A stretch of 64,000 bases of DNA, from the NCBI GenBank assembly GCA_950106755.1, contig OX467092.1, positions 9,052,001-9,116,000 of the forward strand. The letters are read 5' to 3'. Shown here piece after piece: positions 1-64,000 of this stretch. The notes under the pieces are model-generated. The model saw nothing but the letters and a program-made list of their open reading frames with translations. It ran no database searches and was not told where the DNA came from. The stretch is from Climacium dendroides (Eukaryota; Streptophyta; Bryopsida; Hypnales; Climaciaceae). Numbering within the stretch: position 1 is the stretch's first letter; every line of letters starts with the position of its first letter. Both the position numbers and the translations under genes were made by a program.

Positions 1-180
1 TTTTTTTTGGCGATTTGGTGGACATTTACACTAAAGTAATGGACCTTGCACCATGCCTTCAAATCACAAATAGTATTAAAAGGGCAAAAAATCGCCAAAA
101 AATTTCAAATGTAAAAAATATCTTGAATGAAACTATCAAATTGTGGATGAAAACAAAATTATGGATTCACCGGGAAAAAG
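1..180. other. AT-rich intergenic start of window
   Basis: AT-rich sequence with no recognisable gene or repeat boundary. A short open frame here has no recognisable protein features. Confidence 0.5.
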
Positions 181-394
181 CCCTCCAATTGCAACAATAT
201 TGTTGCAATCCTATTTCAATAGTTGAACAGTAAAGTATTAAAAGCAAAATGTTGCAGTATTGCAACAATACAATTTCAATGGGTGGCGTACTCTATCCAT
301 TGAAAGTATACTATTGGAGTATTGCAACAGTTCGCTTTTAATACTCTACTTTTCAACCATTAAAATAGTATTGCAATGTATTGTTGCAATGGGG
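181..394. repeat. Foldback (inverted-repeat) element, about 210 bp
   Basis: Two arms of about 90 bp face each other. The left arm (from about 184) reads CAATTGCAACAATATTG and continues through AGTATTAAAAGC. The reverse complement of the right arm (about 300-394) reads CATTGCAACAATACATTG and also continues through AGTATTAAAAGC, with scattered mismatches. There is no open frame of note. This is the architecture of a MITE or foldback element; I found no clear target duplication, so the superfamily is unassigned. The boundaries are good to about 5 bases. Confidence 0.6.
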
Positions 395-695
395 GTACTT
401 CCCCGAAGTTGAGTTTGTGACATGTGCTAATGTGATACTTTTTATCCAATAGGTGGATGAACGTTGAAATTTGGAGCACCACTATAACATTTCCTATCCT
501 ATTGCCACTTTGCCAATTGAAAAAAAATGAAAAAAAAACCCACCCTGGTCCGGAGGGCCCCAAATGACGCTGCTACCCGACCGACGAAATTGAAAGCACC
601 CAATCCAGCGAAACCAAATGATTCACAAGAGGCCGGACTTCACGACTGGACCGGAGTCACCGGACGGACTTGGACTTGGCAGGGGCCAGTTCACC
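395..695. other. Intergenic, no gene seen
   Basis: Mixed sequence that becomes GC-rich after about 540. Open frames on both strands run into the adjacent MITE and look like by-products of its GC-rich ends. Nothing else is recognisable. Confidence 0.4.
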
Positions 696-922
696 GGCCA
701 GGGAGAACTGACCCCGTCATTGCCCCGGCCAGGGTTAATTGTGAAAAAAAGCCCCCTATTTTTTTTGCCATGATTTTTTATATTTCTACATTTCTCCCAG
801 CTAATTTGGGCTGTTGATTGCAAATCTGAATTCAGAATCTGAATCTGATTGCATTTAAAAATTTCCGCAGCATTTTCCCCAGGGGTAAAACGGGGCAATG
901 AGGGGGTCAGTTCACCCTGGCC
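696..922. mobile_element. Mutator-like MITE, copy 1
   Basis: The left terminus reads GGCCAGGGAGAACTGACC and the right terminus, reverse complemented, reads GGCCAGGGTGAACTGACC; the inverted termini continue with a CATTGCCCC word. The 10-bp direct repeat CCAGTTCACC lies immediately outside both ends (686-695 and 923-932). A 9-11 bp target duplication with inverted termini fits the Mutator-like superfamily. A second copy at 54,671-54,882 has its own perfect 10-bp duplication, which supports these borders. One caution is that the flanking word resembles part of the terminus. There is no coding capacity, so the element is non-autonomous. Confidence 0.7.
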
Positions 923-1285
923 CCAGTTCACCCCGGCCCAAGGAAAGTTACACTGCAAATTCCTCAGCGTGGGAAGCCCACGTGGGGAACCAAAAGGGAA
1001 CGAAGATATTTACAAGGGAACGAGTCTCCCCGTTGGGCAGCGCAGCAACCCAAGGGGGGCCCCTCCCTTCCATGTCCCAGGCCTTTTCTCTTCCCTCATG
1101 ATGAGATTTTGCGGTGTAGGTTAGGTTCAGTCGTTCTCCACGTTTCCCATCTTGGTTACGCGTCCCCATTTGCACCAAATCACGCCTCCATCACCGCTAC
1201 TCAGCACATTCCCCTTCTCGTCTTGTTCCCGATTGCTCTCAATTCAGTTTCGGCGCTTTGAGGAGTGAGTTCTCAGATTGAAAAA
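923..1285 (+). promoter_or_regulatory. Presumed promoter and 5'-UTR exon of the carrier gene
   Basis: After the MITE flank the sequence becomes pyrimidine-rich (about 1065-1105 and 1180-1250), as plant 5' leaders often are. A good donor, AAAAA|GTAAGT, ends the presumed leader exon at 1285. The transcription start cannot be fixed from sequence. If the assignment is right, the Mutator-like MITE lies within a few hundred bases of the promoter. Confidence 0.45.
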
Positions 1286-2027
1286 GTAAGTCCAATCTCT
1301 CCAGGCGCATGTCACCGGCCGCAAACATGAAGATATATTTGTGTCTGTGTTCAGCTTGTTACAACTCTTTTGATATTTCAAATTCTTGTGGCTGTTGTAT
1401 TGGCGTTTCTTGAATCCAGCTGAATTTTTCTCGTTCTGTGGTAGGTTTTTTGAATTTCGTTTTCGTTTTTGTTAAGTTTTCGTTTTCGTTTTCGTTTTCG
1501 TTTTGGATGTATTTCTTCGAATCACAGGGTACACGCTGTGCCTTGGAAGAGGTTTTGAACCTAAATTTGAGAATAGTCCTTGGTTGGTCGGACTTTAGAG
1601 CCATTTCGAGTAAATGGGAGTACATGCTGAGGTAGCGAGGTTCTGTGTGGTTTATTGTAGTCATTAGCCGAAATCATGAAGTGCTTTCTGGCTGGATTCT
1701 TGTTTTTATGAATTTTTGAATGTTCAGGTTTTTGTTGCTGATCGTGTCGGTGTTTCTTGAATCCAACTGAGTGTTCTTGTTTTATTGTAGGGTTTTATTT
1801 TATTTTTTTATAAATTTTATAATTTTATGTGCTATGTGCAACTTTAGGACTAGATCCCTGTCTTTGCCTTCAAATATTGAACTCAATATATTACTGGAAG
1901 TGCGTGAAAGAAAGTTAATGCCATATTGAATCTTGGATACCGTGAACAGATGTTCCCAGGGTGGTAGTAGCTGAATTCAAGAACGATAATAGAGAATTCA
2001 CCATATTGTGAAATTGTCTTTTTCCAG
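1286..2027 (+). other. Probable 5'-UTR intron of the carrier gene, with GTTTTC microsatellite
   Basis: The donor GTAAGT at 1286 and the acceptor TTTTTCCAG ending at 2027 bracket a T-rich stretch typical of a leader intron. It contains a short imperfect (GTTTTC)n run at about 1465-1505. The next exon would start at 2028, 71 bases before the ATG. Confidence 0.5.
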
Positions 2028-2098
2028 GTTTTGCAACTGAAATTTTGATTGGGATATTCAACTTTACGAGCAGCTGAGATTTAGGACCTGAGAAAACA

Positions 2099-5000
2099 AT
2101 GATGGCAGCTTCAGCTATTTCGAGTATTTGCAACTTGGCTCCATCAAGCCACCGGGATGCGAGGAAATCCAGTGTTCGTGAACACGATATACTACTCAGT
2201 CGGATGTTGAAACACGGGAGGACCTCTGAAGTGATGCATCATGTGGAGCAACACAGTAAGGTGAATTTAAAGGACGGGATTTGTAGCTGTGGGATGGTGA
2301 ATGCTGCGTCAACGTCGGGGCAGCCAAGCCGGCGAGTTTTGTTGCATACCAGCAGTCCACCAATGACATACAGAAAACTACAGAAAAGACTCTCTATGAA
2401 GAAAGCTGGGAAAAATTCTAGGCCAGTCCGGTGTCGTGATTTATCCATGTCTTTGGAATTAGTTACAAAAACATCAGAGAAATGGGGTATGGATATGCAT
2501 GTTGATGATATTGCAGAGAACATACGAAGGCAGAAACGGAGGGCAGCCCTTGCGGCACTGGCATTGGCAGGTTGCATTTCTATAATGCTACCGTCTTCAG
2601 CATCGGCTGCTGAAGCTCTTATGGTAGATATTCCTGCACCCTCAACCACCGTGGAGGCTCTAGAAGCGCAGTTCAAAGGAAGCACACGGATGGAGCTCGA
2701 AAAGGAAATACAAATTCAGCGAAAGGAATCGGAAATGGAGAGCGTTGGTACAACGGCTCCATCACCGAAACAAAGCCAAAACATGAAGGTACAGGATACT
2801 AAACCTAATCCCTTTCCCCTGGTACGGACAACTCCTTGGTTGGCCTTCAAGTAGCAAGTTGGGTGTAAGCATGACCTGGCTAATAATGTTGAAGGGCCAT
2901 AAATCTTTGAATGGAAATGGGGTTGTCTACTATCCCTGCAGTATTCGTCTACAGCCACCCACTTAGAATGATTGTCTAAGAAATTATTAAACATTGAGTG
3001 AGAAAAATTTGATCTCAAGAGAGTTTGGCTATTGTAGCACCCATAGTAATCTCTCCAGTGAGTTGAGTTCTAGGGAGTGATCTCCCAATGAAAGCTTACT
3101 CCTACATATTGGTCAAATTTTTAACCTTTTAAGGACCAAGGATTCATGGTTTTAAAATCACCATTTTGATTGGTTCATATCATGGAAAGTGTAATATAAA
3201 CGGAGTCCAATACATATCACTAGACTGGGTGAAGAGTATTGCTCGTGTTGAGTTAAAAAAGATCAATTTTGTTAGGCTGTTTGTTTTGTTTGTTGTGTTG
3301 AGATCTCCGTTCTTGGTACTGTTGGAAAGCCCTCAGCGAGGAGGGGTGCACGGGCTTTGTTTCCTGGCGACTCACGGCGAAAAAGATATTGAATTTGGAA
3401 GTTTTTATGAATTAAAAAATTAGAAAATTACTTTTATACTATTATACTACGGCACAGTGCACACTACAGTGGTATCTCCTGGAAATTGCTTTAAAAAACA
3501 CGGGGCTAAACCCAGGGTTAATAGTGAGAGAAAGAATATCCTTTTAACTTCCAGAAGTTATCAACACAAGAATTTGAGGGTGTTGTTGCATTGGTGCAGG
3601 ATGTTGGATTAGAAGATCCTTTCTATGCTTGGAAACAAGTTCAAAAGGAGATGGGGGTCGATATTGTACAAGAACTTGTCTGTGTAAATTTGGTGCGAGG
3701 TGTGGAGGATGATTCTTTTTATGCTTGGAGACAAATAGAGAAGGAGATGGGATACGAGGGTGCACCAGTAGAAATCGGGTGCATTTCACCCGCAATGTTG
3801 CAGAGTATGGAAGATGATCCATTCTATGCTTGGAAGCAAATACAAAAAGAGATAGCTCCGTTACCAAAGTCACCGGTGAAGAAGGCTGTGGCTGCGTCAG
3901 TGGCGGTGGCAGTGGCCGGGTCTGTTGCTGGGGCAGCGTCTGCAGCTAGTCGTGCGGTGGCATCCTCGGGGGGCACTAGCGTCGTTTCAACGTCCTTGAC
4001 GGTCTTGCAACATTCTGCTCTTCCTGGCTCAACTTTGTTGGCTAGAATAGCACAACACTTGGGAGGCGGAGGAGTGGCTGGTGCCATTGGGGCAACAGCC
4101 GTCTACCCCTTGGACACCATTAAGACTCGAATGCAAGCTCAGAGCATGGTATGTATCCCAATTCACTCGAACCTCTTTTAAGGTAACCACACCTAATTGC
4201 GGCACTTGCGCTGAACGTATTTTTAACCATTAGGATTTTCAGGCTTTTATATATTTTTTGTTAGCAAATTCAAGGGAATTTCAACGCACCAAAGATTGAG
4301 TTATTTGGATACCATATGACAAAATTGATTAGGGCTCAACGTTTTACTGGATTGGTGTGTGTATGACCGTGTAATCACATTCATTCGTGCAGTGTAGTAC
4401 TTCTGTGTCTAGGAATGCTTTACTTTATGCACTCAGCTTGGCAGACATGTCAATGTGAAGTGGTATTATAAAATTTATAACTGCAATCTTTTTCTTTTGC
4501 GCCTCACAGGAAGGCGAGGACCCTCAGTACAAAGATGAAATCGACTGCTTCAAGCAGCTTGTTACCAAGGAAGGACCAGCATCCTTGTACTGTGGTCTGG
4601 TGCCCCAGCTCTTAGGCATAGCCCCAGAGAAGGTATTCTAGTTTTGTCAAACTTCTCTTCCTCCTAAGTTTGTCTGCTTCGGATGTCTTAATGTAGAAAT
4701 TATGTTGATTTCATGTACCATAAACACGAAAGTATGATGCCGAAGGCTTGTGATCCATGCAATTTCCTAATGATGCATTCTGCAAGCCGCTTGACAGTCT
4801 GTAGAATGTAGAGAGGGGTTTGGCAATTGTGTATGCCGTGCACTGTTACTGACCTTTAATATCTTGGATGCTCTGTTAGGCCATGAAACTGACAGTTAAC
4901 GAGGCGCTGTTGAGTAGTCTTGAGACGATGATGCCTGGTGCACGCGTGTGGGCATTGGAATTCATAGCTGGAGGAGGAGGCGGTGCATCCCAGGTATACA

Positions 5001-6239
5001 ACAACGCCTTAGTTTACAATCAATGTCACATACACATTTTGTCAATGACTTATTCGTGATTTCGTGTTTGGATTTGGTGTAAGGTTATACTTGTATTACT
5101 TACAAGTTATCTTATTCTATGTCAAATTAATTCTGTGCTGTAATGCAGGTGGTATTCACGAATCCCATGGAGATCGTGAAAGTTCGACTTCAGACTCAGA
5201 AAGATGGGGCACCGAAGAAGGCGTTGTGGACTATTGTAAAAGAGCTCGGAGTAAGAGGTCTTTATGATGGTGCAGGTGTTACCCTAGCCCGTGATGTGCC
5301 TAGCTCAGCGATCTTTTTCGCTATTTATACTCTCCTCCGTGGACTCTACCCGGAACAGAGTTTCCTTGCTGGAGCTATCGCCGCTATACCTGCTACCGTG
5401 TTGGTCACTCCCATGGACATAATTAAAACTCGGCTTCAGGTATGTAGTCCATCTCTCTACGCGCAGTACCGACGCTTTGTCAGTACACCGTTCTTGCATA
5501 TAGGGTAGTCTTTGACATCAGAAATTGATTGGTTAAGATATCTGGAGTCGTTTTAGGCTGTTTACTCTGGTACAATTTTTTCAGTTAGAAAATGCATGAG
5601 AAGGTAGAGGATACTATTTGCGTTACTTTGAACATTTTAACACATTTAGGTGAGTTATTTTTACCCAAAGTTGGTGCAGTAGAGCGATCTTTGGGTGCAA
5701 GAACTAAACTCTCCTGAAATCAAATTTCTATCACTATGTAAGAATTTCTTGTGAAATTGTAGGCCACAACTGAAGGGATAGTGAACAATCTCATTTGTTT
5801 TCAAAGATCAGTGGTCGTAGACATTTATCCAAGTGATGCATTCACGCAACTTACTATTTGCCAATTAAGTGCATGAATTGATGAGTAGCTGTGGGTATAA
5901 GAGACGGTATTAGGTTCTAACAGTTTTTTTATTCTCTTCCTTGCGATTGTTTTGTGGACTCTTTTTGCAAGGAATGGGAGTATTTATTTTCCATTCTTGA
6001 CACTTTTTACTTTTGTTTTTGTGATGACTGACCAACTACCGTTTGCTAATGCGTCAATGCAGAAAGAACCTTCACCTGGAGAGCCGCAATACACGGACTG
6101 GTGGGAGTGTATGCAGGATATTGTATCTAAGGAGGGACCCCAGGCTCTTTTCAAAGGCAGTCTCTTACGTGTTCTACGAACAAGCCCACAGTTTGGCATC
6201 ACCTTGATGGTCTATGGAATACTGTGCGACGGTTCATGA
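2099..6239 (+). CDS. Citrin/aralar-type carrier with long N-terminal extension (6 coding exons)
   Basis: Exons by consensus GT-AG, all phase 0: 2099-2788, 3555-4148, 4510-4632, 4880-4993, 5149-5439, 6063-6239; total 662 aa. The C-terminal half is a mitochondrial-carrier (SLC25) domain with three signatures: [25 protein letters not shown] and [29 protein letters not shown] and the [13 protein letters not shown] end are typical of the aspartate/glutamate carrier (citrin/aralar) group, so exchange of amino acids across an organelle inner membrane is the likely role. The EF-hands of animal citrins are not visible. Exon 1 instead encodes a basic leader and a hydrophobic Ala-rich segment (about residues 150-172, ending SASAAEA) that looks like an organelle targeting signal. 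Three copies of an [E/D]D-x-FYAW-[K/R]Q-[V/I]-x-KE motif follow at about residues 250-262, 282-294 and 317-329, then an Ala/Val-rich linker. The start is the first ATG after the leader acceptor. Family is secure; substrate and membrane are inferred. Confidence 0.85.
2880..3140. repeat. Dispersed repeat fragment in intron 1 of the carrier gene
   Basis: A stretch containing GAATGGAAATGGGGTTGTCTA, then CCCACTT and CTCCTACATATTGGT words resembles 60,530-60,710, where the same words occur in the same order and orientation. It looks like two diverged copies of one unclassified element. The boundaries are approximate and were judged by eye. Confidence 0.35.
5590..5850. repeat. Dispersed repeat in intron 5 of the carrier gene
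   Basis: The words GAGAAGGTAGAGGATACTAT, TTGCGTTACTTTGA, GTAGGCCAC and AGACATTTATCCAAGTGATG recur in order at about 8,690-9,180 downstream of the acyl carrier gene. This is a shared, diverged dispersed element. No termini or target duplication could be assigned. Confidence 0.4.
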
Positions 6240-6953
6240 GAGCATGGGCTACTCACAGCTTCATTGAAATGAGTGAATGTCTTCACTCTACTCATTAATT
6301 TAGTGAAGATCACCGTGTATTTAATCCACCAGGCAATTGTAATTTATGTAGTGATTACCAAAGGAGTTGTACCTACCATTTCTTAGTCACCTAAAATTAT
6401 TCGACATGCTACTGAACAAGTGTCTCTCGGGATGAAGGTTGCCTTTTACAGCGACACTAGCCCTTCCAGAAACTGACCTAAAATATGATTCTTTTGATTA
6501 GGTAGCGATTGACCCTTGAATGGGTCCAGACAGACAATTTTTGTTGTATATAAATTATTTTTCCACTTCGGAAATCAACTGTGAATTTTTACGGAGAAAC
6601 AGGCTTTCAGTGTATTGCAATCTGGTGTACTATTCATACTAATGAATGTCGTGGTGATTCCCCTCAGGTTTGAAGGCCAAAAATCATATGGCAAAGAGTA
6701 TATGAGCCCATTACTAAAATCCTGGGTACAATTGTCATGTTTAAAGAACTGTGCATGATGTGAAAATGTGGAACGATGATTTCCCATCACCCAAAAAGCT
6801 ATTGATGTGTTTCAGCTCAACATTTGAATGGATAATAGCAACGAGAATGCTGGTCGTCATGAATAAAAAGTCTATTGGGATTAGTTCAGCTACCCAGGCT
6901 TTGGGAAGTGCATAAAATAGTGCAAAAAATAGTGCAAATGTTACAAAATCATC
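6240..6953. other. 3' flank of the carrier gene
   Basis: This holds the presumed 3'-UTR (about 200-400 bases, AT-rich) followed by unremarkable intergenic DNA. No gene is recognised; a short minus-strand open frame near 6,741-6,992 has no recognisable features. Confidence 0.4.
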
Positions 6954-7190
6954 AATCGGCCAGGGAGGATTGACTAGGGAGGATTGACTCATCTATTGCC
7001 CCATCAAAGGGTAAATGTAAAAATTGCCCCCTATTTTGTGCCACTTAAATTTTGTAATTCTTCACGTCTCCTAGCTGGTAAGAATTTTGTAATTCTTCAC
7101 AGCTCCTAGCTGGTAAGAAATCTCTGATTGCAAATATGAATTCAGTGGTAAGAAATCTCTGATTGCAAATATGAATTCAGAATTTGCAAA
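6954..7190. mobile_element. Truncated, internally duplicated Mutator-like MITE
   Basis: It starts with GGCCAGGGAGGATTGACT, related to the termini of the copies at 696 and 54,671, followed by the shared internal words CTATTGCCCC and AAATTGCCCCCTATTTT. The opposite terminus is missing. Two short direct duplications lie inside: one around TTGTAATTCTTCAC and CTCCTAGCTGG, one around GGTAAGAAATCTCTGATTGC. It ends about 290 bases before the acyl carrier protein start codon, so it may lie in that promoter. Confidence 0.55.
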
Positions 7191-7449
7191 TTTTATCATA
7201 TGCGGCAAATATAAAATTTCGGTGTTTTATTCCTGTACGGAGTATGAAATGGTTACGCAGGTTAAAAAGGGAGAAGTAAACTTTGTACCCTGTGACCGTG
7301 ATGGATTCCGGCAGTAGCCGAAGAGAACCCATGACCGTGTAACCAGAGCTCCAAGCTCTAGTTTCGGTTCTCCGTGTCACGGCTCTGTTTCTAGGGGCCA
7401 TTTCCGCAATCGCTCTCAGTTGTGTTGCACCGTTTGCTGTGAGCTCCCG

Positions 7450-7459
7450 TTAGGGTTTA
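7450..7459 (+). promoter_or_regulatory. Telo-box (TTAGGGTTTA) before the acyl carrier protein gene
   Basis: TTAGGGTTTA, the reverse of the plant telo-box AAACCCTAA, sits about 17 bases before the ATG. Telo-boxes are common in the promoters and leaders of plant translation and growth-related genes. Function here is inferred from sequence and position only. Confidence 0.45.
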
Positions 7460-7475
7460 TTTCGTATACGTTACG

Positions 7476-8202
7476 ATGCAGGCTGTGAGACCCTCGTCGC
7501 TGCGGGCGCTTCACGGAGCTCTTTTGCAGCACTTGAGAGTGCAGCCCGGCGCCACATGGGGTGTCCTTCGAGCCATGTCCGGTGAAGCGCACGCTCAGGG
7601 GACGTACCTGGATCGTTCGCAGGTCGTGGATCGCGTTCTTTCAGTGCTCAAGAGTAACGCCAAAGTGGATCCAGCCAAGGTATGTTCGTGTTGCTGTTTC
7701 TGTAGCAATTTAGGGCTTCGCAATGGGAGCTTGTTTGGAGGGTGAGGGTGGACAATGTGAGGGTGGACAATGCCGTAAGGTAGGGCCGACGAGCATAATT
7801 CGTATTATTACTAAACTCGTCAAGTTTCTATTGATGCTCGTAGTGTCTAATGAAATTTTTTGATTCCAGTGCACCAAAGAATGCGTCATTTGGATACTGT
7901 ATGCAAAATTTATGAAGGTTCAAAGTTTTATTGGTTTGTATTCGAAAATCAATTCGTGGACAGTAGTTACATATTGATTATGGGGATGAACACTAGCTGA
8001 ACATCTGAGTGATTATCTGCACCAGGTATCAGAGTCGGCGAGCTTCAAACAGGATTTAGGCCTCGACAGTTTAGATGAAGTGGAGATTGTGATGGCAGTC
8101 GAGGGGGAGTTCGCGTTGGAGATTCCGGATGCGGAAGCTGATAAAATTAAGTCCGCAAGGGATGTGATCGAGTTCGTCGCCTCGCACCCCCGGGCCAAGT
8201 AG
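7476..8202 (+). CDS. Mitochondrial acyl carrier protein (2 exons)
   Basis: Exon 1 is 7476-7679 and exon 2 is 8026-8202, joined in phase 0 (donor AAG|GTATGT, acceptor CACCAG|GT), giving 126 aa. Residues 1 to about 40 form an Arg-rich, acid-poor mitochondrial presequence. The mature part carries the ACP core with DLGLDSLDEVEIVMAVE; Ser83 of the DSL motif is the expected 4'-phosphopantetheine attachment site. Helix 3 follows as FALEIPDAEADKI, and the protein ends ASHPRAK. It would carry acyl chains for mitochondrial type II fatty acid and lipoate synthesis and may also join respiratory complex I, as known for this family. Length and motifs are standard. The intron shares a short repeat with intron 2 of the carrier gene. 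Confidence 0.93.
7855..7965. repeat. Short repeat in the acyl carrier protein intron
   Basis: The word order GCACCAAAGA, TTATTTGGATAC or CATTTGGATAC, CAAAATT, then a CAAAGTTTTA or CAACGTTTTA word is shared with 4,275-4,355 in intron 2 of the carrier gene. A related inverted stretch lies near 37,830-37,890. This is a diverged dispersed element lodged in introns of unrelated genes. Confidence 0.35.
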
Positions 8203-8799
8203 ATTTTAATCCCTCTCACTCTTGTCAATTTTACTCAATTGTTAACCTTCTAATGGATCGAAGCAGACATGCTGCAGCCGAAGAGTTTTTACGCCCTCTT
8301 TGAACGTTGCTGTATTGGGTCTTCTGAATAGAATTCTTTCTTCGCTCGACGAAGTTTCACATTCAAGAAGTCAGTTACTCGTGTGATATTTCCAACGTAG
8401 AACTCATTCAAAGATTTCGCTCGTTACTTGGAATAAATGCCAGCATTCATTGCTCTTCAAAATTTGACATTTGTAGGCATACTTGAACTTATAGCTGCCA
8501 GGTAGCATGGCATGCAATCTCAGCCTTTTGAGTGGGCTCACATTGTCGACCATCTGAATTAGGTTGGCAACAGGTATTGGGTACACACATTCCAGTGCCC
8601 ACATGGATTGGATATATGTGAACTAGTTTGTTGGACTGCTGAGGCCAATGAGATTATACCAAGCAGAGCAGGTTTGCAAAACAATATAAGGTAGAGGATG
8701 CCATTTGCGTCACTTTGAGCATTTAATCAATTTGGAAGGAGAGAGTTTAGGGAGATCACAATATAGCTATGGAGAGATCAGATCTCAATCTGTTGAGAA
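8203..8799. other. 3' flank of the acyl carrier protein gene
   Basis: This contains the presumed 3'-UTR and then intergenic DNA; from about 8,690 it merges into the dispersed repeat also found in intron 5 of the carrier gene. No further gene is recognised. Confidence 0.4.
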
Positions 8800-8913
8800 T
8801 CAAATTTTATCATTATGTATGAGTTATTTCAAAATGGGAGGTTGTAGGCCACTGTATCAAATTTTATCATTATGTATGAGTTATTTCAAAATGAGAGGTT
8901 GTAGGCCACTGTA
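8800..8913. repeat. 57-bp tandem duplication
   Basis: Two adjacent 57-bp units start at 8800 and 8857. Each begins TCAAATTTTATCATTATG and ends with GTAGGCCACTGTA, and they differ at about one position. The duplication lies inside the dispersed element shared with 5,590-5,850. Confidence 0.8.
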
Positions 8914-9180
8914 AGTGATATAGGTAGAACCTCTACCTCTCTTAGTGCATGGTGTCGGGAATATGCACTAAGAGGCCACAAATACTATAAACATTTAATA
9001 TAAACATTTAATTCAGCTTTCCATCTTGAATCATGCATAGGTCACTTATTGTCTGTAGACTCTTTTATTGCATATTATGCAATAAGAGAGAATACACTAA
9101 GAGAGGTTCTACATGTTCTATTTGTACCATTTCCATTCAAACATGAGTTCCATAGACATTTAACCTAGTGATGTTTACAT

Positions 9181-10354
9181 CCAACTTCTTGAAAGCCAAC
9201 TCCTCAATTGTTAGCTACAAAAGTCAACATAGGAGATAGAATAGATCCTCAAGGTTTTTTTATTGCTTATCTTATTTTTAGTAGTTTGCATTGGTGAGTT
9301 GTGAATGTTACTTGGTTGTTGTACTTTTTAGATATAAGCCTGTTCCTTTTCTTGAGGACGATGTAATGAGGTGACTACACCTATAGAATTTTAAAAGGAC
9401 TCATAAAGATTTTTGTCTTACTATAGCTTCTATTTATGAAAGAGTTGATTTTGGGTTTGCCTATTTTTCTAGTATTTTGGAAATTCATAGTTTATTCATT
9501 TGGTGTCCAAAATTTGCATGCTTAAGGAATCTTGAATCCTCTTTGGACTTTCAATATAATACAATAAGAATTTAGATATTTTAATTATAGCAAAATATAA
9601 CTACATGTTTAGAGGAAAGATGTTGTATACTTCATGGGTTGTTGTTCATCTTGATTTTTTGTATGCTTAATCTTACAAAACCCTTGCATCGAAGGACAAA
9701 AAACATCCTATTGATGAATGCATAAGAAAGTTTGGACGTGGTCAAGAAATGACAATTTTCTTTAATTTTTGTGGGCAATTTTTTGATTGGTATATTCAAA
9801 TCATCTAATATAGGGATATGTTTCAATAAAAAAATCTATGATTTATAGAGGACTTGTGATTACATCTCCAAAAGTGAATTTCATTCACACATAGTTGGTA
9901 AATAGGAGCATACACAATAAAAAGAACTTTAAAGTTTGGAAATGTGTCCATAGGCTTGTCCTTTCAAAATTAAACCGAATACTAATAGTGAGGCCAAAAT
10001 GTGCCTGATGGATGGATGACTTTAAAGATTTTTCCAAGCATTTTTGAATTACTTGTAAATTTTCAAAGATCAAGGACACAGGTACCTATTTGTGAACATA
10101 GGTCTTGCAAAATCTATCCACTTGCAACTTGCAAAGAGATGTGCATATTCAAAGACTATGATTGGCTCTTGTAATAGAAAAATAAGTTTTCCTAGATGCA
10201 TTCAATTGCTAAAGTAGTCCATTCAAGCATCACCTCATCTTCATTATGCCCCTAAAGCTAGGGTCCATTTGAAAGAGATGGTCCATTTTACAACACACTA
10301 CTATATAGGTTGTTGTTTTTCCATGAAGTTGTGCTTTCTTTCTATGAAGTTGTG
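9181..10354. other. AT-rich intergenic DNA
   Basis: No open frame with protein-like features, no terminal repeats and no tandem array could be recognised in this stretch. Confidence 0.4.
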
Positions 10355-10850
10355 GTGGAATTCAAGGAGCAGTTGTGGGGCATTATGATTGGTTGTAAGG
10401 CTATCAATTTTGCAATCAGCCTATGGTCAAATATTGGAAGGTCTATATCACCATTATAGGTCAAAAGAATCTTTCATTAAAAATTCATAATAATTATATT
10501 TTAGATGATAAAATTTTGAAAAAAATATACAATCCTTCCAAACTCTATTTCAATAAGGGAGCCAACCCCTTTCCGGCCACTTAAATAATTTCGCATATCT
10601 GGAGTGCTACTTTCTTGAGTGGAGAAATTTTCTCATGTACAGAAATAGAGTTTAGAAGGATTCCGATTTTTTTTTCAGAATTTTATTTCTCAAAACATAA
10701 TTACTACAAGAATTTTTTAGTTGAAGATTCTATTCGACATATTCTTGTCATGTAGGTCCTCCTATTTCCAACCACGGGGTGCTTGCAAAATCAACCAAGA
10801 CTGTAGCCAATCATAATGCGCCACGACTGCATTGGAGATTGTACCATAAT
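10355..10850. repeat. Foldback element, about 490 bp
   Basis: The left arm contains GCATTATGATTGG and GCAATC words at about 10,380-10,425. The reverse complement of about 10,770-10,830 gives GCGCATTATGATTGGCTAC followed by TTGATTTTGCA. A second pair lies inside: AATCCTTCCAAACTCTATTT near 10,532 faces the complement of AAATAGAGTTTAGAAGGATT near 10,645. The nested inverted repeats make one large hairpin. It has no coding capacity, and the borders are approximate. Confidence 0.55.
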
Positions 10851-10939
10851 TAATCTCCTGCTTTCTCCTGCTGATTGGAAAGAGTGTAGTTTATATATGA
10901 CAGGAATGGGTCCCTGGTCGCAAATGGGTCAGCTCCTTA

Positions 10940-11186
10940 GAGCGTCCCCACCAGTGAGTTCTGTATCCTTAAAGCTTTAGGGAGAGGACCTCATATGCAG
11001 ATAGAGATACAGAAATTCCACCGCACCAACCTTTATCCAAAACCTGTGTCTCTAAAATATACAGATTTTTGTAAAACTCTTCTCCAGTTCTGTATCCAGA
11101 GGCTCATATGGAGAACTCGCGAGGTCTCATCCCTATTTGATGTCCCAAGCTCAGATAGAGAAACGGAAGAGCAGGTGGGGATGCTC
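10940..11186. mobile_element. Tourist-like (PIF/Harbinger) MITE
   Basis: The termini are GAGCGTCCCCACC and GGTGGGGATGCTC (12 of 13 bases complementary), flanked on both sides by TTA (10,937-10,939 and 11,187-11,189). A 3-bp TTA duplication is the hallmark of Tourist/PIF-Harbinger MITEs. The element is 247 bp with no coding capacity. Its terminus shares only GAGC with the large Harbinger at 27,927, so it is probably a different family. Confidence 0.75.
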
Positions 11187-11578
11187 TTACGTGTGAAAAA
11201 TTCAGCCTTTAAGAAACCTGCGCTCCAAATATGCCTAATTGCTTAAGTGGTTGGAAATGGGTCAGGTACCTCACCTTTTGTCAGGACTTAAGTCAGAGGC
11301 TTAAGTTCCGCTTCAGCTTCCGCTTATTGGAGTAGAAATTGATGAGAGTAGTTATGGATTCTTCTTTCTCCTGTCTGGAGTGAATCCTGCGTCCTGATTT
11401 TCTCAGTGAGCAGCACCATGCTGACCGGCATTTCGAATGCATCGTCACTGGAGAATGACAGAAATGGCTGCCAGAAAAAAAAATGATACCCAGGTTCAAT
11501 GAAATTGGAGAATCATTTGAAAATTTAAGCCTGGAAAGGACCATTGAGTTACACACTTTGCTTGCTGCCATTTTCCAA
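11187..11578. other. Intergenic, no gene seen
   Basis: Unremarkable DNA between two MITEs. The short minus-strand open frame at 11,293-11,571 has no recognisable features. Confidence 0.4.
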
Positions 11579-11857
11579 CTACACTAAAATTGGTAAATAG
11601 TGTTGGCTACACTAATTGTCAACAATAACACTAATTGTGATTTGCAAGGTTAGTGTTAGAACATTATTTACCCATTTTAACACTATTTTAGCTCTATAGT
11701 AAAGTTTGGTCATTTCAACATTTCTACGAGAGTGCATTTAGTGTTAAAATGAGAACAAAAGATATAAGTTGGAATGATAATATAATAAATTAAGGCTATG
11801 ATTCAGTTCACTACAACACTAATTATCATCCAACACTATTTACCAATTTTAGTGTAG
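11579..11857. mobile_element. MITE with CTACACTAAAATTGG termini, copy 1
   Basis: Near-perfect inverted termini of about 28 bp start CTACACTAAAATTGGTAAA on the left; the right end is the complement. Further AGTGTTAG words are spread inside as subterminal repeats. The ends can be read as a TA duplication plus CACTAAAATTGG, which would make it mariner-like, but no longer duplication settles this. It is 279 bp and non-coding. A longer relative lies at 26,825. Confidence 0.7.
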
Positions 11858-12129
11858 ATATGAATGGAAAAAAAACTTGTACTTTTTGTTTTTAGAGATG
11901 AAATCACATGTTAGTTATCCCTTAAACGATGGTGCAAATGTTTTACGGCCAATGAACGACAAAGAATCTTTCTACATAGGAGAGAAGTGTAGTTGTTCAT
12001 CCTTGGAATTTTGTGCAAAAAAAAGGGGAGATCATGAATAGTAGTTTGGCCTCCAATGAGCACTTTGGGGTTTTGGGGAGTAGGTGATGGCATAAAGAAC
12101 TGACAAGGATGATTTCCACAGTCACCAGT

Positions 12130-12540
12130 GGAGCATTGAAGGGCTAAAAGTTGTAAAAATTTCAGATTTCTTGAGTATATTTTGAATTGGATGTGCATTT
12201 TCTTCATTTCACTCTTAAAAAATTCACAGTAATTTCAACTTTTTTCAAAAATGGTTGAAAACTTTACTACACATGTGTAATATAGTATACAATATCAGGG
12301 TTTAAACCAAAGCAAACATGTCATTCTATGATTAAAAAATTAACAAACCATGGTTATAGGCTTGAGGTTCCTATTGCTATAAAATATTGAAATTGAAGAT
12401 TTAAAAAAAAAATTCCAATTGGAGTAGAAAGTATTGTGGTAAGCTTCATTTCATTAGTTGAACCCAAATTCAAAAATTGTTGTTTTTAAGTTTAAATCCA
12501 CATCAAGAGTAAATAGCAAGAAATGGCTACAATACACTAC
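12130..12540. repeat. Dispersed repeat: relative of one arm of the 22,149-23,400 foldback
   Basis: Words such as CATTCTATGATTA, CTATAAAATATTGAAATTG and CAATTGGAGTAGAAAG occur in the same order as in the right arm of the foldback at 22,149-23,400 (about 23,190-23,400). Only one arm is recognisable here. Confidence 0.45.
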
Positions 12541-12563
12541 ATTGTACAAGAGTGATCCGTGAA

Positions 12564-14055
12564 TTAACTTCTAAAGGACCATGACCATTTTTCTATCGAA
12601 AATCACTTGAAATTGCCATTTTTGTTGCATTTGTCCAATGAAACAAAAAAAATCTGCTTTTAGAATCTAATTGTAGGATCTTGTACTTTACCTATCTAAG
12701 ATCATGTGGTAAAAATTTCATGAAGTTTGGCTATACATATTGAGAGATACTCCCTTTGTCTCACTAAAAAAATCCAAATTAGGCAAAATTTGTGTCCCAT
12801 GAAAAAACTCCGTTTATTAATTTTAACCATTGAGTAAGCATTGGCTATATTGAATGACCTCACGAGAGCAAGTGACAAGCAATCAAGGAGCATTCCTCTC
12901 CTAGCAAATTTGGCCTTGTCCATATGAGGCACCTTGTACTTGCTACTTCCTCAAACAATAGTGTTGACAATGGATTCAGTGACTACTTGGGGTACTATGC
13001 AGATTTATTCATGAAGGGGGGCAAGTTTCCTTGTTGTGGTATTTAGGTTGGAAGCATATATTTCTACAATCCCATTGTCTTCACTAACCTTTAAATTATC
13101 AAGAATGATGAGTTGGTAGTGTTTACAAACAATGCTCAAATTTGATACTTCCCACATAGATTTTGGGTGCTTGAAGGACAAATTCTAAGCTAAAGACTTT
13201 GCATAGATTTAGGGGATGTGTTACTAGTTCTTGAATGTATGTATCATTGGCACAAAGACTAAAAATATAGTTAATCCCTCATGGGGAAGTTTTTGGGAGG
13301 TTTTTAGTGAGTCAGAGGGAATATTAGCATTCAAAGTTGGAATTTTTTTGGAATACTAGCCTACAATTTCAAATGACTTTGACCATCATTTCTGAAAAAA
13401 TTTGCACTATGGACTTTGAATTTTTAAAAAAAAATTGTGCTGAAATATTGAGTTGAAAGTCAAGGAATTTTTTTAAAGAAAAACACACTTGATTTTCATT
13501 CTTTAAAAATTGTTGAATAGAAATAGGTTCAAGATTGAAAAAAAAAACTAAATTGTTAATTGCTCTGAGATGGGATTGGAACACAATAATTCCAATGGTG
13601 AGATTGTTCTAGCAAGCAAGCTTAACCTTGTCAAACAATTGTTTTTGAAAAATTGTGAAAATTGCATTCATAAATGAATCCTATAAATTATTTTTTCAAG
13701 AAAATGCTTAAATTGCCTAAAAAACAAGATTACTCATAACTTTCACATCACTAATCCAAATGGAATGAATCAAAGTTTCACATGTAGACAAAAATATGAC
13801 CTACAAGAATTTTTTTAAATTAATATCAAGTTTTGGGGGATTTCTATTTCTACCCAATGATGTGAAAATTATGTTTAGGATGGCATAACTTTGTTTTTAG
13901 GCACTGATTGAAATAAAAATTATATTGCCATGACTCTAATAAGTTTTTCTATCTTATAAGAAAGTTTCAAAAAGTTTCACTAAAAATTAAGGTCATAGGA
14001 ACCTACCCAAAATCCATTTTGTCCCTTGAGGGGACAATGGTCCTTTAGTGGTTAA
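12564..14055. repeat. TTAACC-terminus element, long copy
   Basis: It starts TTAACTTCTAAAGGACCATG and ends with the complement of TTAACCACTAAAGGACCAT, so the termini are inverted repeats of about 20 bp. The internal sequence, especially about 13,350-14,050, resembles the copies at 18,125 and 25,297, including the near-terminal phrase around TTTTGTCCCTTGAGGGGAC. GAA flanks both ends, a possible 3-bp duplication. There are no open frames of note, so the element is non-autonomous and unclassified. Confidence 0.5.
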
Positions 14056-17029
14056 GAATCTTTTTCTTTAGAATAGCCAATAAGATCATAATTAGGAACT
14101 CTGCAATACTATTCATTGAAAATGTGCTCAAGTACCCTCCAAATAAATAAAGTGGATGAAAAAAACATTTTCTTTCATCCTCCAATCTCAAGTGAAGTCA
14201 TCTATTGAACACTTAATGTTCATAGCAATGGGAAAGGGTTAAAGATAGGTTCTTGATGCTATTTTGTCAATAAAACTACCTCAAATCATCATTTTTGAAA
14301 ATAATGCTAAAATATATTAGACAATTTTCAGTTTTGGGTAGATTCACCTACTAGATGTCTCTTAGTTAATTTTTTAAAGTGTATCCTTATGAAATTTAAG
14401 ACTAAAAAAGCTTACCATTTGCAAGATCATAATACTTGAATTTTTGAAATTCATGCTTTTCGATCTCTTTCTAAATGGTGAAATTTTATTTTTCAAACCT
14501 CTTATTTCATAGTGTAAATGTTTTGTATCTTAAAATGGAGAGGATTATGTTGAAGGAATAAATTGAGAATAATAGGGAAAAGAAATTTAACAAAATAATC
14601 TTCATATTCTCTCTTTGAAAAAATACTAAACTACAAGGGGGTACAACATGATTAGAAACACTAAATTTTTCATAACTTAGAATTGCGTGGAATTAAAAAA
14701 AAGTAAATTCCAACAATGCTAAAATTATAATAAGGTTTACACTTTTTTTCTAGACATATTGAAAATAAATAAATACTAAAACTTCAAATTTTATTTTTGG
14801 AAATAAACTCTATACTATTGGCAAAAATAACTCCTCATAACTTTCATCTCTTTAATTGTGATAGAAAGATTTCATTAGATGTTTTTTTGAGGCTTTAACA
14901 AGACCGTGAGTTCCCAGACTAAGAGGAACTTGGGAACTTCGCCACATCAGCAATCTAACATGGTTGGGAGATCACCACATTAGATATTATTTTTTTAATT
15001 AAAAAAGAATTTAAAAATAGTTTATAATTATTTAATATTTTGACAACAATGCACTAGTTCACAACAAGGGGAACAACCTTAAAACAATCTTCTAAAGGTC
15101 TCAAATCCCTTCTAAAGAAAATTTTCCATAGACACACACACACAGCTCTACCTTGTAAAACCAAGTTCACTTCTTAATTTTTGAAAATAAATGATTTTCT
15201 TGAACTTTTTATGCCCTTATTGGAAATGAAACTATTCATCATATGATAGATATTGCCTTGAAGTCAAAAGTTATGAAAACCATTGCTCTTAAAATCTATT
15301 TCTTAATAATTGATTGTGAGAATTTTTTGTATAAATTCCATTCATAATTGGATGGCTAAATTGCTAAGTTGTCAAAAATTCTATTTGATCCTTTAAGGGT
15401 TCAAATTAATAATTATTAATCAATTTTAGTAAATTTTACTCTCATAAATATTGTCTCTTCTTCTTAACTTTGCAATGTTGGATCTATTACTATAGAACCA
15501 AGCTTTCTTTGTAAACTTTGAAAATTTTGCATTCTAATTTTAAATATAAAAATGTAGTGTCATAGTTTTAGTATATGAAAGCACATATAGGGAAATCCAA
15601 AAAGGAACTTTTTTTGTCACACCTTGTATGTCCAAGTTATCCAATGTAGTTGCAATTCATTATAAAGGTGGAGATGGCAATTTTGAGCTTAAATATATTT
15701 ATTATTATTATTATTATTATTTATAATGAATTTAGAAGAGAGTTTTGACATTTGAAAATATACCACCCCTAAATTTTTGTGTGTTCATATATCCACTATG
15801 GAAATTTTAGAGGTGAATATCAGAAGGGATGATTTTCCATTGATTAGTAGCTATGATATAAGGAAATATATGTAAAAAATATAAAATTATATAAATTTCT
15901 ATATAATTTGGAGGTATCCAAAAGGAACTTTTTATTGCATGTATTTTGAAAGTAATAAGTAAATTTTAATTTTTGGTGTCTCTTTTAACAAATGGACATC
16001 TTTATAAAGTTGTTAGAAATATCTAATTTTTTATTTATTTTTAAAATTATTTTTTAATATAAAATAGACCTTCAAATGATCTAAAATTAATATGAAGGGA
16101 TAGCATGACCATCCAAATTCCTTTGGTACTAGATGATATATAGAAATTATCCTTATTTTCTTTGTAAAATGAACAACAAAGACATTGAAGTACATCAAAA
16201 GAGGTGCCAATGGTTTTCTTGGGTTAAAATCTCTCATAAGACCAAGCTATATAGAATTGAATTAGCTTGTAATAGACATGACTTTGGAGAAAGCAAATGA
16301 TGTTTTGTCTAGTTTAATTTTTCAAAAATAGTTATATTTGATTTTTATAACTAATCTACTATAGTAGTTCATTCCTTATTGATAGGCCTTGGAGCACTAT
16401 GCATTGGCCTTTATAAAAGAAGTTCCATAATTGGTAAAAAGATCATATTTAGACAATTACTATATAGAAGAACGTTATATTAAACATAGTTTTTTGTCCT
16501 TTAGTTGCCAAAATTATTTTTAACCCTCTATTTGATAGGTTAATTATAATGCATGTGTTAGAGGATTTTTAATTGTCTTGGCCATTGGCTCCAGAAGAAT
16601 TTAGTGTGGAGTATGGACTTCCTAGACCTTTTGAGCAATGGACTCCCCATTAGTACCATAGATTACTAAATTTAGGTGTTGTCCTTATACACCATTTACA
16701 AATCTGAACATGCATTACAATTAAAAACTTAATTCTATAACACAATTCTTCATTGATTCTTCAAATGTTATAAAATATTAATACAAACCTTTAAAACTCT
16801 AACAATGTGTTAACACCATAAAACTAAGAGAAGATTGTTACATTCTTATCTAGTCTTCTTAACTACTCAAACTTAATTGGGTGGCCTACTAGCACCATTA
16901 TTGAAGTATATGAGGCCATGATACATGCATCTACCTCATTTTCTACTTGCTACTTTAATATCAACACCAAGAACTTTGCCAATTGAAAAGAAAAGAAAAA
17001 GATTACAAACCACCATCACCAAGTGTTGG
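14056..17029. other. Very AT-rich gene desert
   Basis: No gene is recognised. It contains scattered fragments similar to the TTAACC-terminus family (for example about 14,780-14,890), an (ATT)n microsatellite at 15,699-15,722, and a short inverted repeat around GTTCCCAGACT/GGGAACTT near 14,910-14,940. Apart from these I see nothing in it. Confidence 0.4.
15699..15722. repeat. (ATT)n microsatellite
   Basis: About eight ATT trinucleotides in a row. Confidence 0.9.
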
Positions 17030-17520
17030 TCTTCTTCTTGGTTGTCAACTTGTCCTCCATGGTAGTTGACTTTTGGATGTTCAAATAGTCGCCACTGCCT
17101 TGTCTAAGGTTCCCTTCAAGCAAACTTGGTTTTTTTTAAATGTTGACTTAGTGAGACAACATCTCTCCAAAACTCATCTCATAATTCTTCATGGTTTGTC
17201 CGATCTTATCTTCTAAAGTTGGCCTACATAATTCGCCCAAAATCTTGGGCAACTAACCTTTTGGTGCTCAAATGGTCACCATTGTCTTGGCCAAGGACCC
17301 TATAAAACAAGCTTGGCCTCTTCAAAAAATTTCCTTGTCAAGATACCATGTCCCAAAAACTTAGCTCCTAATTTTTCCTATGTAACAAGTTATGAGTAGC
17401 CAAAGTTTATGTTCTTTGTGTCTTTGGCAACTAACTTCCCCTCACTCATTTAGACACCATAACTTCATACTTGCTCCAAATGAAGTAAGTCTTAGTTTAC
17501 AACCCGATCTATAATTAATC
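17030..17520. repeat. Diverged tandem repeat, units of about 180 bp
   Basis: The word pair TTCAAATAGTCGCCACTGCC then AAGGTTCCCTTCAAGCAA near 17,080-17,125 recurs as CTCAAATGGTCACCATTGTC then AAGGACCCTATAAAACAA near 17,260-17,305. A third, weaker unit starts near 17,425. This looks like an old tandem duplication. The units share no open frame. Confidence 0.4.
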
Positions 17521-18124
17521 TAACTTTCAAAATCTAAAGGACTTCCTACTAGAACGTATATGGAAGAGAATCCAACCTTGCAATTATGTACTAGAAAAAA
17601 AACTTTGGTCAAAAGGAAAACACCTTCATCTAGCTTCAAAGAACACTCTAAACATTTTCCCCATGGTTTCCCAAACAAATGTGAAACCTCCTCAAAGAAT
17701 TTGCTATGATCCCATATTTCTCATTGTTTCTTTAACTTTCTCAAGATCTCAAGAGAATTCCTTTCCTCAAACCCCCAAACACACACATGCCATATGGAAG
17801 AGAGAGGTAAGTAGAAAACCCTAGTTTCCTACTCTAAATCCCATTAACTTTCTAACTTCATTCCTTCATTTCATCCCTATTTTAATTTACTATGAACCTC
17901 ACTAATTTCTTGTTTTCTCCCTACTTTAAAGTGCCCATCACTAAGTTAGTGTCTTAGTTTTTGTTTTAATCTACCAATTAGTTTAGTATTTTTGTGTTTG
18001 CATTTTTTATTTCTAGTTTACTACTAATGAAATTTTCTACTTGTAATACTTTAGTTTTGATTTTTTTTCATTCAAACATTTGCCTAATTTGATTTGTTTC
18101 TTGTTCTCATTTAATGTCTTTTCA
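17521..18124 (+). other. Intergenic; possible 5' leader with splice donor near 17,810
   Basis: A C/A-rich, leader-like stretch (about 17,690-17,808) ends GGAAGAGAGAG|GTAAGT, followed by a telo-box-like AAACCCTAG at 17,815. This resembles the end of a 5'-UTR exon, but I find no coding exon downstream, so it may be a remnant or a non-coding transcript. Confidence 0.25.
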
Positions 18125-19148
18125 TTAAACCACTAAAGGATCAAGGCCTTTTTTGGCCAAAAACCAATTAAAACTGCCATCATGGTTGTCATACTAGACA
18201 AGTTACTATTCATTTCTTGTCATGTAGGACGAGTTACTATTCATCAAATGTACCTCTCAAGTACATTTGATGAATAGTAACTCGTCCTACAGGACGGAAA
18301 ATGAATAGTAACTTGTCCAATATGACAACCATGTCTACCATATCTATAGCAAAGAGTAAAAAACATTTGAAAATTATTTTTTTGCACATCAAATTGCAAG
18401 ATATCTAAGTTTAAAGTAAAAATAACAAGTTTTTCAACACATTGTGGGACTATATTTTTTGACTTTGAACCTTATTAACTTAAATTCTTGCACTACAAAG
18501 TTTTGGGCCGTAAATCTTTTTAATGGGCAATTGAGTTGAGAGTCTAGGGGAAAAAAGAATTTCAAAAAAATTAATCTTTTACTTACAAGATAGAATTCTT
18601 ACACACAAGATAAAATTGTTACGTACAAGATAGAAGAAAATCTAAATTAATCATATCTCTAAAATGGAATTAAAATGCACTAATTACAATGGTGAGATTG
18701 TTTTGGGAAGCAAAATAAACTGTGGAACTTTTCTTTTAATTGTAAAAATTGCATTTAGAAATGAATCCTACAAGTTATTTTTTCAAAAAGATGCTCTAAT
18801 TGCCCCCAAAACGAGATTGTCCATAACTTTCTCATAACAAATTCAAATGGTATGAATCAAAGAATTCCATGTAGATAAAAAAATATAATCTATGGGAAAA
18901 AAATTGAAAAAAAAATTCAAATTCAAATTTTGAATTTTTTTGTTGCCCCCTCTCCCTTGTTTTGAGCTTATTTGAGCATAACTTTTGTTCTTGGGCACTG
19001 ATTGGAAGAAAAATTATATTCCCATGAAGCTAATCAATTTTTCTATCTTTAAAAAAAGTTTCAATAATCATGACAAAAATTCAGCTTGTAGGTACATGCC
19101 CAAAATCCCATTTGTCCCTTGAAGGGGCAATAGTCCTTCAAGGGTTAA
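18125..19148. repeat. TTAACC-terminus element, copy interrupted by a hAT-like MITE
   Basis: The left terminus TTAAACCACTAAAGGATCAA and the right end, whose complement is TTAACCCTTGAAGGACTATT, are inverted repeats. Internal words such as GCAAGATAT, TTTTTCAACACATTGTGGGA and TTGACTTTGAACCTT align in order with the copy at 25,297. A 153-bp MITE sits at 18,181 inside it, so this element is the older of the two. Confidence 0.55.
18181..18333. mobile_element. Palindromic hAT-like MITE, copy 1
   Basis: Nearly perfect 153-bp palindrome. The termini are CATGGTTGTCATACT and its complement, with ACAAGTTACTATTCAT-type words inside each arm and a turn at CTCTCAAGTACATTTG. Flanks ACTGCCAT and TCTACCAT match at 6 of 8 positions, a degraded 8-bp target duplication. 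Three more copies lie at 19,867, 21,895 and 51,647. Confidence 0.8.
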
Positions 19149-19866
19149 GAGTCCCAATTTTACTTTAGAATTTCCTCATCATTCTTACATAATCGGATTT
19201 CTTAAATTTGACACCATTGTCTTAAAATTTTCATTTCCACCTATCATAAAACTAATTAATTCTTCCTTCTCATGTTTTCTAACTTATAATTTCATACAAT
19301 TTGCTTTAATTTTCCTAGATTTAAATTGTGAACCAATATGGTAGCTTATAGTACGTGACCCATAATAAAAGGCACCAATGTGTATTTCTCACACTGCCAT
19401 TTATCTTGTGACATTAGAGCATCTACAATATAGCATCATGATTACTGTTTGGCCATTGTATATTACAAAAGCAGAGTGCTTTTTGGTCCCTCCAAATTTA
19501 TTGAAGCATTTTACAATTGTTGCACCTCGATGCAGGCTTTGTTCTAAGACATGATACCACCTATCTAGGACCCTACCAATTGGGAGATTCCTAGCTTTTT
19601 AAGCCTTTTAAAGGAGTGGAATTCTCTTAACCCTTTAGTGCTTGAATCCTTTCTTGAATTTTAGCATATTTTTTACTTATATCTTTATGAACATATATAT
19701 TGTTTACCTCAATTTCATCAAATTCATCATACAAAAAGTGTTTTAAAAAAAGTCAAGCATTGTTGGGATGAATGAAAGGTTTTGTGGTCAAAAAATCCCT
19801 TGAAACCTCTTTCTTCATTATCCAAATTTTGGACGTCAAAGTGCCAAGGGATTAATGGCATTGATT
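19149..19866. other. AT-rich intergenic DNA
   Basis: No gene or repeat boundary is recognised between the TTAACC-terminus element and the next palindromic MITE. Confidence 0.4.
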
Positions 19867-20019
19867 CATGGTTGTCATACTGGACAAGTTACTATTCATT
19901 TTTCGTCTTGTAGGACGAGTTACTAATCATCAAATGTACCTCTCAGGTACATTTGATGAATAGTAACTCGTCCTATAGGACAAAAAATAAATAGTAACTT
20001 GTCCAGTATGACAACCATG
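19867..20019. mobile_element. Palindromic hAT-like MITE, copy 2
   Basis: Same 153-bp palindrome, CATGGTTGTCATACTGG to its complement. It is flanked by a perfect 8-bp direct repeat, CATTGATT (19,859-19,866 and 20,020-20,027), which fits hAT-type transposition. Confidence 0.9.
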
Positions 20020-20479
20020 CATTGATTGAACAATAGGGTATTGGATAGAAGGTGCAACAAGAAACAAAAATATAGTGAGCCTCAAGCATGCTTTAGAAAA
20101 TGACAAGGAGCTTTAAAGTTGCATTTTGTGTGCATCACCACTTGGTTACCATTGCAAAAACTCAACAATGTGGACATTGAGGATGCTCTTTGGCACTATT
20201 TGGGACCTTGAACAAATAAACTCTTAAGACTCATAATGTTTGCTAATTCCACCTAAGAACCAAAGTTCTTGTGAACAAGATCAATTGCAATTTACAACTC
20301 ATTTTGAACTTTGAGCAATTTAAAGTGCTAAATTTTGTTTATATATATATATATATATATATAGGTAGGTAGGTACCTACATCATAGTTGCAGTATAATC
20401 ATAGAAGGTTTTTATAATACATACACCTATAACATAGGTGTTGTCTTCTAGGCTCACATAATAGCAACCCTCTCCCGGC
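20020..20479. other. Intergenic with (AT)n microsatellite at 20,341-20,363
   Basis: AT-rich DNA with an (AT)11 run followed by a short GGTA repeat. No gene is recognised. Confidence 0.5.
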
Positions 20480-21130
20480 CACCTATGGCTACTGTTGATG
20501 TTCTTTATTTTATGCAATGAAATTCCGTTTCATTTGAGAGTAAAATTAAAAATTAAAAATTTTGCTGAATTGATGGAGTCCGAAAAAATGTCTCTGCTTG
20601 CATTTATGATTGTCTCACCAATGCTGCCCTTTTTCTTGAAGCGGTTCGATGGTCTTTCCCATGAAAGCTTTCGGAGAGATTTACAGTGTGCCATCATAAG
20701 TGCCCGGCTCCTTCAATTGTACTCCTGCCGGATGAACGAACACCAACATTAATAGCTCTTAAATCCTTCAAACCATGCACTTCAAGTTCTTGTCCCTTCA
20801 CCCAGTTTGCAAAGGCGATGTACCGTAGTCCTCTTTATTACAAACAAACTCCCTCAGAAGAGCCAGCCCAGCTTGGGTGGGCAAAATGCAACTTGCACTT
20901 TCATGTGGATCGGGTGGGTGGGGGGAGGGATTCAATAAGAACTCGACATGTAGTTTGCCACCTAGGTTGTGTATTTTGCATGAAAAGGGCAGGTCTTGTA
21001 TAGTACTTTGACTTCCAATGAGTGCTTTTGCATTTTTTTAATTCCAACTATTCACACAAAGCCGAAAGGGATGCTTTACACGGTCATAGCTAGGCCCGTC
21101 ATTTCAGGGTTAATGCACACCATTACTTTG
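20480..21130. other. Less AT-rich island, unrecognised
   Basis: Base composition is more balanced than in the surroundings, and several open frames overlap on the plus strand (20,495-20,752, 20,686-21,003, 20,996-21,205). None has motifs I recognise and there is no convincing splice structure. It could be a decayed gene fragment. Confidence 0.3.
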
Positions 21131-21894
21131 GAAAGGGGAAAAAAAAAAAAAAAAAAAAAACTTGACATGTGTTGGATTCCCTCGAGAGTGACTAGCCTTT
21201 ACTAATGGGGGTGTGTTTGCCCACTGGGTCAATATGTAAGTCCGCCTTAAGAACGGTCTTCCATGTTGTGTCCAATTTGGAAAAAAAAATTCCAAGTTTT
21301 ACATAGTGGGAATTGTCTTTATATGAAGTTTTCATGAAGTTTTCATGATGTTTTCACACCTAGATGAATAGGATGAAACTGCATTATAGGAGTAATTTTT
21401 CATTGTTGTCAAACTAAAAGCAACCCAAAAGTTCAAGTCCAATGTTTAGAACTAGTTTTTCCAAAGTTCAAAAGAGCCACCTTCACAAGCCTTGTCCTAA
21501 AATTTCACCAAACAACGATTCCAATTCTTCTTTTCTTGTAAATGTTGTACACTTCAATATCGAATTCTTGAATTTCTTTCATCTTTTGCGTAAAAGTTTG
21601 ATTGGTTTTGGTACATGGAAGTCCCATTGCTCTAATTTTAACTTGCACCTGCAACTCATTGCAACAAAGATGTTCCAAAAATACAAGTTAGAGGAAGCTA
21701 AATTCACACTTGGTGTTAGGGATGATGTTTGCAATGTGAATCCAATCCAAAAGTAGGTCTGAATTTGTTTAGAAGACCCTTAGTAACAACACTCTTTAAC
21801 CCTATAACAATGTTGCAAAGACGTGGATGACTTTGTTTGGCACTATAAGAAGAAAAATATATTTTTTCATTCAATTTCTTTATTTGGAGGGTAC
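21131..21894. other. Intergenic with poly(A) tract
   Basis: A 22-base A run lies at 21,139-21,160. The plus-strand open frame at 21,442-21,756 is AT-rich and shows no recognisable domain. No gene is called. Confidence 0.35.
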
Positions 21895-22047
21895 CATGGT
21901 TGTCATACTGGACAAGTTACTATTCATTTCTTGTCCTGTAGGACGAGTCACTATTCATCAAATGTACCTCTCAAGTACATTTGATGATTAGTAACTCGTC
22001 CTACAAGACGAAAAATGAATAGTAACTTGTCCAGTATGACAACCATG
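21895..22047. mobile_element. Palindromic hAT-like MITE, copy 3
   Basis: 153-bp palindrome of the same family, flanked by a perfect 8-bp direct repeat, GAGGGTAC (21,887-21,894 and 22,048-22,055). Confidence 0.9.
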
Positions 22048-22148
22048 GAGGGTACTTGAGTACATTTTCAATGAATAGTATTGCAAAGTCCCTCCTTATT
22101 GACTTTTCTAAAGAAGAAGATGCTCAATTTACAAATCCCCCTTATAAC

Positions 22149-23400
22149 GTATTTTGGCAATTTCTTGCTATTTTCTATTGATGTGAGTTTGAGCTACAAA
22201 AATTTTGTTTATTGAATTTGATTTCAACTAATGAAATGAAGCTTACCAAGTTCAATTTCAACTCCAGTTGGAAATTTTTTTAAATTCATAAATTTCAATA
22301 TTTTATAGCAATGTGAACTTTGGGCCTGTAACCATGGTTTGTTGATTTTCTAATTTTAAAGCAACACAGTAACTTTGGTTTATACCATGGTGTTATATGC
22401 CTATAATATACATGTAGAGTGAAAATTTCAGATTTTTTGAGTATATTTGTATTTGATATGAATTTTTTTCATTTTTTCTTGAAAATTAATATTAATTTCA
22501 CATTTCCCCCAAAAAATTGAAAATTTTACAACTTGTAGTAAACCAATGGTTTCGTTTCGTCTCTGAAAAATAAGTTTACAATTTTTTCATTCCAATCTAG
22601 TTGCAGAGAAACAACAGCAAACAAAGTGATGACAACTGAGGCTTGAAATCAGTGGTTATACATCCGTCCTTACAGGGTTAACACCAAGTGTGAACAGACC
22701 TAAACCTACTCCAATGATCCATCGTTCACTAGATTTTATTTAGGCCGTCGAGGTGGAAAATATATTTGATGAGTCGAAACGATAAAGAGAGCACTGAGGT
22801 CACCAAAGTCAAAGCATGAAACCAAAGTCAAAGCATGAAGCCATACTTTAGGGTTACCAACCTATGAACTCACAGTTAACCCCTAAATGACGGACCCATG
22901 ACCACTGATTTCAAGCCTCACCACTTGTCGTTCAGTTTGCTGCCATTTGGCAATTAGATGTGAATGAAAAATTTTAAATTTATTTTTCAGAGATGGAGAT
23001 CCATGTCTTCTTTACTTCGTAAAATTTTTAGATTTTTTTGTGGAAAATTGATTTTTTGGAGAATTTTTGAAGAAAAAGTGAAGGAAAATCATATCAAATA
23101 GAAAAATACTTCAATAAATTTCAAAATTTCATCATTTGTGTATATTATAGTGAAAAACATCATAGTGTAAACTCAATTTCCGTGTCATTCTATAATTAGA
23201 AAATAATAGACATTGAAAATACATCTAAAGTTTGCATTGCAATAAAATATTCAGTATTGGAATTTTTTTCAAAATTCAAATTGGAGTAGAAACTAGAGTA
23301 GATGACCTTCATTTTGTTAGTTGGGTTCAAACTCAAAAAACATCATTTTTGTGAAGAAATTTCAGATTTAGAGCAAGGAGCAACAACTTCCCAAAATACT
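22149..23400. repeat. Large foldback element, about 1.25 kb
   Basis: Two diverged arms of about 530 bp face each other around a core of about 200 bp. The inner ends are GAGGCTTGAAATCAGTGGT at about 22,638 and its exact complement ending at about 22,918. Farther out, CTCTGAAAAATAAGTTTA (22,561) pairs with the complement of AAATTTATTTTTCAGAGA (near 22,975-22,993), and the outermost GTATTTTGGCAA pairs near 23,400. Single arms occur at 12,130-12,540 and 49,240-49,830. No coding capacity is seen. Confidence 0.6.
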
Positions 23401-23639
23401 CTAAAATAGCATATTTTGTGATCCGTTTTTTTTTAATAACTTCTTGTTTATATGAAGACAAACACTAGCAAGACTCCAAACTGAATTGAATACTCTTCAT
23501 CACCCAACATGAAAGGTCAACAAAAAACTTTTTGGATGAAAAAATGCTTTTGGACTCTTTCTTCTGAACAGTACTGTCATCAAAATGCCACGAAATGGCG
23601 TCCTCGGCGCTCCAGGGTTAATACAGTCACAACGCAAGT

Positions 23640-24850
23640 GGGATCATGTGCTGATACACTCAACCCTATCAAAGGTAGGGTGTGCATTAACCCTACAAAG
23701 ACGCATAGGTCACCACGGTGGAAACCATCCTTTTTCGGTACCATGCGGATCATCTACTTAAATAAAATGTAAAAGCACTCATTTGAGGTCAAACTATTGT
23801 GCAAGACCTTCCCTTTTCTTGCACAAAATTCCAAGGATGAACATCGTTGCAATTTGTGCTTACTCAAAAGGATTCTTTGTCTTCCAATAGACCACTCTAG
23901 TTTGCAACATCCTTTTAGAGTTAATCATGTAAGGACGTGGTGGTCAAATGTGAAAATCATTCTTTGGGGTACAATGTGGATGATCTACTTGAATAAAAAC
24001 AAAAGTACTCATTGGAGGTCAAACTACTATGCAAGACCTTCCCTTTCCACACAAAATTTTAAGGATGAACACATGCATTTTGGTCATACGTGGAAGGATT
24101 CTCTGTCATTCATTAGATAACTCTAGTCTGCAACATCCTTATAGGATTAATCATGTAAGGATGGGTTGGTCACGTTGGAAATTGTTCTTTTGGATATAGT
24201 GTTAACTGCTTGCTTGAAAAGTAAATAAAAAACATTCATTGGAGGTCAACCTGTTGTGTTGGACCTTCCCTTTCCACACAAAATTCTAAAGATTAACATT
24301 TGTACTTTTGTCTTACATAAAAAGATTCTTTGTCATTTACTAGACATTTAGTGTCCATGATGACGTTACATGGTTAACCATATAAGGACAGGGTGGTCAA
24401 TTTGGAAACCATCTTTTTTGGCATAATGTTAACCGTCTACTTAAAAAAAATCAAAAGCACTCGTTGGAGGTCAAACAATTGTGTAAGTTTTTCCCTTTTT
24501 GCATAAAAAACAACAATGAACATATGCATCATCTTTTGTCTTACATAAAAAGATTCTTTGTCATTTACTAGACATTTAGTGTCCGTGATGACGTTACATG
24601 GTTAACCATATAAGGACGGGGTGGTCAATTTGGAAACCATCTTTTTTGGCATAATGTTAACCGTCTACTTAAAAAAAATCAAAAGCACTCGTTGGAGGTC
24701 AAACAATTGTGTAAGTTTTTCCCTTTTTGCATAAAAAACAACAATGAACATATGCATCATCTTTTGTCTTACATAAAAAGATTCTCTATCACCTATCAAA
24801 CATTTAGTATTTGTGGAGACATTACAAGGTTAGCCTTTGAAGGACATAAC
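23640..24850. repeat. Tandem array of a 228-bp unit, about five copies
   Basis: The anchor word GGAGGTCAA (GAGGTCAA in the first unit) recurs at about 23,786, 24,015, 24,241, 24,466 and 24,694, a spacing of 225-230. The last two complete units are nearly identical (TTACATAAAAAGATTCT at 24,313, 24,541 and 24,769, exactly 228 apart), while the first ones are diverged. Each unit contains CAAAATT or similar, AAGATTCT, a GACATTTAGTGTCC-type word and a GGTTAACCATATAAGGAC-type word. A single unit lies alone at 37,895-38,125. Open frames inside are artefacts of the repeat. Confidence 0.8.
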
Positions 24851-25296
24851 TCCCCATGACCGAAGTAGTCACTAGAATCCTCTGATTATTGGAAAAATAG
24901 GTACATTTCTTGTTTCTACAATTAAGTTAAGAGTAAAGTCATCCATTAGACCTTTTCGGTCTACATTATATTTATAGGATTAAGTCTCTTTCTTTACATT
25001 GATATGGATTTTTTTAAGACTTGCACATGAGTAATAATATAGTTTTTTTTTCTGTTTTTGGAGATATGGATAGATGCTGCGTCATCCCAGTTTTATTCAT
25101 ATTTTTCAGATTGTCTCTTACTGAATTATTCATGAAAATTTGTAAAATGGAAATTTAGGATTGCTTTGAAAGTGCCCCCCTAAAATTTTCACCATTGGTA
25201 CATTGAATGTGCACCTTTGTAAAAAAAAACACTTTTTAAGTAGGGACAATTTTAGCATCTCCGCCTAAATGACATAGCGTTGAGGATATATGGGCT
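24851..25296. other. Intergenic, no gene seen
   Basis: AT-rich DNA between the tandem array and the next TTAACC-terminus element. Confidence 0.4.
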
Positions 25297-26093
25297 TTAA
25301 CCCCTAAAGGATCAAGGCCTTTTTTTTTCCTTCCAAAAACACTCAAAACCACCATTTTTATAGTAAAACTTTTTAAAAATAGAATTTTGAAAAGCACATC
25401 TAATTGTCAAATCTTACACCTAACTAGTACGAGGATGTGTGGGAAAATTTCAGAAATTTTGATTGCATAGATTGCAAGATATTTGCATCTAAAATTAAAA
25501 AAATAAGTTTTTCAGTACATTGCGGGACTAGATTATTTGACTTTGAACCTTCTTAATTTAAATCTTCTGCACTACAAAGTTTTAAGATTTAAATCTTTAT
25601 AGTGGGAACTTGTGTTAAGAGTTTAGGAAGAATTTTTTTTAAACTTAATTTTCATTCTTAAAAAAATTGTTAAGTAGAAGTAGGTACAAGATTAAAGGAA
25701 AATCTAAATTATTAATATCTCTAAGATGGTATTAAAAAGCACTAATCCCAATGGTAATATTGTTCTATGAAGCAAACTAAACCATGTGGAACTTTAAAAT
25801 AAATTATAAACATAAAAAATTTCTCATAACAAATCCAAATGTAATGAATCAAAGCTTTCCATATAGGCAAAAAATATAATCTATGAGAAAAATGTTGCCC
25901 CCTTTCCCCTATTTTGAGATTATTTGGACATAGCTTTTGTTCCTAAGCAATGACTGAGAAAAATTATATTACAATAAAGCTAATCAATTTTTATACCTTC
26001 AACAAAAGTTTCAAAAAATCATGACAAAATTCAGACTGTAGGTACTTGCCCCAAATCCCATTTGTCCCTAAAGGGACAATGGTCCTTTAAAGG
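25297..26093. repeat. TTAACC-terminus element, short copy
   Basis: It starts TTAACCCCTAAAGGATCAAG and ends GGGACAATGGTCCTTTAA, whose complement begins TTAAAGGACCATTG. The interior aligns in order with 18,335-19,148 (GCAAGATATTTGCATC, TTGACTTTGAACCTT, CACTACAAAGTTTT, TTTCCATATAGGCAAAAAAT). It is about 800 bp and non-coding. Confidence 0.55.
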
Positions 26094-26824
26094 AAAAAAT
26101 CTATTCACAATTGATTGAATAAAGCTATAATTATTTATCTTATCAAGTTCACAATGCCACATCCATTGCCACAATTTCATCCACTTGAATAGTTACATAT
26201 CCATCCTAATACATTTGCATCCAAAATTTAGAAACACTTTTTTGATAGTGTTACATTAGGAAAAATTGAATCCCAAAAGGAGCTACTTTGTAATGATAAA
26301 ATTTGGGTGGGAAGAGCCTTTGCAAATCTCAATTTAGTAATTGGACCAAGATTTGCATGATGAACTCAAAAATTCATCATGATTATCCAATCCATCTTTA
26401 TAATCTCACAAGAATTTGTTATGATTATCCAATCCATCTCCATGATCTCATAAGAATTTGTTATGATGACCCAATTCATATTCATGATTATCCAATCCAT
26501 CTCATGAATCACATACCTCCCACAAGTATATACACACCAAATGGCTACTACCAACCTTGAGTGTTCTTATGTGGTGATACTAATGATGATGTGACCGCCT
26601 TCATACTCACTTCATTAGTATTAAATTTAGTGAGAACCCATTTTTCCTTTCAAGGGAAATTTATTGAAAAATGATTTAAGAATTCTAACCTCCCAGATTC
26701 ATTTTCAACTCTTTAATGGGTGCTTTCTAAACTTCCTACCTTAGCAAGTCCCTTGTAAAATCTAAGAATACAATTCTAAAATTGTCTTTTTTTTGTGCAA
26801 CCTCTAGCACCCCAAAGTGAAGAC
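26094..26824. other. Intergenic with 42-bp tandem repeat
   Basis: Apart from the tandem repeat at 26,379-26,510 nothing is recognised. Confidence 0.4.
26379..26510. repeat. 42-bp tandem repeat, about three units
   Basis: Units start at 26,379, 26,421 and 26,463. The first two begin ATGATTATCCAATCCATCT and run to AGAATTTGTT; the third is diverged and followed by a partial unit. Confidence 0.75.
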
Positions 26825-27275
26825 TACACTAAAATTGGTAAATAGTGTTGGTTGATAATTAGTGTTGTTCCCTATTTTTTACCCCCAACACTATTTTTCA
26901 ACTCATGTGAAAATAGTGTTGGGGCACTTAACTCCCGCTATCATATTTTGGCTCTTCCCTCAAAATCTGAATTTCTGGCCCTTCCTTGAAAATGTAGATT
27001 TTTGGTCTTTCTTTAGAAATCTGAATTTCTGGCCCTTCCTTGGAAATCTGAATTTTTGGACCTTCCTTGGAAATCTGAATTTTTGACCCTTCCCGATTGG
27101 ACAAAAGGAGGCACCATTCTCCAAAAACTAAACTAGATCGAGGCAAATTTTTTTACTATAGAGCTAAAATAGTGTTAGAATGTGTAATTAGTGTTCTAAC
27201 ACTAACCTTGCAAATCACAATTAGTGTTAGTTCGGCTAATTAGTGTTGCCAACACTATTTACCAATTTTAGTGTA
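26825..27275. mobile_element. MITE with CTACACTAAAATTGG termini, copy 2, containing a 27-bp minisatellite
   Basis: The termini match the element at 11,579 (TACACTAAAATTGGTAAATA and complement), with the same AGTGTT subterminal words. It is longer because of an insert that includes five units of about 27 bp, each close to CTTCCTTGGAAATCTGAATT, starting at 26,954, 26,981, 27,007, 27,035 and 27,062. If the ends are drawn at CTACAC and GTGTAG, the flanks share TGAAGA; if drawn at CACTAAA the flank is TA. The minisatellite is open on the minus strand as a 9-residue repeat, which I take as fortuitous. Confidence 0.7.
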
Positions 27276-27923
27276 GTGAAGAATGAGGAACATTTTACAC
27301 CTAGAGGCAGAGCATTCCCCTTGAAGCCAATTGAACAAATTTCAGCATTTTATCCAATCACAAGAGAGGATTTGGGGTCTCTTAAGGTAGCAACACCCAT
27401 AACTGACAATTTAAGAGTTTTAGACATGATGCCCACAAATACACATCCAACAAATTATTGAAACCTTTTAGCAAGAGAAGAATAATTCTTGTGCATTTTC
27501 AAATGTATTATTTGGACACTGTGAATATAAATTGTGAATTTTTCAAGAGTCAACTATAAATGCACCTAATATCACACATTGAGATATGATATTCAGATGT
27601 AGTACATCCTTGTAATCACATCTATTCACTTCCCAATATTTTTTGAGATTTAGAGGTGATGGTTATGGGTGCTGCTACCTTAGACAACAAATTGGCCTGG
27701 CCTCTAAATGTAAAGCATCCATGAGTCCCATGGTATACAAAATTCCTTATACAAAATCCCATTGAAATTATATGAAATTCACGTATCTAGTTGCAGCGCA
27801 GGAGACCCAAGCCCACCTGATTTCCTGCCCCAAATTCAGACCTGTGGTCCCAGAAACTTGATTCACACAACCCCAGGCAAACTCGGATCATGCCGCTGGA
27901 ACTGTAGCCGGACTCAGCCCCAC
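27276..27923. other. Left flank of the palindromic Harbinger
   Basis: AT-rich until about 27,780, then a GC-rich stretch of about 140 bases that ends at the element. The open frame at 27,762-28,040 crosses into the element and is not a gene. Nothing else is recognised. Confidence 0.4.
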
Positions 27924-27926
27924 TCA
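27924..27926. repeat. Left target-site duplication (TCA)
   Basis: TCA directly before the left terminus GAGCTCGTTTCC; the same TCA follows the right terminus at 37,451-37,453. PIF/Harbinger elements make 3-bp duplications, usually TWA, so TCA is a plausible but not typical target. Confidence 0.6.
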
Positions 27927-29259
27927 GAGCTCGTTTCCATTACGGACCCAGAGGTCCAGTTCTGGACCTCCGGGTGGTTACACAGCGCCTGCTTTCCGGG
28001 GTCGGAGCTCCGATCGGACCTCCAGGCCTCCGGTCCCTGAAGGTCGGAGTTGCGGACCTGGAGGGGCCGAAGGGTCTCCTGGAGGGGTAAAAATTTTCTC
28101 TTTAAGTTACGTAAGGTAAGATAGAAGAGTCATTGTGAAGTTGCAAAGCTTCATATAATTAATGAATCAATTGCTACATCGAAGGGATTTATTATGTAGT
28201 TATATGAACCAAAAATTGATTGATGAATTAACAAACTTAAAAAACAAATTAAGAAATTAATCAATAAGGTAACAAATGAATGAAAAGGTTAACAAATTGA
28301 TTCTAAAATTAATTAATTGAGTTTGTGATCACAAAGAAATGAATTAATTCATGTATTTTGTGAACAAGATAAGTTACCTAATTGCAAGAAATAACTAATT
28401 AATTATACAAATATAATTAATTGATTATTTTTGTAAAAAACAAAAAAGAATTAATCAATGTACTACGTAAACATTAGATATTACATACAATTGTATGATT
28501 TCAAATTTTTATAATTTAGAAATTTGAATTAAATATAATTGTATAACTTGATGTTTTTTGTAACTTTTGAACTTGAAATTACATATAATTTTACATCTTA
28601 GAAATTGAAATACAAAATGGACTTCAGAATTCTACTTTATTCTTCTTTTTATGAATCAACATTTCAAAATGCATGAAAAGTAAACTCACTTCAAAAGAAC
28701 ACATAAAAGAATTTGGCATTGGAGAGTTTTCAGATTTTTTCCTATGTTCTCGTCTTCCTGTATAGCTTCATTGAAGTAGGACAATGTAATGTTTACATTG
28801 ATAGTGTAATTACTAGACCTAGATTTTTAAAAATCTATGATGTTAAATTGCACCAGAAAAAACAATTTGGCTAAAAGATGGTGAACAAAAATTTTAAATT
28901 GAACATGACATTGCCCAACAACTTTGACTTTTAAAAATTTGAGATGGAATTTATATATGATAGATGTATACATCCAATACATAGATTAATCTTCAAATTG
29001 GAGCAGTACTATAACATTTTATATCACCACTTTCGCACATCTTCAAAAATGTAGAAAACCTTCCAAAGTAATTACAAAAAACACTATTCTGTATTATGCT
29101 CAGCATTACAAAGCTTGTTGTACAAATTGTCTTTAAAATAAAATATAAATCAATATCTCAGACCTAAACCCTAAACAAAAAAATCCACCATTACAAAAAA
29201 ATGAAATAACAAATAAGCAATGTCATTATTACATTCACCAATACTTTGGGAATTACATA

Positions 29260-30645
29260 CTATGTATTTAGTCTACGGGGCACAAAGTAGGGTCTATTTG
29301 TGCGATTTTCAACCACAACTAAATGTTGAATGATTGATTCTCTTATGATCTCGGCTTCATCTGTTATAACTTGCCTAGATATTTGTTGACGTCTACCTTC
29401 GTCATGATGACCAGGAAGTGGGACATCTTCTTCCACTCTCTCATTATGTTCTAAAAGAATATTATGTAATATACAACAAACATAAATGAGTTTGGGAACC
29501 AAAGATTCAACATGATTCCACATAGGTTTGTATAAAATTCTCCAAACCCCTTTTAACCTTCCAAAAGCACGTTCCACTATGATGCGTGTACTACTTTGTT
29601 TATAATTGTAATTTTCATTCATCTTGCTCAAATTCCTTCCCGGAAGGGGAACCAACATCCACTCTGATTGTGTGTATCCAGCGTCCCCGACAATAAGTTC
29701 AGGGATCCACGTACTTGCAATTCGACGCTTTTCTCCATTTAACCTTTGTCCTCCTTCAACTGCTTTGTAAAAGCCTGAATTCCTCAAAACTCGGAGATCA
29801 TGCACCACACCAGGGAATCCAGCAAATACATCCAAGAATCGCATCTCCGAATCAACAATTGCTTGGACTACATAACTATAATCATGATCTTTGTCATAAA
29901 AGTCTGTAGACCTTGAATTCTTTGGCAATTCAACTTCAATATGAATGCAATCAATGGCACCACAAACTTGTGGTATTCCCCATACATTTTCAAATTTCCT
30001 CTTCACAATTTGTAAGTCCTCTGCGTTAGGCCATTGCAAATGATGTTTGCCTTGTAATAGCATCGCTTTTATGAACCTCTTCACAGTTCTTGAAATTGTT
30101 GCGGTAGACACTCCAAATAATTCAAATACAGTGAATAAAGAATCTCTAGTAGCCAATCTTCGCAATGACATTGCAATTTGTTTGTCCACCTCCAATTTTC
30201 GACCTCGAATACTATGGAACGATGTAGGTGTTCTATGATTCATGTCTGTCCCAACCAGCTCGCATATGTAATTGAATGTCCTCATGGAAACTCTGAACAT
30301 TTTGCGAAACCTCTCAGGGTCGTTATTCATTACTTCTTCACTATAAAGGGCCCACCAATGTAAGGATCTTGGTTTTATGTACCACGGACCCCATTGAATA
30401 CCAAGTACGTCTTTTGGTTGTAAGTTTAAATTCATTATAAGAAAAACAATATCTTCATCTTCCATAGAGGTAGTAATTGCATTAATTTTTAAAAACTTTT
30501 GTGTGGATGAGACGGACTTGGCCACCCTCTGGGGAAGTATCATATTAGAAAGTACTGAGCTACTTTTTTTTTGTAAATGATTTAAGATGAAGGGAACAGA
30601 AGAGGTTGCCCACAAGTCTAAGAATCCTACCATATTCATATCCAT
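29260..30645 (-). CDS. PIF/Harbinger transposase, left arm (461 aa)
   Basis: Single uninterrupted frame. The N-terminal region has helix-turn-helix-like character (about residues 150-195, ending GVSTATISRTVKRFIKA). The DDE_4 nuclease core follows: GAIDCIHI with Asp232, the GVVHDLRV block (about 279-286), GDAGYTQSEW with Asp321, and ERAFGRLKGVWRIL with Glu358. All three catalytic residues are present. The family cuts and pastes elements with 3-bp target duplications and normally needs a Myb-like partner for DNA binding and nuclear import. Length is normal for plant PIF transposases. The protein is identical to the copy in the right arm. The start is the first ATG of the frame; an alternative start at residue 61 would lose only the N-terminal leader. 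Confidence 0.93.
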   Translation of the reverse strand: MDMNMVGFLDLWATSSVPFILNHLQKKSSSVLSNMILPQRVAKSVSSTQKFLKINAITTSMEDEDIVFLIMNLNLQPKDVLGIQWGPWYIKPRSLHWWALYSEEVMNNDPERFRKMFRVSMRTFNYICELVGTDMNHRTPTSFHSIRGRKLEVDKQIAMSLRRLATRDSLFTVFELFGVSTATISRTVKRFIKAMLLQGKHHLQWPNAEDLQIVKRKFENVWGIPQVCGAIDCIHIEVELPKNSRSTDFYDKDHDYSYVVQAIVDSEMRFLDVFAGFPGVVHDLRVLRNSGFYKAVEGGQRLNGEKRRIASTWIPELIVGDAGYTQSEWMLVPLPGRNLSKMNENYNYKQSSTRIIVERAFGRLKGVWRILYKPMWNHVESLVPKLIYVCCILHNILLEHNERVEEDVPLPGHHDEGRRQQISRQVITDEAEIIRESIIQHLVVVENRTNRPYFVPRRLNT

Positions 30646-31510
30646 CGTAAGTTTTTAGCAATGAATGTTTACAAAATATTTTAAAAGAAGTTTTAATTCC
30701 AAAATACAAGTTATAAGTACTTTTCATTGACTAGAACATTGTTCTAATTTTAAAAGCACTTGTATTCTTTCTATTTCCTACCATGTGAGTAGTAGTTCTT
30801 ATTATTAAAGTTTTTATTATTGGAATTATTGAATAACAGAATCATTATTGGTCTTCAATTTCTTCTTATAGCCTATTGTAGATTTATTTTTAAAATACTT
30901 TTATTTTGAAAGTTCAAAATAGAAGCATTTGTAAAGTAAATGTTTTGAACTTCTATGTAGTCCTACTTGAATAATAAGTTATTTTAGAAGTAGTCTTCAA
31001 AATAGTTACACTACGAGTGCTTTATTTTTAGAAATTCTTTTACTTTTTATTTAGTAAAAGTTATCTTGCTTTCACTTTTTTAATGTATCTTTTATTTTTG
31101 TCTAAGGTACTATAAAATGAGTATGGTGATTTAAAGAAAGCCAAACGTTTTTATAAATTCATTAAAGAAATGCGTTGTCTGTTCAAAGTTTTTGAAGCTT
31201 AAATATATCTTTTTTTGTTTGTGTAAGTTACTTCTAAACCTATCAACTGTTGTTGTCTCTTTGGTACCGTTTTTATTTTTTGTTCTTTTTTTTAAGAAGG
31301 GTTTGAAGAAGTGTATGTATAGAACATTTCGATGTGAGTGCATTTCCTGCCACGCATTCAAAGCATATTCAAATCTTTTGGAGTTGCAGCCTCGAAATTA
31401 TAATGTAAAATTCTTTGGTTTACTTAAGTTTTTTAAGAATTTAATCTTCCATGTATTAACCTTTTTGTATTCAATGTTGTGCTAGGCATCTTCCAAAATT
31501 TTGCTATACA

Positions 31511-32723
31511 ATGCAGAGTCAAAGATCTGCATCACCAATGTCCGAGTCAGTGAGAGTAAGAATTCAAGCAATTGACTTGAATTCTCAACAACAAGATGAG
31601 GAAGTAGAAGAGGGAGACATGCAAGGGGTGCCTGTAGGTCGCAACTTTGCTGCTGGACCATGGAACAATGACGAAGTTCTAATCTTATGTACAACCTACT
31701 AGGAATGGTCAGCAACTAGTGGTCCTAATAGTACTAATAGACATGTGGCGCATCAAACATCCTCATAGAAGTGGGAGAGTTTGTCAGATAGGTGCCACCA
31801 GTTAGGTTGTCACAGAAGTCCCAACCAGTGTCAGAATAAGTGGGAACAAGTGAGAGCAGACTTCAAAAAAATTCATGACTATGAATCTAATATTCCTAGT
31901 GGAAGACCATCATTTTGGTCTTACTCAGAATCTGATGGAAAGAAGTTCTTTAAACTAAAAACTTTAATGAAAAAAGATGTATATGATCACATATGCTCTT
32001 GGTTGCCTGGAGCATCCCGAGATGTACAACCGGAGCACTTGATGGATTCTACCACGTTCAACAACCCATCTGGTATGCGAAATCTTCCATAAAATTTTTT
32101 CTTTATGTTGTAGTTTGATTTCAATTTCTTGTAACTATAAAGTTCTATTTAATATTCTCAAGTTGATAGGGGAATATCTAATTTGTCTTTTATGCTCATG
32201 TCATTTCGTGGATGAAATTTGATGAAAATCCTTTTCCTTTCGAAGTTTCTAAATGATATTATCGTATACCATGATCATAGGGTCAAACCCAGGGGGACCA
32301 GATGCAATAGAGCGAGAAGATGGCAGTGAAGATGATGCAACAAATCTAGAAGGTAGATGTAATACTGCAAAAAGAAGGAGGACTTTGCCCCGGGCTTCAG
32401 AAGCTCTACGGGATGCACTTATTACGAACAGGGAAAAACTTATTGAAAGCCTTGATAGAACCCAAGATAGGGAAGATGCAAGGCATAGGGAAATTGTAGA
32501 CCTAGAAAGACACAAAATAGAGGCTACTTTGGACCTAGAGAGACAGAAAATAGAGTCTAATAGAAAAACCTCTCAAGCATTGGTAGGGGCTTTGCAGTCT
32601 ATGGCCAATGCAATGTCATTTTTAGGGCAATCTCTAGCACAAGGTCCGGAGCGTCAAGGTCCTCCAGGCCCGGAGGGGGTCCGGAGGATGGGAGGGGGGG
32701 AGGTGTTTATGGATAGACCTTGA
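31511..32723 (+). pseudogene. Harbinger Myb/trihelix-like accessory protein, left arm, two stop codons
   Basis: Exon 1 (31,511 to about 32,073) encodes an acidic leader, then AAGPWNNDEVLILC, and continues in the same frame past TAG at 31,700-31,702 and TAG near 31,766 into SDRCHQLGCHRSPNQCQNKW and FWSYSESDGKKFFKLK, typical of the Myb/SANT-like DNA-binding partner of PIF elements. A donor, CATCT|GGTATG, and an acceptor, CATAG|GG near 32,280, lead to exon 2, with a basic patch AKRRRTLPRAS and a charged coiled-coil-like tail (LERQKIESNRK). The frame runs out in the central spacer at 32,723. Both stops read TAG and could come from CAG by C-to-T change. Their identical presence in the other arm shows they predate the doubling or were homogenised. 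Confidence 0.75.
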
Positions 32724-33866
32724 CGCTCCGGACCTTGTGCTAGAGATTGCCCTAAAAATGACATTGCATTGGCCATAGACTGCAAAGCCCCTACCAATGC
32801 TTGAGAGGTTTTTCTATTAGACTCTATTTTCTGTCTCTCTAGGTCCAAAGTAGCCTCTATTTTGTGTCTTTCTAGGTCTACAATTTCCCTATGCCTTGCA
32901 TCTTCCCTATCTTGGGTTCTATCAAGGCTTTCAATAAGTTTTTCCCTGTTCGTAATAAGTGCATCCCGTAGAGCTTCTGAAGCCCGGGGCAAAGTCCTCC
33001 TTCTTTTTGCAGTATTACATCTACCTTCTAGATTTGTTGCATCATCTTCACTGCCATCTTCTCGCTCTATTGCATCTGGTCCCCCTGGGTTTGACCCTAT
33101 GATCATGGTATACGATAATATCATTTAGAAACTTCGAAAGGAAAAGGATTTTCATCAAATTTCATCCACGAAATGACATGAGCATAAAAGACAAATTAGA
33201 TATTCCCCTATCAACTTGAGAATATTAAATAGAACTTTATAGTTACAAGAAATTGAAATCAAACTACAACATAAAGAAAAAATTTTATGGAAGATTTCGC
33301 ATACCAGATGGGTTGTTGAACGTGGTAGAATCCATCAAGTGCTCCGGTTGTACATCTCGGGATGCTCCAGGCAACCAAGAGCATATGTGATCATATACAT
33401 CTTTTTTCATTAAAGTTTTTAGTTTAAAGAACTTCTTTCCATCAGATTCTGAGTAAGACCAAAATGATGGTCTTCCACTAGGAATATTAGATTCATAGTC
33501 ATGAATTTTTTTGAAGTCTGCTCTCACTTGTTCCCACTTATTCTGACACTGGTTGGGACTTCTGTGACAACCTAACTGGTGGCACCTATCTGACAAACTC
33601 TCCCACTTCTATGAGGATGTTTGATGCGCCACATGTCTATTAGTACTATTAGGACCACTAGTTGCTGACCATTCCTAGTAGGTTGTACATAAGATTAGAA
33701 CTTCGTCATTGTTCCATGGTCCAGCAGCAAAGTTGCGACCTACAGGCACCCCTTGCATGTCTCCCTCTTCTACTTCCTCATCTTGTTGTTGAGAATTCAA
33801 GTCAATTGCTTGAATTCTTACTCTCACTGACTCGGACATTGGTGATGCAGATCTTTGACTCTGCAT
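32654..33866 (-). pseudogene. Harbinger Myb/trihelix-like accessory protein, right arm, same two stop codons
   Basis: Mirror copy of the left-arm gene, with the same two in-frame TAG codons (near 33,675 and 33,610 on the minus strand), the same intron and the same coiled-coil-like tail. Only the last residues differ, because this frame reads the central spacer from the other side and ends at 32,654. It converges tail to tail with the left copy. Confidence 0.75.
32662..32715. other. Asymmetric centre of the palindrome (54 bp)
   Basis: The only part of the element that does not pair with itself. It is G-rich on the plus strand (GGAGGATGGGAGGGGGG around 32,684-32,700) and resembles the GC-rich subterminal zone near the outer ends. 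As RNA it would be the loop of a very long hairpin. The two accessory frames end here with different C-termini. Confidence 0.85.
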
Positions 33867-34731
33867 TGTATAGCAAAATTTTGGAAGATGCCTAGCACAA
33901 CATTGAATACAAAAAGGTTAATACATGGAAGATTAAATTCTTAAAAAACTTAAGTAAACCAAAGAATTTTACATTATAATTTCGAGGCTGCAACTCCAAA
34001 AGATTTGAATATGCTTTGAATGCGTGGCAGGAAATGCACTCACATCGAAATGTTCTATACATACACTTCTTCAAACCCTTCTTAAAAAAAAGAACAAAAA
34101 ATAAAAACGGTACCAAAGAGACAACAACAGTTGATAGGTTTAGAAGTAACTTACACAAACAAAAAAAGATATATTTAAGCTTCAAAAACTTTGAACAGAC
34201 AACGCATTTCTTTAATGAATTTATAAAAACGTTTGGCTTTCTTTAAATCACCATACTCATTTTATAGTACCTTAGACAAAAATAAAAGATACATTAAAAA
34301 AGTGAAAGCAAGATAACTTTTACTAAATAAAAAGTAAAAGAATTTCTAAAAATAAAGCACTCGTAGTGTAACTATTTTGAAGACTACTTCTAAAATAACT
34401 TATTATTCAAGTAGGACTACATAGAAGTTCAAAACATTTACTTTACAAATGCTTCTATTTTGAACTTTCAAAATAAAAGTATTTTAAAAATAAATCTACA
34501 ATAGGCTATAAGAAGAAATTGAAGACCAATAATGATTCTGTTATTCAATAATTCCAATAATAAAAACTTTAATAATAAGAACTACTACTCACATGGTAGG
34601 AAATAGAAAGAATACAAGTGCTTTTAAAATTAGAACAATGTTCTAGTCAATGAAAAGTACTTATAACTTGTATTTTGGAATTAAAACTTCTTTTAAAATA
34701 TTTTGTAAACATTCATTGCTAAAAACTTACG

Positions 34732-36117
34732 ATGGATATGAATATGGTAGGATTCTTAGACTTGTGGGCAACCTCTTCTGTTCCCTTCATCTTAAATCAT
34801 TTACAAAAAAAAAGTAGCTCAGTACTTTCTAATATGATACTTCCCCAGAGGGTGGCCAAGTCCGTCTCATCCACACAAAAGTTTTTAAAAATTAATGCAA
34901 TTACTACCTCTATGGAAGATGAAGATATTGTTTTTCTTATAATGAATTTAAACTTACAACCAAAAGACGTACTTGGTATTCAATGGGGTCCGTGGTACAT
35001 AAAACCAAGATCCTTACATTGGTGGGCCCTTTATAGTGAAGAAGTAATGAATAACGACCCTGAGAGGTTTCGCAAAATGTTCAGAGTTTCCATGAGGACA
35101 TTCAATTACATATGCGAGCTGGTTGGGACAGACATGAATCATAGAACACCTACATCGTTCCATAGTATTCGAGGTCGAAAATTGGAGGTGGACAAACAAA
35201 TTGCAATGTCATTGCGAAGATTGGCTACTAGAGATTCTTTATTCACTGTATTTGAATTATTTGGAGTGTCTACCGCAACAATTTCAAGAACTGTGAAGAG
35301 GTTCATAAAAGCGATGCTATTACAAGGCAAACATCATTTGCAATGGCCTAACGCAGAGGACTTACAAATTGTGAAGAGGAAATTTGAAAATGTATGGGGA
35401 ATACCACAAGTTTGTGGTGCCATTGATTGCATTCATATTGAAGTTGAATTGCCAAAGAATTCAAGGTCTACAGACTTTTATGACAAAGATCATGATTATA
35501 GTTATGTAGTCCAAGCAATTGTTGATTCGGAGATGCGATTCTTGGATGTATTTGCTGGATTCCCTGGTGTGGTGCATGATCTCCGAGTTTTGAGGAATTC
35601 AGGCTTTTACAAAGCAGTTGAAGGAGGACAAAGGTTAAATGGAGAAAAGCGTCGAATTGCAAGTACGTGGATCCCTGAACTTATTGTCGGGGACGCTGGA
35701 TACACACAATCAGAGTGGATGTTGGTTCCCCTTCCGGGAAGGAATTTGAGCAAGATGAATGAAAATTACAATTATAAACAAAGTAGTACACGCATCATAG
35801 TGGAACGTGCTTTTGGAAGGTTAAAAGGGGTTTGGAGAATTTTATACAAACCTATGTGGAATCATGTTGAATCTTTGGTTCCCAAACTCATTTATGTTTG
35901 TTGTATATTACATAATATTCTTTTAGAACATAATGAGAGAGTGGAAGAAGATGTCCCACTTCCTGGTCATCATGACGAAGGTAGACGTCAACAAATATCT
36001 AGGCAAGTTATAACAGATGAAGCCGAGATCATAAGAGAATCAATCATTCAACATTTAGTTGTGGTTGAAAATCGCACAAATAGACCCTACTTTGTGCCCC
36101 GTAGACTAAATACATAG
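34732..36117 (+). CDS. PIF/Harbinger transposase, right arm (461 aa)
   Basis: Residue-for-residue identical to the left-arm transposase, with Asp232, Asp321 and Glu358 intact. It reads outward toward the right terminus and ends 1,333 bases before it, the same distance as in the left arm. Having two intact copies suggests the element can still supply transposase, provided a Myb-like partner comes from elsewhere in the genome. Confidence 0.93.
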   Translation: MDMNMVGFLDLWATSSVPFILNHLQKKSSSVLSNMILPQRVAKSVSSTQKFLKINAITTSMEDEDIVFLIMNLNLQPKDVLGIQWGPWYIKPRSLHWWALYSEEVMNNDPERFRKMFRVSMRTFNYICELVGTDMNHRTPTSFHSIRGRKLEVDKQIAMSLRRLATRDSLFTVFELFGVSTATISRTVKRFIKAMLLQGKHHLQWPNAEDLQIVKRKFENVWGIPQVCGAIDCIHIEVELPKNSRSTDFYDKDHDYSYVVQAIVDSEMRFLDVFAGFPGVVHDLRVLRNSGFYKAVEGGQRLNGEKRRIASTWIPELIVGDAGYTQSEWMLVPLPGRNLSKMNENYNYKQSSTRIIVERAFGRLKGVWRILYKPMWNHVESLVPKLIYVCCILHNILLEHNERVEEDVPLPGHHDEGRRQQISRQVITDEAEIIRESIIQHLVVVENRTNRPYFVPRRLNT

Positions 36118-37450
36118 TATGTAATTCCCAAAGTATTGGTGAATGTAATAATGACATTGCTTATTTGTTATTTCATTTTTTTGTAATGGTGGATTTTTTT
36201 GTTTAGGGTTTAGGTCTGAGATATTGATTTATATTTTATTTTAAAGACAATTTGTACAACAAGCTTTGTAATGCTGAGCATAATACAGAATAGTGTTTTT
36301 TGTAATTACTTTGGAAGGTTTTCTACATTTTTGAAGATGTGCGAAAGTGGTGATATAAAATGTTATAGTACTGCTCCAATTTGAAGATTAATCTATGTAT
36401 TGGATGTATACATCTATCATATATAAATTCCATCTCAAATTTTTAAAAGTCAAAGTTGTTGGGCAATGTCATGTTCAATTTAAAATTTTTGTTCACCATC
36501 TTTTAGCCAAATTGTTTTTTCTGGTGCAATTTAACATCATAGATTTTTAAAAATCTAGGTCTAGTAATTACACTATCAATGTAAACATTACATTGTCCTA
36601 CTTCAATGAAGCTATACAGGAAGACGAGAACATAGGAAAAAATCTGAAAACTCTCCAATGCCAAATTCTTTTATGTGTTCTTTTGAAGTGAGTTTACTTT
36701 TCATGCATTTTGAAATGTTGATTCATAAAAAGAAGAATAAAGTAGAATTCTGAAGTCCATTTTGTATTTCAATTTCTAAGATGTAAAATTATATGTAATT
36801 TCAAGTTCAAAAGTTACAAAAAACATCAAGTTATACAATTATATTTAATTCAAATTTCTAAATTATAAAAATTTGAAATCATACAATTGTATGTAATATC
36901 TAATGTTTACGTAGTACATTGATTAATTCTTTTTTGTTTTTTACAAAAATAATCAATTAATTATATTTGTATAATTAATTAGTTATTTCTTGCAATTAGG
37001 TAACTTATCTTGTTCACAAAATACATGAATTAATTCATTTCTTTGTGATCACAAACTCAATTAATTAATTTTAGAATCAATTTGTTAACCTTTTCATTCA
37101 TTTGTTACCTTATTGATTAATTTCTTAATTTGTTTTTTAAGTTTGTTAATTCATCAATCAATTTTTGGTTCATATAACTACATAATAAATCCCTTCGATG
37201 TAGCAATTGATTCATTAATTATATGAAGCTTTGCAACTTCACAATGACTCTTCTATCTTACCTTACGTAACTTAAAGAGAAAATTTTTACCCCTCCAGGA
37301 GACCCTTCGGCCCCTCCAGGTCCGCAACTCCGACCTTCAGGGACCGGAGGCCTGGAGGTCCGATCGGAGCTCCGACCCCGGAAAGCAGGCGCTGTGTAAC
37401 CACCCGGAGGTCCAGAACTGGACCTCTGGGTCCGTAATGGAAACGAGCTC

Positions 37451-37453
37451 TCA
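37451..37453. repeat. Right target-site duplication (TCA)
   Basis: TCA directly after the right terminus, whose last bases are AAACGAGCTC; it matches the TCA at 27,924-27,926. Beyond these three bases the flanks differ. Confidence 0.6.
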
Positions 37454-37894
37454 GCCAACTTCGCATTTCTTGCATGAACCAAGCAGGGGCGGTTTTCCCC
37501 CTTTTACCACTTGATCATCAAATTTGGAAATTTGAAGTCATATTTGGACTACAACCTCCTCTAATTGAGAAGAAATGGGAGAATGGTATAGAAATAAAAC
37601 ACTCACAAAATATGAAAGACTTGAGTCCTTACATTTATCTGGCTTAGTGAAAGTTCTAAGATTAGGTAGGGACACCCAAGTGCACCAAGCATCTAAAAGC
37701 ATCACTTGAATAAACTTTCTCATTATGTACATCTCTTATATCATCTCCTACATCAACATGTGCCTATTGTTGAAGAAACTATTTTAGAATGTCTATTGAG
37801 AAGGCTATAATTTGTCATAACTTTTGTCTATGATATTCAAATGATGTATTCTTTGGTGCATTGAAATCTCCTTTCATTTGCCAATTTTGTTAAC
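37454..37894. other. Right flank of the palindromic Harbinger
   Basis: AT-rich DNA with no recognised gene. Near 37,830-37,890 a short stretch is the inverted relative of the small repeat in the acyl carrier protein intron. Confidence 0.4.
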
Positions 37895-38125
37895 CCTTAA
37901 ACGACAAACTGGTAATTGTGGAAATCATCCATTTTGATACTGTGGGAATCATTGGTTCAAAGAAAATCCAACAACCCTCATTGGAAATCGAAATACTATA
38001 GAAGATCTCCCCTTTTCACACAAAATTCCGAGGATGAATAGTTGCACCTCTGTCCTACACCTAAAGATTCTTTGTGATCCATCAGACACCAAATGTCCGC
38101 CTCGACGTTTAAGGGTTAAATTAGT
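37895..38125. repeat. Isolated unit of the 228-bp repeat
   Basis: It shares in order the words CATTGGA, CACACAAAATTC, AAGATTCTTTGT, CCATCAGACA and TGTCCG with the tandem array at 23,640-24,850, in the same orientation, and is about one unit long. No second copy is adjacent. Confidence 0.6.
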
Positions 38126-38959
38126 TTGTGCAAAGTAGAAAAAATGGCGTTGCTACTCATAGTAATATGGAAGCCCAACAATAACTAACCACCTTGAATG
38201 CCAAAATGAACAATTTTACTTTCCCAAATGGATTTAAGGTAGGAGCACCCAATAGCATCGGTGTATCCGGTGGCGTCATTTTTTAGGTAAGGTAATGATT
38301 CTAGAACATAAATGTAGGTCGACTATTTATTTTGGTCAATAAAAATAAGCTATCTACAATTTTTCTACATTTAAGTTTTGAAATGACTATCATGTGTAGA
38401 AAGTGAGACTCTTGGGTACCTTAACACCAATCACTCATTCACACACAGTCACACACTTGCCGTGCACAACTCCAGCAATTCTCGATCCCTGAACCAACTG
38501 CCCTGTCAACTGAATGCGCAATTGTCGTAGGGTGGGCTCTATATTTGCACACAGAACCTTGTTTTACCGATTCCAGCGCCGCACCAGAAACCGGAGGAAC
38601 CCCGGCATTGACTCGGAAAAGACGTCAACATGAGGCAACAACCGCAAACAACTTTTGTTCATGTCGTCTCTAAGCTCGCCAGGAATGCCAAGATTGATGA
38701 GTCTTCTTCTTGATTCTGGAGTCCAGAGTCTCGGGAGTGGTGTGCACGGAGCTGATAATTGCCTGCAGTTCGTTGGGGTGCGCGCTCCGTTGCTTCTGGG
38801 GACTGCTTTCTCCATGTCCCGGCCTGCCGGTGGACAGGAAGGACTGAGGACCTGACTCCAACCTGACACCATGCGCTTAATTTCGAAGTGGGGAACACAT
38901 AATTTTTTTGTGAGTCAACTAATTTTCTGCATTGGTTAAGATCACGATTGTAATTTGTG
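38126..38959. other. Intergenic with a GC-rich island (about 38,460-38,880)
   Basis: The island is open in several frames on both strands (for example minus 38,564-38,872 and plus 38,655-38,855), as expected of balanced or GC-rich DNA; none has recognisable motifs. It could be a promoter or first-exon region, or a remnant of a gene. Confidence 0.3.
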
Positions 38960-40510
38960 AGCTCGAAATTTCTGAGGTTTACACAAAGTGGCCTTTAATT
39001 TGTTTGTGTTGGTGGAAGTTCGTTTGTAGATCGGATTTTGGGAGCTTACATTAGTGTCGGAAGGTCTCTTGGGAGCTTCTTGGTGTTGTGATGTGTGAAA
39101 TCTTGAGGTTTATGTCACGAATTGAGGTTTCGTTGTGTTGGTGGAAGCTCATTGATACGATTTCGGGAGCTTACAGCATATTGTACGTTTGATTGATTTG
39201 GCGCTTCTTAGTAGTGTTGTTTGTGAGCTCTGACTTGCACAGTTTTGTGATCAGAGGTTACACTGACAATATCTTTAGCCTTGTAGTGTTGGTGGAAGCC
39301 CGTTCATCCATTTTTGGGAGCTTATACTCCTGTGGGTAGCTTCTTGCTGTTACGTTGTAATGTGTGAGGTTCGATGACCTGACCGTATTCGGAGCGCGGT
39401 TTAAGTCACAAATTGAGCGTTCGTTGTGTTGGTGCAAGCCCATTGATAGGATTTTTGGAGCTTACGGCACGTTTAATTTGAGCGCTTCTTAGTGTTGTAG
39501 TCGTGAGCTCTGACTTGCACAGTATAATTGTGTTCAGGGGTTGGCTGAAATTGACCTTTCTAATGTTCGTGGAAGCTCGTTCATAGAACTTGCCTTACAT
39601 TACTTCTGAGAGCTTCTTGCATTGGTTTGTGAGCTTTGATGACGTGACTGCACGGTTACGGAGCTTCTCATTCAAAAATTAAAGCAGTTTGTGGGAAGAG
39701 TTTTGCAAAATTTGGCCCTTTCATTGTTGTGTTGCTGGAGGATAGTTGGTAAAATCTCCAAATATCTGCCTGCGTAGTCTGACGGTTTATGGTCAGAGGT
39801 TTACACAAATTGGCCTGACTGTTCACACGAAAGGTCAGAGTGTGTACAACAAGTTGAGTTTTGTTGTGTTGGTGGAGGATAACTTAGTTGGTAAAATTTC
39901 GGTTCGTTAGAAACATCACACTCGTTCGTGCTGTAAGTAATCTGCAATCTCCAAAAATCTGACTGCATATTAACGGTTCTTCGGTCAGAGGTTTACACAA
40001 ATTGACCGGCACATACGTTGGTGGAACCTCATCGATAGAATATTGGCAGCTCATAGTACATTGCGAGCTTCTTAGTTTGTCAGCGATGACGTCGCGATCG
40101 TGTACCCAAAAATGCTCAGAATTTTCACAAAAACTTGCGCTTTGTTGCATAGGTGCCGAATAGTCGGTTCAATTTCGGATAGTTGATACAAAATTTGACC
40201 TTTTGTTGTGTTGCTAGAGGATCGATAGTTGGTAAGGCCTTGGTTCGTTGATAAGATCACGCTCCATCGTGCTCTATTTTGTTGTCTCCGAAAATCTGAC
40301 TGCCTAGATACGGTTTTAAAGTCCTGATGAGGGTACACAAATTGACCTTTACTTATGGTGGTGGAGCTTTCAGTACATTGGGAGCTTACAGAACGCTGGG
40401 AGCTTCTTAGGGTGTGAGCATTGACGATGTGACCGCATACCCCAAAATGGTCAGACTTTTCACAAAAGTTGCGCTTTGTTGCATTGGTGGCAAATAGTTC
40501 ATCCAATCTC
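38960..40510. repeat. Degenerate tandem array, units of roughly 130-190 bp
   Basis: Variants of GTTGGTGGAAGCTC recur at about 39,009, 39,138, 39,289, 39,430, 39,564, 39,732, 39,869, 40,018, 40,209, 40,355 and 40,475. They are accompanied by GGGAGCTTAC, GAGCTTCTTAG and CAGAGGTTTACACAAATTG words in a repeating order. The units are strongly diverged. The array ends about 50 bases before the start codon of the next gene, so it forms that gene's promoter and leader region. Confidence 0.65.
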
Positions 40511-40560
40511 AGGAGCGCAACACAAGAGTCCCGAGGTGAAGTGTCGGTGATATATCAGCC

Positions 40561-40938
40561 ATGGCTCGTTGGCTGTCAGTGGTGAGCTTTTCACCCAGAG
40601 CCGGAGGCCTCCATTCCCCTCCTCCATTGCAATTGGTGGCGCTTTTTTCCTCCTTGGTCATCTTCTTCGTGTGCGTGACGAAACTGGTGGCGCTCTGCGC
40701 CGCCCATAGCAACCTCCAAGTACTCAACCGAGAGTCCGAGCCCGAAGGCGAACTCGCGGCGGAAACGCAGTCGAACAGGAAGCTCAGTCACCGATTTAGT
40801 GCGGCTGCGATTCAAGCCAAGCTGAGCTCGTTTCGCAAGTCATCTTTGAGGATAAGCAATGGCAGTTTCAGGAAGTCGTCCTTTCGCAGCAATGGAAGCT
40901 TCAGATTCGACTGCGCTTCACAGGTGGGCTCCTCACTC

Positions 40939-40976
<38 letters not shown>

Positions 40977-42085
40977 GTAACTATTTGCAATCTTCGGCTT
41001 AAGACATTTGGTCAATGAACGTTGTTCCTACCCCGGTTAGTTGACTGGTTGATTGGTTGAAACAACACCAGGATTCGAAGAAATTCCATGGTTTGGCACA
41101 AAACTGTTAGTTTGCCTTACATTCAGTGTTGCTCAACCGTTTGAGAAATTTTGGTTTGGCATGTTTTAACTTATGACGTGACAAGAAAATGGTTTGTTAG
41201 CTCAGACTGTACGTCTTGAGTTCTTGACACATGGATGGTCTACTACTTGGGAAATGAATGGAATTTCGGGTCCATGTTACTTCAACCTTCTCGTTGGTTG
41301 AAGCAATGTTGTAATTATTAGAAATTGAAGTCATATAGTTCCAAAATTGTGAATTAAAAAACACAGCATTGGGATGTTGTTTCAACCTCTTGGGTTGGTT
41401 CAAACAACATTTTGGACTGCATAACCTGCATAGAAAGATCTTGGTCAAACATTTTCTTTCTTGGTACTACACATAATCACAACGCTTGAATTTTATTCAA
41501 TCCTCTTCAATAATGCTCGCTCAAGGGTCTCAAAAGAAGGTCACCATAAATCCAAAGCAGCCATTGCTAATCAAAAGTAACCTTGCTCAGTCTCCTACAT
41601 ATGTCCCATACATGTTTGCCTCCTCTGCACAGATGAACCATTGAGGTTAATATATTGTTTGAAACAAATGAGAAACTTACTCCACTAACAAAGAGCTCAA
41701 CCTGCTTGGTTCAAGCTTCAAACACCATTTCCATGTTGTGTTTTTCTGTTTCTTTATTTTCTAAATCTTTTTAATTTTAAGTTTCAAACAGAGGGTTTGC
41801 ACCAGCCAGTGTGTGAATGATTCATCCTAACTCCCAGGGACGTCCGTTGTGCAGGTGGACGTGGTGGATGCAATTCGGCCCATAGACGACGTTCAGGAAG
41901 CCGATAGCACAGGCCCAGCAGTGTGGCAACGAGCCATTCTGCGCGGCGAGCGGTGCGCTCCTCTGGAATTCTCGGGTCTCATTCTGTACGACGAGAAGGG
42001 CAACCCTTTGCCGTTGCGGAATGGCGCCCCACTGAGACCCAACTTGCACCCCAGTGCACGACCTTACCGCAGTGTCACCAGTTAG
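40561..42085 (+). CDS. Plant membrane-anchored protein of unknown function (2 exons)
   Basis: Exon 1 is 40,561-40,923 and exon 2 is 41,855-42,085, joined in phase 0 (donor CACAG|GTGGGC, acceptor TGTGCAG|GTG), giving 197 aa. The start GCCATGGCT is in good plant context. Residues of about 23-47 form one strong hydrophobic segment, suggesting a signal anchor. A Ser/Arg/Phe-rich stretch follows (about 88-117, repeated S-F-R-K-S-S). Exon 2 holds a compact block with VWQRAILRGERC, LEFSGLILYDEKGNPLP and a Pro-rich end. I recall similar W-x2-x-I-L-x-G-x-x-C / F-S-G-x-I-x-Y-D-x-x-G-N proteins in other land plants without known function. The array before it may affect its expression. Confidence 0.75.
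40945..40974. repeat. (TC)15 microsatellite in intron 1
   Basis: Perfect TC dinucleotide run starting 22 bases after the donor of the gene at 40,561. Confidence 0.95.
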
Positions 42086-42869
42086 CCCCGGCGTGAACAT
42101 CCATGCGCTACCATACCTTAATCGGATTCCTTACTGTCTTGGACATTGATTCCTGCTTGTGCAAGAGCTTATTTACACGATCATGGAGCCGAAATGGGGA
42201 TTGTACTTTGTATAATTAGTGGAATGCATACATTGATGTGAAATAGTTAGGATGTGAAGTGGATCACAGATTTAATGGCGAATGGAGGAAGTTGGAGATT
42301 GAAGGAGTTCGTGTTTGCTGAAAGCTTTTTTTCCCTCTAGGTTTGTACTGTACTGTACTGTACAATGCGATGTCGTTGTGGACTCCTTTTTCGGCTTGCA
42401 ATTGCCAAACTGTACACACGGTTCCGAGGAGATCCACCTCAGTGTGGACAAGTAATTTCATTACAAGTTAGACATTGTGAACCCCAAGATTGCATAGATT
42501 CTGGCTTTCAGCATTGGTTTCTTTTTTTATTTGCAAATGCAGTCCTGCTTTTGCAACTGAGCTCTGCAACAAGTTTTGCGCGTTCATGGAACCCGAAATG
42601 GGGAGTAATTGAACATGGAGTGGAATGGGAATTGTACTTGTATAGAACTAGGAAATCCAATTCTGCCATTCAAGAGAATTTATCATAATCTAAAATATAA
42701 TTGGCTTTTTTCGTCTTGCATAATGAACATTCAATCTTTGTGCACTTCCAATCAAGCAAAAGCAAAATGCTTTTTTTTTGGAATTGTTTCATTTAAATTT
42801 CATGGTTTTATATTATAATTAATTGAAAAACATTGGTGATGAATTTTTTAAATTCAAGAAATACATCTT
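42086..42869. other. 3' flank of the gene at 40,561
   Basis: This includes the presumed 3'-UTR with a short TACTG repeat (about 42,345-42,363), then AT-rich DNA. The short open frames here lack recognisable features. Confidence 0.45.
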
Positions 42870-43184
42870 TCATATTTCGTATTAAGAAACATCCTATCAA
42901 GTAACAATAATATGATCTATGAAGAATTCAATTGGAAGTGTCATAGGATCATATTTTGTGAAATAAACATCTCTATAGTGTAAGTAGATTTTGGCAAAGT
43001 AATTGTACCATCATGCTTAAATGTACAAAAGTAGTTATATTGTGAGGGTCAAATAGAAAAATCTACCTAAATTATAGAGATGTCTATTTCACAAAATTTA
43101 GCCCTATGTCACCTCCAATTGAACTCTTCATAGATCATATTATTGTTACTAAATAGGGTGGTTTTTTTTAATATGAAATCGTAC
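42870..43184. repeat. Foldback element, about 315 bp
   Basis: The left arm (42,870-42,995) includes GTAACAATAATATGATCTAT and AATAAACATCTCTATAGTG. The complement of the right arm (43,065-43,184) includes GTAACAATAATATGATCTAT and AATAGACATCTCTATAATT. The arms are about 120 bp at high identity with a loop of about 65 bp. No target duplication was identified. Confidence 0.7.
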
Positions 43185-43345
43185 AAGTCCTTGTAACTTT
43201 GGCAATATTTATTGGAATGACATGAAACAAAACTTCATAAGTAGAATATGATGATTAAGGCCTGTCTTGAAGATTTCATACAAAAATTTCAAAGTTTGAA
43301 GTCAAAGGAGCCTACCCAAGTTCTCCAAAAGAATGAAGTAGGCCT

Positions 43346-43850
43346 TTCAAAACTTTAAGGGTTAAGAGTTTTGGTAGAGCCTAGTATGTCTACAAATGAT
43401 CTTCCTATTGGACAATTTTTTTTGGATTAAGGCTAAAAATAATATTTAAAAAACCCGTTTTGCACTATAAATAGAGTTTGTGCACACCTAGCATCCTAGA
43501 AACTTTGAGTTTCAAAACTTTAAGGGTTAAGAGTTTTGGTAGAGCCTAGTATGTCCACAAATGATCTTCCTATTGGACAATTTTTTTTGGATTAAGGCTA
43601 AAAATAATATTTAAAAAACCCGTTTTGCACTATAAATAGAGTTTGTGCACACCTAGCATCCTAGAAACTTTGAGTTTCAAAACTTTAAGGGTTAAGAGTT
43701 TTGGTAGAGCCTAGTATGTCCACAAATGATCTTCCTATTGGACAATTTTTTTTGGATTAAGGCTAAAAATAATATTTAAAAAACCCGTTTTGTACTATAA
43801 GTAGAGTTTGTGCACATCTAGCATCCTAGAAACTTTGAGTTTCAAAAGTC
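43346..43850. repeat. 165-bp tandem triplication containing TATA-box-like words
   Basis: Three units are anchored by AACTTTAAGGGTTAAGAG at 43,351, 43,516 and 43,681, exactly 165 bases apart and nearly identical. Units 1 and 2 contain GCACTATAAATAGAGTTTG, a good plant TATA-box word, and unit 3 has ACTATAAGTAGAG instead. The first 20 bases resemble the right end of the TTAACC-terminus family, so the unit may derive from such an element. Confidence 0.9.
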
Positions 43851-44249
43851 TTTTCAAAGTGCAGTTTGGTAGTAGTGAAAAGTGGAAATTTTTGGACATT
43901 TTCAAGGAGCACCAATGGACATTTAACTGTTGATGGTGACATGTCATTTTGTGGGTAGTTAGTATGGGCCCAAGCCTAGGTGTGAACCTCTATACAACCT
44001 CCCAAAACTTCATCTCCTTCAATTTGACAACACTCAAAGAGATGCAAAAAATAAGAGCAAACAATGTTGGTTGACCCCTTCAATTGTTTCATTTGTTTTT
44101 CAATTGATGATTGCATGGATGGAGGGGGAACTGTTGCTCAAAGTTGTTTTCAATGTCACAAAGTGCAATAGGAAGATCAATTTGGGACCAAAAACTGAGA
44201 CCAACAGGAAGATCATTTTGGGACGGAGGGAGTACATTATTTTGTACAG
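43851..44249. other. Intergenic with the right end of a Stowaway MITE (about 44,205-44,234)
   Basis: GGGACGGAGGGAGTA at 44,220-44,234 is the complement of the typical Stowaway terminus TACTCCCTCCGTCCC. No matching left terminus is visible within the expected distance, so this is a fragment. The rest is unremarkable. Confidence 0.5.
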
Positions 44250-44568
44250 ACAAAGATGGCGGAATGCTTTATTGCAGTTGCACGAGCTGCCAATGACTAA
44301 TTCTATTACAGAGTTGTATGGTTTTCTGAACCCACTGTCTCATGACAGATTGAAGGATGGCAGTCCAAGACAAGGATCCCTCAAACTACTGAAATCAACG
44401 AGAAGGTCGTTGGATGAAGTTTTCAACTCTATTCAGAAAACAATCCCGGGGACTTGCAGGAAACCTCGACCTCTTTCGATTGACACCAAATTCAAGTCCT
44501 CCTCCAGGCTCGTATACATAAAACAAATGAAGGAAACGTTCTGGAAACGGAAGGTTTTGCAGTTTTGA
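44250..44568 (+). CDS. Probable 3'-terminal exon of an unidentified gene
   Basis: The frame is open from before 44,250 to the TGA at 44,566-44,568. A TTTTGTACAG acceptor ends at 44,249, which would make this exon about 105 codons. The peptide is basic and protein-like: QRWRNALLQLHELPMTNSI, then ELYGFLNPLSHDRL, a Ser/Arg-rich middle, and FWKRKVLQF at the end. The first part loosely resembles the last helix of PX domains, but this is weak. No upstream exons were found, since repeats fill the space back to 42.1 kb. Its last 50 codons recur in decayed form at about 62,905-63,050 within the segmental duplication. It converges on the minus-strand gene ending at 44,657. Confidence 0.45.
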
Positions 44569-45517
44569 ATCAGAACCAAAAATGAAAAACACTTTGTGAG
44601 CACCTATTCTCTCATTATTGAATGCACAGTATAGTCCAAGATTAACATGACAGTAACTAAGGTTGTTTTTTCAAGGGAAAAGGACCAAGGACATTCACTC
44701 TTAAACAATAATCTAATGCTACTGCTGCAGCTAGGAAGATGAGCACACTCTCTCCAGTAACTAAGCTTGCCTTCAAGATACCATCCATGCCCGTTTCTGG
44801 AAATTCAGAAAGAGCTTGTGTAGCATATCCAGCACCTGTGCAAACATCGGAAGTTGGGCATCAGTAATGATCATGTGTAACATTCTCAAATAATCAACTT
44901 TGTCACTAGCAAAAAGAATTGCAAATTTGGTCTTTGACTTCTATCCATGTGTCAAAGTCACATTTATTAGGGTTTAGAGTCTTTCAACAAGAGATTTTCT
45001 ATTTCTAATAAAGGACAAGTGTTGTGATGCAAAACCAATGTTCTGTAGGGATTGTGCTCTACAAAAAAACAGAGAACAAAGAGTCTTGAGCACCAAATGA
45101 CTGGAATTTCTTCCAAGAAAGATAGAAAACATTCTCTCACCTCTAACTAGGCCAAAGGCAGCAGCAACTTCAGATTTGAGCTCCAAAATTTCCAAGTCTC
45201 GACGAATGGCATATCAACACGTCACACCAAACAAGGCACAACTTACTAAAATGCCAACTTGACTTAAAAGAGCCTCCAAACTCAAGCCTCCATCAATGGC
45301 AATGGTGAAAGGGAGACTAACAAAAGTGCCAGCAATTGCAGAGACAGCTGCTGCCTGCATCATCATAAATGTTAACCTATCAATCCACTGCACTTGACAA
45401 ACATGAAACTTATCTACAGAAGATATCAAAACTCCAATCTCTTTGTGTACATGGAAATCAAGTAGAGAAATTGCCAAAACTATTGTTACTTCATGGAAAC
45501 TATAAAGTATGAATGGA
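44414..45517. repeat. Segmental duplication, copy 1 (partner at 62,900-64,000)
   Basis: Direct duplication at an offset of about 18,484. It spans the end of the plus-strand exon, the intergenic gap, and exons 5 and 4 plus flanking intron of the minus-strand gene. Exon lengths agree exactly (179 and 214), and intron lengths are 305 and 303. The left edge falls near ATGAAG at about 44,414; the right edge is not seen because the partner runs off the window. Confidence 0.85.
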
Positions 45518-47877
45518 ATCTACTAAGTCTCTAATTCCTCATGGAAATTGATCATTGTTACCATATAGGATTTTGTAGCTTATGGTGGAGAGGAGGAGCA
45601 TTAGAAACTATTATACTAGCCATTCTTACTTGTACTTCCAATTCACTAAAGGATTTGATTTAAAAGATATAAAAGCAATGAATTCAAAATGCAAACTCAC
45701 CCTAAGGGTCATAGTTAATACTAGAATTTGAAGTTTAGAATCCTTGAATACCATGATCTCCTAGCACACTTAAAGTTGATTGCTTAGAGTATTGGAGAAT
45801 ATGACAAGTATAACATGATGCTACATTTGGATTTTGCTCATTAGGTGTCCAAAATAAGTCTAGAATAGTTGGATTTTGGTTGTAATTGGTTGCAAGTTAC
45901 AAATGCCATTCACATCAACAATTTGTCAATAACAGAAATTAAAGGGCCCATTTATCAAACATTATGTACAAGTTAAAACCTACTTGGTGCTCAACTTAAG
46001 AATAATTTTGAATGACCATTTCCTTACCACCATTACTTAGTTCATAAATATATTTGTTTGCAAGCATATGTAGATCAAGATTCATATCATACTCAATAAA
46101 AAATACCGCACCTTGCCAGACTCAATCCGCTCGACATCTTCATCAATATGTGATGCCTCCCATTTGCCAGAGAGTTCAATGGCACTATTACCGGCACGAG
46201 CCATAATCAAGGCAAGCTCAACTATTCTCACCTCAGCTTCGACCTTCAAAACCTCCTCTTCTATCTCTGAAACCTTCAAAGATGTACATTGGTTAGAACC
46301 TAAACATTGGATGAATGCATTCAAAATATGATCCTCTTTATTGAATGATAGTTGATTCTCTATAAATAATCATGAAAGCTTTGAGAGCATGTGCACTTGA
46401 GTGGTTTCAACAATAGAGTGCAATAAGATCATTGTCATGTAACTAAAAGACACTTTAGATTGCACAAGCTTAAGATCCAAACCAAGATTATGAGCAACTA
46501 GGGTTGAAATAACAAGCTTAAAAAATTAACTACATTCATGGACATCTGATGACACATCTAAGTAGCAAGTGTCCAATCTGCCTCAATAAGACCTACTATT
46601 TATTCACTCCCCATGATGAGGTTCACTATTTATTCTATTTAATATCATGCATGATTTGAAGTAACACCAAACTCCCTTGATATGGACTAAATTGACTTCT
46701 TGTTAAATTGTATACACTATAAGAAGCTTTCTAATGATTAGTCACTCAAAGAACAAGTGACAATCAACAAGTAACCAACATGCGATTCAAAGCTCACAAA
46801 GTGAAGTTCATCAATGGATACATTAATTCATGGTGTTCCTCATGTTTCATAAGACTAAGAACTAGTACAAAATGTATTACAGTTTTCTCTCCATGAGTAC
46901 AATTTTTCTTTCATTGATTTATTCTTCCAAAATCCTAAAGACATCCAAACATTTTCTCTAGGAAACTTTTTAGTGTTGTTCCAATGCAACAGGCTCCATT
47001 CTAGCTGAAATTAATGAACCTTACCGCACCATCCAAGCGCTGAAGGAAGGACTGCAACTCCTCCGCTTTCTTCTCCCGACGATTCAACTCATCCAGCTCT
47101 CTCTTCTTCTCTGAGACACGCTTTGTAGCTTCAGCAAAATCTTTCAGCAATGCCTGTCGAGTAAAATGGACATTGATAACAAGAATTCAATTCCCCATCG
47201 CAACCCTAATCCCAAGCAACTCATCCAACACAAACAACTTCACGAGGGCCTTAAAACCATAGATTCAGGGTGATGTGAAGACCAATGCCACTGGAAAATA
47301 TTATTCGGACCGCGCCAAACTTTGTACTCCCTCCGTCCCCAAATAAGCGTCTTATCTGTTTTGTCCCAGGTTGCAATGAACACATGTAATGTTCAAATTT
47401 TGGACCGTTTAGAATTTTAACATGATCCACGAAATTGGTATCAAATGTTTCCAACGAAACTGCGCTGCGAACCCTTATTTCGGGGCGGAGGGAGTATCAC
47501 TGGGATCCTTGTATGTGTAGGTAAGAACCAAATTGGAAAAAAGAAAGTCCTTCTACGCCCCACTCAAAACCCATACAAAAAACACAAGGCTCTAAACCTC
47601 AATGTACATTAGCCGCATCACGCCGTACCTTTGACTCGTCACTATCTAAAGCTTTCCGACACTCCTCCTGCAACTCCAGAGGATCACTAACGACCTCCTT
47701 TCTCTCCTCATCTTCTTCTTCCGCCTTGCATACCCATGCATGCATCCCCGAACGCCGTCTCCCTCGGCCATGGCCCAAAGAAAGCTCTCTCCGACCTCCC
47801 TGCAGCGATTTCTCTCCTGCGAAGGCGAAGCCAATGCTGCTGGCCGGTGAAAGTGAGCACACAGCCATTGCGGCCAT
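44657..47877 (-). pseudogene. Plastid-type membrane protein gene with premature TGA (5 exons)
   Basis: Exons on the minus strand: 47,629-47,877, 47,025-47,153, 46,112-46,273, 45,141-45,354, 44,657-44,835. All have GT-AG borders and a consistent frame; the full reading would be 310 aa. Exon 1 starts MAAMAVCSLSPASSIGFAF, a Ser/Ala-rich plastid-transit-like leader. Exons 2-3 are highly charged and likely coiled coil. Exon 4 has two or more membrane segments (AIAGTFVSLPFTIAI and LLSQVGILVSCALFGV). Exon 5 has a further hydrophobic stretch (IFLAAAVALDYCL). This matches a conserved plant family of unknown function, to my recollection. Codon 227 in exon 4 is TGA (45,214-45,216), where the duplicate at 63 kb has CGA (Arg), and the following residues are less conserved here. 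I therefore call it a pseudogene or truncated product. Confidence 0.75.
47337..47494. mobile_element. Stowaway-like MITE in intron 1 of the minus-strand gene
   Basis: The termini are CTCCCTCCGTCCCCAAATAA and, at the right, the complement of CTCCCTCCGCCCCGAAATAA, flanked by TA on both sides (47,335-47,336 and 47,495-47,496). It is 158 bp. This is the classic Stowaway (Tc1/mariner-type) MITE signature. Confidence 0.9.
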
Positions 47878-49239
47878 GATTTTTAGGCAAATGATTTTGG
47901 CAAGAAAGCTTCACAACACACGAACACGAGGCGGCTCTTCTCAAGCCCACACGGGTTTGTGTCCCGCCTTATCCCCCCCACGACTATTGTCTTGGGGACA
48001 GTGACTTCAAATTTGATTTTCACAGTCAGCTCAAGTTGCTGAAACCAATGCTGAATCTGCTAAGAATCCAAGTTTGATACCCACTGTCCCCACTGTCCCT
48101 CACTCTACTCCCACTTTCGACACAATGACCCCGCCTCCATGCTTTTTTTGGCGGGCAATGTGTCCTCTTCTAGTTCTTCTGCGACAACTTGTCGTTGCCA
48201 CTTGTTTATTGCATCTCTCCTTACCTCTATAGTTGTCACACCACTTTCGAAGCCCTTCTCATTCTTCGATATCATCCACGTGGCGTGCGGGGAAAGGCGG
48301 GTCGCAGCTGGCGGAGGCGTCATTCTTCGATAATTTTGAGTGCCGTTTCTTCTCCTCCTCAATTGAAGAAATGACACTTGTTCCTGTTTTCTTGAGGAAT
48401 ATTTTACATCCTCCTCCTTGGTTTCATCGTGGTCCTGCACTACTTTCACCTCTGGCCAATTTTTATCTTCTTCAACTCCCTCCTCAGTCCTTAGCACCGC
48501 ATTAAGATAACAGAAAGAACCTGGATGCTTCCAAAGAACCTACTTGCAGATAAATCTCTTTATTGTATTTTCATTCTCCACACCAGTTGCCTTCAAAAGG
48601 AGTGTCACACCACCTCCATGCATGCGGCTTCCTCATTGGCTCCTTGTTCCTCTCACCTACTTCTCATTCTTCAAGAAAATTTGGTTCTTGGAGGTGGTAT
48701 GACAACCCCTTATGCTAGGACAAAATTTGATGATGTGATTCTCCAAAATTTGGGGTTGCGCATCACTATAAGGACTCACTACTCTTGAATGTCTACTATC
48801 ATTTTTTATGTGGCTACTTTGAAAGTGTTCATTGCAAGAGTCAAGGTGGATGTAAAAAACGTGCAAGCATCCACCAAGAACCATTGAGGCTTGCTCTAGT
48901 GAGCCATAGTGGCCATGTTCTAAAAAGAAGAAAATACTCCAATTGAATTATATAATTGAGTTGTTAGAACTTAAGAGTCTCTTTGTTATGCTTTTTGTGT
49001 AGAGATCCAAGGATCAAGAATATGTGCCTCCATATGTGTACTCTATACCTTTCTGAAGAGGTAAACTCTACTCTCTAAAAGCCTCTTTTATTAACCTTAA
49101 AATGTTGATGTAGCTAGAAGGTGGTTCCTAAATGATCATGCATGCATTTATTTAACTAAGAATGAATGATTTTCATCCATTTTTTGAACGTTTCTTTGAA
49201 TGTGTATGCATCACTTGGTTGTGGAAAGGCCCTCATTGA
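47878..49239. other. Upstream flank of the minus-strand gene
   Basis: Relatively balanced base composition up to about 48,700, then AT-rich. Open frames at 48,105-48,497 (minus) and 48,233-48,505 (plus) overlap each other and have no recognisable motifs, so I do not call a gene. The region should contain the promoter of the gene starting at 47,877. Confidence 0.35.
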
Positions 49240-49830
49240 AGAACTACAATTTTTTTTGAGAATAAGATGCTAAATTTACAAGTCACAAAAGATGCCTTTT
49301 TAGTGTATTTGACAATACTTACCTTCTTTGTTGTTGATTTGAATTTTAGACTTTAAATGATCTTTTTTGAATTTGATCCTAACTAGATAATGAAATAATT
49401 TTTTTATTAATTTTTCTTTCTATTTATATTTGAAATTTTGTAGAATTCCTAAATTGAGTATTTTATAGTCATTTAAATTTTAAACTTATTACCATGTTCT
49501 ATTAAATTTCTAATTATAGATTGATATAGAAATTTGGTTCATACCATGATGTTACACATCATAATATACACAAATGGGGATATTTTCATATTTTATGAGC
49601 TTATTTTGTATTTGAAAGGATTTTTTTTCATTTTTTTCTTCAAAAATTCATAGTAATTGCTAATTTTCACCCAAAATCCTGAAAATTTTAAAGCAAGTAG
49701 ATGATATGTAAGTTAATCTCTGCAAAATAAAAATTTAAAAATTTCATTTACTTTCAATGACAAAATGAAGTATTGAGGATAGAGGACTTTGATATTTGAC
49801 TACAAGGTTATAAACTCTGACATTTTAGGG
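49240..49830. repeat. Dispersed repeat: relative of the left arm of the 22,149-23,400 foldback
   Basis: The words CATACCATGATGTTA or TATACCATGGTGTTA, AATATACA, TTATTTTGTATTTGA and CCTGAAAATTTTA lie in the same order as in 22,380-22,560. Only one arm is recognised. Confidence 0.45.
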
Positions 49831-51646
49831 TTAAGTAGTGTAAGAATAGTTGAGCCTTTTTCAAACTTTGAATGAAGTTTTTCTAGCCATTAATGACATC
49901 AACCATCTTGAAATCTTCCTACTCCATTTTAAAATGCAACTTTAAAAGGTTAGGGGGCTAAGGGCATTCCCTAATGGCTGCGCTAAGAAGAGATGCCAAT
50001 TAGGGTTTGGTATACGGTTTTGAAGATTGCAACTTCACTATTTCCCTTGTGCCCTACAATGGCATGGATTGAAGCACGAGAATAAGAGATGCATGGTGCT
50101 CAAGACTAAATGCTGGCACTTTATCAACATTGTCACCATTGTGAGGGCCATCTGGAGATCAAATTAGGGTGTTAGGTATGTAATGTGAGGTAGTTTCAAT
50201 GCATTAAAATTGAGCTATAAAATTTCACCTTTCAATTCATTAAGAACTATGAATTCAACAACTACCTTATATTTTTTTAGAAGTCATTTATAACTTACTT
50301 TAAGATTTCAAGTGAGAAGACAATCTCAATCTCTTTCTATATGTTTTCAAAAAAATTTTGAACAAAAAAAAGTTGTTAAATCAATTTAGCTTTCATGTAT
50401 AAAATATGTTGAAAATTTGAGCCTTCAATTAAAAGTTATGAACAAAATTCAAAGAGGGGTTGGAAGAAGAGAGGAGTTGGCAGGGACACTTCTTTGATAT
50501 TTTCAAACATTTTCTTTAAATTTTGTCCATAGCTTTTGATTGGAAGTTTGAAACTTAAAATGAATTTTTACAAATGAAATTTAAGTTAAGGGATTAATTT
50601 TTATTACTTCAAAGATTTTTGAAAAAATTTATTTTATTATACTTAAATGAGGTTTGAAATTTTACTTCAAATACAATTCTTACGTTTTAACAATTAGTAG
50701 TCAAGCTCTCATCTTCAAATTATCTCATATTCTTTGAAGATTCGTAATGGACAATGGATTTCATTATAAAAATGATGTCTCTACCCTTCATTCTTGCAAA
50801 TGTCAATGCAACAATCTTTTCATTTTGTCATCAAAATTTTTTATTGATGGCAAATAGTCAAATGACATTGATATTTAACTCATTATTTTTAAATTTGATT
50901 GTTTGGTTTTAAAATTAGCATATTGCGTGTGATTCATCAAATTGGACAACCATGAGCTCATTTAAGGGATATCTAGGTAGTCATTACTTCAAAACCTATG
51001 CTATAAAGACATCTGAAGTTTATAGCAAGCCACACAAGAGCCATACCATTTGCTAAAGCACTTTCTAAGTTTTGTAGTGGTTGGTTAGTTTTTTTCCTTG
51101 ATGTGCATCTCGTAGGATACCATTGTTAGCGTGGCCCATCCACTCATTGAGTCTATACTCCTTGATATGTTGTTGTGGGGTTGCTCTAAAAAAACCTTCA
51201 AAATTTTAAGTGATACTACTTTTTTATTACAAATAGTATTTTGCCATAAAAAATGATAGTTTGTTTGTTTATTTATTTATTTATTTTTGGTTTATTTTCT
51301 CACTAAGTAACAAACTTGCAATTGGTTTGAAGTTTGTAGAGTGTGTTGAATTGGATAAGGTAAACAAATGTCCCTCCATCTAAATCCAATACTCCCAATA
51401 TGGTGTTGCAATTTTTTAGTATACATATAGACAAATAAACAAACAAGCTCAACATAGGTACATATAGAAAGTTCTAAAACAGTAATGAAGCTCGTAATGA
51501 AGCAAATCCTTCCCATTCTTCACATATATAATACAACTCTAAAACTTTTTATAGTTCACAATACCAAATATTCAACAAATATAACAAGTTGCATGGTTGA
51601 ATTGGGAAAAAGATTACAACTTTCAAACTTCTAAAGAACATGAAAT
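49831..51646. other. AT-rich gene desert
   Basis: No gene, array or terminal inverted repeat is recognised. A short (TTTA)n run lies near 51,267-51,284. Confidence 0.4.
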
Positions 51647-51799
51647 CATGGTTGTCATACTAGACAAGTTACTATTCATTTCTTGTTTTGTAGGACGAGT
51701 TACTATTCATCAAATGTACCTCTCAAGTACATTTGATGAATAGTAACTCGTCCTACAGGACGAAAAATGAATAGTAATTTGTCCAGTATGACAACCATG
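51647..51799. mobile_element. Palindromic hAT-like MITE, copy 4
   Basis: 153-bp palindrome of the same family as 18,181, 19,867 and 21,895. It is flanked by a perfect 8-bp direct repeat, CATGAAAT (51,639-51,646 and 51,800-51,807). Confidence 0.9.
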
Positions 51800-52592
51800 C
51801 ATGAAATTTCTATTGGACATGTCTAACTTGATGGTCATCATATTCTTTATTTTTTAGATATTAAAAAAATCATTTAATATTTAAATGAGTATTTAAAAGT
51901 CAATTTTATTAATTTGTCACATTTGAGATTTAGGGATTTTCACTACATTTGAAGTACCCAAATTAAATGATTTAGAGTTGAAATTTTGATGGTCTATTCC
52001 CACACTAGGTGGGCACATGCCTATCAAAGGGCATCTAAATATACATTATTTTATGTCCTATAGGTCCATACAAATAGGGCTCCCTTGCAAGAGTACTTCT
52101 GTACTTCTAAACATTGAAGAAGGTGTCAACTTCATTTTTTGGTGAAATTTGATTACCATCAAGTCCTTTCAAACGGACAGGACAATTTTTCGTTTTTTTC
52201 ATGATTTTCTATTTATTATTAATTTATACTTCATTAATTTTTATCTTATGTGATAATTTGTCTTTTTTTTTCCTATAGTATTGTTTTGGTATTAAGTAGT
52301 TCATAGTACTTGCAATGGTAATTTTAGCTGTCGATTTTTCCAATCAATAGCTGAGATTGTTTTGCTACATAGTACTCCTAGAGTCCTAATACTCATACTC
52401 CAGTGCTGAAATGTAGATTTTGCCAAAATGCTACAGAAAGTGGATAGTGTTTCTTACAGTGACCCACTTATAACAATTGAACTTATTTTCTATTATTAAA
52501 TATAAATGATTTTATTGGATCTTACTTGCAAGTGAAAGAGGAATCCAACAAATTGATGGCACCGAGATAATTGGTGAGACACCAATTCCGAA
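51800..52592. other. AT-rich intergenic DNA
   Basis: Nothing recognised. Confidence 0.4.
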
Positions 52593-53460
52593 GTGTGTCA
52601 TCAAAGAGGGCTAAAAGCGTCACTTGACGTACTGAGGCAAGGCCCTTGTAATAAAAGCCAGTTTCTATTGGAGAGCTGGAGCTCTAATTCTGGACCCTAT
52701 CCATTCAGAATTCCAACCTCTCCTGTAGCATCCTCTTCGGCCTCCAATACTTGCATTTCTGATTTCTGTTTTCCCAGAGATGGAGGGCCTGGACGAAAGC
52801 CTGCAGGGATTATTGGAAGGAAAAAACAAAGTGAGTCATTACGCAAAATCTGCACGACGCATGCCCATTGCACTGAAGCAAGCTGAAAATTGGCGGCTGA
52901 CATGTCGCAGAGGCAAGCTCGATGCAAACCACTGGGTGTGCAGACTGCTTCCACACCCTTTTGGGATCAGCATTCACCGAACTGGCAAAAATTTCCATAA
53001 ACCGATCACTGCTCCGGATCCTGCAGCTCCAGCTCCCCAATGCAAACTGGCTCCAAAGAGTAGTTCTGTCGCAATTGAGCCGCTGATGTTTTTTAGTATT
53101 TAAAAAAAAAAAAAACACTTGTGCATGCTTGGACGGAGACAAAAACATCAGATATTGAACAAGGTGGCGGATACGGGATACCTTCCCAATCTTGCAGTGA
53201 GCGTGCAGTCCAGACTTATTGCCTCGGCCCCTTCGATTCCCTGACGCTTCCCGGAATCCCGGATGCTTCCCTACCGCACCGACCGTGGCAAACTTGAGGG
53301 ATCCCGTCACTTTTACGACTTCTGCTGTTCCTATCTAGAATGTAATACACTCTGGCAGCGTCGCCCCGCTCTGCCGGCCCCCCGCCCGTCGACCCAAAGC
53401 ATGTCCATCTACACTTCCAGTTTTCGTGCTCAACATATCTGTACCTAGTTTATAAATGCG
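52593..53460 (+). other. Gene-like GC-rich island; possible orphan first exon at 52,780-52,830
   Basis: Base composition is more balanced here than in the flanks, and several frames are open. The most gene-like element is ATG at 52,780 followed by 17 codons (MEGLDESLQGLLEGKNK) and a strong donor, AAA|GTGAGT, at 52,831. No downstream exon is recognised, and reading through gives a 107-codon frame with no known motif. It may be the 5' end of a broken gene. Confidence 0.25.
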
Positions 53461-54670
53461 GTAGTTTACTTCAAGCTGCAACTGCACGTAGTTTAAAAAT
53501 ACGGTCGTCATGTTAAAACTTAGCTAACGATTTGTTCACGAACATGTGAATTCACAACCACCGAATTGGACTCCGAGTCAGAAAGACAGCGATTTACGAG
53601 CAATCACCTGCCTCACATTGCTCTGCGAGTCTGCCATCACCTGGTCAAATCACTACTAAAGCAGTCATTGCAACACTGTCGCAGCACATTAGGAATGGGT
53701 TTGCAATGGATTGATTTGAAATGGAACTTAGTTTGGATCTTAGAAAAGAAATAATCCATTGCAAAAGCATTGCAGATTTGTAATCAATGAATTGTTAAAG
53801 TCTTGTACACTGAATCCATCCTATAGTATTCTAAAAGCGTTGTAAATTGAAAATGCAAAATCATGTAAGAAACTATTGCAAAAGTGTTGCAATAATCATT
53901 GCAAAGAAATATGTAATTACATATAATCAATACGATTCTTAGATTTGGGAGTTTCAAATCTAACTGAAATGTAGATTTCAAGTTTCAATCTCAATAATTT
54001 GTACATTTTAGAATTTTGATCTAGACAAATTTCTAGATTTCAAGAGTTCAAAATGTTAGTAATATGTACATTTCAATTATTTAAAAATTTCATAAATTCA
54101 CATACTATAAAATTTTATAGATTCTAAACTAAACCAAATCCTGAAATGGATGGAATTTACTGTACTAGATTTTGACAACTTACAAATCTTATCTGTTCAA
54201 CCTCATAGTACCCTTGACTATAAATATGGGACATTGAAAACGCTAGTGTAGATGTACCATTGTAGTGCCAACGCAAATACACTGCAAAACCATTGCAAAG
54301 TCATTCGAAAAAAATTGCGGGCATTCCAAAACCATTGCAGAAACTGTTGCAAACTGTACACTCTCTTGTAGTGAATGCCTCCCATCCAGTGCTCCATGAC
54401 AACAGAATCAAGGAATTTCTCGGTACCTACTAAACAGATAAGAGTGCTGCAACTCGCTCTTCAACCCTCCATGACTCCAGAAAACGGGAAAGAGCAAGCA
54501 TAAAAAGAAAGCACACAATCGGTTCTGTGAAGTGATGACGAAGAGTGCCGCGGCGGCAAACTCACATGATTTAATTCGGATGAAAAATCGATGAAAAATG
54601 AGTGGATGACAAACGGGACTGGGCAGCTGGAAATTCTGAAAAATAAATTGCATTACCCGGGTCACCTCTC
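53461..54670. other. AT-rich intergenic DNA with CATTGCA words
   Basis: Short words such as ATTGCAAA and CATTGCAGA recur without a fixed period between 53,750 and 54,360. No gene is recognised. Confidence 0.35.
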
Positions 54671-54882
54671 GGCCAGGGTGAACTGACCCCCTCATTGCCC
54701 CGTTTTACCCCTGGGAAAACGCTGTGGAATTTTTTATTTGAAATCAGATGATTTTTTTTTTGCAAATTCTGAATTCAGATTTGAAATCAGCGGCCCCAAA
54801 TTAGCCAGGGGCGATGTAGAAATATAAAAAACCATGGCAAATTTTTTTTTTTTTTTTTTTTTTTTCACAATTAACCCTGGCC
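54671..54882. mobile_element. Mutator-like MITE, copy 2
   Basis: The termini are GGCCAGGGTGAACTGACC and, at the right, the complement of GGCCAGGGTTAATTGTG. The 10-bp direct repeat GTCACCTCTC flanks it exactly (54,661-54,670 and 54,883-54,892). It shares the CCCCTGG-type zone and a poly(T)/poly(A) tract with copy 1 at 696, in inverted internal order. It is non-coding. Confidence 0.8.
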
Positions 54883-55108
54883 GTCACCTCTCCGGCAATA
54901 TTACCTCTGCAATCAATCTCCCAAAGCTTAAAATAACTTCATTTTCACAAATCCATGTTACTGCACTGACAATCCTCACTGTTTCTTAAAACTGGCGCCT
55001 GAGACTCCTAGCTGGATTTTCATTTTGTTGTGGGGGGAGGATGCTGAGAATTCTGCTAATCTATGTGGATTGAGGATTGATTGTCATTCAGAGGTAGCTG
55101 AGGCAACG

Positions 55109-55270
55109 ATGGCAGGCGGAGCGAACTGGCGATTCGTGTTGGCGATGGTGGTATGGAGCTTTCTCATGACAGTGAACGCCGTCCTACCCGACGCGCCGGA
55201 GCAATGCGACGCCTCTGGATGCACTCTCAACAATGCTTACATGCTCTGGAACGACAGAATTCCTTGCAAG
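55109..55270 (+). pseudogene. Orphan first exon resembling L-gulonolactone oxidase
   Basis: It begins at ATG 55,109 and runs 54 codons to a good donor, TGCAAG|GTAGTA, at 55,270. It encodes a hydrophobic signal peptide (WRFVLAMVVWSFLMTVNAV), then CDASGCTLNNAYMLWNDRIPCK. The Cys-rich segment just before the FAD-binding domain of plant L-gulono-1,4-lactone oxidases has this layout, from memory. The flavin domain should follow in the next exons, but I cannot find it in the next several kb, where only decayed repeats are seen. It is either a truncated gene or the start of a gene with a very long intron. The assignment to the family is tentative. Confidence 0.45.
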
Positions 55271-57909
55271 GTAGTAATTGTTTGAATGCTGGAAATCTTC
55301 ACTAGAATTGATCAATATATCAATCACTACGAGTGGGGTGCAGAGGAGTATAAGATGATGAAAACAATGACTGGCATTGATCGAGTGCTTCAAATGTTGG
55401 AATGAGAGGATCCAGACAAGAAGCAAGCAGAAGTGATTGGTACTTCGAAATCCCAGCGTCTCTGGAAATTTTGTTTCCAATTAGAGGAAGATGATTAAGT
55501 CTTCATTGTTGATTCCTAGTACGTAGCATGCCTTTTGACACCCGTCGTTGTGAAAATAATCTAGGTACAGAGATTTTGAGCAGCTTGCACCCACTCACTG
55601 AGCACCACGGATGCTGTCTCCATGAAAGCTTATTAGACTTTGAGTTTTTTCATTGCTTCATGTATCTGGAAGGCTGAGTTCTCACAAACACTTCATCGAA
55701 CCTATTGGTATGTATGTGGACGAGTCTCCAATCACAAGGCCGCTAAACGCAAATTTGTAGATGAATCCCTGACATACACCACTATAGGAGAGTGAATGGT
55801 CGGATGCGATACTTGGGATTGGGGGCTCGCCGGTGAGTGATGGGGAGGGTTGTGCGGTGGAGGGGAATTGTAAGTGCAGCAGGGATGAGCATTGTGCGGG
55901 AGGTACGAAGTATAGTGTTTGTACTTGGGGGTTGTTTTACAGAGATGCGAGAGTGTGTCGGTAGCTAGAGTCTCGCGATTGTAAGTGTTTTCAGGAATTT
56001 GTAGGCCTGTTACCCAAGTTAGGCATGGCCAACGCCATGCATTCTTGAATGTTTCCTCAAAGTACTTGCTAGCCAGCACTTCTTTGAGGTTTGGAACATG
56101 ATTCTGGAAAAGACTCAGTCTTCGATCTGAAGGCCAGCTCTTGATACCAGCAACCTATCGTGAATTTTGTTAAATTGGCGGAATTCCACCGAGATGGCAC
56201 TTGTCAGGGGTCGCCACTCGCCGGTTGAAATGGACATCTGTTTTAGTCCTCGTTTTTAGCGCTTTGTGCCGTCGACTAGTATTGCAGGACGATTCATTTA
56301 CCAGAAGAAATGTGAAGATCCATTGGATCACTTTTCTGCATCTTTTGAGAAGGGTCTGGGGGGGGGGGGTAAGAGACATTGCTGGTCAAGATGTGTCAGG
56401 ACATTGCAGTAAAAGAACCAGCCCTTACCTCCAAACAAGTGTCTCGCAGGGAGTCAACAAACACTAAACTTTGACTTGCTTTGTGGTTTCGGGACTTTGC
56501 TTTCCTTGCCATGCGTGATGCCCTTACTTGAATGTGTTACCTCTCTCATGAAGTTTTCTCAGTCAGTTGATGTGTTTATTAATTTGGTCTGATTTTGAGA
56601 CTGAAGAGACATTTGTTAAGGTTCAACGGTGTGATGCGGCTGAAGTCTTCATTGCCATACTTGACAATTAGGTTCTAGACTTAGAGCTGTTGAATGCTGT
56701 GGCTCTTGTATTCCCAAAGTATTGGCTAGGAAGTAACTGTGACGAGTTTTTTTGCATTGCATATGAAGACCCTGAGGTAGCACTTTGTTGTTGTGAAATT
56801 CATCAACGGAGGCATTGCAAATGAGTCCAAGAGGGTCCAGATCAACCTCTTGTTGGATGCACGCACCCTTGGGTTGCAGACGTCCTTGTCTAAGTTGAGA
56901 GTGAAATCAAATGCCCAGGCAACAATAGATGAGTCATGGGATACAAATCCTTTGACGAAAAAATGGCAGAAATTTGATAAATGACACAATTTACATTGTG
57001 TGTGCAAATGGCACAATAACATTGTGTGTGATTGTAACAAGATGATCTCATTGTCAAGTTCATTGTCAAGTTACAAGGTGTTCATATTCAAAGCTAAAGC
57101 TAAGGTACGTGCTTGATTGGTTCACAAGATTCTAACTTATCTAATGAAAGTTACTGTTCATATGTATAGTGTATCTATATAGTCAGGTATAGTTCATTTA
57201 CAAGTTCTGAGCGTCCACTAGTGTAAAACTTCACAAATGTTGTGATGTCACAGTCAAATGTTCTTGTACTTTTGCAAATTGTCACAATGGTTCTTTCAAC
57301 ATGAACTTTTGCAGACGTGTACCAGGGCTAGTCGTATGTCTACCATGCCTTCATATGCCTCATTCAACAGTCACATTACAAATTTATGAATGGAGTTCTC
57401 ATTACTGTTCAAAACAGCATTGGTGGCGGCCTTACTTTCCAGCCTCCCTGTCCCACCATGGCAATCCCTCCCCAACCAACATTTGCACCAATAGATTGTA
57501 CTTTTGCTTCTCTTTCAACTATGCATATCCTTACTTCAAGCAAATCCATCATCAATTCAAATTTTGCAATTCTTGTCGTCTTGCATTGACTTCCCATTTT
57601 GCTTCAATTATGCTCGTTTTTTGGAGGAGGGGGCTTATACTTCACATGATTTGGCTAGACTAAGGGAGCTACAATGATGCTTATGGGATAATTGGAGAGT
57701 TTGATTCGCACCATCAGCCTACGTTCGACGACTTCATTCTCTACATTCATTGTTTGTCGTCAACTTAAAAATTCAAAGCTCAACTACCATTCTTAATAGC
57801 TTATATGAAGTGAGTTTTCATACTTTCTTTTTTGAATGTTTTTCATACATCAACAACAATTTGTATTTTATTCTTATATGTAATTTTGTTTATTTACAAA
57901 TTACAATGT
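55271..57909. other. Decayed, unassigned sequence
   Basis: Fragments of protein-like reading occur but are broken. About 56,600-56,985 on the plus strand has frames such as VVKFINGGIANESKRVQINLLLDA interrupted by a stop and a shift. I cannot assign a family; a degraded transposon or gene is possible. A G run lies at about 56,359-56,368. No intact gene is seen. Confidence 0.3.
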
Positions 57910-58740
57910 GTAGTCAAACATTGAGTGATGATGAGAGGGCTTTAATTGTAGGAATGCGAGAGGGGGGCATGAAATTTGAATGCATTGCTAAATTCATGAG
58001 AATGCCACGTTCTATGGTATCCACTATTTTGATTAAGTAGAAGAAATTTGACTATATAATTACTTAGAAATCCAAACCTTGGTCACCAAAGCTCTTAGAT
58101 CAGGCACTTAAAATCTTATGTTGCCTTATCCATGGAGATCGTCGACTCACTTTAGGAACACTAGCTAACACCTTTGGAGTTTATCAAAATATCATTCGAA
58201 AGTATGTCCACCGCCTTGGATTCAAGAATTGCATAGCTCTTTGAAAATCTTACTTCAATCTACTTCATACGAATCAAAGATTGGTTTTTGCTTGCAAATA
58301 TGGACAATTGAAGATTGAAATAGGATTATATGGATAGATGAGTCTTCGTTTGAACTTGGCAAAGACTCCTAACGCATTCAAGTTTGGAGGAAAGCCCATG
58401 AAAAATATTTGGACAAGTATCTTGTTCTTATTTTCAAATCAGGGAGAATATTGGTCATGGTGTGGAGGGCATTCACTACATTTGACAAAAGTCCTCTAGA
58501 TTTTATGCCTCAAAGGGAGTGAAGTGCCGTAGATTTTGTTAGATATATTTACGAAGGTATTCTCTCCAAATTTTACTTCATGCATGATGCACTTTAGCTT
58601 CTCATTCTTATGGATGATGGTGCTATTGTGCATCATAGCAAACTTCATGTACTTTGGAGGGAAACTCATGGGATGCAAAACTACAATGGCCTCTGAATTC
58701 GCCTAAATGTGCATACTAAATGTTGTATGTTTTTGGATTC
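57910..58740 (+). pseudogene. Tc1-like transposase remnant
   Basis: It starts MCSQTLSDDERALIVGMREG and continues to IAKFMRMPRSMVSTIL, a Tc1/mariner helix-turn-helix. After a TAG it resumes with RRLTLGTLANTFG and HRLGFKNC. A frame change then leads to IIWIDESSFELGKDS (first catalytic Asp), VWRKAHEKYLDKYLVL and FKSGRILVMVWRAF, then LILMDDGAIVHHSK (second Asp region) and WPLNSPK. Several stops and frameshifts make it dead. The DESSFELG motif belongs to Tc1-like DDE_3 transposases that I associate more with fungi and animals than with plants. Confidence 0.75.
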
Positions 58741-59018
58741 TACATGTAAATTTTTTTATGATGATAAACTACTCTTTACTACAATTCCAACTCAACTTGC
58801 GACTTAGGATATGGTGAGGGTTCAATCTAAAGGTTTGTGTATGACTTTGATTGCTACTCTTTCTAGCATATATTGTAGTAATTTGAGTAGTTTATGTACC
58901 CTACTAGACAAACTAAACGTTTTTGATTTCTAATGGATCATTGTGGTTGATGTTCGAGTTATAGTCCTGTTGCATATGGGATTTTTCTTCTAGCATATGT
59001 TCTAGTGGTAGTTTTTGG
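58741..59018. other. Short spacer between two decayed transposons
   Basis: AT-rich, nothing recognised. Confidence 0.4.
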
Positions 59019-60357
59019 CTATAAGTCTATTCTAGGATCTAAGTTTTGTAGGCTTGGTGTGCTGGAAACTACATGAGGTGATGGGTTGAAGTTGGTTTGT
59101 GGAATTTCTCTTAAAGAAACAATTTGCGGTAGAGTAGTAAAAGTTGAATTTGATATAGAACTTTGAAATTTTTGCAATGGGGCAATAGAATTAGAGGGAT
59201 TTAGTTGTGAAGCACTGGTGGTGGTGAGTTGTTCATGAACTACTCGATATAGTTGCTCTTTAAATGACTTCTTCGTTTCAACAATTTGGTGTGTTCCAAC
59301 TAGTACGTCAGCTTCATTAATAGTCACATCTCTTGATAGTATGATTGTCTTTGTTTGTGGGTAATAATAGCAATAGGCTTTTGTATACTCATCAAAACCT
59401 ATGAGTATACAATTTGAGACCTTAGATTCTAATTTTGAATGCTAATGTTTAGGTACTTGTACATAAACTTGTGTTCCAAAAACATGGAGATGCAATATGT
59501 TTGGTTGTTTTCCATAGAAGGTTTCCTCCGATGTTGTCATACTTAAAAATAGAAGTAGGTCTGCAATTTATGAGATAGCAAGTTGACTTGATGACTTCTA
59601 ACTACATGTTGGATGGGAGTTAACTTTGGTGTAGGAGGCATCGAGCTGTCTCAACAATTGATCTATTCTTTTGTTTGGAGATGCCATTTTGTTGTGGTGT
59701 GTATGGTTGTGTGAACTCATATTTGATACTTGAAGTTTTACAAAAAACTTTGAATGTGTTGAAAGTGTATTCACCTCTATTATATATCAAACCTTAGCGT
59801 CTTGATTCAATTGCTCGTAATTGTCTCCATGAATGCTTTTAATTTTTGAAATTCAAAAAAAAACTTGAGCTTTGGTTTTGATGAGGCTTAGCCAGGTCCA
59901 TTTGCTGAAATCATTGGTGAAGGTCACGAAATATTGTGCTTCGTTGTATAATGCAATTTTAAAGGGTCTACAAACATCACTATGTATTAGTTCTAGGGTT
60001 TGTGAACTACGGTTGTTGCTTTGATATGGGAATTTCTTATTGGCTTGTTTCCCTTTGGCACATGTTTCACAAGTATAGTTTACTTTAGGTAGCTGAGGTA
60101 GTCCTACTATAGTCCCTAATTGTGATAATTTGTAGAGTGTTAAAATTAACATGACCTAATCTACAATGCCACAATATGATCCTTTGCACACTATCATTTG
60201 TTTCTACTAAACAAATTTGATTTGTAATACACTCAGCTTGAAGTTTATATAAAGCTCTAGGATGAGGCCTAGTTCCTTCGCATAATATCTCTTTAGTTTT
60301 GATATTTGGGCATGGAGAGCGAAATTGTGAACTTCGAATAGTTGCAAATATACACAA
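59019..60357 (-). pseudogene. Ty1/copia retrotransposon fragment (pre-integrase, integrase, linker)
   Basis: Read on the minus strand from 60,357 downward. First comes a GAG-pre-integrase block (LWHCRLGHVNFNTLQ), then CETCAKGKQ and the integrase core start (LELIHSDVCRPF, YFVTFTNDFSKWTW). Integrase remnants around 59,640-59,850 follow, then the post-integrase linker (DVTINEADVLVG). Stops and shifts break the frame repeatedly. No reverse transcriptase, RNase H or clear long terminal repeats were found, so it is an old fragment. Confidence 0.75.
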
Positions 60358-60860
60358 GGCAATAGTTGTGTTACCTTGTGTGGTTACCCAAAATCGACCC
60401 TAGGCTCTAATGTAGAGGGCTTACATGTAAGGCAAGAATCTAGATGAGACCTTTTGCAGGTCACAATTTGGTACAATTACTTGAGCACATTAGGTGTAAG
60501 TGTGACTCGGTTAAATATCTATAGTCACTCTCTGAATGGAAATGGGATTGTCTACTTTCTCCTATAGTGGCCTACAACCTCCCACTTCGAAATCCCATCC
60601 GAAATTCGTACTTAGTACAAGAGATTTGATTTTAAACCCTTGGCACTTGTACCCTAAGTGACCTTTCCACAGCTTTATACTGATCTCACAAAATACACTC
60701 CTACATGTTGGTTAAAATACAAAAACTGACGCACATAGTATCCTCAACCTTACATGCAAATGACGCAAGTTAAGTCAACACTTCATATCTGCTAACAACA
60801 TTCTGGGTGATAGGAATGGATTCCTCCAAGTTAATAACAACGTGCCACCATCCGCGGGAC
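60358..60860. other. Spacer with dispersed repeat (about 60,520-60,730)
   Basis: It contains the relative of the repeat in intron 1 of the carrier gene (2,880-3,140). It might include the edge of the copia element or its terminal repeat, but I could not show a paired repeat. Confidence 0.35.
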
Positions 60861-61996
60861 ATACACGACCTCCTCCGCGATCACCGATGATCTGGCCTCG
60901 CTTCACCGAGAAAGAAGAAAAGATCCTCTCGAAAGTAAATAAGCACTTCATAGTCTACAGCTAGCTGTGGAGCCTTCTCTGCAAATTTGGAGTCAAAAAT
61001 GTAAAGAAGACGCTCCTCTTCAACAGCGTCTGCGTAAGTGTAGTAATCACTGAGTTTGAGGTGGATAGGACCTGCAGCAAAATCAACATCGCCAAAAGGT
61101 ACTCACGGTCCCACTTTTAAAATGCTGGCCAGGAAGCTAATGCACAGCGGAGGAAACCAGGCTTATTCGGCTCCTCCAAATCTCGGATAAAGTCTTTCAC
61201 AAACAGATTCCCGCGCCTCTCAATGTTATCAGTGTACAACCACTCCGATTTTAGCTGGAGGCTGCCACACAATCAGCTTTGGAAAAGGTAGTCCGAATAG
61301 AAATTCTTCACCTGGTCAACGAAACGAAATATGCTGATTAAAGAAAAGACTTCCAGATTTCCATAGGACACTGCTTGCAAATGATAGAAAGAAGAGAGAA
61401 ATCTAAGAAACAAAATTGTGCAATAAATAATCCGATCCTAAATTGGCCCAGACTGCCCCTTACGTTTTAACAGATTTGAGTACAACTTTCTTTAGTTCAA
61501 TTTTCGTTAATATATTGATCAACACATGACCTTTTCTCCATTCATCCAAAGAGATACAAAATTAGGCCCCATCTCAATAATTCAGAATAAGATCAAACAT
61601 TTGAAGACATTAATCCTTGGTCCTTCAGGTGATATAAAGTTCAAAACTAAGGCCATTAAAAGGGTCGCTACGAACCTTCAAAGGGAGGTGAGGAGAAACC
61701 CCATATTTTGGCACAACAGACGTCACATATGCTGTCTTCCAACAACCTTTAAAACCTAAATTTCCCTTATAATTATCCAGGACCAAGATTCGCCACAATG
61801 AAAACTCGTGTGGAACACAGAAAGCTTCACTGACAAGAGCCAGGCGTGCTAGATCATGCCCATCCATGCTGCTCAAAATTTCATAGATTGTTTCGTCACT
61901 CAGCATTCGCAATGTCCCAAGACCCACATCTCTCAGATTGCAATCCGAAGCGCTAAGCAGAAGGTTTCCCAACGATTGAATGCCGTAGCTGTACAA
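60861..61996 (-). pseudogene. F-box/JmjC protein pseudogene
   Basis: The 5' part (61,996 down to about 61,700) encodes LGTLRMLSDETIYEILSSM and LARLALVSEAFCVPHEFSLW, an F-box, followed by KGCWKTAYV. The second part (about 61,320 down to 60,865) encodes FYSDYLFQS, then a stop where the family has Trp, DNIERRGNLF, EEPNKPGFL, ASWPAF, another stop, KWDREYL, a shift, FAAGPIHLKLSDYYTYA, LYIFDSKFAEKAP and YEV-type blocks, then LGEARPDHR and a third stop. This order matches the plant F-box/JmjC protein related to JMJD6 (Arabidopsis JMJ21 type). The iron-binding part of JmjC is absent or unreadable. At least three stops and one shift make it a pseudogene. An intron of about 380 bases may separate the two parts. 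Confidence 0.75.
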
Positions 61997-62530
61997 TCCC
62001 TTTTGAAGCCCATACTACTTTTCCTCACCTTCTTCTTCTTCAACACCTCCGCAATTAGGTAACTCCAACTCTGCTTCAGCATTTCGTAAAGACCATTTCC
62101 TAAATTTTGCTTTTTTTCTCCTCCACTTGCGTTCTAGACCACCTCGTTCTCGCAAATGTTCACCTTCAAGCGCTGCACGATTCATCTCCTTGCCTGTGAG
62201 CCCAAAATGCAACGTCAAAAAAGAGTATTACAAGATGCCAATGTGCGTGGTGTCTCCCAAAACCCTTAACCCTAAAACCGGAGAATGCCCGACAAGTGAA
62301 GCAAGGGAACGATGCCCAGCTTCATGGCCATCACTCCGTTACCCTCATTTCTACTGCTACGAATACACAGAACCAGAGAATGCACAACATGGAGCACAGA
62401 ATGACATTAACATCGCGAGGTGTGGGGAATCTGAGGCTGGCGAAGAGCTTCAATATCTTGCCAAAGAATTCGTACCGAATTGCAATACTATTTGTGAAAC
62501 CCAACAGCGAGCAGGTGTGTGAAAAATACA
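61997..62530 (+). other. Balanced-GC region with possible divergent first exon (62,296-62,515)
   Basis: On the plus strand, frames at 62,127-62,522 and 62,296-62,541 overlap. The second contains a protein-like basic stretch, GNLRLAKSFNILPKNSYRIA, and ends near a possible donor, GAGCAG|GTGTGT, at about 62,515. No downstream exon is recognised. It would be divergent from the F-box pseudogene, possibly from a shared promoter. The identity is unknown. Confidence 0.25.
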
Positions 62531-62899
62531 CTACGATGTAAGGAATCGGTACATATTGACTTACACTGCCGATCTTAGATAAACCCCTGCAGTTGGTAAA
62601 TATTCATCATCTATTCAAAATGTTTCCACAAAGTAGATTGACGTCAGGTAGGCACCCATTTTCGTGGCTTGGGGCTGTTTTCAGTGGTATTACCAGTAAC
62701 TTAAAGTCCGTTTCAAACTACATCACAAGTTCCAATTCTACTAATTTTAGACCAAATCCCAACTTCTTTGGGTTGTAGAAGGTGAATCAAAAATATTATA
62801 AGTGAGAATTGGAGTTTGATAGTATAAAGGCCAAAGCCTCAACTCAAAGTCCCAACTCAAAGTCCCAACTTTTCTCATTTGTAATGTTATATGGAGTAT
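62531..62899. other. Spacer before the segmental duplication
   Basis: AT-rich, with a short direct repeat of CCCAACTCAAAGT near 62,840-62,870. No gene is recognised. Confidence 0.4.
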
Positions 62900-64000
62900 A
62901 TGAAGTTGTCATCTCTATTCAGAAAACAATCCCATGACTTGCAGGAAACCTAAAACTTTTTCGATTGATACCAAATTCAAGCCCTTCCCCAAGCTCATAT
63001 GCATAAAACAAATGAACGAATTGTTTTGGAAATGCAAGGTTTTGGAGTTTTGAATGAGGACCACAAATGAAAAACACTTTGTGAGCACCTATTCTCTCAT
63101 TATTGAATGCACAATATAGTGCAAGATTAACATGGTAGTAACTAAGATTGTTTCTTCAAGGGAAAAGGGCCAAGGACATTCACTCGTAGACAATAATCTA
63201 ATGCTACTGCTGCAGTTAGGAAGATGAGCACACTTTCTCCAGTAACTAAGCTTGCCTTCAAGATACTATCCATATCCGCTTTTGGAAATTCAGAAAGAGC
63301 TTGTGTAGCATATCCAACACCTGTGCAAACATTGGAAGCTGGACATCAACAATGATCATGTGTAACTTTCTCAAATAATCAACTTTGTCACTAGCAAAAA
63401 ACATTGCAAATTTGGTCTTTGACTTCTACCATGTGTCAAAGTTACACTTATTATGGTTTAGAGTCTTTCAACAAGAGATTTTCTATTTCTAACAAAGGAC
63501 AAGTGTCATGATGCAAAAACAATGTTCTATAGGGATTGTGCTCTAATGAAAATAGGGAATGAAGAGTCTTGAGCACCAAATGATTAGAATTTCTTCCAAG
63601 AAAGATGGAAAACATTCTCTCACCTCTAACTAAGCCAAAAGCGGCAGCAACTCCAGATTTGAGTTGCAAATTTCCCAAGTCTCGACGAATGGCATATCGA
63701 TATGTTACACCGAACAAAGCACAACTTACTAAAATGCCAACTTGGCTTAAAAGAGCCCCCAAACTCAAGCCTCCATCAATGGCAATGGTGAAAGGGAGAC
63801 TAACAAAAGTGCCAGCAATTGTAGAGACAGCTGCTGCCTGCATCACAAATGTTAACATATCAATCCACTGCACCTGATAAACATGACACTTATCTATAGA
63901 AGATATCAAAACTCCAATCTCTTTGTGTACATGAAAATCAAGTAGGAAAATTGCCAAAACTATTGTTACTTCATAGAAACTATAAAGTATGAATGGAATC
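62900..64000. repeat. Segmental duplication, copy 2 (partner at 44,414-45,517), runs off the window
   Basis: Direct copy of 44,414-45,517 at an offset of about 18,484. The portion matching the plus-strand exon (about 62,905-63,050) is decayed, with stops, while the minus-strand exons 5 and 4 are intact. Confidence 0.85.
63142..64000 (-). CDS. Plastid-type membrane protein, intact 3' exons (partial gene)
   Basis: Two exons on the minus strand: 63,624-63,837 (exon 4) and 63,142-63,320 (exon 5, stop TAG at 63,142-63,144), with the same phases and lengths as the gene at 44,657-47,877. Exon 4 reads STIAGTFVSLPFTIAIDGG and CALFGVTYRYAIRRD without a stop; Arg CGA stands where the other copy has TGA. 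LGNLQLKSGVAAAFGLVRG is closer to what I recall of the plant family than the other copy. Upstream exons with the transit peptide should lie beyond 64,000 if this is a complete gene. It is the better candidate for the functional locus. Confidence 0.75.

Follow-up and report, generated by a model that had tools for sequence, protein, structure and literature searches.

A stretch of 64,000 nucleotides from Climacium dendroides (the window) contained a perfect palindrome, which is probably an inverted dimer of one PIF/Harbinger element with an L terminus at both ends, formed by fold-back near a broken R end and then inserted as a unit. The features of the palindrome are listed in Table 1. When each base x from 27927 to 32661 was paired with base 65377-x, no mismatch was observed, and outside the arms approximately 70% of bases mismatched in 100-base bins, which is the chance level. 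Global alignment of 27927-32661 with 32716-37450 gave 4735 matches, 0 mismatches, and 0 gaps. The mirrored 4,735-bp arms and 54-bp spacer described in the original prediction were thus reproduced at 4735 of 4735 bases, with no drop in identity along the arm-to-arm alignment. Repeat detection placed the arms at 27923-32661 and 32716-37454 (100% complementary, 54 nt between them), the terminal few bases on each side being flank. The left and right flanks were unrelated, and the mirror identity ended at each of the two termini. Chance does not account for a perfect inverted repeat of 4.7 kb.

Table 1. Features of the palindromic element, in window coordinates.
Feature	Position	Strand	Remarks
Left target-site duplication	27924..27926	.	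TCA; boundary fixed by terminus GAGCTCGTTTCC, common to L033 and L034
L terminus	27927..27946	+	GAGCTCGTTTCCATTACGGA
Left arm	27927..32661	+	4735 bp; from L terminus to 3' end of Myb-like gene
Transposase gene, left copy	29260..30645	-	461 aa, DDE_Tnp_4, points outward
Myb/SANT-like gene, left copy	31511..32661	+	Extent inferred; faces centre; TAG at 31700-31702 and 31766-31768
Spacer	32662..32715	.	54 bp, asymmetric, from the R end of the element, on the basis of matches in L033 and L034
Right arm	32716..37450	-	Exact reverse complement of left arm
Myb/SANT-like gene, right copy	32716..33866	-	Same two stops, at 33675-33677 and 33609-33611
Transposase gene, right copy	34732..36117	+	461 aa, points outward
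Second L terminus	37431..37450	-	Inverted second copy
Right target-site duplication	37451..37453	.	TCA

Other repeats and genes were also seen in the window. The L-end region (27946-28545) contained many short imperfect hairpins in each arm, one of them within the terminus itself (27946-27975). Elsewhere, a 165-bp tandem unit occurred three times at 43345-43847 (98-99% identity), and a tandem array (~227 bp) was located at 23771-24846, with a diverged outlying copy across the palindrome at 37965-38132. At 2078-4181, exons of a gene resembling mitochondrial carriers (PF00153, 6.4e-9) were found; the best named match was from the moss Ceratodon purpureus (58% over the whole query), pointing to a moss as the probable host, and one unnamed protein scored higher. 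An Rfam scan of the window gave no matches.

The transposase frame was uninterrupted in both arms (464 codons, 461 aa from ATG to TAG) and matched the DDE_Tnp_4 domain typical of PIF/Harbinger elements (PF13359, E 4.3e-37). In the 120 of 132 protein matches listed, the best showed 70% identity over 99%, and the relatives were land-plant HARBI1/ALP1-like proteins, including Marchantia proteins and "Gb_" entries, which are presumably from Ginkgo. D, D, and E were present at the expected positions of the alignment (GAID, GDAG, and VERAFG), and we take these to be the catalytic residues. A structure search by sequence in the PDB returned no matches. A Myb/SANT-like domain (PF13837, E 2.1e-10) marked the second gene of a PIF/Harbinger element, here in interrupted form, and the two domain matches supported the superfamily originally assigned. 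The transposase genes were directed outward and the Myb-like genes converged on the spacer. In both arms the Myb-like frame carried two in-frame TAG codons, at positions where sense codons were found in all six aligned relatives from the genome (L021, L022, L025, L026, L027, and L029); L029 itself had a separate TAG, located one codon later. With an interrupted Myb-like gene in each arm, the sequence does not support an autonomous element, and the earlier description as autonomous was discarded. The two intact transposase genes that had been announced do have open frames, but with the Myb-like gene broken only one of the element's two genes is intact. In the protein search, a Myb-like query built from guessed exons and containing X positions yielded 0 scored candidates of 984, an odd result for a Myb/SANT protein, perhaps caused by the X positions or the guessed exons.

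The L terminus occurred in the window at the two outer ends only, the next-nearest match having 5 mismatches in 20 bases. The same termini were borne by two other copies, namely L033 (4066-5269), which is short and derived by deletion, and L034 (287-5247), which is of the same kind but holds a nested 3.7-kb element. The L ends of L033 and L034 were 98.8% and 97.1% identical to that of the window, respectively, both copies were flanked by TAA/TAA, and their termini ended in GAGCTCGTTTCCATT. At their R end, GAGCCTGTTTCC led into the spacer sequence found in the window, with spacer matches beside the R termini at L033 4094-4141 (94%) and L034 331-370 (100%). The spacer and right arm therefore followed the R-to-L order without the outermost 27-46 bp of R, a range that comes from the alignment of a 12-bp difference relative to L034. 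The left arm repeats the element in inverted orientation and is attached at the broken R end. As judged from the sequence, the window element is one with two L ends and no R end, R being seen solely as the spacer. Both termini were L, where one L and one R are expected of PIF/Harbinger, and this pairing marks a rearranged derivative and not a standard element. The exact arms and the comparison with L033 and L034 thus upheld three parts of the original prediction: a near full-length head-to-head doubling, the loss of one original end, and the same terminus at each outer end. A second breakpoint, and not native sequence, could account for the spacer/right-arm boundary, because the Myb-like frame of the window reads on past the point where the related families B and C have a stop. 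The nested element of L034 (370-4046, ~3.7 kb) had 243-bp inverted ends (99.6%) and a nearly matching 8-bp duplication (GGAGGTGT / AGAGGTGT); its frames matched a HECT ubiquitin-ligase domain (4.6e-15) and an integrase core (PF24764, 2.5e-11).

The target-site duplication had the 3-bp length of the superfamily, in which TTA or TAA is preferred, and read TCA. In the relatives whose boundaries could be placed (all those attempted but L031), the duplications were TAA (first copy of L021, L025, L029, L033, and L034), TTA (L022, L026, and L027), and TGA (second copy of L021).

The genome (412.6 Mb, 123 contigs) was searched with DNA, which gave at least 62 matches (best 40 of 631 candidates scored), and with the transposase protein, which gave at least 94 (92 of 725 candidates scored). 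The two window copies of the transposase matched at 100%; the others among the matches listed did not exceed 77%, and the best other full-length match reached 71%. The palindrome thus appears to be the only transposase-bearing copy of its family (family A) among the matches listed. Neighbouring transposase matches in opposite orientation were seen by eye at two places in the matches listed, the window and C41:17.26 Mb (L021). The approximately 230 bp of left flank adjoining the element had no other match among the best 40 of 516 candidates, and no second, empty copy of that side was seen. The genome search for single-arm and palindromic copies revealed palindromic relatives among the matches listed, but neither the DNA nor the protein matches listed included an intact single copy of family A, nor was a second copy of its palindrome listed. 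Because no intact single copy was found, the R end of the progenitor could not be placed exactly and microhomology at the family A join could not be defined. Among the matches listed, family A appeared only as the palindrome and two short derivatives, a pattern that would fit silencing and, equally, simple decay.

Twenty relatives were chosen from the best matches of the DNA search, not as a random sample, and palindromic Myb cores were present in three of them, a lower bound: L022 (family B) and L023 and L024 (family C). L022 was a single insertion flanked by TTA on both sides, with one R-type end, one L-type end, and no transposase match; its loop corresponded to native sequence of L027 (6138-6189, approximately 52 bp) as read from one of the arms. 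L023 and L024 also lacked transposase matches and carried a common internal deletion (L029 2766|4243) in both right arms, with approximately 70 bp more missing around it in the left arm of L023. They had the same asymmetric centre, one being the reverse complement of the other, and their homology stopped no more than a few bases from the L terminus (L023 2321, L024 8169), beyond which the flanks differed; the family C palindrome was thus present at two sites in the genome. One outer end was lost in each, and a two-sided duplication was not visible in either. At the family C centre, the native strand passed a loop and turned back at an imperfect 11-bp inverted match. The family B turn had extra A bases and little visible microhomology.

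L021 (1381-8702) was rejected as a further palindrome. It consisted of two neighbouring family B insertions, tail to tail and 20 bases apart, with separate duplications: a complete element (1381-5639, TAA/TAA) and an inverted deletion derivative (5659-8702, TGA/TGA). The two copies were identical at 2995 of 2999 shared bases (4 differences), with one TGA in each transposase frame. Other arrangements were also noted. L025 (19-6472) was a family B copy (TAA/TAA) whose L end was split off by what appears to be a nested insertion of other sequence (approximately 2.3 kb). L035 (4872-6662), a diverged relative, carried Myb sequence in a smaller inverted duplication, in which the sides that face each other are the opposite ones. 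L037 had an inverted repeat of at least 2315 bp (249-2563 / 7686-10000; 99.9%, 5.1 kb between) that ran off the end of the stretch, with a Myb-like piece 81% like that of the window between the arms.

The arms differed at 7 of 1907 positions in L023, at 3 of 1436 plus one gap in L022, and at 0 of 4735 in the window. In a 12-row alignment, L023 differed from L024 by 4.1-6.0%, and the arms were 3.2% apart in L024, 1.1% in L023, and 1.5% in L022, the values for L023 and L022 being higher here because the aligned stretch takes in the asymmetric centres. In a tree of 8 of the 12 alignment rows (L021, L022L, L022R, and the window were left out), the arms clustered by site (100/99 and 99/98). Among 933 columns lettered in all four arms, 28 united arms within sites, 5 joined L023L and L024R, and none joined L023L and L024L. 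These data fit both one palindromic ancestor with arm conversion and the same hairpin folded twice; if the shared centre reflects one ancestor, the arms were homogenised, whereas folding twice does not require homogenisation. Because such homogenisation is possible, the perfect arms of the window do not date the event, and we rejected dating of the doubling from the 0 differences in 4735 bp.

For the formation of the inverted dimer, we propose that a break or a stall in synthesis inside the R end would allow a strand to turn at a short inverted match and to copy the element as far as its own L end; transposase would then insert the two-L-end molecule at this locus, generating the TCA/TCA duplication. 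Such a dimer could be cut and inserted if the transposase accepts L-L pairs. Fold-back at the R side is favoured because the spacer sequence adjoins the R terminus in L033 and L034. Insertion as a unit is favoured because the identical arms stop at the terminus on both sides with TCA outside both, a boundary that L033 and L034 (TAA/TAA) fix independently; a 3-bp duplication would, however, match by chance 1 time in 64. The model is also favoured by the L022 palindrome, which sits with its native loop in one insertion, and by the family C palindrome, which occupies two sites with different flanks and the same deletion and centre. The family A palindrome may have moved as one unit. Counting against the dimer model, L022 does not have two L ends, L023 and L024 are each one outer end short, and the family B join has little microhomology; the possible second breakpoint at the spacer/right-arm boundary, and the lack of an intact single copy of family A and of a second copy of its palindrome among the matches listed, count against it as well. 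Fold-back of this kind is established in other systems: the Tetrahymena rDNA palindrome forms at inverted repeats 28 bp apart (PMC5182062), and yeast inverted duplications arise in this way at inverted repeats close to a break (PMC6103520). Linear DNA with hairpin caps is also described in yeast, where it is argued to result from replication error and not breakage (PMC10766183).

As the main alternative, two copies of the same element could have been inserted tail to tail, with the R ends that faced each other and the intervening DNA being deleted later, but this is unlikely. L021 is a real pair of this kind, and a central deletion of it would yield the structure of the window. However, two independent TCA insertions would be needed, and these are improbable because TCA, although present in the superfamily, is rare: 1 of 46 insertions in the mPing assay, as given in the accessible text (PMC4561436). 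The copies would also have to be identical (0 differences in 4735) and a deletion to follow, and L022 has a palindromic core within one TTA/TTA insertion. Doubling of a resident element at its existing site, through fusion of sister chromatids or an aborted gap repair and with no later transposition, appears quite improbable. Inverted duplications do arise in this way in other systems, according to the portions available of PMC6103520 and, for gap repair, PMC4168063. Sister fusion, however, would also have mirrored the left flank, which is not mirrored, and the copied strand would need to end precisely at the L terminus and to join the right flank where a TCA matched. Fold-back chimeras, a familiar sequencing and assembly artefact, would account for the exactly identical arms, but this origin is highly improbable and was rejected, since a chimera would mirror the flank and here identity gives way to a different flank at the terminus, the spacer is asymmetric R-end DNA, and palindromes with differing arms (L023 and L022) occur in the same genome.

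With regard to the consequences of the inverted dimer, a Myb transcript ending more than approximately 54 nt past its own arm would enter the opposite arm and could fold as hairpin RNA. By analogy with the proposal for Mu killer, and with less confidence, the locus may silence its own family through hairpin or double-stranded RNA. As a broader and rather unlikely suggestion, palindromes might be a recurrent mobile form of Harbinger in this genome, several families having been doubled independently by R-side fold-back and transposed as units, with arms kept alike by gene conversion and hairpin RNA silencing their own families. Natural transposon palindromes are candidate origins of silencing loci, as proposed for Mu killer, and also of elements whose terminal repeats are very long. 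Because the whole junction can be read here, three families can be compared in one genome, and one palindrome lies at two sites, their formation, movement, and upkeep of identity are directly testable.

No full-length palindromic Harbinger was found in the literature search among the open-licence papers listed. The suggestion of a new composite form has to be qualified by the palindromic relatives in the same genome and by Mu killer, which already has a doubled terminus in the published portion consulted (PMC3440606). The window element resembles PIF/Pong/Harbinger elements, as represented by mPing/Pong in the text available (PMC4561436), in its DDE_Tnp_4 transposase, Myb-like gene, and 3-bp duplication, and related termini with TAA/TTA occur in the same genome; it differs in having L+L and not L+R ends, doubled genes, a TCA duplication, and an interrupted Myb-like gene. 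Galileo, a Foldback-like element of Drosophila, likewise has transposon ends extended inward as long inverted repeats, but it belongs to the P superfamily and, in the sections available, only its terminal repeats and not a whole coding element are extended (PMC4168063). In the Tetrahymena rDNA and yeast systems, as far as the available excerpts describe them, a short inverted repeat enclosing a small loop similarly gives a large palindrome from a single copy, but these are a programmed rDNA event and test systems, not transposons (PMC5182062; PMC6103520; PMC10766183). Mu killer of maize appears to be the closest precedent. In the part of its description available (PMC3440606), it is an inverted duplication of a DNA transposon with both terminal repeats from the same, transposase-side end, as in the window element, and has two inverted transposase-gene copies. 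A hairpin transcript of approximately 4 kb was proposed; mainly short antisense transcripts were found, and read-through from flanking genes was argued against as their source (PMC3440606). Silencing was demonstrated for Mu killer (PMC3440606); in the window element, the gene arrangement would permit it. Mu killer derives from MuDR and carries partial copies, with only approximately 1.3 kb of mudrA per side and a centre that could not be sequenced, again within the available text (PMC3440606). The window element, in contrast, is a PIF/Harbinger element with a DDE_Tnp_4 transposase and no MuDR/MULE origin, in which both the transposase gene and the Myb-like gene are duplicated in full and the entire junction at the centre can be read.
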